Assembly (NCBI GenBank): GCA_946902875.1
Contig: OX336349.1
Span: 10,129,891-10,193,890, forward strand
From: Nematopogon swammerdamellus
Lineage: Eukaryota > Arthropoda > Insecta > Lepidoptera > Adelidae
DNA: 64,000 nucleotides
Direction of reading: 5' to 3'
The notes below the pieces were generated by a model. That model was not told the DNA's origin, made no database searches, and saw only the letters and a program-made list of their open reading frames with translations. Numbering within the stretch: the first letter of the stretch is position 1; each line of letters opens with the position of its first letter. A program made the translations under genes and the position numbers. Below, one piece after another: positions 1 to 64,000 of this stretch.

Positions 1-480
1 ATTTTATATGTTTGTGTATAAGTACCTATGGTTGCACTCACTCACAATTTAAGATTACTCAACTTGTGGTATTGCATGTGTCTCGTATTGTTTGTCATGT
101 ACATCTTATTAAATCTATTGGTACTGACGATTTAAAAGAAGTTAGTAAATTAAGTCTTGTTATAAATGTAAAAAGAAACTCACCAACCTATACTCAGATT
201 TCATTGTGCCTACTCATGGAATCCACTTATCATAACAAATACCGCAACTTACTAATCATGGAATCACTCCTAAAATTGCAATTATTACAAGTAATTCAGA
301 AAATATTGCTTGCCATTCAATACATTATTAGATGTGTACTACTTACAGCCATATGCCTTGAAATGGAACACTATAATATTACTACTTATATTATTATACC
401 AATTTCAACTGAAACTATCAGTTTTACCATCGAACTGTCAATTACTAAAATTACCAAACTGACTATCACCAGAATAATGA
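1..480 (+). pseudogene. degenerate ORF1 / upstream region of non-LTR retrotransposon
   Basis: This is the sequence directly upstream of the endonuclease/reverse transcriptase frame. No frame reads as a normal ORF1. A 164-codon frame at 12-506 is open, but its composition (Ile, Leu, Thr) is not that of a gag-like protein. A second frame gives Asn/Tyr/Gln-rich stretches broken by many stops near 300-480, which could be the tail of a decayed ORF1. I infer a broken ORF1 from position only. The element continues off the left edge, so the true 5' end is not visible. Confidence 0.35.
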
Positions 481-543
481 AATCTCGCCTTAAAATTCAA
501 TTTTAATGAAGATATTGAAAATGACATTGAAAATATCGATGTC

Positions 544-3459
544 GTGAATACCCACATAACTCATTTACCGGAAGACTGTAAAAACAAGATACCCAAAAAA
601 ACCAAGATTAAAACTATTACAATAAATATTAGGAGCATCAACCGTAACTTTGATCATCTGGTGGTATTGCTTAAACGACTAGATATAGTTTTTGACGTAA
701 TCATTTTGACAGAATGTTGGCTAAATGCACAGACTCTCATACCCTGCCTAGAAGGTTATGCCTCCTTTCATACATCAAAAAACAAAAACAAAAGTGAGGG
801 AGTGGTAATTTATGTACATTCTAAACACTCGGTTTCAATAAGCGAACCCAACCTTCAGGACGCTAATTGTCTCATAACTGAATTTTCCGATAAAACAGTT
901 CTGGTTTCCATATACCGATCACCGCGATTCAATTGTATTGACTCTTTCCTCGACTCGTTAAATGAAACACTTACCATATTAAGTTGCAGGGATAATTTAA
1001 TTCTAACGGGCGACATGAACATTAATATAAACTATACTAACAAAGATCACCGGGCAGAGAAATATCTCTGCCTAATTGCTGAACATGGACTTCTCCCAGC
1101 CATAACGCAGCCAACTAGGGAAACGGCCTGTTTGGATCACATCATGGTTAGAAGTAAGGATAGTATAGAATCCTTGATCTGTCAAACGTCTATAACGGAT
1201 CACTATCCTATTATCCTGTGCCTAGGTAATTATAGAGATGTGAAATCACAATGCCGTAAGGTCAAAATTGTAGAATACAAAGCGATTGCGACTTCACTTC
1301 AGAACTATAACTGGAACAGAGTCACAGAATGCAACAATGTTGATGTAGGTATTGAAATACTTATAAACATATTAAAGGATCATATCGATGCTAATACTAC
1401 TACACGAACGGTTCCAAGATCAAAAAATAACCTCAAAGGCTGGATTACACCTGGGCTTATTAGATGCCTCAAAAAACGTGATCGACTACACAAACAAGCA
1501 AGGAAAGATCCCCTAAACTTCGAATTACAAAGGAGATACAAATCATATAGGAATGTATGTGATCGAGCAACCAAGACGGCCAAGAATAGATATATGGAAA
1601 AGGAACTACAATCAAATATAAATAACTCTAAAAAACAATGGGAACTTATAAAAAAAGCAGCCTATTTGCCAGGTAAATATAGTAAGTCATCTTCTGATTT
1701 GATTGTAGACGATGATCCATTAACCTCGGCGAACTCTGTGAATAATTACTTTGCAAATGTTGGCGTATCAAAGGCTAAAGATAACCTGGATAACCTGAAA
1801 AGAACTGAAGAAGAACTGGCTAATACTGTGCACAGCTCTTGTTCGCTGTTGCACTCTTTTTTCTTAGCTCCGACCAACCAAATCGAAGTTGGAAAGATCA
1901 TAGACTCGCTCAAAATAACAAGTGCAGGAGGTTGGGATAATATCAGTTCTATGCTTATACGAGAAACCAAACAATCTCTACTGGAACCACTCACATACAT
2001 CATAAACTTAAGTCTCTCTTCTGGCGTTTTTCCACGGGCGCTGAAGAAGTCAGTTGTAGTACCTATTCACAAAGCTGGGGACAAGACGATCGCTTCTAAC
2101 TACAGACCTATTTCACTGCTATCAACTTTTTCCAAAATCTTGGAAAAAATTGTTAAAGAACGACTAGTAGAATATCTAGAAAAACATGATTTACTATCAA
2201 ATAACCAGCACGGATTTCGACACAAAAGGAGTACTGAAGATGCAGTAGGTAGGCTTGTAGATTGCGTTAGTGGAAGTTTGGACCAAGGAGAGCGATGCCT
2301 TGGCCTCTTCTTAGACCTAGCCAAGGCATTTGACACCGTATCCCAAAAAATATTGCTAAGAAAAATGGAAATGCACTACGGTATCAGAGGCGTGCCATTA
2401 GAGTGGTTTAGCAGCTACCTCAATGAACGAAAGCAATGCGTCAGAATAGGTGATGTGGTGAGTAATGAGGTACCTGTCAATTTTGGCGTACCACAGGGAA
2501 GCGTCTTAGGACCAGTCCTTTTTATCATGTATATCAATGAGCTATGTGAAAAAATTATCCCCAACTGTAAAATTTTTACGTTCGCCGACGACACAGCACT
2601 CATTTTCACTGACAAAACCTGGGATGATGTCTACAAAAAAGCAGAATCAGGGATGAAAATCATTAAGAAGTGGTTGGACGTCAACTTACTTACATTAAAT
2701 GTTCAAAAAACTAAACACTTAGCTTTTAGTATAAACCGTTCTACCTCGCCTGATGAGCAGTATAAACTACACTTGCACACATGTCCAGAAGGCAACAGTA
2801 TCCGACATACAGTGTGCAAGTGTACAGAAATTGCTAGAGTTAGACATGTACGATATCTTGGAATAATTATAGATGACAATATTAATTGGGATGTCCACAT
2901 CGAGGAACTTTCTAACAAGACACGCAAATTGATCTATGTATTTAAACGCTTACGCAATATACTCACCGTTGATACTCTACGTGCTGTGTACTTAGCTCTT
3001 TGCCAGTCTCGACTGACCTATTGTATATCGTCCTGGGGTGGTGCGGCAAAAACCACACTGCTATCAATTGAGAGAGCTCAACGAGTAGTACTCCGTGTCA
3101 TGATGAAGAAACAGTTTCGGTATCCTACATATGATCTTTTAAATGAATGTCAGGTTCTAAGTATAAGAAAGCTGTTTATAGCAAACATAGTAATAAAATG
3201 CCATACTCTAATAAGCACGGTGAAAGATGAGGTAAGAACTAATAGCACTCGCTTTTCTCACCTTTTGCATGTGCCTGCAACCAGAACCAAAATGGCACAA
3301 CGATTTAGAATGTTTCTCGCTCCTTTTATATACAATAAAATTGACAAGCAATATAACACACATGCAATGACACTCACCGAATTGCGCAGTCTTGTAAAAG
3401 CTGTACTGATGAAGTATGACTATGAGGAAACGGAAGTCATGCTTGCGGTCATGCAGTAA
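544..3459 (+). CDS. non-LTR retrotransposon ORF2: AP endonuclease plus reverse transcriptase
   Basis: The frame encodes 971 residues from 544 and is open from 481, after a TGA at 478-480. The N-terminal third is an APE-type endonuclease: NIRSINRN near residue 28, LTECW at 55-59, GDMN near 157 and a terminal TDHYP near residue 217. The reverse transcriptase follows, with the fingers motif DKTIASNYRPISLL, the FLDLAKAFD catalytic aspartate motif, GVPQGSVLGP and the FADD active-site box near residue 680. A thumb and C-terminal region follow, ending in a single stop. The organisation fits the CR1/Jockey group; the clade is not certain. There is no in-frame ATG near the start: codon 544 is GTG and the first ATG is at the endonuclease GDMN motif. 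Either initiation is unconventional or the start was lost. Target-primed reverse transcription in the nucleus is the family role. Confidence 0.9.
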   Translation: MNTHITHLPEDCKNKIPKKTKIKTITINIRSINRNFDHLVVLLKRLDIVFDVIILTECWLNAQTLIPCLEGYASFHTSKNKNKSEGVVIYVHSKHSVSISEPNLQDANCLITEFSDKTVLVSIYRSPRFNCIDSFLDSLNETLTILSCRDNLILTGDMNININYTNKDHRAEKYLCLIAEHGLLPAITQPTRETACLDHIMVRSKDSIESLICQTSITDHYPIILCLGNYRDVKSQCRKVKIVEYKAIATSLQNYNWNRVTECNNVDVGIEILINILKDHIDANTTTRTVPRSKNNLKGWITPGLIRCLKKRDRLHKQARKDPLNFELQRRYKSYRNVCDRATKTAKNRYMEKELQSNINNSKKQWELIKKAAYLPGKYSKSSSDLIVDDDPLTSANSVNNYFANVGVSKAKDNLDNLKRTEEELANTVHSSCSLLHSFFLAPTNQIEVGKIIDSLKITSAGGWDNISSMLIRETKQSLLEPLTYIINLSLSSGVFPRALKKSVVVPIHKAGDKTIASNYRPISLLSTFSKILEKIVKERLVEYLEKHDLLSNNQHGFRHKRSTEDAVGRLVDCVSGSLDQGERCLGLFLDLAKAFDTVSQKILLRKMEMHYGIRGVPLEWFSSYLNERKQCVRIGDVVSNEVPVNFGVPQGSVLGPVLFIMYINELCEKIIPNCKIFTFADDTALIFTDKTWDDVYKKAESGMKIIKKWLDVNLLTLNVQKTKHLAFSINRSTSPDEQYKLHLHTCPEGNSIRHTVCKCTEIARVRHVRYLGIIIDDNINWDVHIEELSNKTRKLIYVFKRLRNILTVDTLRAVYLALCQSRLTYCISSWGGAAKTTLLSIERAQRVVLRVMMKKQFRYPTYDLLNECQVLSIRKLFIANIVIKCHTLISTVKDEVRTNSTRFSHLLHVPATRTKMAQRFRMFLAPFIYNKIDKQYNTHAMTLTELRSLVKAVLMKYDYEETEVMLAVMQ

Positions 3460-4245
3460 TCTAAATTATACTAAAATATACAAAATGACATAAAGTGTGC
3501 TGATCATTTTAACTATTAATATAAAATTGTTAATAGAGAAATACTAACTATACTCAAACAAACACAAATCCATATCAATTTCCTTCAATACATATATACC
3601 TGTACATTCCACGGAAGCACATACTACTAAACTTAATAATAGACGATGTATATTACTATTTTACTACTGAATGGCACTCACCATATATATACATTAATTG
3701 CAGTTATATACTTACTTGCTTATCTATTTACATACTTACTAATTAATTGTATAGAATATACATATAACAAATACAAATACATATACATACATGTAATGTC
3801 ACACGTGTGTACATATACATATTAAGAAAGAGAGGGAATGGGAAGAAGTGCCTAGTGCCTGATCTGTGGTGATCTGCCATTCTTTGACGGTCGCCGACAA
3901 ATGGACCTAGCAACAGCAATTCGATATTTGTGATGTGGAGATATTCATGAAAGTGAGGGTACTCAGAGAGTTGTTAAATTTAATGTATAAATGACGGTTT
4001 AGTGTTGGGTTTATTAATGTTGCATAGACGACTTTTTGTGCTTGTAGATAGTTTAACAAACATTCATTGTAGTAATGTATAAATCTTTGTATAAACAATG
4101 TAACTATATAGGAATAAATTAGTACTTATATATCTGTTGCTCATGAAGCAGCCGCAAGGCCAGTTTGGGCGATAGCTATTGCTTTTACATTGTAATGCAA
4201 AATATATAATAAACTTTTTGAACTTTTTGAACTTGAACATATATA
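3460..4245 (+). mobile_element. 3' untranslated region and tail of the non-LTR retrotransposon
   Basis: AT-rich sequence follows the ORF2 stop with no further coding. It ends in AATAAA at about 4206 and short tandem TTTTTGAAC units (4212-4236), the simple-repeat tail typical of CR1/Jockey-like elements in place of poly(A). I take the 3' boundary as about 4240. Confidence 0.6.
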
Positions 4246-5314
4246 CATAAGTATGTATAAAAGTACCTAGTGTTACCCACACTAGAAGCTCGGGATGGGA
4301 TTACAGGAAACTATGAAACTGCGATAGGCGACGACGTCAAGAGGGTGACGTAGGAGAAAGTTTGGACGAATCCGTTCGATTTATGGCCCCCTTTGAAATT
4401 TACGAGTACAACTTGCCAACGAAAGAAACAGAGGAAATATATTTTATGCCACATTATTACAATGAACATTAAAGTAGATATTGTTACAGAATACTTAATT
4501 TGAAATATTATTTGAAACTGTAATGTCTTAAAAGCCGTCATTGTATCTCATTTATGTTTCTGTAAAATATTTTTAGAGCAATATATTATTTCCGTTTGCG
4601 TAGGTGTACATTCGACAGAAAAACACATGTAAAACATATGTACACTTTTTATACACACTCTTTCACATTTACATATTACATTTCCTTTGAATATTTTTAA
4701 ACAGAATTAACAACCAAGTTTCCACCCACAAAAATAATTCAATTATGGAAACCGCACATAACACCACTAAATCATTTAGGACTCAATACGACCGCGAGTT
4801 TGGAAAATACAAAAATTTTCTAAAAATTAAAACAAAGCCAAAAAACTGAAAGAACTCCGCTCCCACAGGGCGCCGGCGGGGGCGGAGCGGTTACTTGCGC
4901 GAAGTTTGCCGCAAACCGCGAGGGAGCGTTTTCCTATTCCATTTAACATTTCCAGATCGATTCGTTAAATATGCAAAAGTCTAATTTGAAAAACGTGTCC
5001 CGACTCCCAAATCCGTTAATCAGTTAAGCGGTCGGGCTGTCGACGATCGGGATTCTATCCCGACCCGAACGTAGTTCGATTCCGTTTAGCTTTGGGTGGT
5101 GGCAGTCCCTACGTACGTGGAACATATTATTCAGACTGTATTGTGACTCTCATTCGAATACGTTTCCCTCTCTTTGGCTCCGGAAAGTATTGCAAATTCA
5201 GAACCATATTTGACATTCAACAGGTCAACACCACAATTATTATTAACTCTCAGTATAAGTTCATACAAACAAAGTAATTTTATTTTTGAAACATACGGCA
5301 CGGCTTTTCTAAAA
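4246..5314. other. no gene recognised; GC-rich island at 4860-4930
   Basis: Intergenic sequence. The only contrast is a GC-rich patch at 4860-4930 inside AT-rich DNA, which could be a promoter remnant. No coding frame, RNA gene or repeat is recognised. Confidence 0.4.
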
Positions 5315-5613
5315 ATTTCAGTCAGTGTCAGTCAGAGTGTATGCCTCCACTGCTGGACATGGCCGGCCTTCAGCGGTACGGAACCACTACTTTCCGCTGA
5401 CGTACTTATTTGATGTCGTCGTCCCACAATCCGATTTCCTGTCCACTGCCGCCAGTGTAGGACACGGTTACTCCAACGATCGTCGTCTCTGCGGCTAACG
5501 TGCCCAGCCCACTGCCACTTGAGCCTAGCCACCCGGTGTCCAATATCGACTACTTTGGTGCGTCGGCGGATTGCCTCGTATACACACCATATCACGTAGC
5601 GATACGCCATCAC
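5315..5613 (-). pseudogene. RTE-like reverse transcriptase C-terminal fragment
   Basis: A minus-strand frame of 93 codons includes RVARLKWQWAGHVSRRDD followed by W-rich sequence and GRRHQ. This is the conserved C-terminal block of RTE-type endonuclease/reverse transcriptase proteins (known pattern KLKWQWAGH then RW, VGRP). The end, HVQQWRHTL, corresponds to the usual terminus of that protein. Everything upstream is missing, so it is a dead 5'-truncated copy. The family is recognised from memory of the motif. Confidence 0.75.
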
Positions 5614-6304
5614 GTTTATAAAATTTCATCGTCTTTTTATATTGTTAAAAGACACATAAAATGTATTTGATGAGTTGTTTGTGTACGTGTATGTGTGTAT
5701 GCAGTTTTAAGATCTTAATTTAAACTACAAGTAACTTACATTTCTCATTTGAAGTAGCACTTTATAATAAGTGGTTCTGTCTGAATTAATTTTAATACGA
5801 CTAAGCGAAGTATTGCAATTGCTTTCAAAATATATTTCCAGGATTCCGCCCCCGATGTTCAATGAGTCAATTCCTCCTTTCAGCGATCGCCCAATGAACG
5901 ATAGAGCAGAATTGCCACAAGCAGGTACAAATTCTTATCTAAGTGTAATTCAGACGCGGCGCACCTCAGGCCCGAGAGAAATCCGCAGACCTATTATCCT
6001 AATTAAACTGAAGACCGGCTCCGACAGAATATCTTGAATCTTTTTCGACAGATTAAATCTGCTCGTCGGAGGACTAACTCGTAAAGGGAAGGAGCGCTCC
6101 CATTTAAAGGATTTAGTGGAAGTCGTCTTAGTGTAACTATCGCAGTTAGTGGCGGGACTACGCGAGGAGACGGCGAGGCAGGATATTGCTTCTTGGTTTG
6201 ATGGAGCTGTGGTCGCGGAGGCCTTGATTTGATTACGAAGCGGTTTTCTTTGTGAAATACGGCCTCGGGTTGTAAAGCATACATAATTAAATGTTCTATG
6301 CAGC
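5614..6304. other. no feature recognised
   Basis: About 690 bases with no convincing coding frame, RNA or repeat. Short frames at 5771-6037 (+) and 6003-6284 (-) lack any recognisable motif. Confidence 0.4.
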
Positions 6305-6640
6305 TTCTATAGGTGTAGTGCGGATTCCACGTTAAACTGTAGGCTAAACCCTATAGTAAGGTAAGGGAATGGCCCTTACCTTATTAGGGTTTAACCCGTC
6401 CTTGTTGGTACCACCGCACTGAATGCAAAGTGATTCGAAGCGGTTATGTAAATAGTTATTGTTTTCTATCCAGCTCAGTGTAGCCAGCACGACCAAAGAC
6501 GAGCACTGACGTGGCACCGACTGGCTAGTGTATCAAGGTGTTATGGACTGAGATCACGGATGTAGTAGGTGATGTAGACAACCATGTCAGGTGCTCACAC
6601 AAGGTACCTACGAAAACCTATACGAAGTAACTAGGTATAA
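6305..6640 (+). repeat. SINE copy 1, body only (family with copies at 13474 and 58735)
   Basis: It matches two other loci over the block containing GTTGGTACCACCGCACTGAA, then a TATGTAAATAGTT segment, the CAGTGTAGCCAGCACGACCAAAG block and a GTGTTATGG...ATCACGGA tail. The 5S-like head of the 13474 copy is missing. A quasi-palindrome at 6345-6400 (CCTATAGTAAGGTAAGGG against CCCTTACCTTATTAGG) replaces the region that differs from the other copies. Confidence 0.75.
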
Positions 6641-8149
6641 ACTGTAGTCAAATGACGCCTATACATTTTCAACTCAAGCTAACTTTCAAATTTAAATATT
6701 AAAATATGTCACGAAGCGAAGAGACAAAACGTTCAAAGTAACAACACAAAATAACGTCATTATTGAATTATTTCAACGTCAGTGTGTCGATAATGACTTA
6801 ATGACGCCATCTACCGACAGCTTGTGACATGTAATGGCGGACGAGTTTATACTGTCCCATGAGAATTTTTAATCGCATGATCATGCCTCAATACAGAATT
6901 TGTCCATTTTAAAAACGCCCGCCCTCAATGGGCGCAGGTAACTAGTTTATTGTGACTCTTTGTGGATAAAATGTGACAATATACAGGGATTAACACTGTC
7001 CGATAGCATAGACGGGGTGACCTGGAATTTGCTGCACCAATGTGAATTCAAAGCACCTTCCACTACACTATTTTCCATTCGTAACTTGAATGAATGGATA
7101 AAATCATTCAAACGTATGTATTATTGAGAGCAGAATGTAATTACATCAAAGGAATATGAACTAGCAAACATAGTGGCATGTAAACTAACGGAGGCATTAT
7201 TCTTTCATCCTTGGGTGTGAACGTAACATGTTAAATCTCCAAGACGCATGGAAACGGCGCGGAGATCACGTTGTACGGTGTATGTATTTCGCAGTGTCGT
7301 CGATAAATTTATGAGATGCCATCTCTATTGATAGCGGGCAAACGAGCTTCTTCCTTGTTATCTCCCTCTGACGTTGAGACTGCATTGTTGTCTGTAACAT
7401 CGCCGGCCCGGAAGCGTGTTAGAAGAATATGCATTGCTTCAACGCTGTACTTCTATATAATAGGAGCATCTCATCATCACACATTTATTGTTCAACTGTT
7501 ACGGAACAATTTGTAAAACATTTCAAATGTCAAGCATTAGGTACAGCTCTATTGATACAGATCTGTTGGTTTGATGCCTATCTAGAAGCTCCAAAGTCAT
7601 GATATTTGTAAAAACCACACACAATAACCACATGAAATTAAAACCTTATACATAATTAAGCTTTCACATTACCATTTTAGTTTCAGCTAGTAAGAATATT
7701 AATGTTTTACAAGTAAGGCTGAATACAACCATGATGTAGCAATTAAATCAGTATGTTAGTTCGTATGAAGTATGTTTTGCTAATACACAGTTTGCTAAGG
7801 TGCGAGTCTCTGTGTTGTTTATGGCGTGAATTATATCAGCAGAAACTCGTCCGAAATACATAACTCAGCTGCTTTGCAAATAGGCTCTGAGCTTTCTTGA
7901 CATTTATTTAGTAAATTTGTTTATCTCACGGTAATTTCTAATAAATAATAATACGACTATTGAAAAATTTGTTGGCAAGTAGATAAAAAAAATCAAAGAA
8001 ATTGTTATATTTGAAAACAAAAAAAATACTTGTATTGATACTCTCGTACATTCCGACCGAAAAAATTCCTAATCGATTTTTATTAAACTGGCCACGCGTA
8101 TTCAATTCAGTCCCCATGATAATACATAATTATGATTATTTCAACCCTG
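6641..8149. other. no feature recognised
   Basis: AT-rich intergenic sequence. Frames of 60-66 codons (7316-7516, 8002-8190) show no motif and no coding bias. Confidence 0.4.
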
Positions 8150-8510
8150 GAACCTCAAATGCCGAGGCTGCAGGAGTAACGCCAGCCTAAACCGTGCGAC
8201 TTGAGGATATGCTGATTTCAATTTAGTATTGTGGGTCTCAAGAAGAGACTTGGCCATTTAACTCCGACTTCTATGGAACTCCTCAGTCTTGATGCTGCAG
8301 GGGTACTGCCTGCACGAAACCGCGAGTCTTTCGATTAAGCCGGTTTTTAAATTAGCATTGCGGATCTCAAGCAGAGACTGAATCACTGAACTTTAGCTTC
8401 CAACTCCTCAGTCCTGATGCTGGAGTGGTACAACCTGCCTAAACCGCGCGACTTGGGGAGCTGCTGGTTTAAAATTAGTATTGTGAGTATCAAACAGAGA
8501 CTTGACCGTG
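8150..8510. repeat. three degenerate tandem units of about 126 bp
   Basis: Marker strings recur with regular spacing: CTGCAGGAGTAACGCC near 8168, CTGCAGGGGTACTGCC near 8295 and CTGGAGTGGTACAACC near 8420. Each is followed by AAACCG(T/C)G(C/A), an (A)TTAG(T/C)ATTG segment and TCAAG/AA(C)AGAGACT. Three diverged copies of one unit are visible. Confidence 0.75.
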
Positions 8511-8778
8511 AATCGGATAAAAGATGTAATGTGTGGGCGTTCATCCGACTAAAATAAAATCGTTGGGCGCTTTTAGAGATAGGACAATGATACAAAATAA
8601 TAATAAAACAATAGTCGAAGAAGGCAGTCGAAAGCCAGATATGATTTCTAAGTTCAAACAAAGGAAAGTTTTTTACTTATTGCGCCCCACGTTTTTATTC
8701 TAGTCTGATCAAACCCCAGATTGGTGATCCATCATTTAATATTTTCTAGCTCTTAGTACGTCATCGATTGTACAGTTT

Positions 8779-9065
8779 TTAAACCCCCGACGAAAAAAGA
8801 GGGGTGTTTAACGTGTGGGTGTATGTGTGTAAGGATGTGTCTGTCTGTGACATCGTAGCTCCCAAACGGATGGACCGATTTGGATGCGGTTTTTTTTTAT
8901 TATAATGCTGTTTTAAGCGGGATGGTTGTTAGTTATGTTTGTAATCAAGTAAAAAAAATATTGTCTTACAAAGTGGACTGATTTACATGCAGTTTTTTTA
9001 AAAAAAAGCTAAATAACAAATAAAAAAAGAAAAAAGTTAAATCAGAAATTTAAAAAACCCCGACC
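8779..9065 (+). repeat. dispersed CCCCCGACG repeat, copy 1
   Basis: It starts ACCCCCGACGAAAAAAG, has a GTGT-rich stretch, then CATCGTAGCTCCCAAACGGATG and ACCGATTTGGATGCGG. The same order recurs at 16314-16610. I recognise it as a common lepidopteran interspersed repeat but cannot assign its class. Confidence 0.75.
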
Positions 9066-9099
9066 CTTAAAAAGTCTATTTTTTTATTTTTAAATCAAA

Positions 9100-9320
9100 A
9101 TATACGTCATTTCCTCGCAATTATAGTGTAGTAGTCTGTATCGTAAGTACAGCCGCTGGAAATGGCGCAGACCTTCTATGAAAAAAGTTGTAACATACCG
9201 TAGAAGCTCTACGCGGATTACTTCTTGACAGCGCAGACGCTCTATAGAAAATGCATGTAAAATATTACAAAGGCTCTCTACGAAATGGTTGTAACGTGAC
9301 GTACAGCCTTCTAGAGCCAT
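9100..9320. repeat. short internally repetitive stretch
   Basis: Motifs built on GCGCAGAC(C/G)(T)TCTAT(G/A)(A)AAA, AAGTTGTAACATACCGTAG and similar recur three or so times between 9140 and 9315. This suggests an old degenerate tandem duplication. No function is inferred. Confidence 0.4.
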
Positions 9321-9925
9321 CTCCGTAGCTCACAGAAGCGTGTAGAGAGCGAGAAGGAAGAGGGGTGGGGGGAGAAGCGAGGATTGAGTTGCTTTTGTAT
9401 TCACACATCGACGAGTTCGATTTGCAATTTTTATTCAGAGAGCTTCAAGTCGAACTCGGCATTGAGAACTTTCAATAATTTCAGTTAGAATTTTCAGCTG
9501 GTTAGCACAAACACAATAGAGGCGACTATTTGAATTGAGAACCTAATTTTTTTTTCAATATTCATTGTGATCATTAATAGACCTTACAATTAGGTACATT
9601 GGTTGTAACTAAAACCCTAAAAACTTATATTTAACGTCAAGCTCATCAAACACTCCTTTCGATATTTATTTTCACATTTGTCAGGTAATTGTTATTTATT
9701 TAGTTTTAAGTTTTGTTGTTTTATAAGTTATTCCATAAAGTAATATGACTAATAAAAAAACATCTAGATTAGATGCAATATGTTAAACTTTTTGAGCTTA
9801 TTTATAACAATAAATCACACAATCAATATTTTACTTATTGAAATTAGATATTAGATTTTTAGGTTTCCGTATCCCGTACGGAAGCCTCCGCCGTCCGTCC
9901 GTCTGTCCGAGGGCTGTATCTCTTG

Positions 9926-10380
9926 CGGTGCGCCACCTGAAAGCCTTTGTCGTGCCTGCTGTTCCTGCGATCCTGCGGAACCACTCCTTGAAGTGATAAA
10001 TAAATGACGTTTTGGTGGTTTAAAAAAAAAATAACCAGCATCTTCTATATATTAACCCTAACCTAATGTTGAGGCGGTGCATGTCGTTTTTGTTACGTTT
10101 GTATTTCCGAAAATAAAGCTTTTAGGTAGTTATAAAAAAAACTAAAGACCCTAAAAAAATTTAAACACCCTAACATTGCTTAAAAAAGAAAAAAAAAACA
10201 AGAAACATTTTGTGGGATTCGAACCCATGGTCAAAAAGTACAAACCCTACACGCTTACCACTGAGCTAACAAGTTACTTAACCGACCAAACGAATATCGG
10301 CTTCTATTGGTTCGCTCCGGGCGAAGGAGTAGGAGTGAAGGAACAGCAGGCACGACAAAGGCTTTCAGGTGTCGTACCGG
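9926..10380. mobile_element. nested TIR element (455 bp) with 8-9 bp target duplication
   Basis: The insertion is bounded by the direct repeat TATCTCTTG at 9917-9925 and 10381-10389. Its ends are inverted repeats of about 40 bp: left CACCTGAAAGCCTTTGTCGT, matched by the reverse complement at the right, 10345-10371. It has no coding capacity and carries a tRNA-like SINE inside. The duplication length and TIRs suggest a MULE- or hAT-type non-autonomous element; which of the two is uncertain. Confidence 0.8.
10085..10290 (-). repeat. tRNA-derived SINE, copy A (minus strand)
   Basis: Read on the minus strand it has a tRNA-like head: A box TTAGCTCAGTGGTAAGCG and B box GGGTTCGAATCCC, spaced as in tRNA genes. 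An A/T-rich body follows. The same sequence recurs at 26692-26955. The tRNA fold cannot be completed, so this is a SINE head and not a tRNA gene. Confidence 0.75.
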
Positions 10381-10665
10381 TATCTCTTGAACCGCAATAG
10401 GAAGCCCTTTGAAATTTTCACAGAATATGTGTTACTATGGCGAATATAACAACAAATAATAAAAAAAAGAAAATGTTAAAAATTAAGGGGGGCTCCCATA
10501 CAACAAACTTCCGAAAAATCGATTAGTCACACTACTGAATAATAGATGGCGCCACAGGCTTTTATACATTGCATTTTGAAAGACAAAAGATAGGCGGATA
10601 ATAGCGGATAGATACGGAAACCTCCGTGCGCGAGTAAAACTCGCACTTAACAGATTTTTTTAATT

Positions 10666-11838
10666 CGTTGATTTGCTAGATTGTACTTCCCTCTAATGTA
10701 ATTAATTACAGGAATTAACCTCAGTTATTTCAATATCACTCATAGGCAATGGTAATCACTTACCTTACTGGGGTAAGTAGTCGTCCCGCTATAAAATAAT
10801 TTATCTCCCCATAACCTCTTGGAATGGGCTATACGATCCTTATTGGCTGGGCAGCGCATAGCGCGTAGCGCTGCAACTTCCGTTCGTACTTTCGTAACGT
10901 TTCGATTTTTCTGAGTTGTTAGATCATATTCATCTAGAACGAGCTTCGCTTCAGATTTTTAATTTAAACAATTGATTTTATAATCCCACAACAAAATTTA
11001 AAATTTATTCTGCTAACGAATTGCAAAAACAAAATACTAACCAAACATTCTGTCGAATGTTAGAAATGTACAAATCATAAGTTGGTAAATTACGTAGAGG
11101 TTGTGGACAAGGGGCAGGGGGGGGGGGGGGAGGCTGCTACGTGTCTCGTAACCAACTTCACGTCAAATACGACAGCGTTCAAACTTCGTACTTGCCTCCG
11201 GTCATTTACACTGAGGCACGGGAGAAGCCGACGTCAACTACATATACAGCATCCGCTCGGAGATTTCCTTTTGGGTCGCTGAATTCAGATCTGAGTGAAT
11301 ATATTCCCACATTTAATGAGCATTTTTTCTGGGCTATAAGTTCCAGGTGTGTTGAGAAATTATCGGGTGTATAAAGACTTACATGGGACCTTTCTCCTGG
11401 GCATTCCCTAGGCCAATGGAGTAAAATCTCGATACAATTTTTCACTCAGATTACTTTTTTATACAAGAGCCAAAAGTAATTTTTTTGAGAGAGAGATTTG
11501 ATAAATAAAAAATTTATAAAAAAAAATCTACAAACCCCTTTCCCGCCGCTCCTACAGGCCACATATATTTAGTCTAACTAGCCGTAGCCTTCCATATTCG
11601 TCGGCAATCTTTGACCGAGAAACATAAAACACAAGCGTTGGATCGTCCCCATCGTAACCGAGCCCTCCGCGAGATGAGAGGCAAATAAAATTGAATAAAT
11701 ATAACATTAGGCGCGCCTACTGTCAGGCTCGCTGTCAGGGACAAAGCTAACTTGTATAAATTGAATGCAGTATCTATAACAGGCGCGGGGAGGCGAAAGG
11801 ATAAAATATAGTCTCGATAAAAGCATAAAAAAAATATA
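10666..11838. other. no gene recognised; poly(G) run at 11117-11130
   Basis: Contains a 14-base G run. Short frames in 11082-11445 overlap on both strands without motifs. Nothing is supported. Confidence 0.4.
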
Positions 11839-12681
11839 CAGGATGTTCGGCACATGGTTTTCTTTATTTTTGAAAATTACCAGCTTTAACCACTTTTAAC
11901 TGTTTTGTTTATGATTATAATATAATCAGATATTATCTGCACGAAATAAAATGTATTTGGTTTTACGATATATCCTTGTTGTAGGAAAAATATAATTTGA
12001 TGAAGTTAATACCATGAAAAGGACTTATGAACTCCCAAAGTCCCAAAGACGAGTAAAAATATGACAGAATCTTAACTTCTTAATACATTCAAAAAAGTGA
12101 CAGCAAATTATTTTCTAATTTAGAACATGTAACGGTCGCGCGGGTACTGTTCATTTTCAATTCCCACTTCTACTGCTTCCATTGTTAATGTTTAGACTCT
12201 TGCAAATTATCCCTAATTTTGGCCACATAGTGAATGATTTGTATGACATGTGGTATATCGTTGGAAAGGGCATAAAGTAGCAAACTTTTGAAATGAAAAT
12301 GAAGCTCTCAATTGATGTCCGTTTTTTTTAATGAATTAAGAAATTAAGATTCTGTCATATTTTTACTCGTCCTCGGGACTTTGAGAGGTAATAAGTCCTT
12401 TTCATGGTATTAACTTCATGAAATAATATTTTTTCTAGAACAAGGATACCTCGTTAAATCATATAAATTTTATTTCGAGCAGATATAATCATAAACAAAA
12501 AAGTTACAAGGGTTTAAAGCTGAGATTTTGGTAATTTTCAAAAATAAAGAAAAAGAAAAATCGTATCTCGATACCACGTGACACCAGACAAAACCTTGTG
12601 AACAAAAAGATTGTCAAAACCTTGCAAATGACCCCACTTACCTACAAAAAAATTTTATCGGTCCATGTGCCGAACATCCTG
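11839..12681. mobile_element. large fold-back / MITE-like element (843 bp)
   Basis: The ends are CAGGATGTTCGGCACATGG and its exact inverse CCATGTGCCGAACATCCTG, flanked on both sides by TATA, consistent with a TA or TATA target duplication. The inverted similarity continues inward for more than 200 bases (ATGACAGAATCTTAA... near 12061 against TTAAGATTCTGTCAT near 12344). The right arm carries about 115 extra bases next to its end that the left arm lacks. No transposase is encoded. Confidence 0.8.
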
Positions 12682-12707
12682 TATATGATAACGATAAATG
12701 CATACGA

Positions 12708-12880
12708 GTTCATACATACCACACGCTGTATCCCGACGATCGGGGTAAGCAGAGTAGTCGGTGTTGTGCTACAATTACTTTTGTAATTTACAGCACAATA
12801 CCGACCACCACGTTTAGCAATGTGTTAGGACAAGATAACTATCAAGCAGCGTAAGGCACTGCACGCTGCATGACGATAAA
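12708..12880 (+). repeat. non-LTR 3'-region repeat, copy 1 (CATACCACACGCTGTATCCC)
   Basis: It shares GTATCCCGAC(G/A)ATCGGGGTAAGCAGAGTAGTCGGTGTTGTGCT and the following CACCACGTTTAGCAA block with 25045-25290. Only the proximal part is present here. Confidence 0.75.
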
Positions 12881-12973
12881 TATACAGAAAAAATAGATAA
12901 TCTGAAAAAAAAAACATAGGTAAGTACGTATAAAAACATAAATATTAAACCTATAAAACATGTATTTTTATCG

Positions 12974-13344
12974 AAAAGTTTTAAAAAACATAAAACCGAC
13001 TTCCTAAAAAGAGTAAAACTAAAAAACTATTTAAAATAAAAATATAAAAACCGCCTTCAAAAATATATGAAATAAAAACCTAAAAAAAAAAAAACGAACC
13101 CTAGAGTGGAAGGCGGTGCTAAAAAGGCTACACAAATCACAAAGGATATTATCATCCGCTCATGTTTTCTTTCATGCATCATTTTTGCTTGCTTTAGCAC
13201 CGCCTTCAACTCTAGGGTTCGTTTTTTTTTTTTTAGGTTTTTATTTCATATATTTTTGAAGGCGGTTTTTATATTTTTATTTTAAATAGTTTTTTAGTTT
13301 TACTCTTTTTAAGATGTCGGTTTTATGTTTTTTAAAACTTTTTT
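12974..13344. mobile_element. near-perfect long palindrome (fold-back element)
   Basis: The left arm 12974-13123 and right arm 13193-13344 are inverted copies over about 150 bases: AAAGTTTTAAAAAACATAAA at the outer edge and CGAACCCTAGAG...AAGGCGGTGCTAAA at the inner edge. The spacer is about 70 bases. A shorter member of the family lies at 27112-27184, and half-arms lie at 26590-26635. Arm identity is high, so this copy is young or was gene-converted. Confidence 0.85.
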
Positions 13345-13390
13345 TTTATTTCACAGTTTTTTTTAGTAATTTTTTGCTATTAATGTACTC

Positions 13391-13435
13391 GGCGGAATCG
13401 CTCGGCCTTCGGCCTCGCGATTCCGCCTCGCTTTC
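13391..13435. repeat. palindromic GGCCGAAGGCC core element
   Basis: GGCGGAATCGC...GCGATTCCGCC flanks the core GCTCGGCCTTCGGCCTCG. The reverse complement of this core occurs in the tandem array at 52650-53050 and in the single unit at 61190-61265. Confidence 0.6.
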
Positions 13436-13473
13436 CAATCCGATCTTGACCCAATTAAAATAGGACCACGTCA

Positions 13474-13825
13474 GCTTCGATAGCTCAGTGGTGCAGACAG
13501 TCAACTGTCGCTATTGAATTTTAAGCAACGCTGGGTGCGGTCAGTACTTAGATGGGTGACCGCTGACCGTTGGAGGCTGACCAAGGTTCGGATTCCTCGT
13601 AAAACTGTAAGTCCCTTCCCTCGTAATCTTACTTGGTGGTAGGGTTTAACCTTCCCGGGTTGGTACCACCGCACTGAATTAAACGTCGGTCGAAACGGCT
13701 ATGTAAATAGTTTGTGTTTTCCGACCAGTTCAGTGTAGTCAGCACGATCAAAGGGGGAAGCACTGACATGGCACTGGTGTTATGGGCTGACATCACGGAC
13801 GTTGTAGGTGATGTTGCAGAACTTA
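13474..13825 (+). repeat. 5S rRNA-derived SINE, most complete copy
   Basis: The head contains TTAAGCAACGCTGGGTGCGG and then TCAGTACTTAGATGGGTGAC. This is the internal control region of 5S rRNA (compare ...TTAAGCAGCGTCGGGCGCGGTTAGTACTTAGATGGG, known from insect 5S). It starts CTTCGATAGCTCAGTGGTG, which also resembles a tRNA A box. The body (GGTTTAACC, GGTTGGTACCACCGCACTGAAT, CAGTTCAGTGTAGTCAGCACGA) is shared with 6305 and 58735. A Pol III-type internal promoter is inferred. Only about 60 bases match 5S, so it is not a functional 5S gene. Confidence 0.8.
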
Positions 13826-13999
13826 GTAGAATGGACAGACATAAACGTGTTACGGAAGCCTACTTTTATTATAAAATAACCGTCGGAGGACCTTGGTTGA
13901 AAATTGCAAAATTTAGTAGAACGGATAGACATGCATATGTTACGGAATTTTGCAGAACTTAGTAGAATGGACAGACATAAACGTGTTACGGAACCCTAC
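13820..13999 (+). repeat. three tandem copies of a 45-bp unit
   Basis: The unit (T)GCA(G)AA(C)TTAGTAGAA(T/C)GGA(C/T)AGACAT...GTTACGGAA occurs at about 13824, 13906 and 13953. The last two are adjacent; a short insert with TTTTATTATAAAATAA separates the first. Confidence 0.8.
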
Positions 14000-14120
14000 T
14001 TAACAGTTGCACTCCGGGAGTGCCGGCAGATCCCGTGCCACTCTAACTTAACCCTTAACGCAATGACTTAAGGTTTCATTTTAAAAATGACGCTGACGCG
14101 ATGTCGCGAGTTATACATTT
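14000..14120 (+). repeat. dispersed CAGTTGCACTCCGGGAGTGCC repeat, uninterrupted copy
   Basis: GCACTCCGGGAGTGC is itself a perfect palindrome. The sequence through GATCCCGTGCCACTC, the TTAAGG block and ACCCACCTAAAAAAGTGCCAAG matches 26651-27110. That copy is interrupted by a SINE, so this locus shows the empty state. Confidence 0.7.
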
Positions 14121-14639
14121 TTACCCACCTAAAAAAGTGCCAAGAGCCGCTAAAGAAGTTTTCACTTCAAAAACCTCAGGGTTATCCCCTTTCAAATAAA
14201 AAAAAAAAGAATTTTCAAAATCGGCCCACAATTGACGGAGTAATCGCGTAACAAACATCCAAAAAAAGAAAACATACCGTCGAATTGAGAATCTTTTAGG
14301 TCTAAAGTAAATTTCTCGTGAAGACAAATGCAACGAGCCCAAACACGATGGGTTTATCATGTGTAGTTTAGGAGTTCCTATGGCCACCTTCTGTCTCCAT
14401 CATCAAACCAGCTCGATGGTACTCGGTACAGTAGGTACTGGCCAGGTACCATAATAAATTAAGCGCCGGTCGGAAAAGATAAAAAATTTCAAATTTAGAA
14501 TATTCATGAAACAAGGGTCCGAATATGTATCACTAGTATATCGATTCATGTATTTCAACAGGACAGAGAAAATTTCAAAATATTAGGTATTTAATACTTT
14601 TTAGTTTTTTTTTTTTGTTTTTTGGAAATCGGTTTAATA

Positions 14640-15115
14640 TTTTTTAAAACAGTTTTTATTTCATTCTTTTTAGTAATATTACATAAAAAAGAATAATCGA
14701 AATCGAATAATCGAAATCGATTGAAGTGGTACAGAATTATTCGCCATATGTGTCAGACTGCAAATTGCTGAATAAGTCCACATCACAAATGTTTTGCTGA
14801 AGGTAACCACACACCATACTAATTTATCAAACTGAAAATTGCCGAAAACGACCACATCACAAGTTTTGCTGAAGGTAACCACACACCATAGTATTATGCT
14901 GATTTTTCGAAAACCACTGAACCAATTTCGATAAAATTGAAATGGGACCACCTCGGAAGTATGACCTAACTAACAAAAAAAGAATTTTCTAAATCGGCCC
15001 TCAATTGACGGAGAAATCGTGTTACAAACATACAAAAAAAAAAAAAAAAAAATAAAAAAAAAAAAAAAAAAAATAAAACATACAGACGAATTGAGAACCT
15101 CCTCCTTTTTTGGAA
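14640..15115 (-). repeat. lepidopteran dispersed repeat, reverse orientation, with internal duplication
   Basis: Read on the minus strand it has CCGACTTCC near the 5' side, a long T/A tract, TCCGTCAATTGAGGGCCGAT, GGTCATACTTCCGAGGTGG and CATAATACTATGGTGTGTGG. CACATCACAA(AT)GTTTTGCTGAAGG occurs twice (14776 and 14852), a local duplication. Related fragments lie at 14190-14300 and 26360-26530. Confidence 0.7.
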
Positions 15116-15724
15116 GTCGGTTAAAAATACCAAACGTAGAATCGTATCTGGTGAGCATAGTCAACGTATTAGTCCGCTTGCATGATTAGAAATACGGAAA
15201 TTTTATATTCAATAGCCTCTTGAAAGTCCATACGCGAACATATTCCATTCGTGGCCTCAGCCACAAAGCAGCGAGTCAGAAATTCAAATCAATTAGAATT
15301 GGTAAGCACTCTAATTAGAAAATTCGCCACCGAGCCGAAGTTAGCCAATATCGAGTGACATAAACCAGTTTCTCGAACAGGGGCTCGCGCAAACTTCGAG
15401 AACGTTCCGCCGCCATGTTGTGAAATTAATAAAAGATTCGCGAATGAACCCCGCATCGATGTTTCGTAATTAGGTGAAAGGTTAATGGCTTTACGGGACG
15501 GAGAAGTTTCGTGAAATAGTGGGAAAATAAAGCGCTGGTAAGCTAAAGCGATGGATATTTATGCGCACACGCTACACGTGATAAAAGGTAAACTTTAGTG
15601 TTTTATATAAACGTCAGTAACTAACATGTCTACTATACTTGATAGTATAATGGGATAGGATAGGACAATACCTTTTTTATTTATTTATTTATGGGCTTGA
15701 AAACCGCTTCAAACTTCAATGATT
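15116..15724. other. no feature recognised
   Basis: Intergenic. No coding frame above background and no repeat is recognised. Confidence 0.4.
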
Positions 15725-15835
15725 TTTTTTTTATTGAAGGCGCGACATGTGACCCCGAGCCATCCATAAGGTGCTTAACGACGCCCATGAACATTCGGTC
15801 GTATGCAGGGGTTTCATGCCGCGCGTATTTAAAGA
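15725..15835 (+). repeat. dispersed ATTGAAGGCGCGACATGTG repeat, copy 1
   Basis: T-run, ATTGAAGGCGCGACATGTG, GAGCCATCCATAAGGTGC, AACGACGCCCATGAACATTC, then GGTCGTATGCAGGGG. The same block recurs at 21050, 22008, 27226 (+) and 26165 (-). Confidence 0.8.
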
Positions 15836-16313
15836 AATAATAATTTGATAAGTTTTGCGTGGTTAGCGGAAAAACGCCAGTAGGGGATTTTGAAAGTTCG
15901 TATTTTAAGGTTTTTCTACATTTTATATTTCCCGCGAGTATGTGTAGCAAGCTGATTGGTTGCCCGGAATTATTATGTACTCTATGTTCTCGGCCTCGCT
16001 CATGCGGTCGCTTATTGCCGAATAGTTCTCAATCGTGACGAATTCAAAGCCGACCGCAGCCGAATGCCGAAGGAAGTGCTTTTGCGGACACGCCTGGCAA
16101 GCTTCGCAGAACATAAAATGTGACAATATAGTTAAGTATAAATAAATAAATTAAAAAAGTATACATTGACGAATTGATAATGTCGAAAATAATTTTCCCG
16201 CTTGGACATTAATTATTAATTATTTCAAAAAGATTATTTTATTAAAAAGAGTATTGAAATACCTTTCTACTCTTACTTTGTTAGCGCTTTCCAATAATGC
16301 ATTCTAATTTTTA

Positions 16314-16610
16314 ACCCCCGACGAAAAAAACGGAGGGGTGTTATAAGTTTGACGTGTGTGTGTGTGTGTGTGTGTGTCTGTCTGTGGCATCATAGCTCCC
16401 AAACGGATGAACCGATTTGAATGCGGTTTTTTTATTAGGAAGCTTGTTTAATCAAAATGGTTCTTAGCTATGTTTGTAATCAAGTAATCATGTAATCAAG
16501 TAATTAAGTAATAAAAAAATGTCTTATCTTCAAAAGTGGACCGATTTTCATGCGGTTTTTAAAGCTTTTTTAAAAAAAAACGCATGAAAATCGGTGCACT
16601 TTTGAAGATT
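16314..16610 (+). repeat. dispersed CCCCCGACG repeat, copy 2, ending in an inverted repeat
   Basis: Same order as 8779: ACCCCCGACG, a (GT) run at 16352-16384, CATAGCTCCCAAACGGATG and ACCGATTTGAATGCGG. At the 3' end, TCTTCAAAAGTGGACCGATT (16528) faces its inverted copy at 16578-16607, making a hairpin with about 35-base arms. Confidence 0.8.
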
Positions 16611-17184
16611 AGAATTTTTTTTATTACTTAATTACTTGTATAAGACGTAATTATAACGCAAAACCAATTATAACCATTCTGGCTGTTGAGCTTTAGAACT
16701 ATAATTGCGAGCCTATTGTTGGGAAAGTCCCTGCATTGAAAAATTCTACGGCATAGGTACATTGCAGTGCAACGAATGGGTTCCTGGTTTCATATGGAAT
16801 CCTAACAATTACCTACTTCGAGAGATACGTACTATGCAATTTTCCAGACAGAACGCCTATTTGCCTATTCGTCGGCAACATTTATGGATTTCTCTAAAGG
16901 GGTGAATGGGAATTACCGCTCCGGAGCGGCCGCCGCGCGTGGCGGGGGAGGAAAGCTCGCAGCGAGGGGCGGGGCGACGGAGGTCGGTGCATAGTGGAAC
17001 TTTCACATTGGGCTAAGAACTATTTAAATTGATAAAATAAAACGACCTATAATACGGTCATAAAATTATGTAATTATTTCAGCACCTTGTAATACTTTGC
17101 TCTCAATCAAGTAGCCTTAAAGTAATAAATAACATATGGGTGGGACTGTGTACTTCTAGGAGAAATAACTAACTACTTATAAGT
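16611..17184. other. no gene recognised; GC-rich island 16918-16985
   Basis: The 66-codon frame at 16705-16905 has no motif. A GC-rich patch at 16918-16985 (CCGGAGCGGCCGCCGCGCG) stands out. Nothing else is supported. Confidence 0.35.
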
Positions 17185-17189
17185 CTCCT

Positions 17190-17400
17190 GTTTCCTAGGA
17201 TAGCGTTTGCCGCTACATCGCGGTCGTAATGTAGCGGTGAATGACGTCACTGATTCGAATGTAAATAATATGGCGTGGCGGCTATTATTGATGTAACAGT
17301 GTGAAACAACGCTCTCTAGAAAATCACAAACGTTTTAGCGACGTCATTCACCGCTAAATTACGACCGCCATGTAGCGGCACCGCTATTCCAGGAAACCAG
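17190..17400. mobile_element. MITE with about 65-bp terminal inverted repeats
   Basis: Left end CTGTTTCCTAGGATAGCG and right end the inverse of CTGGTTTCCTGGAATAGC. The inverted match continues through GCCGCTACAT(C/G)GCGGTCGTAA and TAGCGGTGAATGACGTC. It is about 210 bp and non-coding. The target duplication is unclear. Confidence 0.8.
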
Positions 17401-18840
17401 ATTAGACTGCTTTGCGTTCGCAGTCGAGTAAAAGCTGACCACATATTTCGAAAAATGTAAAAATAGGACATCACCTTAAAGTAATATAATGATTTTCAGC
17501 CCTTTTTCAAGTTCATGCGTTTCCAACTTTGTCAACGTGAAGCCGTCACCGCGGACTATGGAAGGGAGGGGAGCCCCACCCTTTCCACCCCAAAGGGGAA
17601 GTTCCCGAGAGATACCCTCATCTGGATGCCGGCAGTGTCGCCGCGACCGGTAATGGATGCAATCACCGCCATCCTCCCGCACTACTAATCGCGGTTGAGA
17701 TGTTGCCAACTTAATGGTTTTAGCTGGTCACTTTTTTCCAACAACAGAGGATCGTTAGACGGTCTCGGCTGATTACAGCCGCTGAGGACATTAGCCGATG
17801 TCATAATGTAGTTTGATTGACAATTCTAGTGGATATTTAGATGTAAGTATTCTTAACAAATGCTCGTACAACTTGGTGCTGTGCTCTGACTTATGAGAGA
17901 ATTTAATTGTTTTTCTTGGAAAACTTATCATAAATAATATTGAAGGTGAATTTTTAGAATAAATGAGTACTTTAAAAGACGAGTGCGTTTATTGCAATCT
18001 ATGTAAAATTTATTTTAATAAAATGTATGCTGAAGCTTTTCTGATTTGTACGTCCTTCTAATCTACATAATATTTTGCAATATAAATAAAATGCAATTAA
18101 GAAATAAGTATAATGCTAAATACATATAGGATAAACAATTTTATTGATCTGTCTCTGAGTTTTCCGCATAGTATATCGAATAAAACATTTTATGACTTCT
18201 CCCGTTTCTCCACCTACACATATATAATACACGATCTCAAGAGAATCGTAAGTTCCCTGCAAACTAGTTTACCTCTTGAAAGAAACTTTCCTAGCTTATG
18301 TTTGTTTGTATCATTAGTGAGAATGTGAAATGTAACACAGTTAGAGTCGCGTGTGCGGCAGACACAGTCGTGAGGAATTAGAACAACTCACTGTTAGAAC
18401 GCAGCCTGTGGTTAATTGTATACCTACCTTCTTTTTGTTTGAGAGGCCACCTAGATACTATTATTACGGGAAACATACGAGAATAGTTGAAATAGTATTT
18501 TTCAGAAATAAGATATAACTTATATTCTTCCAAAAACATTTTAAAGAAATTTGCACAGTTTAACATTTACATGAGGTTCAAAGACGAACTTATCCCCTAG
18601 AGAGATTTTTTTCAGTCAACCTTTGGATGTCTGAGAGTCGATTAATGAAGTGAAATGTAATTAGATAGAAGTAAAACGATTAAGTGTGAGAATTGAAGAT
18701 AAAATAATAATAAGATTAATTTTAAATGTACATAAGTACATGCTTGTTAAATAAAAGGCACTTATCTAAATACATATATATTATTAAATATATAAAAATA
18801 TATTATGAAATATAATATAAACTGTATACAAGTAAATATA
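17401..18840. other. no gene recognised; GC-rich non-coding block at 17520-17830
   Basis: The block at 17520-17830 (GTCACCGCGGACTATGGAAG, then GGTCTCGGCTGATTACAGCC) has higher GC content and looks like a retrotransposon 3' fragment, but no protein motif identifies it. The rest is AT-rich without features. Confidence 0.3.
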
Positions 18841-18964
18841 CATACAGTACCCGGCAGTAAATAATGAACATCGAGCTTTAGAAAGAGACAACCCGTTTGT
18901 AGAGCTTCGTCCCTGTCGCTCAGATCTACATGATCATTATATTTTACTGCCGGCTACAGTATGT
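18841..18964. mobile_element. short MITE (about 124 bp)
   Basis: CATACAGTACCCGGCAGTAA at the left pairs with TTACTGCCGGCTACAGTATG at the right, with about 27-base arms. The interior is non-coding. Confidence 0.75.
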
Positions 18965-20339
18965 ACAATACATACCTATCTGTCCATCCAGGTCTAAAAA
19001 AAAGCTACAAGAGTTTAATTCGATAATTAATGCAAATATTAACTACAAATTACGTCTTGATACTTTTATGTTACGGAATTTTTTTTTAGAAAATTTCCGC
19101 ACTAAAAATGTTTTTAACCTGACATTGCTATCTGCGCCTACTCCTAATGTTATCCCATCACGCCTCGGTGAACTAGGTACCACGTCAGTGCTTCGCTCTG
19201 CTTTCTTCTAATTTTATTCTCAGATGAACGTGTCAATTTCTTGGAAAAATTAACAAATTATGTCGAAGATTTTTAGTGAAAACTAAAATGAGATATCATA
19301 CTACGAGTATTATAATAATATATTATGAGTATATACTTAGTTGGGATAAGTTCGAGTAATCCAAGGACTAGACCCTTAGGTTAAAAAATCTCCTAGGGCT
19401 GATTGAATAAACCCTTCACGACCCATTTTATTCCCGATAAGCCTATTAAATCTGTATTAGGTTTATTTGAACTGCACAAGTAGTAATATTGGAGGTGTAT
19501 TGAAATATAGAAAAATGATTGTATCCACTTAGGATTATCGGTAGACCGGCCATATTTTTTTATTTATTTTATTTTTTATTTTTATTTACTTTATTCGGGA
19601 AATAGACAGCCTAGCCGAAACAACATTACAAAAAACATAAGTCAAGTATTACGCCTATTAACATATTTCCACTAAAACATCTAAGATTATAATAACGTAG
19701 AATAAATTTACAGAATATTAGGTATTTAGGTCGTATAAAAGTGGTGAGGGTGGGGTGGGGGAAATGGGGAAGGGGGAGGGGGATTATGTTATTTGTTAAG
19801 TATATGTAAGGGTGTGTGTGTAAAGTGTGTGTGAGATTGTGTGTGTGCTGTTGACTATTTTATTTGGCGTCGTGTGCTCCTTTACTGCTTTTATTGCTTT
19901 TTTATTGCTGCGGTAATTTCTTTTTTAAACAACGATCTGGACACGTTAAATATGTCTGTCTCATTGAATTTTGGTATAGTAGACCATTTTAACGCTTTTA
20001 TTTTCGTCAATATAATAAACCCTTTAACCGCGTAGGAGGTGTGTTCGCACTTTAAACTAGGTATGTAGTATTAGAACGTAAGATCTGGAAGTTTTCATTT
20101 TGAAAAAAAAAAAAATTGTGGGTTAATTCTGCAATTTAATATTTATTACTGTTGTGTTAGTTTTAGAAACTAAGAAATTAAAATATTTGTTTTTATTAAA
20201 TTTATTATAAACAAATATAAAAACACAAACACACGCTATAAAATATAAGAATAATTGTTATGACATTTCATTGGTTGTGTTATTGATGTGGTTTGGTGTG
20301 GTGTGGTGTGGTGTGGTGTGGGTGTGATTTATCGAGTTA
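18965..20339. other. no gene recognised; G-rich and GT-rich simple sequence
   Basis: G-rich tract at 19740-19785, GT-rich at 19805-19850, and GTGTG tandem units at 20290-20325. No supported coding sequence. Confidence 0.5.
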
Positions 20340-20605
20340 TTTTTAGGTTTCCGTACCCCGTGCGGAAGCCTATTACTAAGGCAACGCCGTCTGTCTGTCT
20401 GTCTGTTTGTCCTACTGCTGTACCTTTAGAACCGCAATATCTAGTCGGTTCACAGAATAATATGTGATATTATGGCGGATATAACAACAAAAAATTTTAA
20501 AGGGGTTTATATAAACCTTTAAAAACGTGTTTTTTAAAGGTTTATATTTTTGGTGCTGAGATCTCGGTGATCGAGTCCGACTCGCACTTGGCCGGTTTTG
20601 GGACT
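20340..20605 (+). repeat. dispersed GGTTTCCGTACCC ... CTCGCACTTGGCCGG repeat
   Basis: Starts TTTTTAGGTTTCCGTACCCC, has CTGTCTGTCTGTCTG, TTAGAACCGCAATA and ATATTATGGCGGATATAACA, and ends GAGTCCGACTCGCACTTGG. It is a shorter relative of the repeats at 9857 and 55816. Confidence 0.8.
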
Positions 20606-21044
20606 TCTAAATGTATGACATTAATTTCACGGAGAAATTAAGAAAAAAAAAATCGCGTGGAGAAATATATTTTAAAATATATAGGAATCTTATGTGTGGC
20701 CCTATCTGCTAAAACCATTCGCCCTCCCTTCCTCCAAGATTTACCACAATCCCCTCCACCCCACTCCCCAGTTGCGAGCGAGTACGAGTGAAACTGAAGC
20801 TGATGCGTTGTGAATAATTAATTGATACCCGAACCGAGGAGGCGCCGTCGTCGGGGTCTGCGACGCTCATCGCATTACTGTGCCTACTGTCAACTTCTAA
20901 TCCATTCTAATTCCATTTCATGTTTTTTTATCCGACTACAGCGAAGCTAAAAGTAGGGTTATACAAATAAATGTTGTTAATTTAAAATTTCTAATATTTA
21001 ATGCGATGTAATTTTTTTTTTACTTTACAGCTTTTATTTTAGAC

Positions 21045-21175
21045 TGTGTTTTTTTTATTGAAAGCCCGACGTATGGTGCCGAACCACCCATAAGGTGTCA
21101 AACGACGCCCATGCACATTCGGTCGTTTGCCGACCTGGCAGGTGCTTATTCACGCCCCTCTTACCCGAGACTACT
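21045..21175 (+). repeat. dispersed ATTGAAAGCCCGACGTATG repeat, copy 2
   Basis: Same order as 15725: GAACCACCCATAAGGTGTC, AACGACGCCCATGCACATTC, GGTCGTTTGCC, then CCCCTCTTACCCG. Confidence 0.8.
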
Positions 21176-22000
21176 TTTGTTTGATTAAAACAGCAATACT
21201 TGGATAATTTTTATAAATTTAATATGGCGATTAATGTAAGCAACCGCCATGTAATAATATTTTTTTATGTGTAAGATTTTACATTTACGATTAATAAATA
21301 CAATATTATTATAATATTCTTATTACAAGAAATAAAACCAAAAGGAACAACGGTTTAATGTCGTCTTTCACTGTTATTTCCTTTCCTTATTTAACCTTAC
21401 TAGATCATACGTAAACACCGTTTGTAAGGGGTTTATATATCAACAATCATTTAGCAGGCATTATGATCATGACAAATTGGCACAGCAATGAGAAGTTGAC
21501 AGGTGCACGAACCGCCGGTTCAACTGTAGGTAAGGAAGAGGATGTCGCGTGGAGAACATGGCTGGTGAATAGGCTAGTAGTACAACTACAGGCACTCCTT
21601 AATCTTTCCCTGCATCAATTATTGATTTGTTAATAGGTAGACCATTAGAAGGAAGGCTGTACAGAATCAGACGACGAAAGCAGAACATGAACTGATGCCT
21701 AAAAGAGGTCAATGAATAATTGTTTATCCTAATAAATAAACAAGGCTGGTCCTCGGTTGGATATTTTGAGTAAATGGCAAATTTATGTTGCTGACTACCG
21801 AAATATGATAGACAAGTAGTGCTTATTGGGTTATCTTCAGGATGGTATAAGGACACTGTAGTGTTATAAATCCTTCGAGATTTTTAGGTATTTCTATGAA
21901 AATTCTATGAAAAATATTCAACCATAATCCTTGCCAGCCCAAAAAATGGACCTGCCTTGTTTCTAAGTTTCTACGGGCGACCGGCGCGCGCGGAGGCGGC
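21176..22000. other. no feature recognised
   Basis: AT-rich intergenic sequence. The minus-strand frame at 21599-21856 has no motif. Confidence 0.4.
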
Positions 22001-22004
22001 GTAA

Positions 22005-22315
22005 ATTTTTTTTTATTGTAAGCTCGACATATGGCGCCAAGGCACCCATGAGGTGTCTAACGGCGCCCATGGACATTCGGTTGTATGCGGGGGTTGCGAA
22101 TGCCATGTCGGCCTGTCAAAATATATGAATATCCTTCTAACTCGAGAACCACTTTATCGATTTGCATACGGTTTTCAGTGTTAAATTCTATCACTTCCTA
22201 AGATTGTTTTATGTAGGCTATAGTTAAATGCTATAAATAACGCTACGTTATCGGCGGCCTGAGCTGTGAGCAAAAAGTCACGCGAAGCGAAGCCGCGGGA
22301 AAAAGCTAGTTTATA
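22005..22315 (+). repeat. dispersed ATTG...GCTCGACATATGG repeat, copy 3, joined to another repeat end
   Basis: 22008-22105 matches the 15725 family (CCCATGAGGTGTCTAACGGC, CATTCGGTTGTATGCGGG). 22240-22312 ends GCGAAGCCGCGGGAAAAAGC, a terminus seen in shortened form at 28490-28515. Confidence 0.7.
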
Positions 22316-23840
22316 TAAATTGTGAAATGTGTGGTCGGGTGGAGCCAGTGACATGGTCGCTGTGTGTACCAGAGCGCCAATATAAAATTAAGATAATAAT
22401 TATGCTTCCATTGGTTAAAAAATAAATAGTTTTAAAGTATACTGTCACTAGTAGGACGTTTAGGATTGAAAAGCTGTAGTTGAATTATGAATTATTGTAG
22501 AAATTATCTGCGTTCAGCATAAGTCCGCCCGCAGAAAAGTGTTCAATATTACTTGGCTCCCAAAATTGCACCTAATTGTTAGCCATTCAAGTGACAATTT
22601 ATATCGTAAAAATTTTTTATTCAATAATTTTTTTTAGGATTTTGATCTTAAGTTTCATTTGAATTGTTACTATTGTAGTATTTAAGTCTTTTATACATAT
22701 ATTGTAAATGATAAAATAATAAGACGAAGGTCTACTTTTGCTTGGATGGAAATAGAATAAAATACGATCTAATACAATATTTTGACTTGTCTAAGTGTAC
22801 TAATGCACCAAAATAGACCAATAAACACATTTAATTGAACAGACTACCCTGTCAATTGTAAACATTTCCCTCCAAGGAGATTCGTCTTTCGCTCGATAGC
22901 TGGGTTGCTCGGTACCACGACTGGATTTACATAATCTCGAGCATAATCTCGATGCGGATCACGCGCATAATTCGACGTATTACAGTCGCCCGTAATCTAG
23001 TCGCTCATATAATTTGAATTTATCGATGCAGAGATTTCTGCGACACTACCTATTTAGAATTGTGGCAGCAGTTCAATTTAGAAGACTTGTAGGTGTTTGT
23101 TTAGGCTTTTACCGCTATTACACATTATGTTCATATTTTCGTTTATGCGGTAATTACCAAAGTAAGTCGTCTTTGGTAATTACCGCATAATCGAAAACAT
23201 TAACAAGTGCAGGTGTTTAAATTCAAATATTGCGATAGGGTTCCAACAAACCAAACTAATATTAAATTGTTGTCTTACCAAATTTTTAGTACGATGAATA
23301 TTTTTAAATTAACCTTTGAAAAAATGGAATCATAAAATGTTGGAAAGTGAATGACCTCTTTTCTTTCAAAGATAAATGTAATTATTTATAACAAGTAAAG
23401 AAACCTATATTAATAAATAACATAAGATATAAACCTATTATATTAAACTAACAAACAATCTTAAACTATCTTAAAAATAAATACTGTTTTCTTTTGTAAC
23501 CAGCGGAGACACAGATGCAGCCAATTTCAATCTCGAGGAGCCGAGAGCCACTTCGGCTCGTACCTATATATGTGGACTAAGTATATACATTTTAAATTTA
23601 ATAAAGTTAATTTTATCCTGCTATTTGAATGCGTTAACTTTTTCGAAGTTTGAAGCAGTTTTTAACTAAATTTACTTTAAACAATTCTAACAAATTCTTA
23701 TTGATTGTTTTTCAAATTTTTATTATTTTATTATTTATCTGTTTTCTTAATCGACTGCGCAAAGCAAAGAGGAGGGTAATGATTTTTTAGACAAAGAACT
23801 ATACAATATCCACTATGTATTTTATTTAGATACTTCAATA
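22316..23840. other. no gene recognised; hairpin at 23144-23189
   Basis: AT-rich. The only structure is an inverted repeat: TATGCGGTAATTACCAAAG (23144-23162) and its exact inverse at 23171-23189, with an 8-base loop and imperfect extension outward. Otherwise nothing is supported. Confidence 0.6.
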
Positions 23841-24107
23841 CTTTGAAATTTTACTTTCAAGTCCAACCACACGCAAGGTGTGCAGTAAATAACGCTCAGA
23901 GCAGTCGAGACTGCGCGGCGGCGTATCGACAACCACCACTCCATTACACCCACATCACAGTGGAATTACTCGCGCTGGAGTTACGACGTAAATCTGAAAT
24001 CTTCTCGACCTCTAGTTATAGTACAGGTCAACATTACTACGCGCCTACGCGTTTTTGCTTTATAATAATTATATATATATATATATTTCTCGAAAGTATA
24101 TTTAAAA

Positions 24108-24290
24108 TGTATAATGCCATGTATAATTTGGCACAAAAAATAGCAAACAATAAACAAAAAGACAAAGTATTGTATAATGGAACTCGCACGCTTGCTGGCC
24201 CTAGAAGTCCATCAAACTATCATACACAGCCACAGCAGTCGTCAGTACCTGGCACGCGAGGTGTCATGTCAGCGACACCATTACATTAAC
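24108..24290 (+). CDS. possible first coding exon of a host gene, unrecognised
   Basis: From the ATG at 24108 the frame reads MYNAMYNLAQKIANNKQKDK and on through a Pro/Ser/Gln-rich segment, stopping at 24289. A GC-richer stretch with CAGAGCAGTCGAGACTGCGC lies at 23893-23935, and an AT run just precedes the ATG, which could be a 5' UTR. CGAG|GTGTCA near 24260 is a weak splice donor candidate. I do not recognise the protein. Chance is a real alternative. Confidence 0.25.
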
Positions 24291-25039
24291 TTTCAAAGAG
24301 ATGATGCAATGGTTTTTTTATTTTCGAACAAAGAACATTAATAATTATAATACCTTAGATACCGTAAATTTTACATTTCCAAATTATTGTTATGATGTTT
24401 GTCCATATTAATAAACAATACTTGCACAAATTACATGTTCATAATCATATAGATTTAAGAGACTAATTTTAATTTAAATGCGATAGTTACTCGTGGTTAC
24501 GCGCACTTATTATATTACTCAAAAATAATACAACATAATCATAAACATTTCCACCTTCTGTAACTTCTGCTTTCGTAAGCTTTGCGCTGTCATGTAAGCG
24601 CCATGTTATGAGTTATATTAGGGACCTCACAGGTGAGGTCAGAACGGGTCAAACGTTTGGGCCCGCGTGCGATTAAACGCTTCTGGGGAAACACGCGTGT
24701 GGCGGAAAATTAGGTTAGGCCCAGATTAATTTGATATTAGACCAACTCCTAAAGGAGATCTCGGGGGACTCTGAATTCCTTTGATCGCTGAACTAGTTTC
24801 GCATCGTTGAATTTCGTTTTCAATTGGGCCTGCCACTGCTGTCACTAACAAACGGAGACTACTGCATGTAATGGTTCCTTACGAATGCATTTTTTTATAT
24901 TATTAGGGAATCAATTAGTGAACTTTATTTACTTAATTAGGTTTATCGTTGAGGTTCGGCTAATAAGAACAACATTTTACTATTCAGGAGAAACAAATTC
25001 ATTCATTACGAAAAAAACTTTAAAAAATTGATTTCTATT
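24291..25039. other. no feature recognised
   Basis: Intergenic sequence. GGACCTCACAGGTGAGGTC near 24632 is a short palindrome. Confidence 0.4.
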
Positions 25040-25670
25040 AGAACATACATACATACACACCACACGCCGTATCCCGACAATCGGGGTAAGCAGAGTAGTC
25101 GGTGTTGTGCTGCAAGTATTCTGGTAACTTACAGCACAAGCCACCACGTTTAGCAAAGTATTCGGACAAGATAACTCAAATCAGGCAGCAAGTAAGGCCT
25201 GCTGCAAGACTCGGTGGAAACACAGTGCCAAGGTGAGAGGTGGCTAGCCTGTCGCCCTTATGCACGGCATCTTGTCCTATTAACACTATGAACACTAGTG
25301 TTTATTTTTCAAATCAACGATTACACATAGTCTAATTTGATTCGCGAGAAGATCCGGAACCGAAGATGTTCCTCTTCTTAAGCCTGCGACCCGTACGTTT
25401 CCTCACAAATTGTTCTCCTGTTATATCCTACTCTTATCCCTTACCCTATCCACGTTACAGAAAGCCATTTGGCAGCCATTAACGTGCGAGCATTAAAACA
25501 AATCGTATAAATCTCCACTTGGCGTGTGGGCGGAGATCCTCTTCGGTCAACGACCTCTTGGCGAAGTACGGAGAGGATTCATATCAAAGTTTCTTAGTCT
25601 ACTAGCAGAGAGGCAAATAATATAGCAGCCAGTGGGCCGATACGGGCTGATGATGATGATGATGAGGAAA
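25040..25670 (+). mobile_element. 3' end of a non-LTR retrotransposon with TGATGA tail
   Basis: It begins with the same block as 12708 (CACACGCCGTATCCCGACAA) and continues through CTTATGCACGGCATCTTGTC, CCTGCGACCCGTACGTTTCC and CAACGACCTCTTGGCGAAGT. It ends GGGCCGATACGGGCTGATGATGATGATGATGA. The trinucleotide tail is the classic 3' terminus of CR1/L2-like elements. No protein-coding part remains. Confidence 0.75.
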
Positions 25671-25699
25671 ATTATTAAAATATGTTTAATATAGAATTT

Positions 25700-25798
25700 C
25701 AGCAAATAGGCCTAGCCATTCAAAGGGGCAACGCAGCCAGCGTATTGGGTACTGTGGCGGAGTCGGAGGAATTGGACGAAGTTTTTTACTTACAGTAA
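25700..25798 (+). pseudogene. C-terminal tail of a reverse transcriptase polyprotein, copy 1
   Basis: 32 codons, QQIGLAIQRGNAASVLGTV then EELDEVFYLQ and a stop. LAIQRGNAAS-LGT is shared with the minus-strand copy at 32314-32889 and in diverged form at 31885-31990. The upstream part is absent. Confidence 0.75.
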
Positions 25799-26160
25799 TC
25801 TTGAATGTTAGTATTTAGTTTTTCTTTATTTATTTATTAGGTTAATTTTATCAATGTTATACATATGTTAGTTAGGTTTTAATTATTTAGTTATTAGTAA
25901 AATTATAGTATAGTTTATAGTTTGAAGGAAGGTTATAGTTGAAGGAAAAAAAAATACCAAAAAAAAGAATTTTGGATGATTTGCGGCAGTTGTGTTAATT
26001 TAATGGTGGAGTCATTCAATCGACCCACCACGGATTCTCGATCGACATACCAACCGGTTCTGTAGGTCCTGTATTCACAGAACCGGAAAAGTGGGGAACG
26101 CACTCCCTGCCCATCTATTTCCTCCCAAGTACAGCCCGGGGTTTTTCAAAAGGGGCGTGA
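25799..26160 (+). mobile_element. probable 3' untranslated part of the same element
   Basis: AT-rich run after the stop, then CCACCACGGATTCTCGATCG and CCGGAAAAGTGGGGAACGCA. No coding. The boundary with the next repeat is uncertain. Confidence 0.35.
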
Positions 26161-26255
26161 AAATGCATCCCCGCGCATCACAGAGTGTCCATGGGCATCG
26201 TTAGACACCTACGTGTAGAAAAGATGCCACATGTGGCGCTATCCATAAAAAAAAA
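26161..26255 (-). repeat. dispersed CGCGACATGTGGCGC repeat, copy 4, minus strand
   Basis: Inverse of the 15725 family: ATGCATCCCCGCGCATCACA, TGTCCATGGGCATCG, TTAGACACCTACG, CCACATGTGGCGC, followed by an A-run. Confidence 0.75.
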
Positions 26256-26339
26256 AAGAAAAAAGAGTAGAGTAATAGTAGTAGTATTAGAGGCTACAAG
26301 ACACGAAGAGAAGGAAGCTCCTCTAGTGTTCCATGTTTT

Positions 26340-26650
26340 GAATTTTTTTATTTTTAACCGACTTCAAAAAAAGGAGGAGGTTATCAATTCGACTGTATTT
26401 TATTTTTTTATTTTTTATGTTTGTCCCCTCCGAACTTTCGACTGGGTGAACCGATTTTGAATTTTTTTTTTATATGAAAGCTGGTGCTTCCCTTGTGGTC
26501 CCATTTTAATTTGGTCAAGATCGGATTAGAAAGTGAGGCGGATTCCGCCGAGTACATTAATAGCAAAAAAATACTAAAAAAAACTGTGAAATAAAAAACT
26601 ATTTAAAAAATATAAAAACCGCCTTCAAAATGTATGAAATAAAAAAAAGC
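26340..26650 (+). repeat. lepidopteran CCGACTTCAAAAAAAGGAGG repeat
   Basis: TTAACCGACTTCAAAAAAAG, then ATCAATTCGACTG and CTGGGTGAACCGATTTTGA. It ends GGCGGATTCCGCCGAGTACA and arm sequence of the 12974 fold-back (AAAAACCGCCTTCAAAA). Confidence 0.65.
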
Positions 26651-26691
26651 CCCAGTTGCACTCCGGGAGTGCCGGCAGAAGTGAAAACTTT

Positions 26692-26955
26692 TTGTATTTC
26701 CGAAAATAATTCTTAGGTGGTTATAAAAAAAACTAAACACCCTAAAAAGTTTAAACACCGTAACATTGCCTAAAAAAGAAAACCAAAGAAAAAAAAAAAC
26801 AAAAAAAGTTTTGAGGGATTCGAACCCATGGTCAAAAAATACAATTCCTACACTCTTACCATTGAGCCACGAAATCACATAAACGACCAAACGAATATCG
26901 GATTCCCTTGATTCGCTTTCGGCTTTACTGTCACTGAGAGACGAACAGAATTGAT
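26692..26955 (-). repeat. tRNA-derived SINE, copy B, inserted in another repeat
   Basis: On the minus strand the A box is TGGCTCAATGGTAAGAG and the B box GGGTTCGAATCCC, the same body as 10085-10290. It interrupts the CAGTTGCACTCCGGGAG repeat that is continuous at 14000-14120. CAGAA on both sides (26687 and 26947) may be its target duplication. Confidence 0.75.
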
Positions 26956-27111
26956 CCCGAGCCACTCGTAACTTAACCCTTAATTAACTTAAGGTTACAT
27001 TTTAAATAATAAAAATAAATCTGTCGCTTTTCGAGATCTGACGCGAGTTTAACATTTTTTACCCACCTAAAAAAGTGCCAAGCGCCACTAAAGAAGTTTT
27101 CACTTCAAAAT

Positions 27112-27184
27112 ATCGAACCCTAGAGTTGAAGGCGGTGCTAAAGCAAGCAAGAATAACCGACCGCCTTCAACTCTAGGGTTCGAT
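27112..27184. repeat. short fold-back related to 12974-13344
   Basis: 25-base perfect arms at 27112-27136 and 27160-27184 (ATCGAACCCTAGAGTTGAAG...) enclose GCTAAAGCAAGCAAGAATAACCG. It is the inner part of the larger palindrome. Confidence 0.8.
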
Positions 27185-27219
27185 TTTTTTTATTTCATAC
27201 ATTTTTGAAGGCGGTTTTT

Positions 27220-27300
27220 ATATTTTTTTATATTGAAAGCGCGACATGTGGCTCCGAGCCACCCATAAGGTGTCTAACGACGTCCATGGATATAAGCTCC
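27220..27300 (+). repeat. dispersed ATTGAAAGCGCGACATGTGG repeat, copy 5
   Basis: GAGCCACCCATAAGGTGTC, TAACGACGTCCATGGATA; truncated at the right. Confidence 0.8.
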
Positions 27301-30190
27301 ATAAAGTATATTTTTAATCAGCTAAATTTTACATTATATTTAGGTAAATAGGTACGCAAAATAGCAAAGATATTTACATACGATTTTTATCAATATTAAT
27401 ATAGAAAAATTTAGCACTGTTTAGTATTTAGTATTGTTTTGTATTAATCTGTTTGGATTCAACGTAAACAACAACAATCAAGTAAAACTATCTAATGAAA
27501 TACTGAAACTAAAAAAAAACTTACAATTTTGAGCACATTCTCCAATATTTTTATTTTATATTACCCTTTCCTAACCCAATTTTATAACAAGATTTACATA
27601 ACAGATTAATATTCGCATTAATATAATACCGCAGTGCAGTAGAATAGTCCCATAGCTGTAACGCTTGTACTCGTAGATGCAAAACCCCTCAGCGTCGTAG
27701 TAAGTGACGCCCCATCCCGACAGTGGGCGTCGCCAGACGCCGATCTTGATGTACAGTAAGTGCCGCCCGAACATACTCCCGGCCGAAATATACGAGTCCC
27801 GTGCTCCAACATAACCTCTGCTGAAATAAACCAAATATTCTTTAAAGCATCTCGGGTCAAGTGCCCTGCCAAAACGAATAATTTATCGTTATTGGAAAAT
27901 GGTAAACACGAAAGTGGAAAACTTCAGAAGACTTAAAGAAATATTCGGTTCTAAATTTATTATCTAGAATATTTGAGCTGTTACTCCATCAGCGTCCTTG
28001 AAATTTGACTTTCATGTCGGCAAACTTGAACTTGAAAGATCAATAATTCAGCTTCAATCTTATTAACCACTATGCTATTTTTTTATGTTCTCTATGAGAA
28101 GGATTGAAAGGAGGTAGAATTAATATAACTTAGCAGAATAGACCAGCAATATTTTTTCTGAACCTTATTATCAATACTAATAACATATCTGTAAGAGATG
28201 GTCATGGAGTAAGTTACTTTGTTTTATGAGTATGAGATACTGTGTAGACTTTGTATATGATACTAAAACTAAATTGACGATTTTTAGAAATATTTTCTGT
28301 AAGTTCCTCCATAACTCTTAAACCGATCATCCGAATTCGATAAAACTTAGTACAAGCACATTTAAATATATGTAACACAGGATATGCTAAATACAATTCA
28401 GTTCTCATATCCGATCTCGAATTTTTCCACGCGCCGAAATAAAGGTACGGTAGCGGGCTTACTTACTTTCTTTTTAAATACGAACTTCACGGGCGGCCGC
28501 GGGCAAAAGGTAGTCTAAAATTATTATAATTTCTCTTGAAGTGATAATACATTTTATTTTATTATAATTTTAATTTATAATATAATGTGCTAAAATAGTT
28601 TATACACTTCATTCAGTAGAGCCGTTTCCGAGAAACCAATTTTGAATTCAAATCGTTTATTAACTTTCAAATTGTAATGAGACAATTAATTCAGTTGATA
28701 ATGCGCAAAATATTGAAAATTTTCATAAATTTAAACGAACTTTTTCTACACAGATGACGATTCTAACTATGAATGAAAGTAACTCCAAAATTCAATCTTT
28801 CGAACATTTTTATCTTTATTTGCATCGCAAAGAATATTTTTCTGAATATTTGCAAATAAATTTTCATGATCTACTAAATCAAAGTAATATCGCGCAATCT
28901 GAACGTTTATCTATTGGGTATCGAAGTGTGCAGTCTTACAGATCTTCTTTGTCTCAGATAACTTCGTTTTCTTACCCTTTGTCTCTATTTGGTTTATCTT
29001 TGCGATTATTCTGTTTGTTTTCCCTTTTATCACCGTGCACATTTTTCTGCGGTTCTCATCGCCGAGATTCACACACCTGTAGTTTTTTCGGCGATATTGT
29101 GTGTAATGTGAATTTCTATATTGTTTGTTGGGGTCGTGAAGATGACGGAATATTTGCATTCGTATTTGGAATCATCTCTATTATACATGTACCCTTTTTA
29201 TCTGGGATTCATGTTCTTAAATCCAACTGAGCCAATGTGGTTTGAACGTATTGTTTATTCCATAAGACGAATTTGTTGAAATATTTCCGAAGGCGGTGTA
29301 CGCCTTAACGTCTATATTGCCTTTTTTTTTTCTTAAATGCAAAAAAAACTATAGAGCTTCCTCTGTAAAATCTTTTGTAGCACATCATTACAGCAGGCTC
29401 TTCATTCGGTCAAAACAGGAAGACCGCCCTTGAACGTGGAACATATATTGTGAATGTAACAAAGACATTTCCTATGTGGTAAGAATATTCTTGAATTTGA
29501 GATTTAGTGACTTTGGCATCTGTCAGATGACATAATAAAATAATGAGCTAAAAACGAACAAAAAAGTAACTATGTCAGTATCTGGCGGGACCATCATCCA
29601 TGGGCAGGACACGCAGTGTACATACCCACAGATGGTCACTTATAAATTATAATATTACAATAAATAAATAACTTACTATCAGATTCAATAAGAAAGGAAG
29701 CCTAGTCCTAACTCTCTGAACTATCCTAATCTCAGTAAGACAAATACTGTACCGTGTTGTGTGCGTGTATGTGTGTTATGTACGGACTTACGTGTGCAAA
29801 ATAATGTTATAATATTTTATTTTAATAACATAACAAATTATAACAAATTGTATTATATAAAAAACACAAATAACTTTTTATTTCATAAAAACTGTGACCA
29901 TTGAATCATCAAGAAAATATCCTATTCAAAATAACCAAATAAAGTCTGCAGAGTGTTTGCCTTCCAAGCGAGGTTTATAATTAACGATGAAAAAGAAAAA
30001 TGAACTTGTTAGAGGAAAAAATAAGACCACGAAGAAAATAATAATAATGGGAAAATCTGCACCCCGCCCGCCGCGGTGGTTATACCCCATTTCCTGCCCC
30101 GCCCTGTGCGCTTCCTCACCCCCGCACCATACTTTGATGAGTACGAATTTATCTCCTTAAAAACCTTAACACAAACGTAAAACAACGTAA
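27301..30190. other. no gene recognised
   Basis: About 2.9 kb of AT-rich sequence. The longest frame, 28754-29230 (+, 158 codons), has Phe/Ser/Leu-rich low-complexity composition and no motif. The overlapping minus frame 28911-29159 is Lys/Asn-rich and equally plausible as noise. 28485-28515 carries the CGGCCGCGGGCAAAAGGTAG terminus seen at 22290. Confidence 0.4.
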
Positions 30191-30194
30191 CACA

Positions 30195-30365
30195 AAACAA
30201 TGTTTAAACGCGCTGGCAGCTAATTCAGAGTTCCTGGTTCGATTACTGGTCGGGGTGGTACGTTTCCCTTAATTTTTGGCTTTGCTTCAATCTGCCTGCC
30301 ATTCATCCTATCTCTGCAACAGCGGCGACTCCTTTCAGTTGGCGAGGTTGGCGCCACCAAACCAA
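30195..30365 (+). repeat. tRNA-like SINE, second family
   Basis: ACGCGCTGGCAGCTAATTCA then a B box-like CTGGTTCGATTACTGGTCGG, followed by a body ending CGAGGTTGGCGCCACCAAAC. The head matches the inverse of 50105-50165. Confidence 0.65.
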
Positions 30366-30639
30366 ATAAAATGAATGACACCATTACTACAGAAGTATCA
30401 AGCTAAAATAAATGTGAAAAAATATCGGAGTTATATTATTTATATCATATAACCCACGATTAATAAGATAAAACGTCAATCCCGTACCCGTTACATAATT
30501 TGAAATTTCGCGCGCGTCAAACGCGGGCGACGACGACGAACGACGACACATCAAGGCATTAATTGGCCGGTTGGCTACATTTTGAAGCGCCATCGTATTC
30601 CATACAAGGCGGAAGCGGCCGAATGTCCCCCCGTCCCGC

Positions 30640-31039
30640 GCGGACCCGCTGCTCAGCCTTTCGAGTTGGCGCAGCGGGGAGTGCATTTAGTGACGCGGTA
30701 GCGAGTGAGTAGAGCGACTAGCGAGCGCGCTAGGTGTGTGTGTTGCGTGTGTGGGTGTGTGGTGTGCGTGCTGCGACCACACGACGAGTATTCATTCTTG
30801 TGTGTGCTGTGCGACGTGCGATGCGATGCGACTAGCGAGCTAGGCTAGGTGTGTTGTGTGCGCGTGTGTGTGCGCATTGGGCTCGCGAGTTGATAGCTGC
30901 ATATATTCCGTTATGTAGGTATGGACTTTGTATGGATGAATCCTGTGCAGTGTTGTTAAATTAAAGTGATTTATTGGTAATTATAATGGCAAACTCCTAC
31001 CGAGCTATCTACGGAGCACTCAAGGACAAGAGAGACTCA
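30640..31039 (+). promoter_or_regulatory. possible host promoter and first exon
   Basis: A GC- and CG-rich block at 30500-30720 leads into a GT-rich leader. An ATG at 30986 starts MANSYRAIYGALKDKRDS, and a GTAATT splice-donor-like site at 31040 gives a phase-0 exon end. The combination resembles an insect 5' exon, but downstream exons are not visible, so this is inference. Confidence 0.25.
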
Positions 31040-31884
31040 GTAATTTGGCACTCTTATCTGCGGAAAAGGAGTTGCTAACAAAATTGAGGAAGAAAGAATA
31101 TTTTCACGATCGATCGAGTCATCGAAAATTTCTTGTCTATGAAACGAAGAGTGGACTTCATGTACAAATAAAATGTAACAATTCAAGCTTGTGTATGCCT
31201 GTCTCGTCGTCGTCGTGCCAAGGAGACGTCGCTGTTGTCGGCTGCAACTCGACTGTTTTGACACAACCAGTAGGTACCTATCTACCACAGAGCACGAAGC
31301 GCGCGGGGGGTATTCCGTGCTCTGTGCTATCTACAGACAAATAAATAAATCGTAAGTGAGAAAAACAAATCATTTAAACGAAATATTATAAACTATCTAT
31401 ATCGTAATCGTCTTTCAGTTTTTGAACTCATTGTGGTAGAAATAAATTAACGCGTAGGTACCTAAGTTATGAAATTATGAAAAAAAAATCCTTAGCCAGA
31501 GCCAACCCAATATTCAGGACCAGGAGTCGCCGCTGCTCTGCAACATTCGTCTCAGCACCCTTTTAATGTTGATGTTGGGCCTTTGAGAACCAGGAGGTCT
31601 TCAAACATCGTCGTGCCAATAGGCTAGACAGCCCGGCAACAGTCCGCAAATCTGCTGGTATGGCATCCCACTAAGCGTGGTTTCGCGATGAGAGGTGAAT
31701 TTAGCTCTGTCTTTCAAAGGGGCAGTCCCTTTGAAAAAAAATCTAAAATCATAAACTAAAACTTGAAAATTATTTCAAAATATGATAACTAAAATCGTTT
31801 AATGAAGAGTAACATAATTGCATTCGTTGTTTATTAGGTAGTATTTTACCTACTACACAAAAAACAAATAATATATAAACCAAC
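31040..31884. other. no gene recognised
   Basis: Includes the frame 31045-31344 (+, 99 codons), Ser-rich, without motif, and unremarkable sequence to 31884. Confidence 0.35.
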
Positions 31885-31990
31885 ATATTTATCCATCATG
31901 GGGATCGACGGAATGGTCCCCATGACGGATGCTGCGTTCCTCCTCAATGCTAATGCCATCCAACGGAGTACGTCCCTAAATGCTTGAAGT
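31885..31990 (-). pseudogene. C-terminal tail of the same reverse transcriptase family, copy 2
   Basis: The minus-strand reading FRDVLRWMALALRRNAASVM followed by GTIP is a diverged form of the LAIQRGNAASVLGT terminus at 25700 and 32314. Only the last 35 codons or so remain. Confidence 0.6.
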
Positions 31991-32313
31991 ACGTCCCGGC
32001 ACGAGACGCGACGATGGTTCCCGATCCCGAATGCCTCAATAAGCTGTTTCCTACTAAAATAGTGAATTATTTAATAATTTCTAGCTCTACGGCACGTCAT
32101 CTTTCCTCCATATCTGAACTCAAATCATATATTAATATTGTATATGTTTATTTACACCCTTTTATATTAATTTTTTATTCGTTTATTTACACATTTTCTT
32201 TTTTATATCAATTTTACATATAAAATATATAATATCATATACCACTGAGCCACCAAATATTTATTTAATAAATAACAAAAAAGTAATACTAATAACTAAA
32301 GAAATAAACCTAC

Positions 32314-32889
32314 CTAACAAACATTAAAATAACTATCAAAAGGGGCATTTTCAAATGTTCCTAGAACACTTGCTGCATTACCCCGCTGGATGGCAAGGCT
32401 TACCCTTTGAATGAAGTAGGCCCTTGATTGCGGGACGCCAGTAGCGTCCACCAGCAGAGGCCCAAGCCTCTTCAAGAAGCTTTTGGCTTCACTGCTCCAC
32501 GGACCGAGGGTTTCAACCGCAAACGCAACAAATTCGAAATCTTGAATAATATTTGAATATTTGTTGCGTTTGAGGGTCTCCGCTCCGGCCGCGGCCGCGC
32601 CAGCCGCTCTTGAAGAGGCCCGAACGTGACTTGGAGCCAATGTGTCGACACAAGTGGCGTCCCACATCAATGACCTACCCTTAGCCCATGGCACCAGGGT
32701 GATACCATCGGGCCTCTTGCCATCCAGCCGGGAATAACCGCAAGGTTCTAGGATGCACGGTATGTTTGCTGTCAGAAGCGTGGACTTTATAATAAAATTT
32801 AAATTTTGATGCCTGGAGTTTCTACCTGCACTTTTGATACATGATAGTCCGTGGTGGCCATATATGTCGACTGGTGACCCACATATCAT
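32314..32889 (-). pseudogene. C-terminal domain of a reverse transcriptase polyprotein, copy 3
   Basis: 191 codons open on the minus strand. It starts with a Cys/His cluster (CGSPVDIYGHHGLSC, a zinc-binding pattern), then SRLDGKRPDG and LMWDATCVDTLAPSHV. The order RPDG...WDATCVD matches a PD-(D/E)XK-like nuclease core that I associate with the C-terminus of some animal reverse transcriptase ORFs. It ends with LAIQRGNAASVLGT. Upstream there is an immediate stop and AT-rich sequence, so the reverse transcriptase itself is missing: a 5'-truncated retrotransposon. Nuclease activity is inference. Confidence 0.75.
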
Positions 32890-32936
32890 ATTATATCTTA
32901 TTGAATATTTATGCTTTCGAAATAATTATAAATTGT

Positions 32937-32966
32937 TACCCAAAGAGTTTGTATTACGTCGCTGCG
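32937..32966 (+). repeat. single arm of the CAAAGAGTTTGTATTACG hairpin repeat
   Basis: CAAAGAGTTTGTATTACGTC continuing GCTGCGCTCC is identical to the left arm and loop of the hairpin at 61708-61757. The second arm is absent here. Confidence 0.7.
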
Positions 32967-34489
32967 CTCCCTCTTTGTTGTTACCAAAGAAACAGGTAGA
33001 GTAAAGCGCCAACTTCACTCCGTTAAAGTGGAACGTTGTGACGTAGCGGCAGGAAAGTTCTCGTTTCGATAAAACTTTTTGACAACATTACGACTGGCGA
33101 TTGCAGTTGCAATATTGAGTTTGAGCTTCGACGTGAAGAAATGAAGAATGTGCCAGCTACATTCTTATCTTTTCTAAAAAAAAAAAATTACAAAATAACT
33201 TTACACTTTCAAGAAAATATACTTTCTGAAAGAGCAAGGGTTATAGATCGAACAAGGTTTTCGAATCTAAATGAGAAAGTAAAACGGAAAATTTCTGAAA
33301 ACATATACAAGAACAAAAACAAAAAACGGAGTTTGTTAGTACCTAACAACAACGCAAAATTTACGTAAATCTTGCGCTAACGCTAGAACACCTGTGTCAA
33401 CGCAGGGTTCTCTTAGCAACCAACTGATGTCAAAAAACAGAAAGTCGATATCATACATCATTTCCGTAGTTCTCGAATCTCAAATATCAGCGGTTCTATT
33501 CCTACGGTACGGCGGTGTCGCTGGCGAAAGGTGAACTCGCGCGAAACAGAATCTTCAAATATTATAAGAATTTGGAATAACTAGTAATCTACACCGTTAT
33601 CTTGGTTGGCCACATTTCGCGCATTGTGGAAAACAGAGAATACTATTAATATCAATCTTAATTTTGCCCTCAACTTCGCTAGCGGTACTATCGGGTTTGG
33701 ACTAAGACATCTGAAATGTCTTTAACATATTTGTATGCAGCCTAGTACATAAGATTAACTAAATGCGACATCTTCTACAACATTTCCATCCTTAAAGGAT
33801 ATAAGCCAGCGTGCGTTGGGTTTATTTATTATTCAGGCTTCGCTCAAAGTTTCATTCGCTGCTGAATCGCTTGGAGAAAATGTCGTGATAACGAAGCCGA
33901 GATAATAAAATTCTTTGTCAGATTTCATTGTAAAAAATGCACGTAATAGACATCTCATTTACCTTACATACAGACACCGGATGCATTTTATAATACATAG
34001 TAGGGAAGAGATGTTCGTCGACCATAGCGCAGGAATCCGACCAACTCGGTCGCTGGCCGAGCAATCTCGAAACTTTCCCCCGATATTGCAGCGGCGCGCG
34101 TAACCCTGTTAAAATTTGTGGCGAATTTATTGTGTTCGGTGATTTCAGAAGTTATTGAATCAGGGAGGCGATTTGACAGAGCCAAGTTCGCGGCACTGCC
34201 AGAACCGGAGCAATCTCGCCTTCAATTCAATTTGCTGTTTTGGTCTTACTTCTAGTGTGTGTGTTGTTTTCACTACCATTGCATACATAATACATATCAC
34301 AAAAAAGAAAATTTGGTTTAAAATAGTTAAATAACGGTGGTTATGGAAATTGGCACGTTTGGCTACATCACCCAATACATCATGTTCATGTTCACAAATT
34401 GTATATCTTCGATCACATATTCTAATGGTGTTTTGAATTGACTTTTATGCGGGGGGTCGCTGGGTTAAGTCTTGGTAGTGTTCCCTGGA
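32967..34489. other. no gene recognised
   Basis: No supported feature. The 75-codon Lys/Asn-rich frame at 33141-33368 (+) has no motif. Confidence 0.4.
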
Positions 34490-35288
34490 GCTGTATGGAG
34501 TCCACACAAATTACCAACCTAGCAGTCTACTGTGCCAGTGGTGGGTCACACTAAAGTAGAGCTCAGCAAGTCCGACATTTACGTCCTCGTCGTGCTCCCT
34601 GGGCAATGTTGCGACGATGCCTTTGGCATTACCACCGTCCTAGAGTCGCAGCAGCTAAGGAATGTCGGACGCCAGGCGACCATCCTGCGCCTAAACAGGA
34701 TCTATTTTTCAGCTTCACTATGTGGTAGACAGGTCCTCCACCATGTCGTCCGGGTTGGTACCACAGGTCGCAGGCGAAAAACTCCTGATGTGGCTCTGCT
34801 GCACTTGGAGGTCAGCCTGCGACTAGCCGGTCGGTGGACTTGAGTGTATCGGGGATGTCCTGGGTTGTGGATGCTAGTGTCGCTTGCACTCCAGACTCCT
34901 ATTAACCGACTGACAGCCGCAGGGGTCAGGGAGAGCCGGTGGAAACAGGTGACCGCTGCCTGCCTGCGTGGTAGTACAGGGGCCCGGCACACGGTCCTCA
35001 CCAACCCGTGTGTTGGCTGCCCTATCAACACGCGAAAATCCCTGTCAGAGAGCATTGTGGGGCTGGTGACCATGGGAGACCACATGTTTTCCTGGAATAG
35101 GGGGCCCGGGGGTCCTCTCGTTCTCTGCGACTGTCAGTTAGTTGAGTCTATTCGAGTTGCACAAGGCATCACCGCGCCCTGGACACATTCTGATACGCTT
35201 CATGAATCAAACCCATCCAAATCAATGAGCCGAACCAAAAATAGAAAAGTTTGTAAACCTTCAGCGGCCGGTCTCCCTCAAAATGTAA

Positions 35289-35446
35289 AGTAGACCTCGC
35301 AAATATAAGAGGTCTACATACGAATTTCTCCTCCGTCGCCTGCTATCTGCAGACGGCGAGGCCTCACCTCCTCTTTCTTACGGAGACCCAGATCGGGCGT
35401 CCTGCGGACACATCCTACCTGGACGTTCCTGGTTACAATCTTCAGG
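35289..35446 (+). pseudogene. N-terminal endonuclease fragment of the split retrotransposon ORF2
   Basis: One open frame carries NIRGLHTN, LTETQ and PGYNLQE, the first conserved blocks of the APE endonuclease (Asn and catalytic-region Glu). It continues in frame at 45629 if the Polinton-like element and one AACGTT are removed (junction CAGGAACGTTTCATGG). The frame was therefore still readable at this point when the insertion took place. Confidence 0.85.
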
Positions 35447-35452
35447 AACGTT
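35447..35452 (+). repeat. target site duplication AACGTT, left
   Basis: Identical to 45623-45628. Six base pairs is the duplication length made by Polinton/retroviral-type integrases. Confidence 0.9.
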
Positions 35453-35620
35453 AGTAGTGTAGAATTGGGCTATCTAATTCACCTCGACAAACATCATGCC
35501 GTTCAGTCTAACTCGCATCGCTTCGCTCATGCTCATTATCCTTTACAGCAAGATGTTTCTGCCGAGGTGAATTAGATAACCCAATTCTACTGTATCGCTG
35601 CGGGCAACTATGCTGATTAT
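35453..35620 (+). repeat. left terminal inverted repeat, palindromic
   Basis: It matches the right end over AGTAGTGTA, AATTGGGCT, ATTCACCTCG, AAACATC and TCGC(A/AT)TCGCTTCGCTCAT. Internally it is a palindrome: 35460-35486 pairs with 35563-35589 at 26 of 27 positions, around a 76-base centre. The outer nine bases lie outside the palindrome. Beyond 35590 similarity to the other end is patchy (ACTGAATGCCGATG is shared). Confidence 0.88.
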
Positions 35621-35935
35621 TTGAATGACGTCGAGGTTAAATTCTGTTAACTTCAAATCGATAAAACTCAATTTACCTGCTGATATTCATGTATTGATTA
35701 GACTGAATGCCGATGAGCTGCATATGGCGATTATAAATGTTTGCAATTTTTTTTTTTAGAGACGCTGTAAGTAAGGCATGCATGCTTTATAAAATATTGT
35801 ATGCAATATTTTTTTATATTCTAAGTATTTCAAGCAATTCTCGCTTTGTCTAAAGCCCACCCGCCCGTGGAGCACTATTAAATTTCATGTAATGAATCTC
35901 TTTATCGTTTGCATGCGAGCTATTGTACATACATA
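35590..35935. other. subterminal non-coding region of the element
   Basis: No frame is supported. ACTGAATGCCGATG (35701-35714) recurs inverted near the right end (45388-45410), marking an extended but diverged inverted repeat. Confidence 0.5.
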
Positions 35936-36300
35936 CTCAAATTGCGACATCAAAATCAAGCAGGAAATTCATCAAGCCCTCCACAACCAGACTATATTAT
36001 GAAATCTTACCTATTTCCCAGCTCAGCCCCGGCGAGGTTACATAATAAGCCGGATCGAGCTTGTAATGTTTTAAGCTCATATTCCTAAAGTTTTCAAATA
36101 TATCGCACAATAACAGAACATCGCTTTTTAAGTAAAGATCTGTATATTGACCCAAACTTTAAACTCTAAATTGTCTCCAAACATTTACAGCATGCTCATA
36201 ATCGCTTTGCGATATATCAGCCGAAGTGAGCGCGTTGTAAAAACTATCTTTTAACGGTAACTCGATTTCATCCAAGAGTTAATCAATCATTACATCGCTT
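35936..36300 (-). pseudogene. remnant of protein-primed DNA polymerase B
   Basis: The minus strand reads IELPLKDSFYNALTSADISQ, DLYLKSDVLLLCDIFENFR and LDPAYYVTSPGLSWE in one frame. This is the conserved block of type-B protein-primed polymerases of Polintons, adintoviruses and bidnaviruses (DLYLK-DVLLL then APGLSWD). Stops interrupt it at the base following RQFRV (near 36138), after GKIS (near 36000) and before LLDEIEL (near 36281). The SLYPS and DTDS catalytic regions are absent. Of a gene usually over 1,000 codons, about 120 codons remain. It cannot supply replication. Confidence 0.85.
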
Positions 36301-36529
36301 AAAAACATGAGACAGAGCTCCAAGTTTAAACATGCATGAAATTTTTACAAGTATTTGAAATTGTGATGCTTAAAAATTGGAAAACAGACGGGAATTGATC
36401 AAGTGTTTTATTTGAAATTTCAAAGTATTTTTTCAATTTAAAACAGTGCAAAGGGTCTGAGAATAACAAGTAAAAATTGCCCTAGTTATGAAGAGATAAA
36501 ACTTACCAGTCGAGTTCCTTGAGTCTCGG

Positions 36530-36650
36530 CGAAGGCGGGGGGCAGGCACTTACTTGTTCACTTTCCACTTTTCACTAGGCACTTGTACTTACTGCTTACT
36601 GCTCAACTGAATGATGCCCGGTACTAGCGCGACGTCAAATTTATACAAAA
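36530..36650 (-). promoter_or_regulatory. minus-strand TATA promoter with leader and splice donor
   Basis: TATAAA at 36645-36640 on the minus strand is followed about 30-37 bases on by CATTCAGTT, an arthropod initiator-like sequence. A strong donor (ACTG|GTAAGT) lies near 36513. It points toward the polymerase remnant, so it may be the old polymerase promoter. Inference from motifs only. Confidence 0.45.
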
Positions 36651-37325
36651 ACAAATGCATAAAGCCAGATTCACATAGGGACTGAAATCTTACAGTGAAT
36701 ACAATGTTTGTATGCAACGATCCACCCGTGTTCCATATTTCATCATCAAAACCGAGTGTGAGCATGTCTTACAGAATAATGCAATCAGGCGAATCAGCAT
36801 TTTCACGGGAATTGAAATAATATTGCTTCGCAGGCGGTTGTACAAAGCGAGGCGCTGTGACGCGCCGAGTGAAATTCGAAGCTTCAATGCCCGGCGGCGG
36901 TGTTAATTCGTAAAAATACATCTATGCGACCGCTCTATATGAAATTTTAGGGTTCCGCGCATTAAAAGGAATAAAGGAGTGCTTACAAAAAACACCTGCC
37001 TGCCTGTATGCCTGTCTGTCAATAAAAAAAAAAAAACTGTAGGGATACTGCATGCGGTATGCGCATATATGCATGTTATTGCACATATGTATGTTGGCTG
37101 GGAAAAATTGACTGAGGCGGTAAACCCATCCTCGCCTCATATTAAGCGGTGTAAAGCGTATTATTATATTATTAATATTATGTAAATACAAAATTATTCT
37201 CGTAATATGACTACTTTACTTGCAAATGAGAATAGATTTATGCATAATCTTTTTTTTTTTTTTACTTGAATTTAAATAGTAAATTTGCTGGGGAAATTAA
37301 AACTCAAGAAGTAGCTTACATATAC
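36651..37325. other. non-coding interior with a fragment of a dispersed repeat
   Basis: 36945-37035 (AGGGTTCCGCGCATTAAAAG, CTGTCTGTC) resembles the start of the GGTTCCG repeat family at 54923, an insertion inside the element. Frames at 36690-36906 and 36922-37191 have no motif. Confidence 0.45.
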
Positions 37326-37407
37326 ATTTATTTATTCTTTAAATTTCATGTTTAATGTATTTATAAAAATAAAAATAAACAATAAACCTTACGATATTAT
37401 GCTAACA

Positions 37408-37986
37408 CTACAGTGTGGAAAATGTGCATTCTCGGGATATCTTTCTTAAAATATTTTGAGTTAAATCCATAATTTCATTATAACCGCTTTCAACAACCAC
37501 GTACTGAGACTGCACTGTTAGAACTTCAGAAGCTTCGCTCCCTACTAAATCATACATCTGAATTTTTATTAGATGGTGTCCCCGAGCCTGCTGCGGTGTT
37601 ATTATGTATGATGACGGCTGTTGTTTAACGGCAGCTTGCATATTCCTTTTTCCCCGTCCTTGACTAGTGGACTGGCTCGCATTTTTGAAAACGCCTGTTT
37701 CGTCTATCCCATGACTCTTGAGACGTCCGGCGCTCCGCTCGTTTTTTAAAATATCATTATAAGTTTGAAGTATGAGAGGTTTTGAACTTGCATCGCGATA
37801 TGTCATGGCTTCCTGATCGCGAATCTGAAAAAAAAACAATTAAACATTATTTTATGTAATGCTGATTTGATGTAATGCTGGAAAACATGAAATAGTTATT
37901 ATTTATTTATTTATTTATTCTTCCTTTATCACCATAGTGAAACATGGAAATAGTTGTTATTATTATAATATGAGGCTTACCGACAT
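37408..37986 (-). CDS. two-exon gene of unknown function, divergent from the ATPase
   Basis: Exon 1 is only ATGTCG (37986-37981), followed by GTAAGC. The intron is 37980-37825 (156 bases) and ends in a long pyrimidine tract and CAG. Exon 2 (37824-37408) continues in phase for 138 codons to a stop, giving about 140 residues. AATAAA lies on the minus strand at 37336-37327. The protein has a polar N-terminal half (TYRDASSKPLILQTYNDILK), a Gln/Ser/Arg-rich linker, and a C-terminal half with HHLIKIQMYDLVGSEASEVL and a predicted helix. I do not recognise it. It may be an accessory gene of the element or captured host sequence. The splice model is read from the sequence, not tested. Confidence 0.55.
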
Positions 37987-38099
37987 GATGCAGGCGTGCG
38001 AAGTATTCGAAATGTAAAGCTGAAGTGCCTCGAGAGCGGAGGGATTCGCATCGCTGCAGCCGTGAAATTAAATTTCATCAATATTTCAAGTAAAACCTG

Positions 38100-38300
38100 T
38101 TCTAACATGTTTTTTTTTTCATCGAGTAGCACCTGCAGATACATGTGCGAGCTTGCTAGACACGTTCCGCTGAAATCATTGCAGATGTCGCAACATGATT
38201 TTTTTTCTTTTTCATCGATTAGTACCTACAGTGGTGTGCACGAGCTTTCTAGACACGCATCGCTGAAAGCATTGCGGATGTCAAATTCGCGCATAGTAAA
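38100..38300. repeat. two degenerate copies of a 90-bp unit in the divergent promoter region
   Basis: AACATG plus a T-run and CATCGA(G/T)TAG(C/T)ACCT(G/A)CAG starts at about 38105 and 38192. Each continues GCGAGCTTGCTAGACACG / CACGAGCTTTCTAGACACG and GCTGAAA(T/G)CATTGC(A/G)GATGTC. It lies between the divergent spliced gene and the ATPase. Confidence 0.75.
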
Positions 38301-38378
38301 GCGTTAATTAGGCATACACCCCTTTTTTAGATTATATTGCATGTAAAACTTTTTGTTTTTTTTCATACAGCCGGAATT

Positions 38379-38430
38379 TATAAAAGGGGGTGGCTTTGCT
38401 GAAGATAATCATATATGTGCATTCAGCAGC
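38379..38430 (+). promoter_or_regulatory. TATA promoter of the ATPase gene
   Basis: TATAAAAGGGGG at 38379, with initiator-like TCATAT about 31 bases downstream and CATTCAGC a little further on. The ATPase ATG is at 38464. Identification is by motif and spacing. Confidence 0.5.
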
Positions 38431-38463
38431 TGAGTAAGGAATTATATTAGGAGTATAGCGGTC

Positions 38464-39156
38464 ATGAAATTTGTAAAACAACCTATATTATTAGATTTAA
38501 ATTTCGCTTATCGCTGCGGTGAAAGTGAAAATTCAGGGCCGAGGCATTGCAGTCTTCTACCGAATAGTATAAGATCTTTAGTATGCGGAGCCAGTAATTC
38601 CGGGAAAACAAACCTGATTTTAGCACTCTTATTACACGAGAATGGGTTAAAATATAGAAACATTTATCTTTACTCAAAAACAATATTCCAACCGAAATAC
38701 CTTTTCCTTAGCAAAGTTTTCGATAATATACCTGAAGTAAGATTTGAAAAATTTAATGATAATGAAAAAGTTATATCACTCCTGGAAACATTGCCGGATT
38801 CCATTTTTATTTTTGACGATATTGCGTGTGAAAAGCAGAATAATATTCGCGATTTCTTTTCGATGGGAAGACATGCATTTATCGACTGTTTTTACTTGAC
38901 TCAAACATACTCGAAGATACCGAAGCAGCTTGTGAGGGATAATGCTAATTTAATTATACTTTTTCGGCAGGATGATGTAAATCTGAAACATGTTTACGAT
39001 GAGCATGTTAATAGCGATATGTCGTTTAATGATTTCCGTCATATTGCGGCGAGAATTTGGAGCGAGCCCTATAATTTCTTGGTAATTAATAAGGACTGCG
39101 AAAAGAGTAATGGGCGGTATAGAAAAAATTTTGATGAATATCTTTCCAGCGAATAA
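38464..39156 (+). CDS. FtsK/HerA-type genome packaging ATPase
   Basis: 230 residues. Walker A GASNSGKTN at about 42-50 and Walker B SIFIFDDIA at about 111-119 are both present, followed by an RQDD/arginine-finger-like region (LIILFRQDD). Length and motif order match the compact packaging ATPases of Polintons, adintoviruses and related viruses (A32-like family). Such proteins pump DNA into the empty capsid. It starts at the first ATG, 85 bases after a TATA box. First gene of the plus-strand cluster. The frame is intact with all catalytic residues, so purifying selection acted until recently. Confidence 0.92.
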   Translation: MKFVKQPILLDLNFAYRCGESENSGPRHCSLLPNSIRSLVCGASNSGKTNLILALLLHENGLKYRNIYLYSKTIFQPKYLFLSKVFDNIPEVRFEKFNDNEKVISLLETLPDSIFIFDDIACEKQNNIRDFFSMGRHAFIDCFYLTQTYSKIPKQLVRDNANLIILFRQDDVNLKHVYDEHVNSDMSFNDFRHIAARIWSEPYNFLVINKDCEKSNGRYRKNFDEYLSSE

Positions 39157-39250
39157 AATCTTTAAAATGTCTCGAGGGAAGAGTCAAAGCTCATTAATAC
39201 TTAAATTTTACTGGTAATAGGTTGTCTTTTAATTTTTTATAACAATTATC

Positions 39251-40201
39251 ATGATAAATATTAATAAAAACAAATCCATCAAAGAGGAAATTATAAAATC
39301 TGTACAAGCGGTTAAGAAAAAAGTTAGTGAAATGCGGGAAAATAAAATGCATGACGAGAAAGTGATGGAAGACATGTTCCAGCCAATTATTCAACCGCTG
39401 AAAAAAATTGCTGACCGCTCCGCGAATGCAAACTCAGGTCGGGAATTTGAACACTCTCAGGAAATTCATGATGACGATCAATTGAGCAACAAATTCGACT
39501 CGCATAACCATAGCAATATTAGCGATGGTGCCGAGTTAGATTCGGAGGAGGAAAAAGATGTTGAGATATTCGAATCTCCTAATACAACTTTCATCCGCCA
39601 ATCATCGGCTTCTTCGCTAGAATCAGGAAGCGGCGACGCGGGCGCTAATAGACCTCGTCTTACAGATATGATAAAACTGGATGTCCCCTTCGGTGTGAGA
39701 GTAGACAGAGGAAAAACAATGATAGGTAAAAACCCTGTTAGAATAGAAAACGATGAGATTACGCTGGCAGGTTTTAAATACAAATTATCGCCTGGTTTAA
39801 GAGAGTTATTATTCAAGAAAAGTCCAAATTTAAGCAAAATAACAACAGCGGACAAAATTAAGTATAAAGAAATTTTGTTAGAAACTAGCGTGCATAAACG
39901 AAATTATGATCCCACTAAACCTGTAAAGAGTAATAAAGGTATTAAATATCGGTATATAATAAAACCACTGCTAAATTTGGATCGGAAGACGGATGGCGAT
40001 GGCTATACATCAGGAAATGGTCTGCCTAGTATGAAAATGTTGAAGAAAAATACCTCCTATGTTTACTGGGATGATCCGAATGAATTAGTCGACCGCCTCC
40101 GTTTGCTAATCGCATCGCGGGATGCAGGAAATACAGGCCTCGATAATGAGATTATATCTATTTTAGAAGAGTTAAAAGAATGCGGCGTTATTAATGTATA
40201 A
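39251..40201 (+). CDS. DUF8207-like protein of unknown role
   Basis: 316 residues. The N-terminal third is charged and predicted helical (Lys/Glu-rich), followed by an acidic Ser-rich linker (residues 85-130). The C-terminal half has PFGVRVDRGKTMIGKNPVRI, LSPGLRELLFKKSPNL and KPVKSNKGIKYRYIIKPLL. I recall this conserved region as the DUF8207 family, found next to capsid and integrase genes in insect and cnidarian elements. The function is unknown. A structural or DNA-binding role is possible given the basic C-terminal half. The start ATG at 39251 follows the ATPase stop by 94 bases. Confidence 0.75.
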   Translation: MININKNKSIKEEIIKSVQAVKKKVSEMRENKMHDEKVMEDMFQPIIQPLKKIADRSANANSGREFEHSQEIHDDDQLSNKFDSHNHSNISDGAELDSEEEKDVEIFESPNTTFIRQSSASSLESGSGDAGANRPRLTDMIKLDVPFGVRVDRGKTMIGKNPVRIENDEITLAGFKYKLSPGLRELLFKKSPNLSKITTADKIKYKEILLETSVHKRNYDPTKPVKSNKGIKYRYIIKPLLNLDRKTDGDGYTSGNGLPSMKMLKKNTSYVYWDDPNELVDRLRLLIASRDAGNTGLDNEIISILEELKECGVINV

Positions 40202-40219
40202 AATGTGGTGTTGATGGTT

Positions 40220-40255
40220 TATACGCTCAGTAACATTCAAACTTTCGCAGCAATT
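40220..40255 (+). promoter_or_regulatory. candidate TATA promoter before the 116-residue ORF
   Basis: TTTATACGCTCAG at 40218, with GCAGCAATT about 30 bases further, directly after the stop of the preceding gene. Weak. Confidence 0.35.
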
Positions 40256-40274
40256 ATTTCCGAGGCTTGCTAAA

Positions 40275-40625
40275 ATGAATATTGATAAATTCGGCCAGCA
40301 TGTGCACAAAAGACTTAGGCTTTCTGAGCTTCAACGTGATCATATAGATTCATGCTTCCATAGAACTGGAGATGGCAATATTGATGCACGATCATCGAGA
40401 TTGACAGGGCTTCTGCCCCCGAAAGAATCAAATGATGCTGTTACAAAATCTTATATCGATAACCTCCTTAAGGAATTTTGCAGCAAAAAACAGTTAAGCG
40501 ATAGCTTTCATCGATTTCAAGCTGATATAAAACACGATATTGAATTGCTACAATCTCATTTCGAGCGAAAGATCTATACTAAAGCAGACGTTCATAGCCT
40601 TGAAGGAGAAAATAAATCTTCATAA
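40275..40625 (+). CDS. small protein with fibre-like motif and C-terminal coiled coil
   Basis: 116 residues. The central block LTGLLPPKESNDAVTKSYID resembles the repeat that joins phage tail-fibre segments (LTGL-P---DAVTK-YVD pattern). The last 45 residues are charged and predicted helical, likely coiled coil. The stop overlaps the integrase start in TAATG. I infer a possible capsid-attached fibre or trimerising adaptor, by analogy only. A regulatory role is equally possible. Confidence 0.6.
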   Translation: MNIDKFGQHVHKRLRLSELQRDHIDSCFHRTGDGNIDARSSRLTGLLPPKESNDAVTKSYIDNLLKEFCSKKQLSDSFHRFQADIKHDIELLQSHFERKIYTKADVHSLEGENKSS

Positions 40626-41551
40626 TGGAGGCTGTTGTCGAAGAAATTCATAAACCCGCTCGTAGAAATTTTCCGAGGCGAATAGTAGAGCTTCGAGGCA
40701 TAGACGATTTATGGCAAGCAGATCTGGCTGAGATGAGAAGTTTTCAACGGTATAACAGAGGATATAAATTAATACTAGTTGTAATTGACGGATTTTCGAA
40801 ATTCGCATGGGCAGTTCCTGTGAAGACAAAAAATAAGGAGGATATTTGTAATGCGATGGAGGTAATTTTAAAAAAGGGGAGAAAACCCGCACACCTGCAG
40901 ACCGATCACGGGAAAGAATTTTACAATGAAAAATTTAAAAAATTTATGGTGAAAAAATCTATTAATCATTATTCAACATATTCTATCAAGAAAGCTTCGA
41001 TCGTTGAACGTTTTATAAGAACGCTAAAAACCCGATTGTATAAAACATTCAGTTTAAATGGTAACTATAAATGGGTTGGAAAACCACTTGCAAATATAAT
41101 GACTAATTACAATAATACAGTGCACAGCACCACGCGTTTTAAACCTGCAAATGTGAGCAATTATAACGCGGCTGCTGTTCATGCAAATATTGAAAAAAGT
41201 AGAAAAAAATATGCAAACGCGCTGCTACCCCCGAAATTTAAAATAGGTGATCATGTCCGTATAAGCAAATACAAAGGAGCTTTTGCCAAGGGATATAATC
41301 CGAATTGGTCAACTGAACTGTTTAAAATAGCTAAAATAAAAACAGTGAGGCCTGCCTCGTATATATTAAGCGATATGCACGGCCAAATTATATCAGGATG
41401 TTTTTATGAGCAAGAACTGATGAAAACAAGATATCCAGATATTTACCTGGTTGAAAAAGTTTTAAAAAGAAATGGGGAAAAAGTGTTTGTAAAATGGCTG
41501 GGTCTTCCCGCGTCTGAAAATAGCTGGATAGATGCTGATAACAAGGTATAA
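40625..41551 (+). CDS. retroviral-type integrase with chromodomain-like tail
   Basis: 308 residues. The rve core has DDE residues at D33 (QADLAEM), D94 (LQTDHGKEF) and E128 (ASIVERFIRT). The C-terminal part has an SH3-like barrel region (KIGDHVRISKYKGAF...YNPNWSTELFKI), and the tail YLVEKVLKRNGEKVFVKWLG resembles a chromodomain. This is the standard Polinton/adintovirus integrase layout. It cuts and joins element ends into host DNA and explains the 6-bp AACGTT duplication. It begins at ATG 40625, overlapping the previous stop by one base. No lesions are seen. Confidence 0.95.
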   Translation: MEAVVEEIHKPARRNFPRRIVELRGIDDLWQADLAEMRSFQRYNRGYKLILVVIDGFSKFAWAVPVKTKNKEDICNAMEVILKKGRKPAHLQTDHGKEFYNEKFKKFMVKKSINHYSTYSIKKASIVERFIRTLKTRLYKTFSLNGNYKWVGKPLANIMTNYNNTVHSTTRFKPANVSNYNAAAVHANIEKSRKKYANALLPPKFKIGDHVRISKYKGAFAKGYNPNWSTELFKIAKIKTVRPASYILSDMHGQIISGCFYEQELMKTRYPDIYLVEKVLKRNGEKVFVKWLGLPASENSWIDADNKV

Positions 41552-41556
41552 TTAGT

Positions 41557-41595
41557 TATAAAAACTTGAAACGCTTGCTAAAACGTTCATTTGAT
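41557..41595 (+). promoter_or_regulatory. TATA/initiator of the PLA2 gene
   Basis: TATAAAA at 41557 and TTCATTT with its A at 41589, 32 bases apart, immediately after the integrase stop at 41551. The ATG follows at 41604. The spacing is that of an arthropod core promoter. Confidence 0.55.
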
Positions 41596-41603
41596 ATTAA
41601 GTG

Positions 41604-42344
41604 ATGAAAGGGGAGGGAATAGTCGATACATTGATAAATAATTTACCTTTTGAAATTCATCTGCCTGGCTATAATTATTGCGGTCCGGGGACGCGTTTAA
41701 ATAAAAGACTGCAGCGAGGTGATACGGGGGTTAATCAATTGGACGATTACTGTCGAGAACACGATATAGAATATATGAAATCAAAAAATTTGGGCGTTAG
41801 ACGTATAGCTGATTTAAAATTGATGGATAGAGCGGGGAAACGTTCAAAGTGTGCTGATGCAGGGAGAGGAGAAAAAATCGCTTCATGGCTGGTGAAAAAT
41901 ATTATGAAGGCGAAAGTGAAAGCGGGGGCCGGTGTAAAGAAAAAAATAAAAACGTTTAAGACAGCGATAAAAAAAATTAAGACTAAATTAGGAAAAATTA
42001 AATCCAAAAGCAATAAAACGGTTATTCGTCGGGCGCTTGCTTTTGCAAAAAAGATTATTCCGAGGAATGCATGCATTTCATTGCCTAGAGTAATACCAAT
42101 TCCAAAAACAGGTGGTATATTACCGCTTATACCAATTTTTGCAGGCCTATCTGCTTTAGGCAGCTTGGCTGGAGGGGCTGCTGGAATCGCTAAAGCCGTG
42201 AATGATTACAAAATAGCTAGAGAAGATTTGAAAGAAGCACATCGTCATAATAGCGCCATGGAATCAATCGCTATAGGACATGGTTTATATCTCAAACATT
42301 ATAAAAATGGAGCTGGATTATTTTTTAATGGTTCAAAAAACTGA
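41604..42344 (+). CDS. phospholipase A2 / pX-like minor capsid protein
   Basis: 246 residues from ATG 41604. Residues 22-57 carry a parvovirus-type phospholipase A2: calcium loop YCGPGT (25-30) and catalytic REHDIEY with H53 and D54. A long Lys-rich segment (about 90-140) follows, then a hydrophobic Gly/Ala segment ILPLIPIFAGLSALGSLAGG (about 170-190), and the C-terminal motif GLYLKHYKNGAGLFF. The hydrophobic segment and C-terminal motif match pX/pVI-like minor core proteins of adintoviruses. In parvoviruses this activity breaches the endosome during entry; here it is inferred. The coding frame has no stops. The catalytic pair is intact. Confidence 0.85.
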   Translation: MKGEGIVDTLINNLPFEIHLPGYNYCGPGTRLNKRLQRGDTGVNQLDDYCREHDIEYMKSKNLGVRRIADLKLMDRAGKRSKCADAGRGEKIASWLVKNIMKAKVKAGAGVKKKIKTFKTAIKKIKTKLGKIKSKSNKTVIRRALAFAKKIIPRNACISLPRVIPIPKTGGILPLIPIFAGLSALGSLAGGAAGIAKAVNDYKIAREDLKEAHRHNSAMESIAIGHGLYLKHYKNGAGLFFNGSKN

Positions 42345-42712
42345 TCAAAAGGCTGCCTAGAAGAGCGCTTACAAATATAGATATCTTGGAACATGCTCAG
42401 GATATACCGCACTTTAGAAATGTGTACATGAGGGATGCCCTGCCTCATAAGCCTAAAAAAATTGAGTGCGGTGTTCTTAATTTGGATAGCAATAAAAACC
42501 ATGGAACTCACTGGGTGGCCTATGCTAAAATAAATAATTATGCTGAATATTTCGATAGTTTTGGAAATTTACAGCCACCGCTAGAATTAATACAGTATTT
42601 AAAAACGTGTAAAATTTATTATAACTATAAAAAATATCAAAAAGATCATGCTAAAAATTGCGGTCATCTGTGTGTCAAATTCCTCCGCAAATTTTGGGAA
42701 ATACATTTATAA
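42329..42712 (+). CDS. adenain-like virion protease, start disturbed
   Basis: Cysteine protease of adenovirus type (C5/Ulp1 fold). Catalytic His in GTHW (codon 42509), acidic residue in EYFDSFG (42554) and catalytic Cys in NCGHLC (42659) are in the right order, as is the usual IECGVLNLD before the His. It cleaves capsid precursors. The frame is open from 42329, but the only nearby ATG upstream, at 42328, is out of frame by one base across a run of six A. The first in-frame ATG is 42428, which would delete about 33 N-terminal residues. I read this as a one-base insertion in the A-run. It overlaps the end of the preceding gene. Confidence 0.82.
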   Translation, partial: WFKKLIKRLPRRALTNIDILEHAQDIPHFRNVYMRDALPHKPKKIECGVLNLDSNKNHGTHWVAYAKINNYAEYFDSFGNLQPPLELIQYLKTCKIYYNYKKYQKDHAKNCGHLCVKFLRKFWEIHL

Positions 42713-42740
42713 TGCAGACGTTAGTAAAACGCATTCATTT
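42708..42740 (+). promoter_or_regulatory. TATA/initiator of the penton-like gene
   Basis: TTATAATG at 42707, overlapping the protease stop at 42710-42712, and GCATTCATTT with its A at 42737, about 29 bases apart. The penton ATG is at 42746. Confidence 0.5.
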
Positions 42741-42745
42741 CGAAA

Positions 42746-43439
42746 ATGTCTTTCACTCTGTCAATTCACGGCACCGATTCCCTCTTAACCAGCAATTATT
42801 TGCCTGCACTTGAACTGAACGGAGAATACGAGTGTGGATTGCTCTATTTTGCAACATTTAATTCTATTCCGAATGTTGACTATAAAAATAACAAATTTCA
42901 TTTTAACGATAGTGATGTCTTAGAAATTCCCGAAGGCTCTTACGAGCTGCAAGATATAAGCGAATTCCTGAAAAATAATTTAATTAATAAATGTAATATT
43001 AATATTACATCCAATAATAACACTTTGAAGTGCAGCATCAACTGTTCGAAAGATGTTCACTTTGAGAAGCCAAATTCAATAGTTTCTCTGCTCGGGTTCC
43101 CCCGAGAGATGCTGAAAGCAAATATAACTCATGAATCGACTCAAACGATCGCCATTCTACCTACAGCAGTCATAAGAATCGAATGCGATATTGTGAATGG
43201 CTCTTTTATAAACGGGAAACCATCGCATATAATTCACGAATTTATTCCTAATTCACCTCCAGGTTACAGGATTTTAGAAAAACCTGAAAATATTATCTAC
43301 TTCCCCGTCAATCAGCAAACAATATCAGCAATAACCATAAGAATACTCGACGGAGTATTCTTATGGTTGGAATAGTTTAGTTAATCTTCGCAAGGAAGAT
43401 ATACATATGTGTCTGCATTTAAGAAAAAAATCATGCTAG
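42746..43439 (+). CDS. penton-like minor capsid protein, frameshifted near its C-terminus
   Basis: The open frame runs to 43375 (209 residues). MSFTLSIHGTDSLLTSNYLP, ELNGEYECGLLYFATFNSIP and LQDISEFLKNNL match the N-terminal half of Polinton/adintovirus penton-like proteins (single jelly roll). The final stretch GVFLWLE is not family-like. Expected C-terminal residues (SLVNLRKEDIHMCLHLRKK) appear in another frame from 43374 to the stop at 43437-43439. The break coincides with a perfect 16-bp inverted repeat at 43333-43368. The gene is therefore a near-complete but broken copy. Confidence 0.82.
43333..43368. repeat. perfect 16-bp palindrome at the penton lesion
   Basis: AACCATAAGAATACTC (43333-43348) and its exact inverse (43353-43368) with loop GACG. 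The second arm is out of keeping with the surrounding protein sequence and coincides with the frame break, so it is probably a template-switch scar. Confidence 0.85.
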
Positions 43440-43573
43440 TGTTCAATAAATTAGCACCTCCCCCTAAACAATGTGCCAGTAACAGACGCATCGCTCGGCA
43501 AGAACGACGCGTGATTAAATTAACAAAAGAGAATAAACAATTTTTACGGTTAATCGGATTAATACAAAAATGA
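43433..43573 (+). CDS. 46-residue basic ORF overlapping the major capsid start
   Basis: Starts ATG 43433 and ends in TGA 43571-43573, sharing ATGA with the major capsid ATG. The product is basic and starts MLVFNKLAPPPKQCAS. The C-terminal part is LTKENKQFLRLIGLIQK. It overlaps the penton terminus by seven bases, typical of packed viral genes. I recall small ORFs with a similar LT-EN--FL--LG ending at this position in related elements but cannot confirm conservation. Confidence 0.55.
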   Translation: MLVFNKLAPPPKQCASNRRIARQERRVIKLTKENKQFLRLIGLIQK

Positions 43574-44781
43574 GCATTTTCGATGTAACAGCATTGCCCG
43601 AGCAAGATGATTCTATAGAAAGCTTTGAAATTCATTCCTATAAGCCCTATGTCAATAGTTTCAGTAACAACGATGAGATTAGAATACCGATAAACCAGCA
43701 AGATTTGTATGTACTACCATCAGAAAGTTCCCTGTACATGGAGGGTGTATTTCGTGCGTACAAATCGAATGCTGATAATAAAACTGAGAAATTGCCTAAT
43801 ATGCATTTAATCAACAATTCCATTTTATTTTTATTTCAAGACATACGATATGAGCTTAATGGTGTTGAAATAGATAAAATAAAAAACGCTGGTATAACAA
43901 CAACTATGAAATCATACATTTCGATGAATGAAAATGAGTCGAAAATGGCTGGAGCATGGGGATGGTATACAGATGGTGTTAATAGCGATGGAAATTTTAC
44001 CGTTAACATCCCCCTCAATAGAATTCTAGGCTTTGCAGAGGATTTCAAAAAAATTATAGTTAACTGCAAACATGAGCTTGTGCTTTTGAGAAGTAGCAGC
44101 AACGTGAATTCCTTAAAACTGAATCAAGGTGAATTTATTTCGGAAGTATTTATTTCAAAAATAATTTGGAGAATGCCTCACGTTAAAGTGTCAGATCGCA
44201 TGCGTTTAAATTTACTCAGGCACCTGGAAAAAGATGAATCATTAAAAATTGCTTTTAGAAACTGGGATTTATATGAGTACCCTCTTCTACCTAGAACAAC
44301 CAAACACACATGGTCTATTAAAACATCGAATCAGTTAGAAAAGCCTAGATTTGTTGTCTTAGGTCTTCAAACGAATCGCAAAAATTCTCAAGGAAACATG
44401 TCCGAATTTGATCATTGTAATTTGATTGATGTTAAAGTCTTTTTAAATTCTACTTATTACCCGTATGACCTCCTCTCCATAAAATTTAATGAGTCGAAGT
44501 ATGCTTTATTATACGAGTTATACTGCAAGTTTCAACAGTCTTACTACGGCCGTCAGCCGAGCTCGTTGCTAAGTTTAACCGATTTTAAAACAAAAGCACC
44601 ACTTTTCGTAATAGACTGTTCTCATCAAAACGAGACTGTGAAAGCTGGGGTAATTGACGTTCGACTGGAAATTCAGAGCCAGCAGGAAATACCTGACAAA
44701 ACAGCAGCTTACTGTCTTATAATTAACGACTGTTTAATAGAATATAAGCCTCTAAGCAGTATTGTGAGGAAACTAACATAA
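43570..44781 (+). CDS. double jelly-roll major capsid protein
   Basis: 403 residues, intact. The start MSIFDVTALPEQDDSIESFE is family-like. Internal blocks match the hexon-like major capsid protein of Polintons: ILFLFQDIRYELNGVEIDKI, the linker region SYISMNENESKM, WSIKTSNQLEKPRFVVLGLQ and the last strand YCLIINDCLIEYKP. It forms the trimeric capsomers of the icosahedral shell. The stop overlaps the next start (TAATG). No lesions are seen, so the shell gene is intact beside a dead polymerase. Confidence 0.9.
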   Translation: MSIFDVTALPEQDDSIESFEIHSYKPYVNSFSNNDEIRIPINQQDLYVLPSESSLYMEGVFRAYKSNADNKTEKLPNMHLINNSILFLFQDIRYELNGVEIDKIKNAGITTTMKSYISMNENESKMAGAWGWYTDGVNSDGNFTVNIPLNRILGFAEDFKKIIVNCKHELVLLRSSSNVNSLKLNQGEFISEVFISKIIWRMPHVKVSDRMRLNLLRHLEKDESLKIAFRNWDLYEYPLLPRTTKHTWSIKTSNQLEKPRFVVLGLQTNRKNSQGNMSEFDHCNLIDVKVFLNSTYYPYDLLSIKFNESKYALLYELYCKFQQSYYGRQPSSLLSLTDFKTKAPLFVIDCSHQNETVKAGVIDVRLEIQSQQEIPDKTAAYCLIINDCLIEYKPLSSIVRKLT

Positions 44782-45263
44782 TGGCTCAACCTATCATAGT
44801 GGACGTTCAAGGATTTAAAACTTCTGAGAACAAATTTATTCTCAAAGAACTAGCGATGCTTGCAGACACGAATACACAAGTTTTTGTTCTAAAAGCACCA
44901 TTTCCCTATGAGAAATTAAGCATTGAAGAAAGAAGACAAGTCAATTGGCTGCAACGAAATCGGGAAATTTCCTGGGGCGGGGGTTTCATGCATATGTATG
45001 AATTTAATAAAATTGTTAAACCGTATTTTAGCGATAAAAAAATTTATTGTAAAGGTGAAGAAAAAGTGGCATGGATAATACAATTACTTGGAAATGAAAA
45101 TGTAATAAATCTAGAAAGCTTGAATTGTCCTAATTTTAAGATTTTAGAAGAAAAGTATTGTGATGAGCCATACTATTATAATTGTATAAGTCATAAGAAA
45201 TGTTGTGCTTTGAAAAATGTAATATGTCTAAAGAAGTGGTGTGATGAAAATATAATTTTTTAA
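44781..45263 (+). CDS. 160-residue protein of unknown function
   Basis: Open and intact, starting at the TAATG shared with the capsid gene. N-terminal strand PIIVDVQGF and LKELAML, then VFVLKAPFPYEKLSIEERRQ, NWLQRNREISWGGGF, and a Cys-rich C-terminus (FKILEEKYCDEPYYYNC, HKKCCALKNVICLKKWC). Position and intactness imply a conserved accessory role. IVDVQGF at the N-terminus could be the first strand of an RNase H-like fold, but this is speculative. The Cys cluster may bind zinc. Confidence 0.7.
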   Translation: MAQPIIVDVQGFKTSENKFILKELAMLADTNTQVFVLKAPFPYEKLSIEERRQVNWLQRNREISWGGGFMHMYEFNKIVKPYFSDKKIYCKGEEKVAWIIQLLGNENVINLESLNCPNFKILEEKYCDEPYYYNCISHKKCCALKNVICLKKWCDENIIF

Positions 45264-45268
45264 ATAAA
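45263..45268 (+). terminator. polyadenylation signal AATAAA
   Basis: AATAAA starts at the last base of the stop codon of the final gene, the likely shared 3' end of the plus-strand transcripts. Confidence 0.6.
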
Positions 45269-45269
45269 A

Positions 45270-45482
45270 GGTTTAAAATTCGATCGCATTTATTACTTGG
45301 TTTTTTCATTCTTCGGTATAGCCATCGTATCTTCATATCGATTGCTGTGAAAACTGTAATCTATTTAGCACCTAAACATTACCATTCTGCCATCGGCATT
45401 CAGTTTACCGATCAAAAAGCGATTTTAACGCTCAAAGAGCTCTGCAATGCAAACGATCTGCACCTGCATCGCAGACGTAGTT
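45270..45482. other. right subterminal non-coding region
   Basis: No frame is supported. CATCGGCATTCAGTTTA (45391) matches the inverse of the left subterminal, and GCGATTTTAACGC is a small inverted repeat. Confidence 0.5.
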
Positions 45483-45622
45483 TATAATTGGGCTGTTTGA
45501 TTTCACCTCGACAGACAGATCGAGCTGTTTGAATCATGAGTATGAGCGAAGCGAATGCGATTATGATTGAGCAGCTCGATGTTTCTGACGAGGTGAATCA
45601 AACAGCCCAATTATACACTACT
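45483..45622 (-). repeat. right terminal inverted repeat, palindromic
   Basis: 45483-45510 pairs with 45589-45615, apart from one extra base. A second stem inside, ATCGAGCTG...CAGCTCGAT (45519 and 45572), and a GAGCGAAGCGAATGCG centre complete the structure. The outermost bases ACACTACT match the left end. Confidence 0.88.
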
Positions 45623-45628
45623 AACGTT
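45623..45628 (+). repeat. target site duplication AACGTT, right
   Basis: Identical to 35447-35452. Confidence 0.9.
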
Positions 45629-48064
45629 TCATGGCGAAGGGTGGTGTCTGCTTGTATGTTGGATCTGGTGTCTCCTATACCCGGCTCACCCGATTTGAGG
45701 ATCCTGCTTTCCCTGTGCTATGGATCCGCGTGAATCTTCCCCATGTGGTGAGGATTTACGCGGGTGCATACAGATCCCCTAACCTCAGTGCGTCAAGAAC
45801 AGAGGCATTTTGCTAGCATCTCAGCAGTACGGCAGACAAATTGCTTTGCGAGTTCCCTACGGCGGAGTTAGTGATGCTGGGTGATTTCAATGCTAAACAC
45901 CAAGACTGGTTGGGCTCCCCCATCACTGACCATGCCGGCAGGGGGACTTACAACTTGGCCATAATTGCACACGGGTTGACGCAGTTGGTGTCCGGAACCA
46001 CTCGGATACCTGATAACCCTGCTCATCGACCTAGTTTGCTGGACCTTGTGCTGACTAGCGAGCCAAATGATTACAAGGTGAGGGTTGAAGCTCCCCTCGG
46101 TAACTCCGACCATTGCCTTGTAGGCTCAACCGTGCCAACTGTACACCTAGCGGAAGCGCGTGAATGTAGTACGCGAACAGTTTGGCACTACCGGTCAGCA
46201 CTTCCGTTCATGACTTCCGTTCCTTCTTGGGAGCATACCCTTGGCACGACGTTTGCTTCTCTTCTCCAGACCCATCCCTGTGTGCCCAATCGGTCGTCGA
46301 TGTGATCGCACAGGGTATGAATTTCTTCATCCCTACCTCCGCCGTTCCCATCGGCGGCGACGACCTGGGCGCCAACCCCCCTTCATTGCCCCATTGCGGG
46401 CGTATGATGGATAATATTAGGTTCCATTCCAGAGTCGTCTATAAAACGCTACCTGAGTTGGATATTTCGAAGAGTAGCGGGCCTGACGGCGTCCCGGCGG
46501 TTGTCTTGAAAAATTGTGCTCTGGAATTGGCGCCAGTCCTTACTCGCCTATTCAAACGCTCCTATTCCTCCGGTTCAATGCCTTCTTGCTGGAAAAGAGC
46601 TTCGGTCCAGCCGGTCCCCAAGAAGGGGGACCCAGCAAACCCATCGAACTATCGCCCTATTGCGTTAACCTCACTCTTGAGTAAGGTTATGGAGCGTATT
46701 GTCAACTCAGCGCTCCTGACGTACCTAGAAGACTATAAACTCCTCGACGATAAGCAATACGGCTTCCGCAAGCAAAGGTCGACTGGAGGTCTTCTAGCGT
46801 ACGTCACACATTTGTAGGCTGAAAGGTTCGATGGTTTTAGGGAATCGCTGGCGGTCGCTCTGGATAATTATGTCCAAAGGATTATTGCGCCGCCGGGCAC
46901 CGGGAAATAATAAGCAAGCTTCCGGCCTACGGTGTCCCTACAAAATGTGCACTTGGATCTCCAGCTTTTTGAGCGATCGGTCGATCTTTGTCACCCTTGA
47001 TGGTGCATGCTCGGCCGATTACTCAATCAATGCTGGTGTTCCACAAGGATCCGTGCTGTCGCCTGCGCTGTTTCTATTATTTATTAACGACATGCTCTCG
47101 CTCGGCGAAATACATTGCTACGCGGACGACAGCACGGTGCACGAAGGGTTCATCAAAGACTGGAAGGGTAGAGAGGCGTCAGCAGCAAACGCGAGACGCG
47201 AAACTGTTGCTCGGGTTGACCTGGTTCTCGATAAAGTATCCTCATGGGGGAAGGAGAACTTGGTCAACTTCAACGTAGCTAAGACGCAAGCCTGTTCTCT
47301 ACTAAGGCTGATCCGTTTCCACTCCAATTAACTTTCCAGGGCAGCCAAGTCCCCAATGATGGTAGTCTGGGCGTCCTGAGTATGGAGGTGTCAAGGGACG
47401 TTGGATTTCGATCGTTCATAGAATCCAAGGCGAAACTAGCATCTCGAAAATTAGGGATACTCTACCGATGTAGGCGATTTTTCACGCCGGTCCAATTGCT
47501 TACACTCTATAAAGCACAAGTAAGACCGGTGATGGAATATTGCAGTCATCTTTGGGAGGGTTCCCCTGAGTACCTTCTTTCAGCCTTGGATTCTATCCAA
47601 CGACGAGCCATTCGCCTCATTGGCGACTCGTACTCACAAAGAACCTTCAACCTCTAAAGCTATAAAACGTATCGTTGGGTCATTGAGCCCGTTTTATCGG
47701 TACTACTATGGCCGCTGCTCTGATGAAATTGCTTCCCTTATCCCTCTTCCTCCTGTTCGCTTTCGCCAAACCCGCCATACTCTCGCGGAACACCCCTTTG
47801 TAGTGGACAGACGAGTACTTCGAACGGCACGATTCTCTAAATCGTTCTTGTGCCGCACTGCAAAGGTGTGGAACGGGCTTCCGGGGAATATCTTTCCCCA
47901 CTCCTACAATCCACGGATCTTCAAATCGCGGGTAAATAGCCTTTCCCCAGCAACATTAGTCCACCTCCAAGCCGGACTGGCACCTCCTCGGGGGTGATAT
48001 TGGCTGCCCCTGAGGCTTCGACCTCGGACACAGCCAGCTAGTTCGGAAACAATAAAAAAAAAAA
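45629..48064 (+). pseudogene. right half of the split non-LTR retrotransposon (endonuclease and reverse transcriptase)
   Basis: It resumes the endonuclease at 45631 with MAKGGVCLYVGSG, then LGDFNAKHQDWLG (45880) and SDHCLVGSTVP (46106). Frames shift after 46230 and about 200 codons between the endonuclease and reverse transcriptase seem deleted (46370-46460). The reverse transcriptase keeps SSGPDGVPAVVLK, NYRPIALTSLLSK, QYGFRKQRST, then GVPQGSVLSPALF (47035) and the YADD box (47119). Further breaks lie at 46817, 46831-46920 and 47330. The end is AFFLCRTAKVWNGLP-like sequence (47850-47900) to 47997 and an A-run at 48052-48063. It was dead long before or after the insertion; several breaks are independent of it. 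Confidence 0.85.
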
Positions 48065-50099
48065 TTCAGCAATCGATGGGTTTATAACTTCGAATTACCA
48101 TGAAATTAATATTAACATTAAATAAAAATTTAAACGTGTGCATTAACAGCTTCGCGTTGTTTTTTTCGTTGGCTCTGACGAATTTCGAAACAATACTGTT
48201 CTACGAGTATAATATTTAATTTGTAAAATTTTCTTCAACATACGCACCGACGACGTGCCAAAACTTCAACTACAACAGTTATCAAATGAACATAAATTTA
48301 CACAATCGTGCCAAGACGACAGTCCATAAGGGCACAGATGAACATTCAGGTAGGTATGGATTCGGAATGCAGTTTATCTAGCGGCGCGAGGAAGTTTTGC
48401 ACCGCATATCTGATTGACAAAGTTGAGAGTTGTCTGTCCGCCACGTCGGCGAACAGAGCCGATATTGCATCCGTGAATTTGTTGGAGGGAAACGTGCCGA
48501 TGCCGACATAGAAGCGTTCTTGATGGCAATACCGAATTCAAGACGGTCGGACACTGGCGCTCGCTTAGCTGTTTCTTCTAATTGAATTTTCTTTCTTTCT
48601 AATTGATTCTTCGTCACGAGCTACTCACTCATTAGGTCCGTTTCCATTCCAAATCACATCCATCCACCGTGTTCCTCTCACTACACATTCAACAAACATC
48701 TGAGCGGCAGCGTTACTCGTTCCCAGCTATACAGTATATACCAATTATATATTCCACCCAATATTGAATAAAATTAATAAAAATAATATTTTGCTCCTTA
48801 CATTGGAATAGAGTGCCGTTATGTTACTATGATTAACGTTCTCTTTGTTAAGAGTGTTTGTGGAGCTATCAAGAACTATCTATCTAATAGAACAGACCGT
48901 ATGAAAGACTGCACATGGTCTAAGAACATTTTCATTCACACTGACATTCACTCTGTCAAAAGCTATAAAAAGTGTACGGTACGTTGTTAAAGTTATCAAG
49001 TTTACTTACTTGCCTTCCATAAAGACGCAGCGGCGAATCTTTCCCTTGACTAATTGCACGTTTCTAATGGATACCCCACATTTTTTTCAGCATCTCACTT
49101 GCAGACTTTCAGACAAAACCATTCTGTCATCTGGGAATACTATTTTGAAAGCGAACTCCTTCATGTAGACGATTTATGAATTTGAATCGAATGGTCGAGT
49201 AGAGATTATAGTAGATGTATTGAAGGACCAATATTGGAAGATTCTACTAAACACTCTCTGCTCTGATCGTTTTTATAGATTTCTTTAGATTTTATAGATT
49301 GTAATTTTTTTTTCAATTTTGCACACTTGTTCTACTAACCTGTTGTTCTACACACTTGTTCTACAAACCCGTAGCTATGGTTACCCTATCGACATTTAAA
49401 AAATTCTGACAAAAAGTTTGGATTTTTGACTATCACAAAATGAATCGGAAATTCGCAAAGGGTATTATTGGGAAAATAAAATGGGAAATACGTTATATAA
49501 GTTTTTCGAGTATATAGGTACATATGTTATGAATGAATTTGTGATACGTTTACAAACGATTATAAATTCTATATTCGCAAAAATCACACAAAAGCTATTG
49601 TGAGTAAACTATCACGACATTCTCATTCATTATACATGATTATCTTTTTTAGTATACTCTATTCAAGCCATCGGCAATGCATGCACTGTCGAACGTGTTC
49701 CATACCAAATCGAGGCCCTTCATTTAATTTATGTCTTTCCCTCGGAATTCTTTTCGCGTATTTTTACGACTCCATTACCGGGGAAATTATTTTCTTTAAA
49801 GCGTTACGTTGTTTGAAGAGTGTAATAAAACGCGAAAATCATTTCGTGTGGGCAATGTTCGCTTGTTCTTTGGGGAAACAAAGAGGTTTTTTACGTTTTT
49901 GATATTTTTGCGTTAATTGCTACGCTATATAATTTGACGCTTAAATCCCTCGGGGCAGTAGAAAAATTAAGAGTCTGAGGTTAAAAGTTCACTTTGTGGG
50001 GCATAATTTGGAATTTACTACATTTATCTATTTACTACATTCACTAATTACTATTTGTTTATTTCTTCATTAGATAGATACAAAGCCGAACACGAAGAG
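48065..50099. other. no gene recognised
   Basis: Two kilobases of AT-rich sequence. Frames at 48308, 48378 and 49600 lack motifs. Confidence 0.4.
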
Positions 50100-50170
50100 A
50101 AAAAATACGTCCCGACCAGCATTCGAACCTGGATCTCCGGCTTGAGCTGCCAGCGCGTTACCGTTTCGCA
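50100..50170 (-). repeat. tRNA-like SINE head, minus strand
   Basis: The inverse reads CGGTAACGCGCTGGCAGCTC and CAGGTTCGAATGCTGGTCGG. It resembles the second family at 30195. B box present. Confidence 0.6.
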
Positions 50171-50639
50171 ATGGTTTGGATGATGTATTCTCTCTAGATT
50201 TTGAACATTTGCATCTTCTATTAGTAGGTATGACGCAATCTCCTGAGTTCAGTCAACTTGCACGATCCATATTTAAAACTCCAGCTAGTGACACATTTCC
50301 GCTTTCCATTCAGTATTTTCCACCTACGAATACATTCATACATAAAGTCACGTCTATTTCCCAATGGGGTAGGCAAAAACAACAGTTTTCCACATGTTTT
50401 TTTTTTTTACAAAAAAATGTCACGATCCGGGTACGTCTCTGTCGCCTATTCCACACACATAAAGTTCTTTATACATGCTCGTTAGTTACGAGCACTACGC
50501 ATTTGGCCCTTTTTGAGCACATTTACAATTTCTCCACTCACGTTCGCTGCATACATCTCTTTCGTTAGTCTCGTACCTACGAGCTTTAAGGAAATATTAT
50601 AGTATAGAGTTACCGCTTCGAAAAAATATACAGAGAAGC

Positions 50640-51050
50640 GGTGTTCCAGCGGCTGAGGTATGGGGTAAGGTAGCGGGGAGGCGGAGCGCAGAGTCGAACG
50701 GAAGAGGGGAGCGCGCGCGGGGCGGGAAGCGTGTGGGAGACGGTCTGGCGGCCGGTGTGGGGGGCTCGCCCGAGGCGGGAAGCGTGCGGGAGAGAGGCAA
50801 GGGGTAGGGAGAACGATCGCACTCGTGCGTCGTTGTGCATATTGTCTTTTCATTCTAACACTTCATCTCCAGATTCGCCATCGCACCTTCGCATCGACGA
50901 AGATGTGTAAATGTATTAGTTTAAAGTAAGCGAGGCGCGATCGTAGCAGGCAGGCGACGACTGCGCGTTGCGGCCTCTCGCGTTCAACTAAGAGACTTGA
51001 GGATCGTGAACCCCAACTCGGTGGAACATGTTAGTTGGCCGAGTGATTTA
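50640..51050 (+). promoter_or_regulatory. GC-rich island, possible host promoter
   Basis: GC-rich sequence with repeated GGCGGGAAGCGTG (50728 and 50776), then 50938-51000 with CAGGCAGGCGACGACTGCGC and TTCAACTAAGAGACTTGAGG. It stands out against AT-rich surroundings like a CpG-rich insect promoter. No downstream exon can be shown. Pro/Arg-rich minus-strand frames here are by-products of composition. Confidence 0.3.
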
Positions 51051-51769
51051 TCTAGTACGCTAGTACATAATATATCTTTGCCTACGAGTAACTCTAAGTA
51101 AGTAAGATTTTTCTTCTGAGAGTCATAAAACTAATCTAAAAGTAGTTTGTGTCAGCTGTTCAGAGAATACTGCTGAACTTAATTACATAGGTAGAGCTTC
51201 CAATTATTTTTTCTTTTAAAGACAAACCCCACAAAACCGTGCTAAACTACAAGTAAAATTAACAACTCTCTCAATATTTACTTAACTTCCGTCTTCGCGG
51301 CTGAAGTTGTCTGATAGGAAACTTTGTCTTTTACCACTAATTGCATATGCACCAACCCCACTAATTACCTACCCGAGATAATTGCACATCCCTTGTCCCT
51401 ACTAGAATAAAAAGACACCCCTTCCTCAGATCGTACAGACGAAATACTATGGTGAGTCTATTACAACTCCCTTTGTTCTTTAGTGACTATATTTACCTAC
51501 GTTCCACAAAACCTATTTTATCATTAACCATTATATTGTAACTGTAATTTATTTTAATTATGGTTTTAACTAAACAAGCAAAAATTTTTTCAAATATTTT
51601 GATCCTGCAAATGGTTAAACTGAGTGTACGTTAAAATTAATATATAGGAAAAAAACGTTGAAAATACGTTTCTTGTATGGGGACTTTCTTACTTTTTCAC
51701 TTTTTCAATGTTTTACTATTTTATTGTTATAGCCGCCAAAATAACACATATTCTGTGAAAACCCGCTAG
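51051..51769. other. no feature recognised
   Basis: AT-rich intergenic sequence. Confidence 0.4.
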
Positions 51770-51925
51770 CTATTACGGTTCCAAAGGCTGTACCTTTGGA
51801 ACCGTAATAGCTAGCGGACGGACTGACAGACGGACGGGCGGACAAACAGACAGACATACAGACGGACAGACAAACGTTGCAGGCTTAGCAATTGTAAGGC
51901 TTCCGTACGGGGTACGGAACCAAAA
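51770..51925 (-). repeat. GGTTTCCGTACC repeat, minus-strand fragment
   Basis: It reads inward to the end CTTCCGTACGGGGTACGGAA with many (A)CAGACGGAC units. GCTATTACGGTTCCAAAGG (51768) and CCTTTGGAACCGTAATAGC (51794) form a perfect hairpin at the other end. Confidence 0.75.
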
Positions 51926-52649
51926 CTATGTCACGATCCCCTTAAATTTTCGTAGCGGGTAAATTCGGATTTTTGAGTAATTATTAAAATTTTAGTAGTA
52001 ATTTCTGAATCAGCCCGTATATGGAAAAATCAGATATGAGGGCAGATAAGGCTACCATGTTTGTGTATCTGTATTTTGTGCACTTTTTATCTCGACGAAG
52101 CTAAATGGAAGGGTTGCGTGTTTGCTTAGCGAATGAGTACAAAAATGCTATTAGGTATATCATTATGGCGGACACCAAAAATATATTTCCTGCCCGCAAA
52201 CATGAATTCCATTAAACATTTCCCCCACTATAAAATAAACTGCATTTGCATTCCATTTCACCAACCCCACTCTATCCACGGCCCCTTTTCGTCGCTCCAA
52301 TATTATGCACTCACCTTCCCAAATTATAGCTTCGGTAGTCCCCAATGTCCCCACGCTCTGTGCGTGCAGATGTACCATTACCAACCCTTCACTGCACAAC
52401 AAGATGTCTAATTGTAATGTCACCATTTATCTTGATCGCATTGGTGGAAGATGCACGCTGAATGCTAAAATCTAGCGAGAGCTTCCCTTGTGGAATTGTA
52501 ATAATTCAGAGAATGTGCGTGATTATTGTGGAGACTGTAAGTGAAAAGATTTTAATTCATTTCGTACTATTAGGAAAATTACGAATTATGATTGTACTAG
52601 CATTTTCCCGCGACTTCGCTCGCGTGCAATTTGAATTTCAATAGAAGAA
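51926..52649. other. no feature recognised
   Basis: The frame 52133-52411 (+) and its minus overlap have no motif. TTTTCCCGCGACTTCGCTCG (52601) is a known-looking repeat end. Confidence 0.35.
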
Positions 52650-53050
52650 GGTTACTCACTAAGGGCAGGGAGCCGAGCAGCGTTCACGTAAATGAAAAAC
52701 ATTCTGTAAGAAAGCAGGTAACTAAGAGCAAGGCCGAAGACCGAGCTGTGTGCATGTGCAAACGATTTATTTTCTCGTAACACAGGGCTAGGCTAGACCG
52801 AAGGCCGAGCAACTTTCTTGTAAACGATAAACTTACGCGAAGAAAGTAAGTAACAAAGGGGGAAGTCGAAGGCTGAGCTACGTTCAGGTTAACGATATGA
52901 TTTCTCGAAGAAAGTAAGTAATTCAGGGGGAAGCCGAAAGCCGACCAGCGTAAACGACAAATCTACTCGAAAAAAGCAAGTAACTAAGGGAGAGGCCGAA
53001 GGCCGAGCTGCGTTCAGGTAAACGATACACCTTCTCGGAGAATGTAAGTC
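52650..53050 (+). repeat. tandem array of about 75-bp units with GGCCGAAGGCC core
   Basis: Five to six diverged units. The consensus parts are (A)AGTAA(C)TAAGGG, GA(G/A)GCCGAAGGCCGAGC, (T)GCGTTCAGGTAAACGAT and TCTCGAAGAAAGTAAG. Starts are near 52650, 52720, 52780, 52850, 52915 and 52980. One isolated unit lies at 61190. Confidence 0.85.
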
Positions 53051-53327
53051 ACATTTCACCAAAGTCAAATTTCAAAATCCAGAATTCATAATTTTCACAT
53101 ATTGCTCTTTACAATCATTTAAATTAAAAATGAAAAGCACAAGAAACATCGGGTCAAAGAGCTATTGAAAAATTTGTGAAAATTACGTCACTCGACCTTA
53201 GACCTTTTGAAAATTGTGGAAGCTTTAATTCATGTACTTTGCTAAAGTAATATTTCTGTTAGTGTATTAACAGTTTTTTTTTTATATTTTCGTTCATGCT
53301 TCCGTAATTCAGCCAGTATGGAAACCG

Positions 53328-53765
53328 TTGAAACCTGAAGAATTTCAGTTTAATCGCGCTCTCGTTCAGGGTTACATATTTTATAAATATACGCTAAGTA
53401 AACTCACTGCAAAATCGTCAAAAACCCGCAGAGGAAAATCCAAACATTTCAATACAGCTAAACCAACTCGGAGCATTCTTCGAAATGTGGGTTCAGTTGA
53501 AGTGAAGACGCGAGGTGCCGGCAGGGTCCTCACTTTATGTGGACCAGCGAAAAAGATGACAGCAATAAAGGGAATTGTGGGAAGGGCTCGCCTTATCAGC
53601 GCACCTTTTCGGGGATGTTTTCAGGGGGAGATAAGGCGGTCTTATTACCTACTGTGTACTCCACATGCAGATCCCTCTACCTTTGAAGACGGGCCGGAGG
53701 CGATGTCACGAGAAAATGTTAAAAAAATATTGCCTGCTTTTGGGTTGGTTCATGATAACATATAA
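53328..53765 (+). CDS. orphan ORF, 145 codons, unknown
   Basis: Open for 145 codons without an ATG start; 53328 is TTG. The product is basic in its first half (TAKSSKTRRGKSKHFNTAK) and rich in Gly/Arg in the middle, ending in FGLVHDNI. I do not recognise it. Given the AT content, an open frame of this length is mildly unusual, but chance cannot be excluded. Confidence 0.2.
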   Translation: MKPEEFQFNRALVQGYIFYKYTLSKLTAKSSKTRRGKSKHFNTAKPTRSILRNVGSVEVKTRGAGRVLTLCGPAKKMTAIKGIVGRARLISAPFRGCFQGEIRRSYYLLCTPHADPSTFEDGPEAMSRENVKKILPAFGLVHDNI

Positions 53766-54922
53766 AAGTTTTATATTTTAATTACGTTATGTCCTATATA
53801 TTATATCCCTATTTACTTATTATTAGGGAGGCGTATGTTGCGAGAGGAGACTCTCAACGGTTGACACACTCCGACTGACTGACTGAATTATTATTTATTT
53901 TGTTCACTCTTGGGCGCCTCCTCTCTAAAACCATTTTAATTCCATTCTGTCATTTCTATATGAGATTCCTATTTTGATTATATAACTTATTTGACTGAAA
54001 ATTACTTGGCGCTTGTCCTGGCAAGACATAGTGTCCAGTTATACATTAACTTTCATCAACGCTTTTCGTCTCCTGGCATTGAGACAGACGAATTGAGAAA
54101 TGGTGCGATATTCGTACATTTTTACTACGATTTACGATTACGAACATTTCGATTAATTGAAAACATACAAACCTACAGCGAAGACATTCCTCGATTCCAT
54201 TTCAGATACGCGTGTATACCTATTTATTCGCGTTGTATTGGTACCGTCAATATTTTTGGAAATCAAATCTTTGAAGTAGCAATTACCGCGTTCGATAGCG
54301 CGAAAACATAACGAGTTATCGCTACAGTAGCGTTAGACAAAAGAAAAATTGAAGAACGAGATACCTCCAATTACATGGAACAATTTAATTAAACAAAGGG
54401 AAACTCCGAGGGTCTCGGTTCGCGGCCGCATCAAAGGGTTTCATAATTTATTCCATTCGTCACCATTATTTCAAAGCGTCAATTAGGTATCTAATCGCCG
54501 GTCCACTCGCTCGGGCTTGTTAAATTCTATTCAATGCAAAATAGGCGAAGTGTCACCCTCGGAGGCGAGCTGTGGGCGTGGATAGACCCCTGGCTTCGCT
54601 CCGAGGACGGCGGCGGAGCCTCACGAGCAGTCACGACGACGACGCAGACGTCCCGACGCGGCTTTGTCAGTCACCGCACAGCGCCGACCCTTTCAAATCC
54701 CGCGGGGCCACAAGCCCCGTAAAATTTCAACCCTTGCAAAACGTAAGCAGGATCGACTTTATTTCGTGTGGCGGATTTCTGGAAGCAGGCAAATTAAATT
54801 TGGAACCCGCATTGGCGGGGCTGGCGGCATCGATTTTAAAATCAGTTATTGCTGTAAGAAATGTGCTAAAATCGATGATATCATTGGATTTTTTTAATTC
54901 TGTTTTTTTTTTCACGATTTTT
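53766..54922. other. no gene recognised; GC-rich patch 54560-54730
   Basis: Frames over 54534-55027 overlap in all phases and reflect GC-rich composition. Nothing is supported. Confidence 0.35.
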
Positions 54923-55356
54923 AGGTTCCCTACATTAAAAGGTAAGAACTCAACTCTTATAAGATCACTTCCGTGCCCGTCCGTCTGTCACAGAGGTTTT
55001 TCAAAACTAAGTAACGTAGAAACTTGAAATTTGGCATAATGATAGATCTTGATGACGCGATGATGTCAATAGCTAGATAATAATTTATTTTAGATTAATA
55101 TGAGGGTCAGTTAGGTACCATTCAAAAAAAGAAAATTAACGTATCGTGATCATTTGAAAGAGCTGAATGTAAGGATAAAAAAAATATAAATGTAAAGGTC
55201 AGTTGTCTTTATTTAGGCGTTTCGTTATTTTCGAAAACACAATAATTTGGTAAACACATAACACAAATATAATGTATACGGAACCATCGGTGCCCGACTA
55301 CGAAACAATTATTTAATCTGTGCCCGAGTCCGACTCGCACTTGGCGGCGTTTTCAC
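54923..55356 (+). repeat. GGTTCCCTACATTAAAAGG ... CGACTCGCACTTGGC repeat
   Basis: It begins TTTTTAGGTTCCCTAC, has CCGTCCGTCTGTC and TTGAAATTTGGCATAATGA, and ends GTGCCCGAGTCCGACTCGCA. It is a full-length-looking member of a common lepidopteran dispersed family. Confidence 0.8.
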
Positions 55357-55815
55357 AATTAGATCATAGTTGAAAAATAGCTGTAGAAAGAATTTCTGAA
55401 TTATCTAAACCGCTAATTTTCTGTCATATGTACTGCGAGTCCGCGACAAATCGGTGACTTTAAAAGGGTTAATGTTACCTACTTCATTGTTGCAGTCTTT
55501 ACACACTCTTTCTACCTACTTGTAGGATACATAAAGGAACGCTGGCGAGCAAACAAAGTATTCAATGTATTTTTTTATGAATAAGAACATCCGCATAATG
55601 CAATGTGATTGAACGATCAGATTTCCTTCCGGGATCCAAATAGCTACGTTGAATTTACTGCAACATTAAATTTATTCCGATCTGAAAATCGTGTCGACTT
55701 CTTTCGGTTGATCCCAGAAATGACAGGGACAAAGTAAGGGACAGAAATAACAAGTTATTGCTAAAGACCCTGCTAGAAGGGTAACGATTTCAAACATTCA
55801 AGATTTCGGACTCAT

Positions 55816-56402
55816 TTTTAGGTTTCCGTATCCCGTACGGAAGCCTATTACTAAGCCTCCGCCGTCTGTCCGTCCTTCTGTCCGAGGGCTGTATCTCTTG
55901 AACCGTAATAGGTAGCCCGTTTAAATTTTCACAGAATATGCGTTACTATGGCGGATATAACAACAAATAAGAAAAATAAGAAAATGTTAAAAATTAACGG
56001 GGGCCCCCATACAAGAAACGTTCAATAAAATAGATTAGTCACACTATTGAATAATAGATGGCGCCACAGGCTTTTATACATTGCATGTTGAAAGACAAAA
56101 GATAGGCAGATAATAGCGGATAGATATTCTTAAATGTTTACTTTTTCGAAATCAATTTCATTTTGGTTTATTATGTTTTCATGACAGTTTTCACATTGAC
56201 GTATTTGATTTTCAAATATGACATCTTTGTTTATGTTGCATTTGTGGACATAATTGTTACCACGGTTCTGATTGTTTCTAGGGTTACGGTTACTTCCTTG
56301 GTTACCGTTGTTACTTCCTTGGTTACCGTTGTTATTTCCTTGGTTACAATTTTTTGTAGATACGGAAACCTCCGTGCGCGAGTAAAACTCGCACTTAACA
56401 GA
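55816..56402 (+). repeat. TTTCCGTATCCCGTACGG repeat, second full copy, with nested insert
   Basis: Same sequence as 9857-10665 (without its 9926-10380 insert). It reads through ATAGATGGCGCCACAGGC and AATAGCGGATAGATA, then is interrupted at 56127 and resumes TAGATACGGAAACCTCC at 56357. Confidence 0.85.
56127..56356 (-). mobile_element. 230-bp insertion with 6-bp duplication, coding-like on the minus strand
   Basis: The direct repeat TAGATA lies at 56121-56126 and 56357-56362. The copy at 10610 shows the empty site GCGGATAGATACGG. On the minus strand the insert reads open: Gly/Asn/Gln repeats (GNNNGNQGSNNGNQGSN), then NNYVHKCNINKD and IRQCENCHENII, ending in a stop at 56131-56129. Spaced Cys/His suggests a partial zinc-binding motif like a retrotransposon gag, but the family is not identified. 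No terminal repeats or poly(A). Confidence 0.7.
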
Positions 56403-57189
56403 TTTTTTCACAACACCTTTGCCGTGTCCGCTCTTGTATTTTGCCCATTGGTTCTATAAAAGTTAAAACACATCATAACTTGGGGGCGAATAATTATATC
56501 AACCTGCATTGATGTTGCAGATAGATACAGATATAAATTAACCAAAAGTACCAACCTATAACTATGTTTCGTTTTCTGTTTCAGGTATGATTACTACAAT
56601 CTTCTGACACTATTAGCACGGTAAGATTAATAGAAATTCCAGTTCATTTAAATTAAAACATACCTTCATTTGTAAATAAGGAAAAAAAAAACAATTCTAA
56701 AAATAATATAATTTTTATCCACTTCTTTCGGCGTCTGCCAATATAATCCTGCATAAATACATATTAATAGATGTTAAAATGCTAATAAAGCTTCTTGAAT
56801 TTTCTCATTTATCAAAAATAGAGCATCTTCTAATTTAGTAAGTGGAGTGTTTGACGCCGTTCCAATTAAGGGCGCCAAGGAGGCGTTGAGCGCTTTAATT
56901 AAATATGAAAATCACGTGGCTTATCATTACTCCAGGCCTTTACACCGCCCACCGCAGCCAAATGCCAGGTATTCAGGGTTCCGTAAGGCCTTGGTCGCAC
57001 ATTTATGTGGAGGGTGACACCACTTCTTATAAAGGTAAGTATAATTGCATGCCTATAAGCATGTGAATTTGATAATTTATTTAATAAGCGTGCATCATCG
57101 CTCGCGTTAAATTTAAAGCTATTCAATAGAAATATAACATTTTACGTCATAAGTGGCCTAGATAGTGCATTAAAAAATTAAAAAATAAA
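56403..57189. other. no feature recognised
   Basis: Intergenic AT-rich sequence. Confidence 0.4.
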
Positions 57190-57532
57190 TGACCAAGAGC
57201 GAGTCAGGCTCGCACAAATTATGGTTCCGTACTAAAACAAAAATATGGATTAGAAACCTAGGAAAACAGGTGCGGTCATTTTTTGCACATTTTTAGGTAT
57301 ATCATTAAGACAATATTTTCAGCATCATTAGCTCTTTCAAGTGATACCCCACACGATATGTTAGTTTAAACTTTGTTTTTTATTGTTAAATTGGTCCCTC
57401 ATACCTATTAATGTAAAATAAATTTTTATCTAGTGTTTTGGTAAGCGATATAAGACTATGTGCGCGTCGTCAAGATCTACCATTTTGATCTTATAATGGT
57501 TCCGTTTTTCCTTTTAAGGTACGGAACCATAA
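57190..57532 (-). repeat. GGTTCCGTACC repeat, minus strand
   Basis: Starts ACCAAGAGCGAGTCAGGCTC (inverse of the CTCGC end) and ends GGTTCCGTTTTTCCTTTTAA, GGTACGGAACC. Same family as 54923. Confidence 0.75.
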
Positions 57533-58734
57533 AAAACAACCAAACATCATTTTATTATTGGGAAATTGTACAGATTCGTCATGATCAAAATCAATCTTCT
57601 AGTGCCAGGTTTTCGAATCAGCCTCCATACCTGTGTTACCGGACGCTATCTTGCGGGCGCGGCGCGGGCGCAAAGCGGCAAGATCTACACAACGGCAAAG
57701 CGCCAAGATTTACACAATATTTCTAGATTTTTTTTGTGTGAAACCTAAATGAATAACATATACTTTCGAAATTAACATTAAAAATAAACATGCCATTCGT
57801 TTTATGTCGTTTTTTTTTTCATCACTAACGACTTAGACCGAGTCTAATTTACTGCCTTTACGTAATAAAATATTCATGGTTGCTAATAAAAAAGTTAGAT
57901 CCTGTATAGTGTTTCACTGACACCTTGATAGTTTATTAATAGTAATCAAGAAAAGAAATATGAACTCCCTCTCGCATTATTATGTTTATGTATACATAAT
58001 ACATTTACTCGTACATAGGTACTAGATACTTTAATTTATTGTCTAGTAATTTTTTTTATTTTCAAAACAATGTCTAATTTTTTATCAATGCACTGATAAC
58101 TTTGTTTTCGCCGAAATAATAACGTGACTAAACTTTCACTCCCGAAATTGCGTCTTCAAACGATACGTAAACGGGTCTAACAGTTTCCACTTGCACCTTG
58201 TGGATAGAGACTGCAGTAATACTGCTTGATTGCCCAGCGGATTGTGGCGTCATTTCAATTGCGAGCTCCGGAAATCCACTTTCAGCTTAAAAACCGCAAC
58301 ATTCAAGAGAAGGATCCATCTCTTTACGTACGGCTGGACTGTGCATCCATAATTACTGCTCTGTGCTGGCTCGTCGACGTCGGCGCCGCGGCGGCTTGCA
58401 GCCAGGCGCAGCCGCCGCGCCGGCGGCAGCGGCGCGCAATCATTGCATTTACCGCCCCAATTATCATGCGGGCCACAGCGAGTGCCGGAACACCGTTCCG
58501 TTACCCAACAGAGTTGAATAAAACGCGATGTGGGCACATTCTGGTCTTGCGAAAATATACCGAATGTAACCCTAATTTAGTCCTTGACAACTCGCCCCAC
58601 GTACACACATACTTACAACACAGGAATATTAGACAATTTATGTATTCCCTGTTTTTATTTAATTTTTTTGCATGCTTTTTTAGTACATAGAAGTTAACTA
58701 ACACTTATAAAACATATACATTTTATAATTTTTA
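57533..58734. other. no gene recognised; GC-rich patch 58375-58440
   Basis: The patch (GGCGCCGCGGCGGCTTGCAG) may be a promoter remnant. Overlapping frames 58226-58690 on both strands reflect composition. Confidence 0.35.
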
Positions 58735-59035
58735 TTCGTTGACCGTGCGACCGTTTGTGGCTGACCATCGTTCGGATTCCACTTGAAATTCTAGGTTACT
58801 TCCCATCACACCTTACTAGGTGGTAGGGTTTAACCCGTCCGGGTTAGTACCACCGCACTGGATGAAAGGTCAGTCGAAGCGGCTATATAAATAGTTTGCG
58901 TTTTCCGTCCAGTTCAGTGTAGCCGGCACGACCAAAGGGAAGCACTGACATGGGACCTAGTTCACCAAAGTGTTATGGGCCGACATCACGGATTTTTAGG
59001 TAATGTAGCCAACCGTGCCAGTTTCCATTAAAAAC
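58735..59035 (+). repeat. SINE copy 3 (same family as 6305 and 13474)
   Basis: Starts TTGACCGTGCGACCGTTTGT, the very end of the 5S-like head. It continues GGTAGGGTTTAACCCGTCCG, TAGTACCACCGCACTGGATG, GTTCAGTGTAGCCGGCACGA and GTGTTATGGGCCGACATCAC. Confidence 0.8.
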
Positions 59036-61185
59036 ATATAACTAAAAAATTGGAGTTGCATGCCTTCCCAAATAAATTGATACCTTGTAAATAATTCCCA
59101 AGAAATACGATAAATTCTGGCTTTGAAACTATAGTTCTTATCCTAAAGGTTTAATATGTTTTTAATCCTTATCATTATCCTGTAAGGTTGGCGCTATGCA
59201 GCATTGTCGTTAGTAAATCAAATTAGAGCCCGCCAGCCAGGGTCTCGCGTTATATTCCGGTAGGACATCTACTTGCTAGACCAGATCGCACTTAAGGCGA
59301 TAACTTTGTTAGCGATCTGCACAATTGTGTTGTTGAACGAGTGCTACGTTCAAATACTTCATATTAAGATATTATGAGGACTATGAGAGTTGGTATAAGT
59401 AATGTTGTAATGTAGAATTGATTAATTAGTAAATTTGTGTAATTTCAGAATAACTATATGCTAGGGAACTGCCAATATTATTGGTTTCGATGAAACTCAT
59501 TTCAAGTTTCACGTACAAAATTGGATGGTAAATATTTCACTGGGAAACTATTTATTTAAAATGTAAACTAATTTGTTAAATAATTATTAAAACAAATATT
59601 ATTGCTAACAATTAAAATAAAAGCTTACATAACCATGTGAACAATTTCACTAAAATTTAGATTGGGGATGCAGCGGAGTGTTCCAAGGACATTCGCCGCA
59701 TTCCTATGCCATGTCGTGATGCTGAACCTCTGTTTGAGGTTTCTGATATAATTTTTAATTTTGAGCCTAAAACATTAACTACACTTACATTTGAACACAA
59801 TGCCGAATAATATAACACCGTAAAAATATTTTATGAACAGCGACGGTGTAGAACAACATTTTAAATCTGATATAGATTGTAATGTCCTCGATGACACGTG
59901 CATAAATATGTCTAGCTTGTCATCAAATACAGCAAAAACTGTAAATTTACACTCTGGTCGCTCATTCTTGATCTCCAAGCGCATAAATTTGAATGTGGAC
60001 TTTCCACAGACCGATTTGCAAAAAAAAAAGATTAGCATCAACCTGACCATTCGATTTACTATCTGGTACAACATCGTTCCACTGCGGCGTACGCTCCGCA
60101 ACGAATTTATCGGGGTTATTAAGTGATTAAAGCTAATCAAATAGACTTTTATGATTATTTTCAGTGCCGTGATAAGAGAATAATATGTAGATTTTAGGAT
60201 TATAATAATCCCATTGTTCCCGGGTACTCCCTTGTTTTTCTCAAAAAGTACACAAGCACCGGTGAAGATTTTTGTGTAGATAAGCTTTTTGAATTATTGT
60301 CTTAGGAAATTGAGATGAAAATTACGGAGAATTACTCTATTCATTTTAATCATTATATAATGACGTATGTCATTTAGTTATCGTCTTAATATTTTATCGA
60401 TTTTATTTTCATAATCATAATTATCTTTGTAAACATTTTCGATATCGTCGCAGCCAACAACTGGATAACGGAGTTCGAAGATTTTGAGATTAATTTTAAT
60501 CCCCTTGTTCCGGGGGTTTCTCTTCAATTTCTTCAAAACGGTAAAACAAAGTTGAAATATAATGTTAGGGATAAGGTTTGTGTAAAATTTGTCCTTGGAA
60601 TATAAAAAAAAAAATTAAAAATTGACCACAATTTGCTGACGTCATCAAACGGAAGTATGCCGTTATTTTATCAAGATCATTCTTAAGTATCTTTGTTTGA
60701 TAATGATGTACCTACTATGTACTTACTAAATCCTTATCATTATTTACATCAACGTTTGTAGATAGCTTGCACTTTGTGTTTATGTGTATTTTTTTCCCCG
60801 CCACAGGCTGAAGTGGCTAGTCATATTTTAAGTGAAGTGATTAGATAGGATTTTTTTAGAGAGCGATAAATAGCACTCACTAAACTTTGTTTCAATATTG
60901 AGTCAAATGCATATTTTTTCTGGTTTTTAGGGAACAAATTGTATAAAATAATTCCTCCTCCATCCTCCTCCATATCCTCCTATCTCCTAGCCCCATACAG
61001 ATGTAAAACACGATCGTGGAGCGCCTACAATTGATAATATCAAGGAGTGTGTGTAGAGATTAAGCTGTCGTTGTTGAGAAAACTGACACAACAGCCCAAC
61101 GCTTTTCATTTTAAATCTGTATGGGGCTAAGATAAATTATTTTATTATTTTTAGCTCGGTTTAAAAAGCTGATTGAAGGGCAAAT
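59036..61185. other. no gene recognised; unidentified open segments near 59660-60125
   Basis: 59660-59808 reads for 49 codons (ECSKDIRRIPMPCRDAEPLF) after an AG that could be a splice acceptor. 59833-60126 (+) reads for 97 codons with polar composition. Neither is recognised, and overlap with a 121-codon minus frame argues for caution. The rest is AT-rich. Confidence 0.3.
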
Positions 61186-61189
61186 ATTA

Positions 61190-61265
61190 AGTTACCAAGG
61201 GCGAGGCCGAAGGCCGAGCTGCGTTAATTATAAATACATACATACTATCTCAAAGAAAGTAACCC
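61190..61265 (+). repeat. single unit of the GGCCGAAGGCC minisatellite
   Basis: AAGTTACCAAGGGCGAGGCC, GAAGGCCGAGCTGCGTT and TCTCAAAGAAAGTAA match one unit of the 52650-53050 array. Confidence 0.8.
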
Positions 61266-61707
61266 CAATCACATCACATATATTATTGGTGGTAACATGT
61301 AAATACTATGAAAGCCAACAGATCGATATGCAATTTGGCATAAGAATATCTTCTAATGTAACGCTAACGGAGCCACTGACACATCATATCGGTTTGATAC
61401 ATAGGTTAGATATTATATATTAACGTAGGTACAGCATTTCGCCGTACATTTCTCTATCAAACAACTTTATCTACACAAAAAAACTAAATCTAATAACAAA
61501 TAAACAGAAAAATAAATGTATAACATACTATGGGATACTGTTAAAGGTGATTGTGTTCATGAAACTGAATAACTTTTATTTTCCAACTTTTAATCTTTTC
61601 TATTCTCCATACAAGTGGAGGTTGGAGTAAAAAAAAAAATTTTGCACATAAGAAAGTCGTAAAACGAAGGTTATCACCTTACAGGTGTAAGTGTATTTCA
61701 GTATTAC

Positions 61708-61757
61708 CAAAGAGTTTGTATTACGTCGCTGCGCTCCTACGTAATACAAACTCTTTG
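61708..61757. repeat. perfect hairpin repeat, CAAAGAGTTTGTATTACGT arms
   Basis: 19-base arms 61708-61726 and 61739-61757, loop CGCTGCGCTCCT. The left arm and loop are identical to 32937-32966. Confidence 0.85.
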
Positions 61758-61859
61758 AGTATTACATAACCTTATTTCAGACACAGTTTATAAACCTACT
61801 TAAATTTACTAAATTAACGTTTATAAACCTACGTAAATTTACTAAATTAGATCAGTGGT

Positions 61860-62096
61860 TTGCGACAACAGAGAGACAAAACAATTTCCGCCCGCGCTAA
61901 AACCATTTCGGTTGAAGGCAGAATAGTGGCTCTGCGGAGCATCGGAAGAGGAAGTCCATCAGCGAGTCTGAGCGGGTAATTAGTGCAGTTTTCACTGCGT
62001 CACGCGCGGGAGATGGATCGCTCGTCACACGAGCTCTGAGCACTCGACCTAGCACTGCGTCCAGTGGGCATGTCGATTATTTTGACTAAGAATAGG
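61860..62096 (+). promoter_or_regulatory. possible non-coding first exon of a host gene
   Basis: A GC-richer block with TGCAGTTTTCACTGCGTCAC and ends in AATAG|GTAAGG (62093), a strong splice donor. Promoter-like context, but no downstream exon is seen. Confidence 0.25.
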
Positions 62097-64000
62097 TAAG
62101 GCTTGAGTTTGAGTTTGTAAGTCTTATATTTTGTGTTATATCCATTTGGTAACACGATACACTCGGATAAATATTGTAATTACCATATAGCCATTTTATT
62201 ACACTTTGTTCCTTTAGGAACTAGGGCCATGTCATGCCTTATAGCATGGACAGCCTAACCCGAGGCGAACACACGGACGCACACAAATGCATTTCTCCAA
62301 TACAATGCTTGACACGCACCTATACGTGGCCTGAGCACTACTACACTCGCAGAATTGTATGCTCACCGTCATGCGTGAATTCATTTGTACACCTCAGGTT
62401 AGAACGAACGACCTATACCTTTGGTCGTTCCGATTACACTGTACCAGATGTATTAAATTTATGATATCATATTTTGCTTAGTTCAAGCCCATACCTAAAT
62501 GTGTACCGCTTTTGATATAAACATTAACTATTACTTTGAACTATTTCAGTTTCCGTTTCAGTATCTGTTTATCCAGTCAGTAATACTATGGTAATACACA
62601 CAAGTACAGTTAGGTGTTTATGTGTCCATCGAATAGTTAAAAAAACCTACGAGTATGTACATTGTATGTAATATAATTAATCGGGACTTACAGAACTGAT
62701 TAAGAAATTGGGTTACCTTAACTTGTAATCGCACTGTACACTGGAAGCAGTACTAAGAAGCACCGACGGAACAGTCACCGCCACATGAACAAAACTGGAA
62801 TCCGGCATCTCCCGGTGCAGTAAGGTTGAAAATCCGCGGGTAAAATGCAGTGAAAACTTTAGTGTGGGGGAAAGTAAAAGTACGAAATTAAACGGCGGAA
62901 AGTAGATGAAGTGAAGCGCAGAATTAGCTTTTTCTTCAAATTGGTGTCTTTATTCTGCTAATCAGATTCTATAAACAATATTTTACAGATATAGTATTCG
63001 TTTACATTTTATAATTTGCTGAGTACCTTATGCAGCAAAACTTCTGCGATAAGTTGATATGATTGGTCATAAGTACTTACATAGTTAATTTTTTCAAATA
63101 TTAAGTTAGTATTTTATGAAGTTCTATTTATTTTTTTAAGAGAATGCGTTATTGACAGATACGGAACCCTCGGCGAGCGAGACTAACTCGCTCTTTACCG
63201 TTTTTTTTTTCTAGTGAGCGAAGTTACTCAAATCGTGTTTTCAAAAAGCTACAGATATGCACTGATAGATGAAGTTGTACATATTATGTATTAAAAAAAA
63301 ATAAAAAAACGTAATGACAGGTGAGTAATATTGATGGTCTTAAAAATTTACTACAAATTATTTCTAATTCAGTAAGTCTCAACAATCAATATTTAATTAT
63401 GCATACATTGTACAAACAAATAAATATACACAAAAAGTACAGGTATTATTTAATTTATTTAAAATGTGAATAATCTCAGCGTCTCGTAAAGCAGCAAAAA
63501 TTTTAAAAATATATTGGCTACTCGTTAATTCTCAACTACTACTATTGTTCCAGCTACTTCCCAACAAATCGTTTGAACACAAAACAAGTCTACTCTCTAT
63601 TCCTGCCGAGCTCCACCAGAAGCAAAGAAACTCTGGATCGATCCTACCTCTCATTAGAGCGAGGCAAGTTCGACCGCACCAAAACACATAGCCTGGGGGA
63701 TGTTTGCATTTAATTTCATGGCTGCCAAACAAGAAGAAGGGTCGTAGCGAGTCGCGGGCGGTCGTGGACTTACTATTAAATATTACGGGAAAACCTTCGA
63801 GTTGGAAAGAGGTCGCTCTCGTGTCTAATATTGTTTCATGCTGACCTTTATAACTTTTTGTACCTACTTAAGTAAATGTTTATAACTGTGAATGTGTAAT
63901 AAGTTGAAATGAAAGTAATTAAAATAGATCTACTTTATTTATACATACATAGGTACATAATGAATTTTCTATACAAACGATAATAAACGAATTCGCACAT
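62097..64000. other. no gene recognised
   Basis: AT-rich. 63155-63210 has a fragment of the GGTTCCG family (ACGGAACCCTCGGCGAGCGA). A short segment at 63540-63720 is moderately GC-rich with frames on both strands, unidentified. Confidence 0.35.

What the first reader, a model, noticed from the sequence alone, without database searches (positions are those of the whole stretch)
35453..45622. Complete Polinton/adintovirus-class element with exact boundaries, nested in a retrotransposon
Sequence alone gives the ends (AGTAGTGTA... and inverse), the 6-bp duplication AACGTT, and an in-frame empty site: CAGGAACGTTTCATGG rejoins the interrupted endonuclease. Capsid, protease, packaging ATPase, integrase and a PLA2/pX gene are all present. 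A 10-kb capsid-bearing transposon with defined ends in a lepidopteran-like genome is a strong candidate for the previously undescribed system.
Basis: partly seen in the sequence, partly recalled or inferred. Interest (0 to 1): 0.92.

Follow-up and report, generated by a model that had tools for sequence, protein, structure and literature searches.

The report
Polymerase-less Maverick/adintovirus copy in moth-like DNA
A ten-kilobase virus-like transposon of a kind already described from moths appears to sit inside a retrotransposon; its ends and capsid genes are well preserved but it has lost nearly all of its DNA polymerase gene, so it is best read as a defective copy rather than a new system.

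Summary
The boundaries are right: 35453-45622 is flanked by a 6-bp duplication (AACGTT) and by about 140-bp inverted repeats starting AGTAGT and ending ACTACT, the Maverick end motif quoted in PMC8097293. Inside lie, in one tandem series, an A32-type ATPase, ORF2, a small extra ORF, an rve integrase with weak chromodomain match, a PLA2 protein, an adenain-like protease (weak match), ORF6, a double-jelly-roll capsid protein (61-67% identical to the named lepidopteran relatives, one called "hexon, Spodoptera moth adintovirus 1") and ORF8. This is the gene list, with similar sizes, tabulated for Sf Maverick 1 and 2 in 2018 (PMC5803895), so the kind is known. The protease frame lacks an ATG before its conserved part. 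Best reading: a defective, PolB-deleted integrated Maverick/adintovirus (Eupolintoviridae-type) copy, mobile only if a helper supplies polymerase. Less expected: each terminal repeat folds on itself into a long hairpin; but the window holds other hairpins of similar strength, and no sister copy was available. Copy number and sister ends are untested: the whole-genome search did not complete.

The parts
35447..35452 (.). left copy of the 6-bp target site duplication AACGTT
35453..35595 (+). left terminal inverted repeat; folds on itself as a hairpin
36015..36269 (-). remnant of the DNA polymerase B gene, about 85 codons with one in-frame stop
   Evidence: weak, E 0.034; E 4.9e-16
37408..37839 (-). 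open frame of 143 codons with TTG start, no meaningful match; may not be a gene
   Evidence: (one row, E 1.7)
38464..39156 (+). packaging ATPase, Pox_A32 family
   Evidence: 2e-07
39251..40201 (+). ORF2-like protein, 316 aa, no significant family match; position and size as Sf Maverick ORF2 (305 aa)
40275..40625 (+). small ORF, 116 aa, weak match to T7 tail fibre N-terminal domain (E 0.00048, 20.3 bits, cut-off 25.2); not among the ORFs tabulated for Sf Mavericks
40625..41551 (+). rve integrase with C-terminal chromodomain-like part; D33, D94, E128 invariant in 13 of 13 aligned
41604..42344 (+). phospholipase A2 protein (CAP of Sf Maverick)
   Evidence: (2e-12)
42329..42712 (+). adenain-like protease frame; no ATG before the conserved part
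   Evidence: (0.005)
42746..43375 (+). ORF6, 209 aa, candidate penton by position only; fold prediction failed (pLDDT 31.6)
43570..44781 (+). double jelly-roll major capsid protein, 403 aa
   Evidence: (4.6e-110)
44781..45263 (+). ORF8-like protein, 160 aa, no family match
45475..45622 (-). right terminal inverted repeat; folds on itself as a hairpin
45623..45628 (.). right copy of the target site duplication AACGTT
35257..35452 (+). left flank: probable N-terminal part of a non-LTR retrotransposon endonuclease (recognised from recall only)
   Evidence: no library match
45629..47331 (+). right flank: frame-shifted remains of the endonuclease and reverse transcriptase of a non-LTR retrotransposon

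Best explanation
It is an integrated copy of a lepidopteran-type Maverick/Polinton (adintovirus, family now Eupolintoviridae) that has lost most of its polymerase gene. Shown by sequence: a 10,170-bp insertion with 6-bp TSD and Maverick ends, and open frames for ATPase, integrase, PLA2, capsid, three ORFs without significant family match and one small ORF with a weak one. Inferred: a full-length ancestor inserted into an old non-LTR retrotransposon by its own integrase and later lost polB, or the already deleted form was moved by integrase in trans. Protein-primed replication needs PolB (established for Polintons), so this copy should not replicate alone. It could at most be copied or packaged with a helper's polymerase, and the protease frame may also be impaired.
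For: Ends and TSD; gene set; agreement in order and approximate size with the table of Sf Maverick 1/2; PolB remnant: 36 of 36 scored candidates at E at most 0.001, best 4.9e-16, and an in-frame stop in the extended match; no PolB match in nine other open stretches of the left part; no other copy of the ends (E up to 0.1) or of the nine proteins (E up to 0.01) elsewhere in the window.
Against: Eight of the nine tandem frames (not the protease) run from an ATG to a stop without interruption, more than expected of an old fossil, so the copy may be recent or kept under selection. The stretch 36270-38463 is unexplained and could hold an N-terminal part of PolB too divergent to see, since only short PolB pieces and one Pfam model were available as probes.
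Confidence: 0.87

Rival explanations
1. It is a non-autonomous but still mobile family: a satellite Maverick that keeps integrase, capsid and ends, lives without PolB, and is multiplied by the polymerase of full-length relatives in the same genome.
For: Ends, TSD and eight of nine frames are intact; integrase catalytic residues intact; only the polymerase is clearly lost.
Against: No sister copy could be looked for (genome search did not complete). The left and right ends are only 76.6% identical, which does not suggest recent joint copying. A single copy with a degraded remnant is equally explained by one deletion after insertion.
Confidence: 0.15
2. The fragment is a stray PolB pseudogene, and another replication protein is or was encoded in the unexplained left 2 kb.
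For: A 143-codon minus-strand frame without meaningful match lies there.
Against: The fragment lies inside the ends and matches PolB fragments at 55-76% identity; no replication family matched in the left part apart from it; no frame of 150 codons or more there.
Confidence: 0.05
3. Assembly artefact: the element or its deletion was made by misjoining.
For: None found; not tested with reads.
Against: Exact TSD at both ends and a flank junction in frame.
Confidence: 0.03

Closest known systems
Sf Maverick 1 and 2, Spodoptera frugiperda cells (KY042018, KY042019; PMC5803895)
   Different: Those have a PolB of about 1162 aa; here only a remnant, on the minus strand to the left of ATP. ORF6 is 209 aa here, 148 in their table. 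One small extra ORF lies between ORF2 and INT. 'Inverted repeat' occurs 0 times in the paper's main text, so ends cannot be compared; its figure was not seen.
Adintoviridae, renamed Eupolintoviridae (PMC12451622 passages); 'Spodoptera moth adintovirus 1'
   Same: Hexon 63% identical to the named protein; rve integrase with C-terminal chromodomain-like part.
   Different: PMC11071296 defines adintoviruses by a distinctive PolB plus hexon (passages); PolB is not met here.
Vertebrate Mavericks (PMC8097293)
   Same: 6-bp TSD and (AGT)2//(ACT)2 end motif (passages).
   Different: The 134 called intact encode eight (or seven) conserved ORFs with TIRs and TSDs; its section heading says the vast majority are degraded, as this one.
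Parvoviruses (terminal hairpins) and Bidnaviridae
   Same: Each end can fold back on itself, as parvovirus ends do; PLA2 domain.
   Different: No NS1 or parvovirus capsid match in the Pfam scans. Bidnavirus ends are said not to form hairpins (PMC4061559 passage).

Membership tests
[quoted passage not shown]
Polinton/Maverick transposon | end motif such as (AGT)2//(ACT)2 | tested here: met
   (motif as quoted for vertebrate Mavericks)
Polinton/Maverick transposon | rve integrase with catalytic triad | tested here: met
Polinton/Maverick transposon | protein-primed DNA polymerase B | tested here: not met
   remnant only
Polinton/Maverick transposon | A32-type packaging ATPase | tested here: met
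Polinton/Maverick transposon | adenovirus-type cysteine protease | tested here: inconclusive
   17.0 bits against cut-off 21.3; no ATG before conserved part
Adintoviridae/Eupolintoviridae | hexon recognisable by plain protein search | tested here: met
   the 50 fold-search rows shown (of 1293) are capsid entries of viruses known, from recall, to have double-jelly-roll capsids (model pLDDT 59.6, TM 0.2-0.32)
Adintoviridae/Eupolintoviridae | integrase with C-terminal chromodomain | tested here: inconclusive
   chromodomain E 0.0003, 21.1 bits, below curated cut-off 25.1; C-terminal part conserved in 13 of 13, 2 of those 12 relatives carry precomputed PF00385 (P0217 only among those chosen is certain; most rows list rve alone)
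Adintoviridae/Eupolintoviridae | PolB with N-terminal OTU-like domain | tested here: not met
Adintoviridae/Eupolintoviridae | penton (minor capsid) protein | tested here: inconclusive
   ORF6 by position only; model unusable
Parvovirus-like element | NS1 helicase/nickase or parvovirus VP | tested here: not met
   no such Pfam match; only the PLA2 domain is shared

The most novel reading that the evidence does not exclude
A polymerase-less satellite Maverick whose two terminal repeats work as hairpins: each end is a long palindrome, and in four stem positions both arms of one end share a base that differs from the other end, as if each end were copied from itself (hairpin-primed, parvovirus-like) rather than only from the opposite end. 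It would use its own integrase and capsid but a helper's or the host's polymerase.
Probability: 0.08. Interest if true: 0.65.

Novelty: new member of a known kind. Interest (0 to 1): 0.27.

Why it matters
As a defective copy of a known class it adds one well-bounded example from a moth-like genome, useful for annotation and for deciding how Maverick copies die: the polymerase goes while ends, integrase and capsid stay open. If the hairpin ends prove general in moth Mavericks, that would raise a testable question about how their ends are replicated.

Tried and rejected
Viral contigs: four scans gave no confirmed relative; genome contigs: one scan, none; phage records: none. Hence no nucleotide relative of the element was available, and no dN/dS or dating was done.

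ORF6 as penton: no significant library match and an unusable model. The 143-codon minus-strand frame: no meaningful match. Rfam and tRNA scans of the window: nothing. Left part of the element (35600-38463) and the stretch before the right repeat against the rest of the window: no blastn match at E up to 1e-3. Capsid against solved structures by sequence: only chance-level rows.

Considered and rejected: parvovirus/bidnavirus origin on the strength of PLA2 and hairpins (no parvovirus replication or capsid gene found). Hairpin strength as such is not rare here: among 2554 overlapping windows of 150 nt the best window of the right end ranks second and that of the left end nineteenth; six other places (near 13.1, 16.5, 27.1, 32.4, 51.7 and 58.3 kb) fold better than the left end, one of them better than the right.

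Covariation between arms is weak: of 79 columns 6 are end-specific, 4 arm-specific, 0 crossed, 37 invariant, 21 other (mostly one arm differing) and 11 gapped; over the first 45 columns the left arms agree at 31 of 37, the right arms at 36 of 39, but the two outer arms also at 32 of 37. No significance test was made.
Full report
Observation. The span 35453-45622 (10,170 bp) is bounded by AACGTT on both sides. Its ends are inverted repeats: 43 nt at 88% without gaps including the duplication, and about 140 nt with gaps, 76.6% over 141 columns. The tips read AGTAGT...ACTACT, which is the (AGT)2//(ACT)2 motif quoted for vertebrate Mavericks in PMC8097293 (passages seen).

Genes. Pfam finds an A32 ATPase (2e-07), rve integrase (2.1e-12) with a weak chromodomain match (0.0003, below cut-off), a PLA2 domain (2e-12), a weak adenovirus protease match (0.005, below cut-off) and a double-jelly-roll capsid domain (4.6e-110). 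The capsid search gave 1770 proteins at E at most 0.001, the best 120 listed at 60-67% identity; most have no name, and the named organisms among them are Loxostege, Ostrinia, Helicoverpa, Spodoptera and Chrysodeixis, including 'hexon, Spodoptera moth adintovirus 1'. The lepidopteran host is an inference from these names. The integrase search gave 5259 proteins, 120 listed; in an alignment of 13 (12 of the 120, chosen by me, plus the window) the residues D33, D94 and E128 are invariant; that these are the catalytic triad is from recall and from the match to solved retroviral integrases (17 rows). The capsid model, made with 14 of the 120 relatives, has modest confidence (pLDDT 59.6); the 50 rows shown of 1293 in its fold search are viral capsid entries such as Sputnik, mavirus, PBCV-1 and PRD1, with TM-scores of only about 0.2-0.3.

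Not complete. Sf Maverick 1 and 2 carry a PolB of about 1162 aa (PMC5803895, section 11 part 1 of 2 read). Here a 53-aa open piece at 36000-36158 on the minus strand matches PolB fragments: 36 of 36 scored candidates at E at most 0.001, best 4.9e-16, identity 55-76%, three with the precomputed domain PF03175. Pfam alone is weak (0.034). With those fragments as queries the match extends to about 36269 across an in-frame stop, about 85 codons in all; one query gave a heavily gapped extension to 36338 that I do not count. Nine other open stretches of the left part had no PolB match at E up to 10 (HMMER's filters drop most weak matches). There is no room for PolB on the right, where 211 bp separate ORF8 from the right repeat. 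So the polymerase gene is mostly deleted and its remnant interrupted. The protease frame has no ATG ahead of its conserved part; whether it is broken or starts otherwise is open.

Known kind. The table for Sf Mavericks lists ATP, ORF2, INT, CAP, PRO, ORF6, ORF7, ORF8 as small ORFs, the text says the eight are in tandem and in the same order in both lineages, with POLB on the same or the opposite strand, and that CAP is the fourth; the figure was not seen. The window has the same series with one extra small ORF between ORF2 and INT, and an ORF6 longer than theirs (209 against 148 aa). PMC11071296 (passages) defines adintoviruses by PolB and hexon and mentions genomes that pair adenovirus-class virion proteins with no recognisable PolB and integrase; the present element differs in keeping the integrase. 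PMC12451622 (passages) reports the renaming of Adintoviridae to Eupolintoviridae. Because PolB is a defining feature and is not met, I file this as a defective derivative of that family and not as a working member.

Insertion site. The right flank matches endonuclease and reverse transcriptase models and another RT protein of the window. The join of the flanks is open in one frame across the junction. The left half has no library support and the left flank no tblastn match to that RT protein; the alignment of the joined peptide to it, though continuous across the junction, is reached by 52 of 500 shuffles. Nesting in one retrotransposon is therefore likely, not proven; no second copy of the flanking retrotransposon lies in the window at blastn E up to 1e-4.

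Terminal hairpins. Each end folds on itself: -34.5 kcal/mol, z -8.96 on the left and -49.2, z -12.58 on the right, with 0 of 200 shuffles as good in both. Four stem positions and two others differ between ends but agree between the two arms of the same end. This would fit ends that are maintained as hairpins, but six other places in the window fold better than the left end, the arm comparison is not decisive, and I had no other element. After the literature searches I looked into nine papers. 'Hairpin' was looked for in seven: 0 occurrences in PMC11071296, PMC8097293 and PMC8363768; one each in PMC4061559 (bidnaviruses lack them) and PMC12747079 (giant viruses); two in PMC6431247 (Helitrons); one in PMC11071308 whose passage was not shown. 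It was not looked for in PMC5803895 and PMC12451622. The original adintovirus paper is not held, so I make no claim that hairpin ends are unprinted.

Limits. No genome-wide search was answered, so copy number, sister ends and empty sites in other copies are untested. Transcription and particle formation cannot be judged from sequence.

Noticed in passing
window 481-3459 (+): A long open frame of 992 codons with endonuclease and reverse transcriptase domains: a nearly intact non-LTR retrotransposon ORF.
   Followed up: partly
window 13076-13225, 16476-16675, 27051-27250, 32426-32625, 51676-51900, 58276-58550: Strong self-complementary stretches that fold better than the left end of the element; possibly MITE-like repeats.
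   Followed up: no
window 37408-37839 (-): 143-codon open frame inside the element on the strand opposite to the capsid genes, no meaningful match in Pfam, NCBIfam or solved structures.
   Followed up: partly
window 40275-40625 (+): 116-aa ORF directly before the integrase with a weak match to the N-terminal domain of T7 tail fibre (E 0.00048, below cut-off), not among the ORFs tabulated for Sf Mavericks.
   Followed up: partly
window 38110-38282: 1.9 copies of a 93-bp tandem repeat just upstream of the ATPase gene.
   Followed up: no
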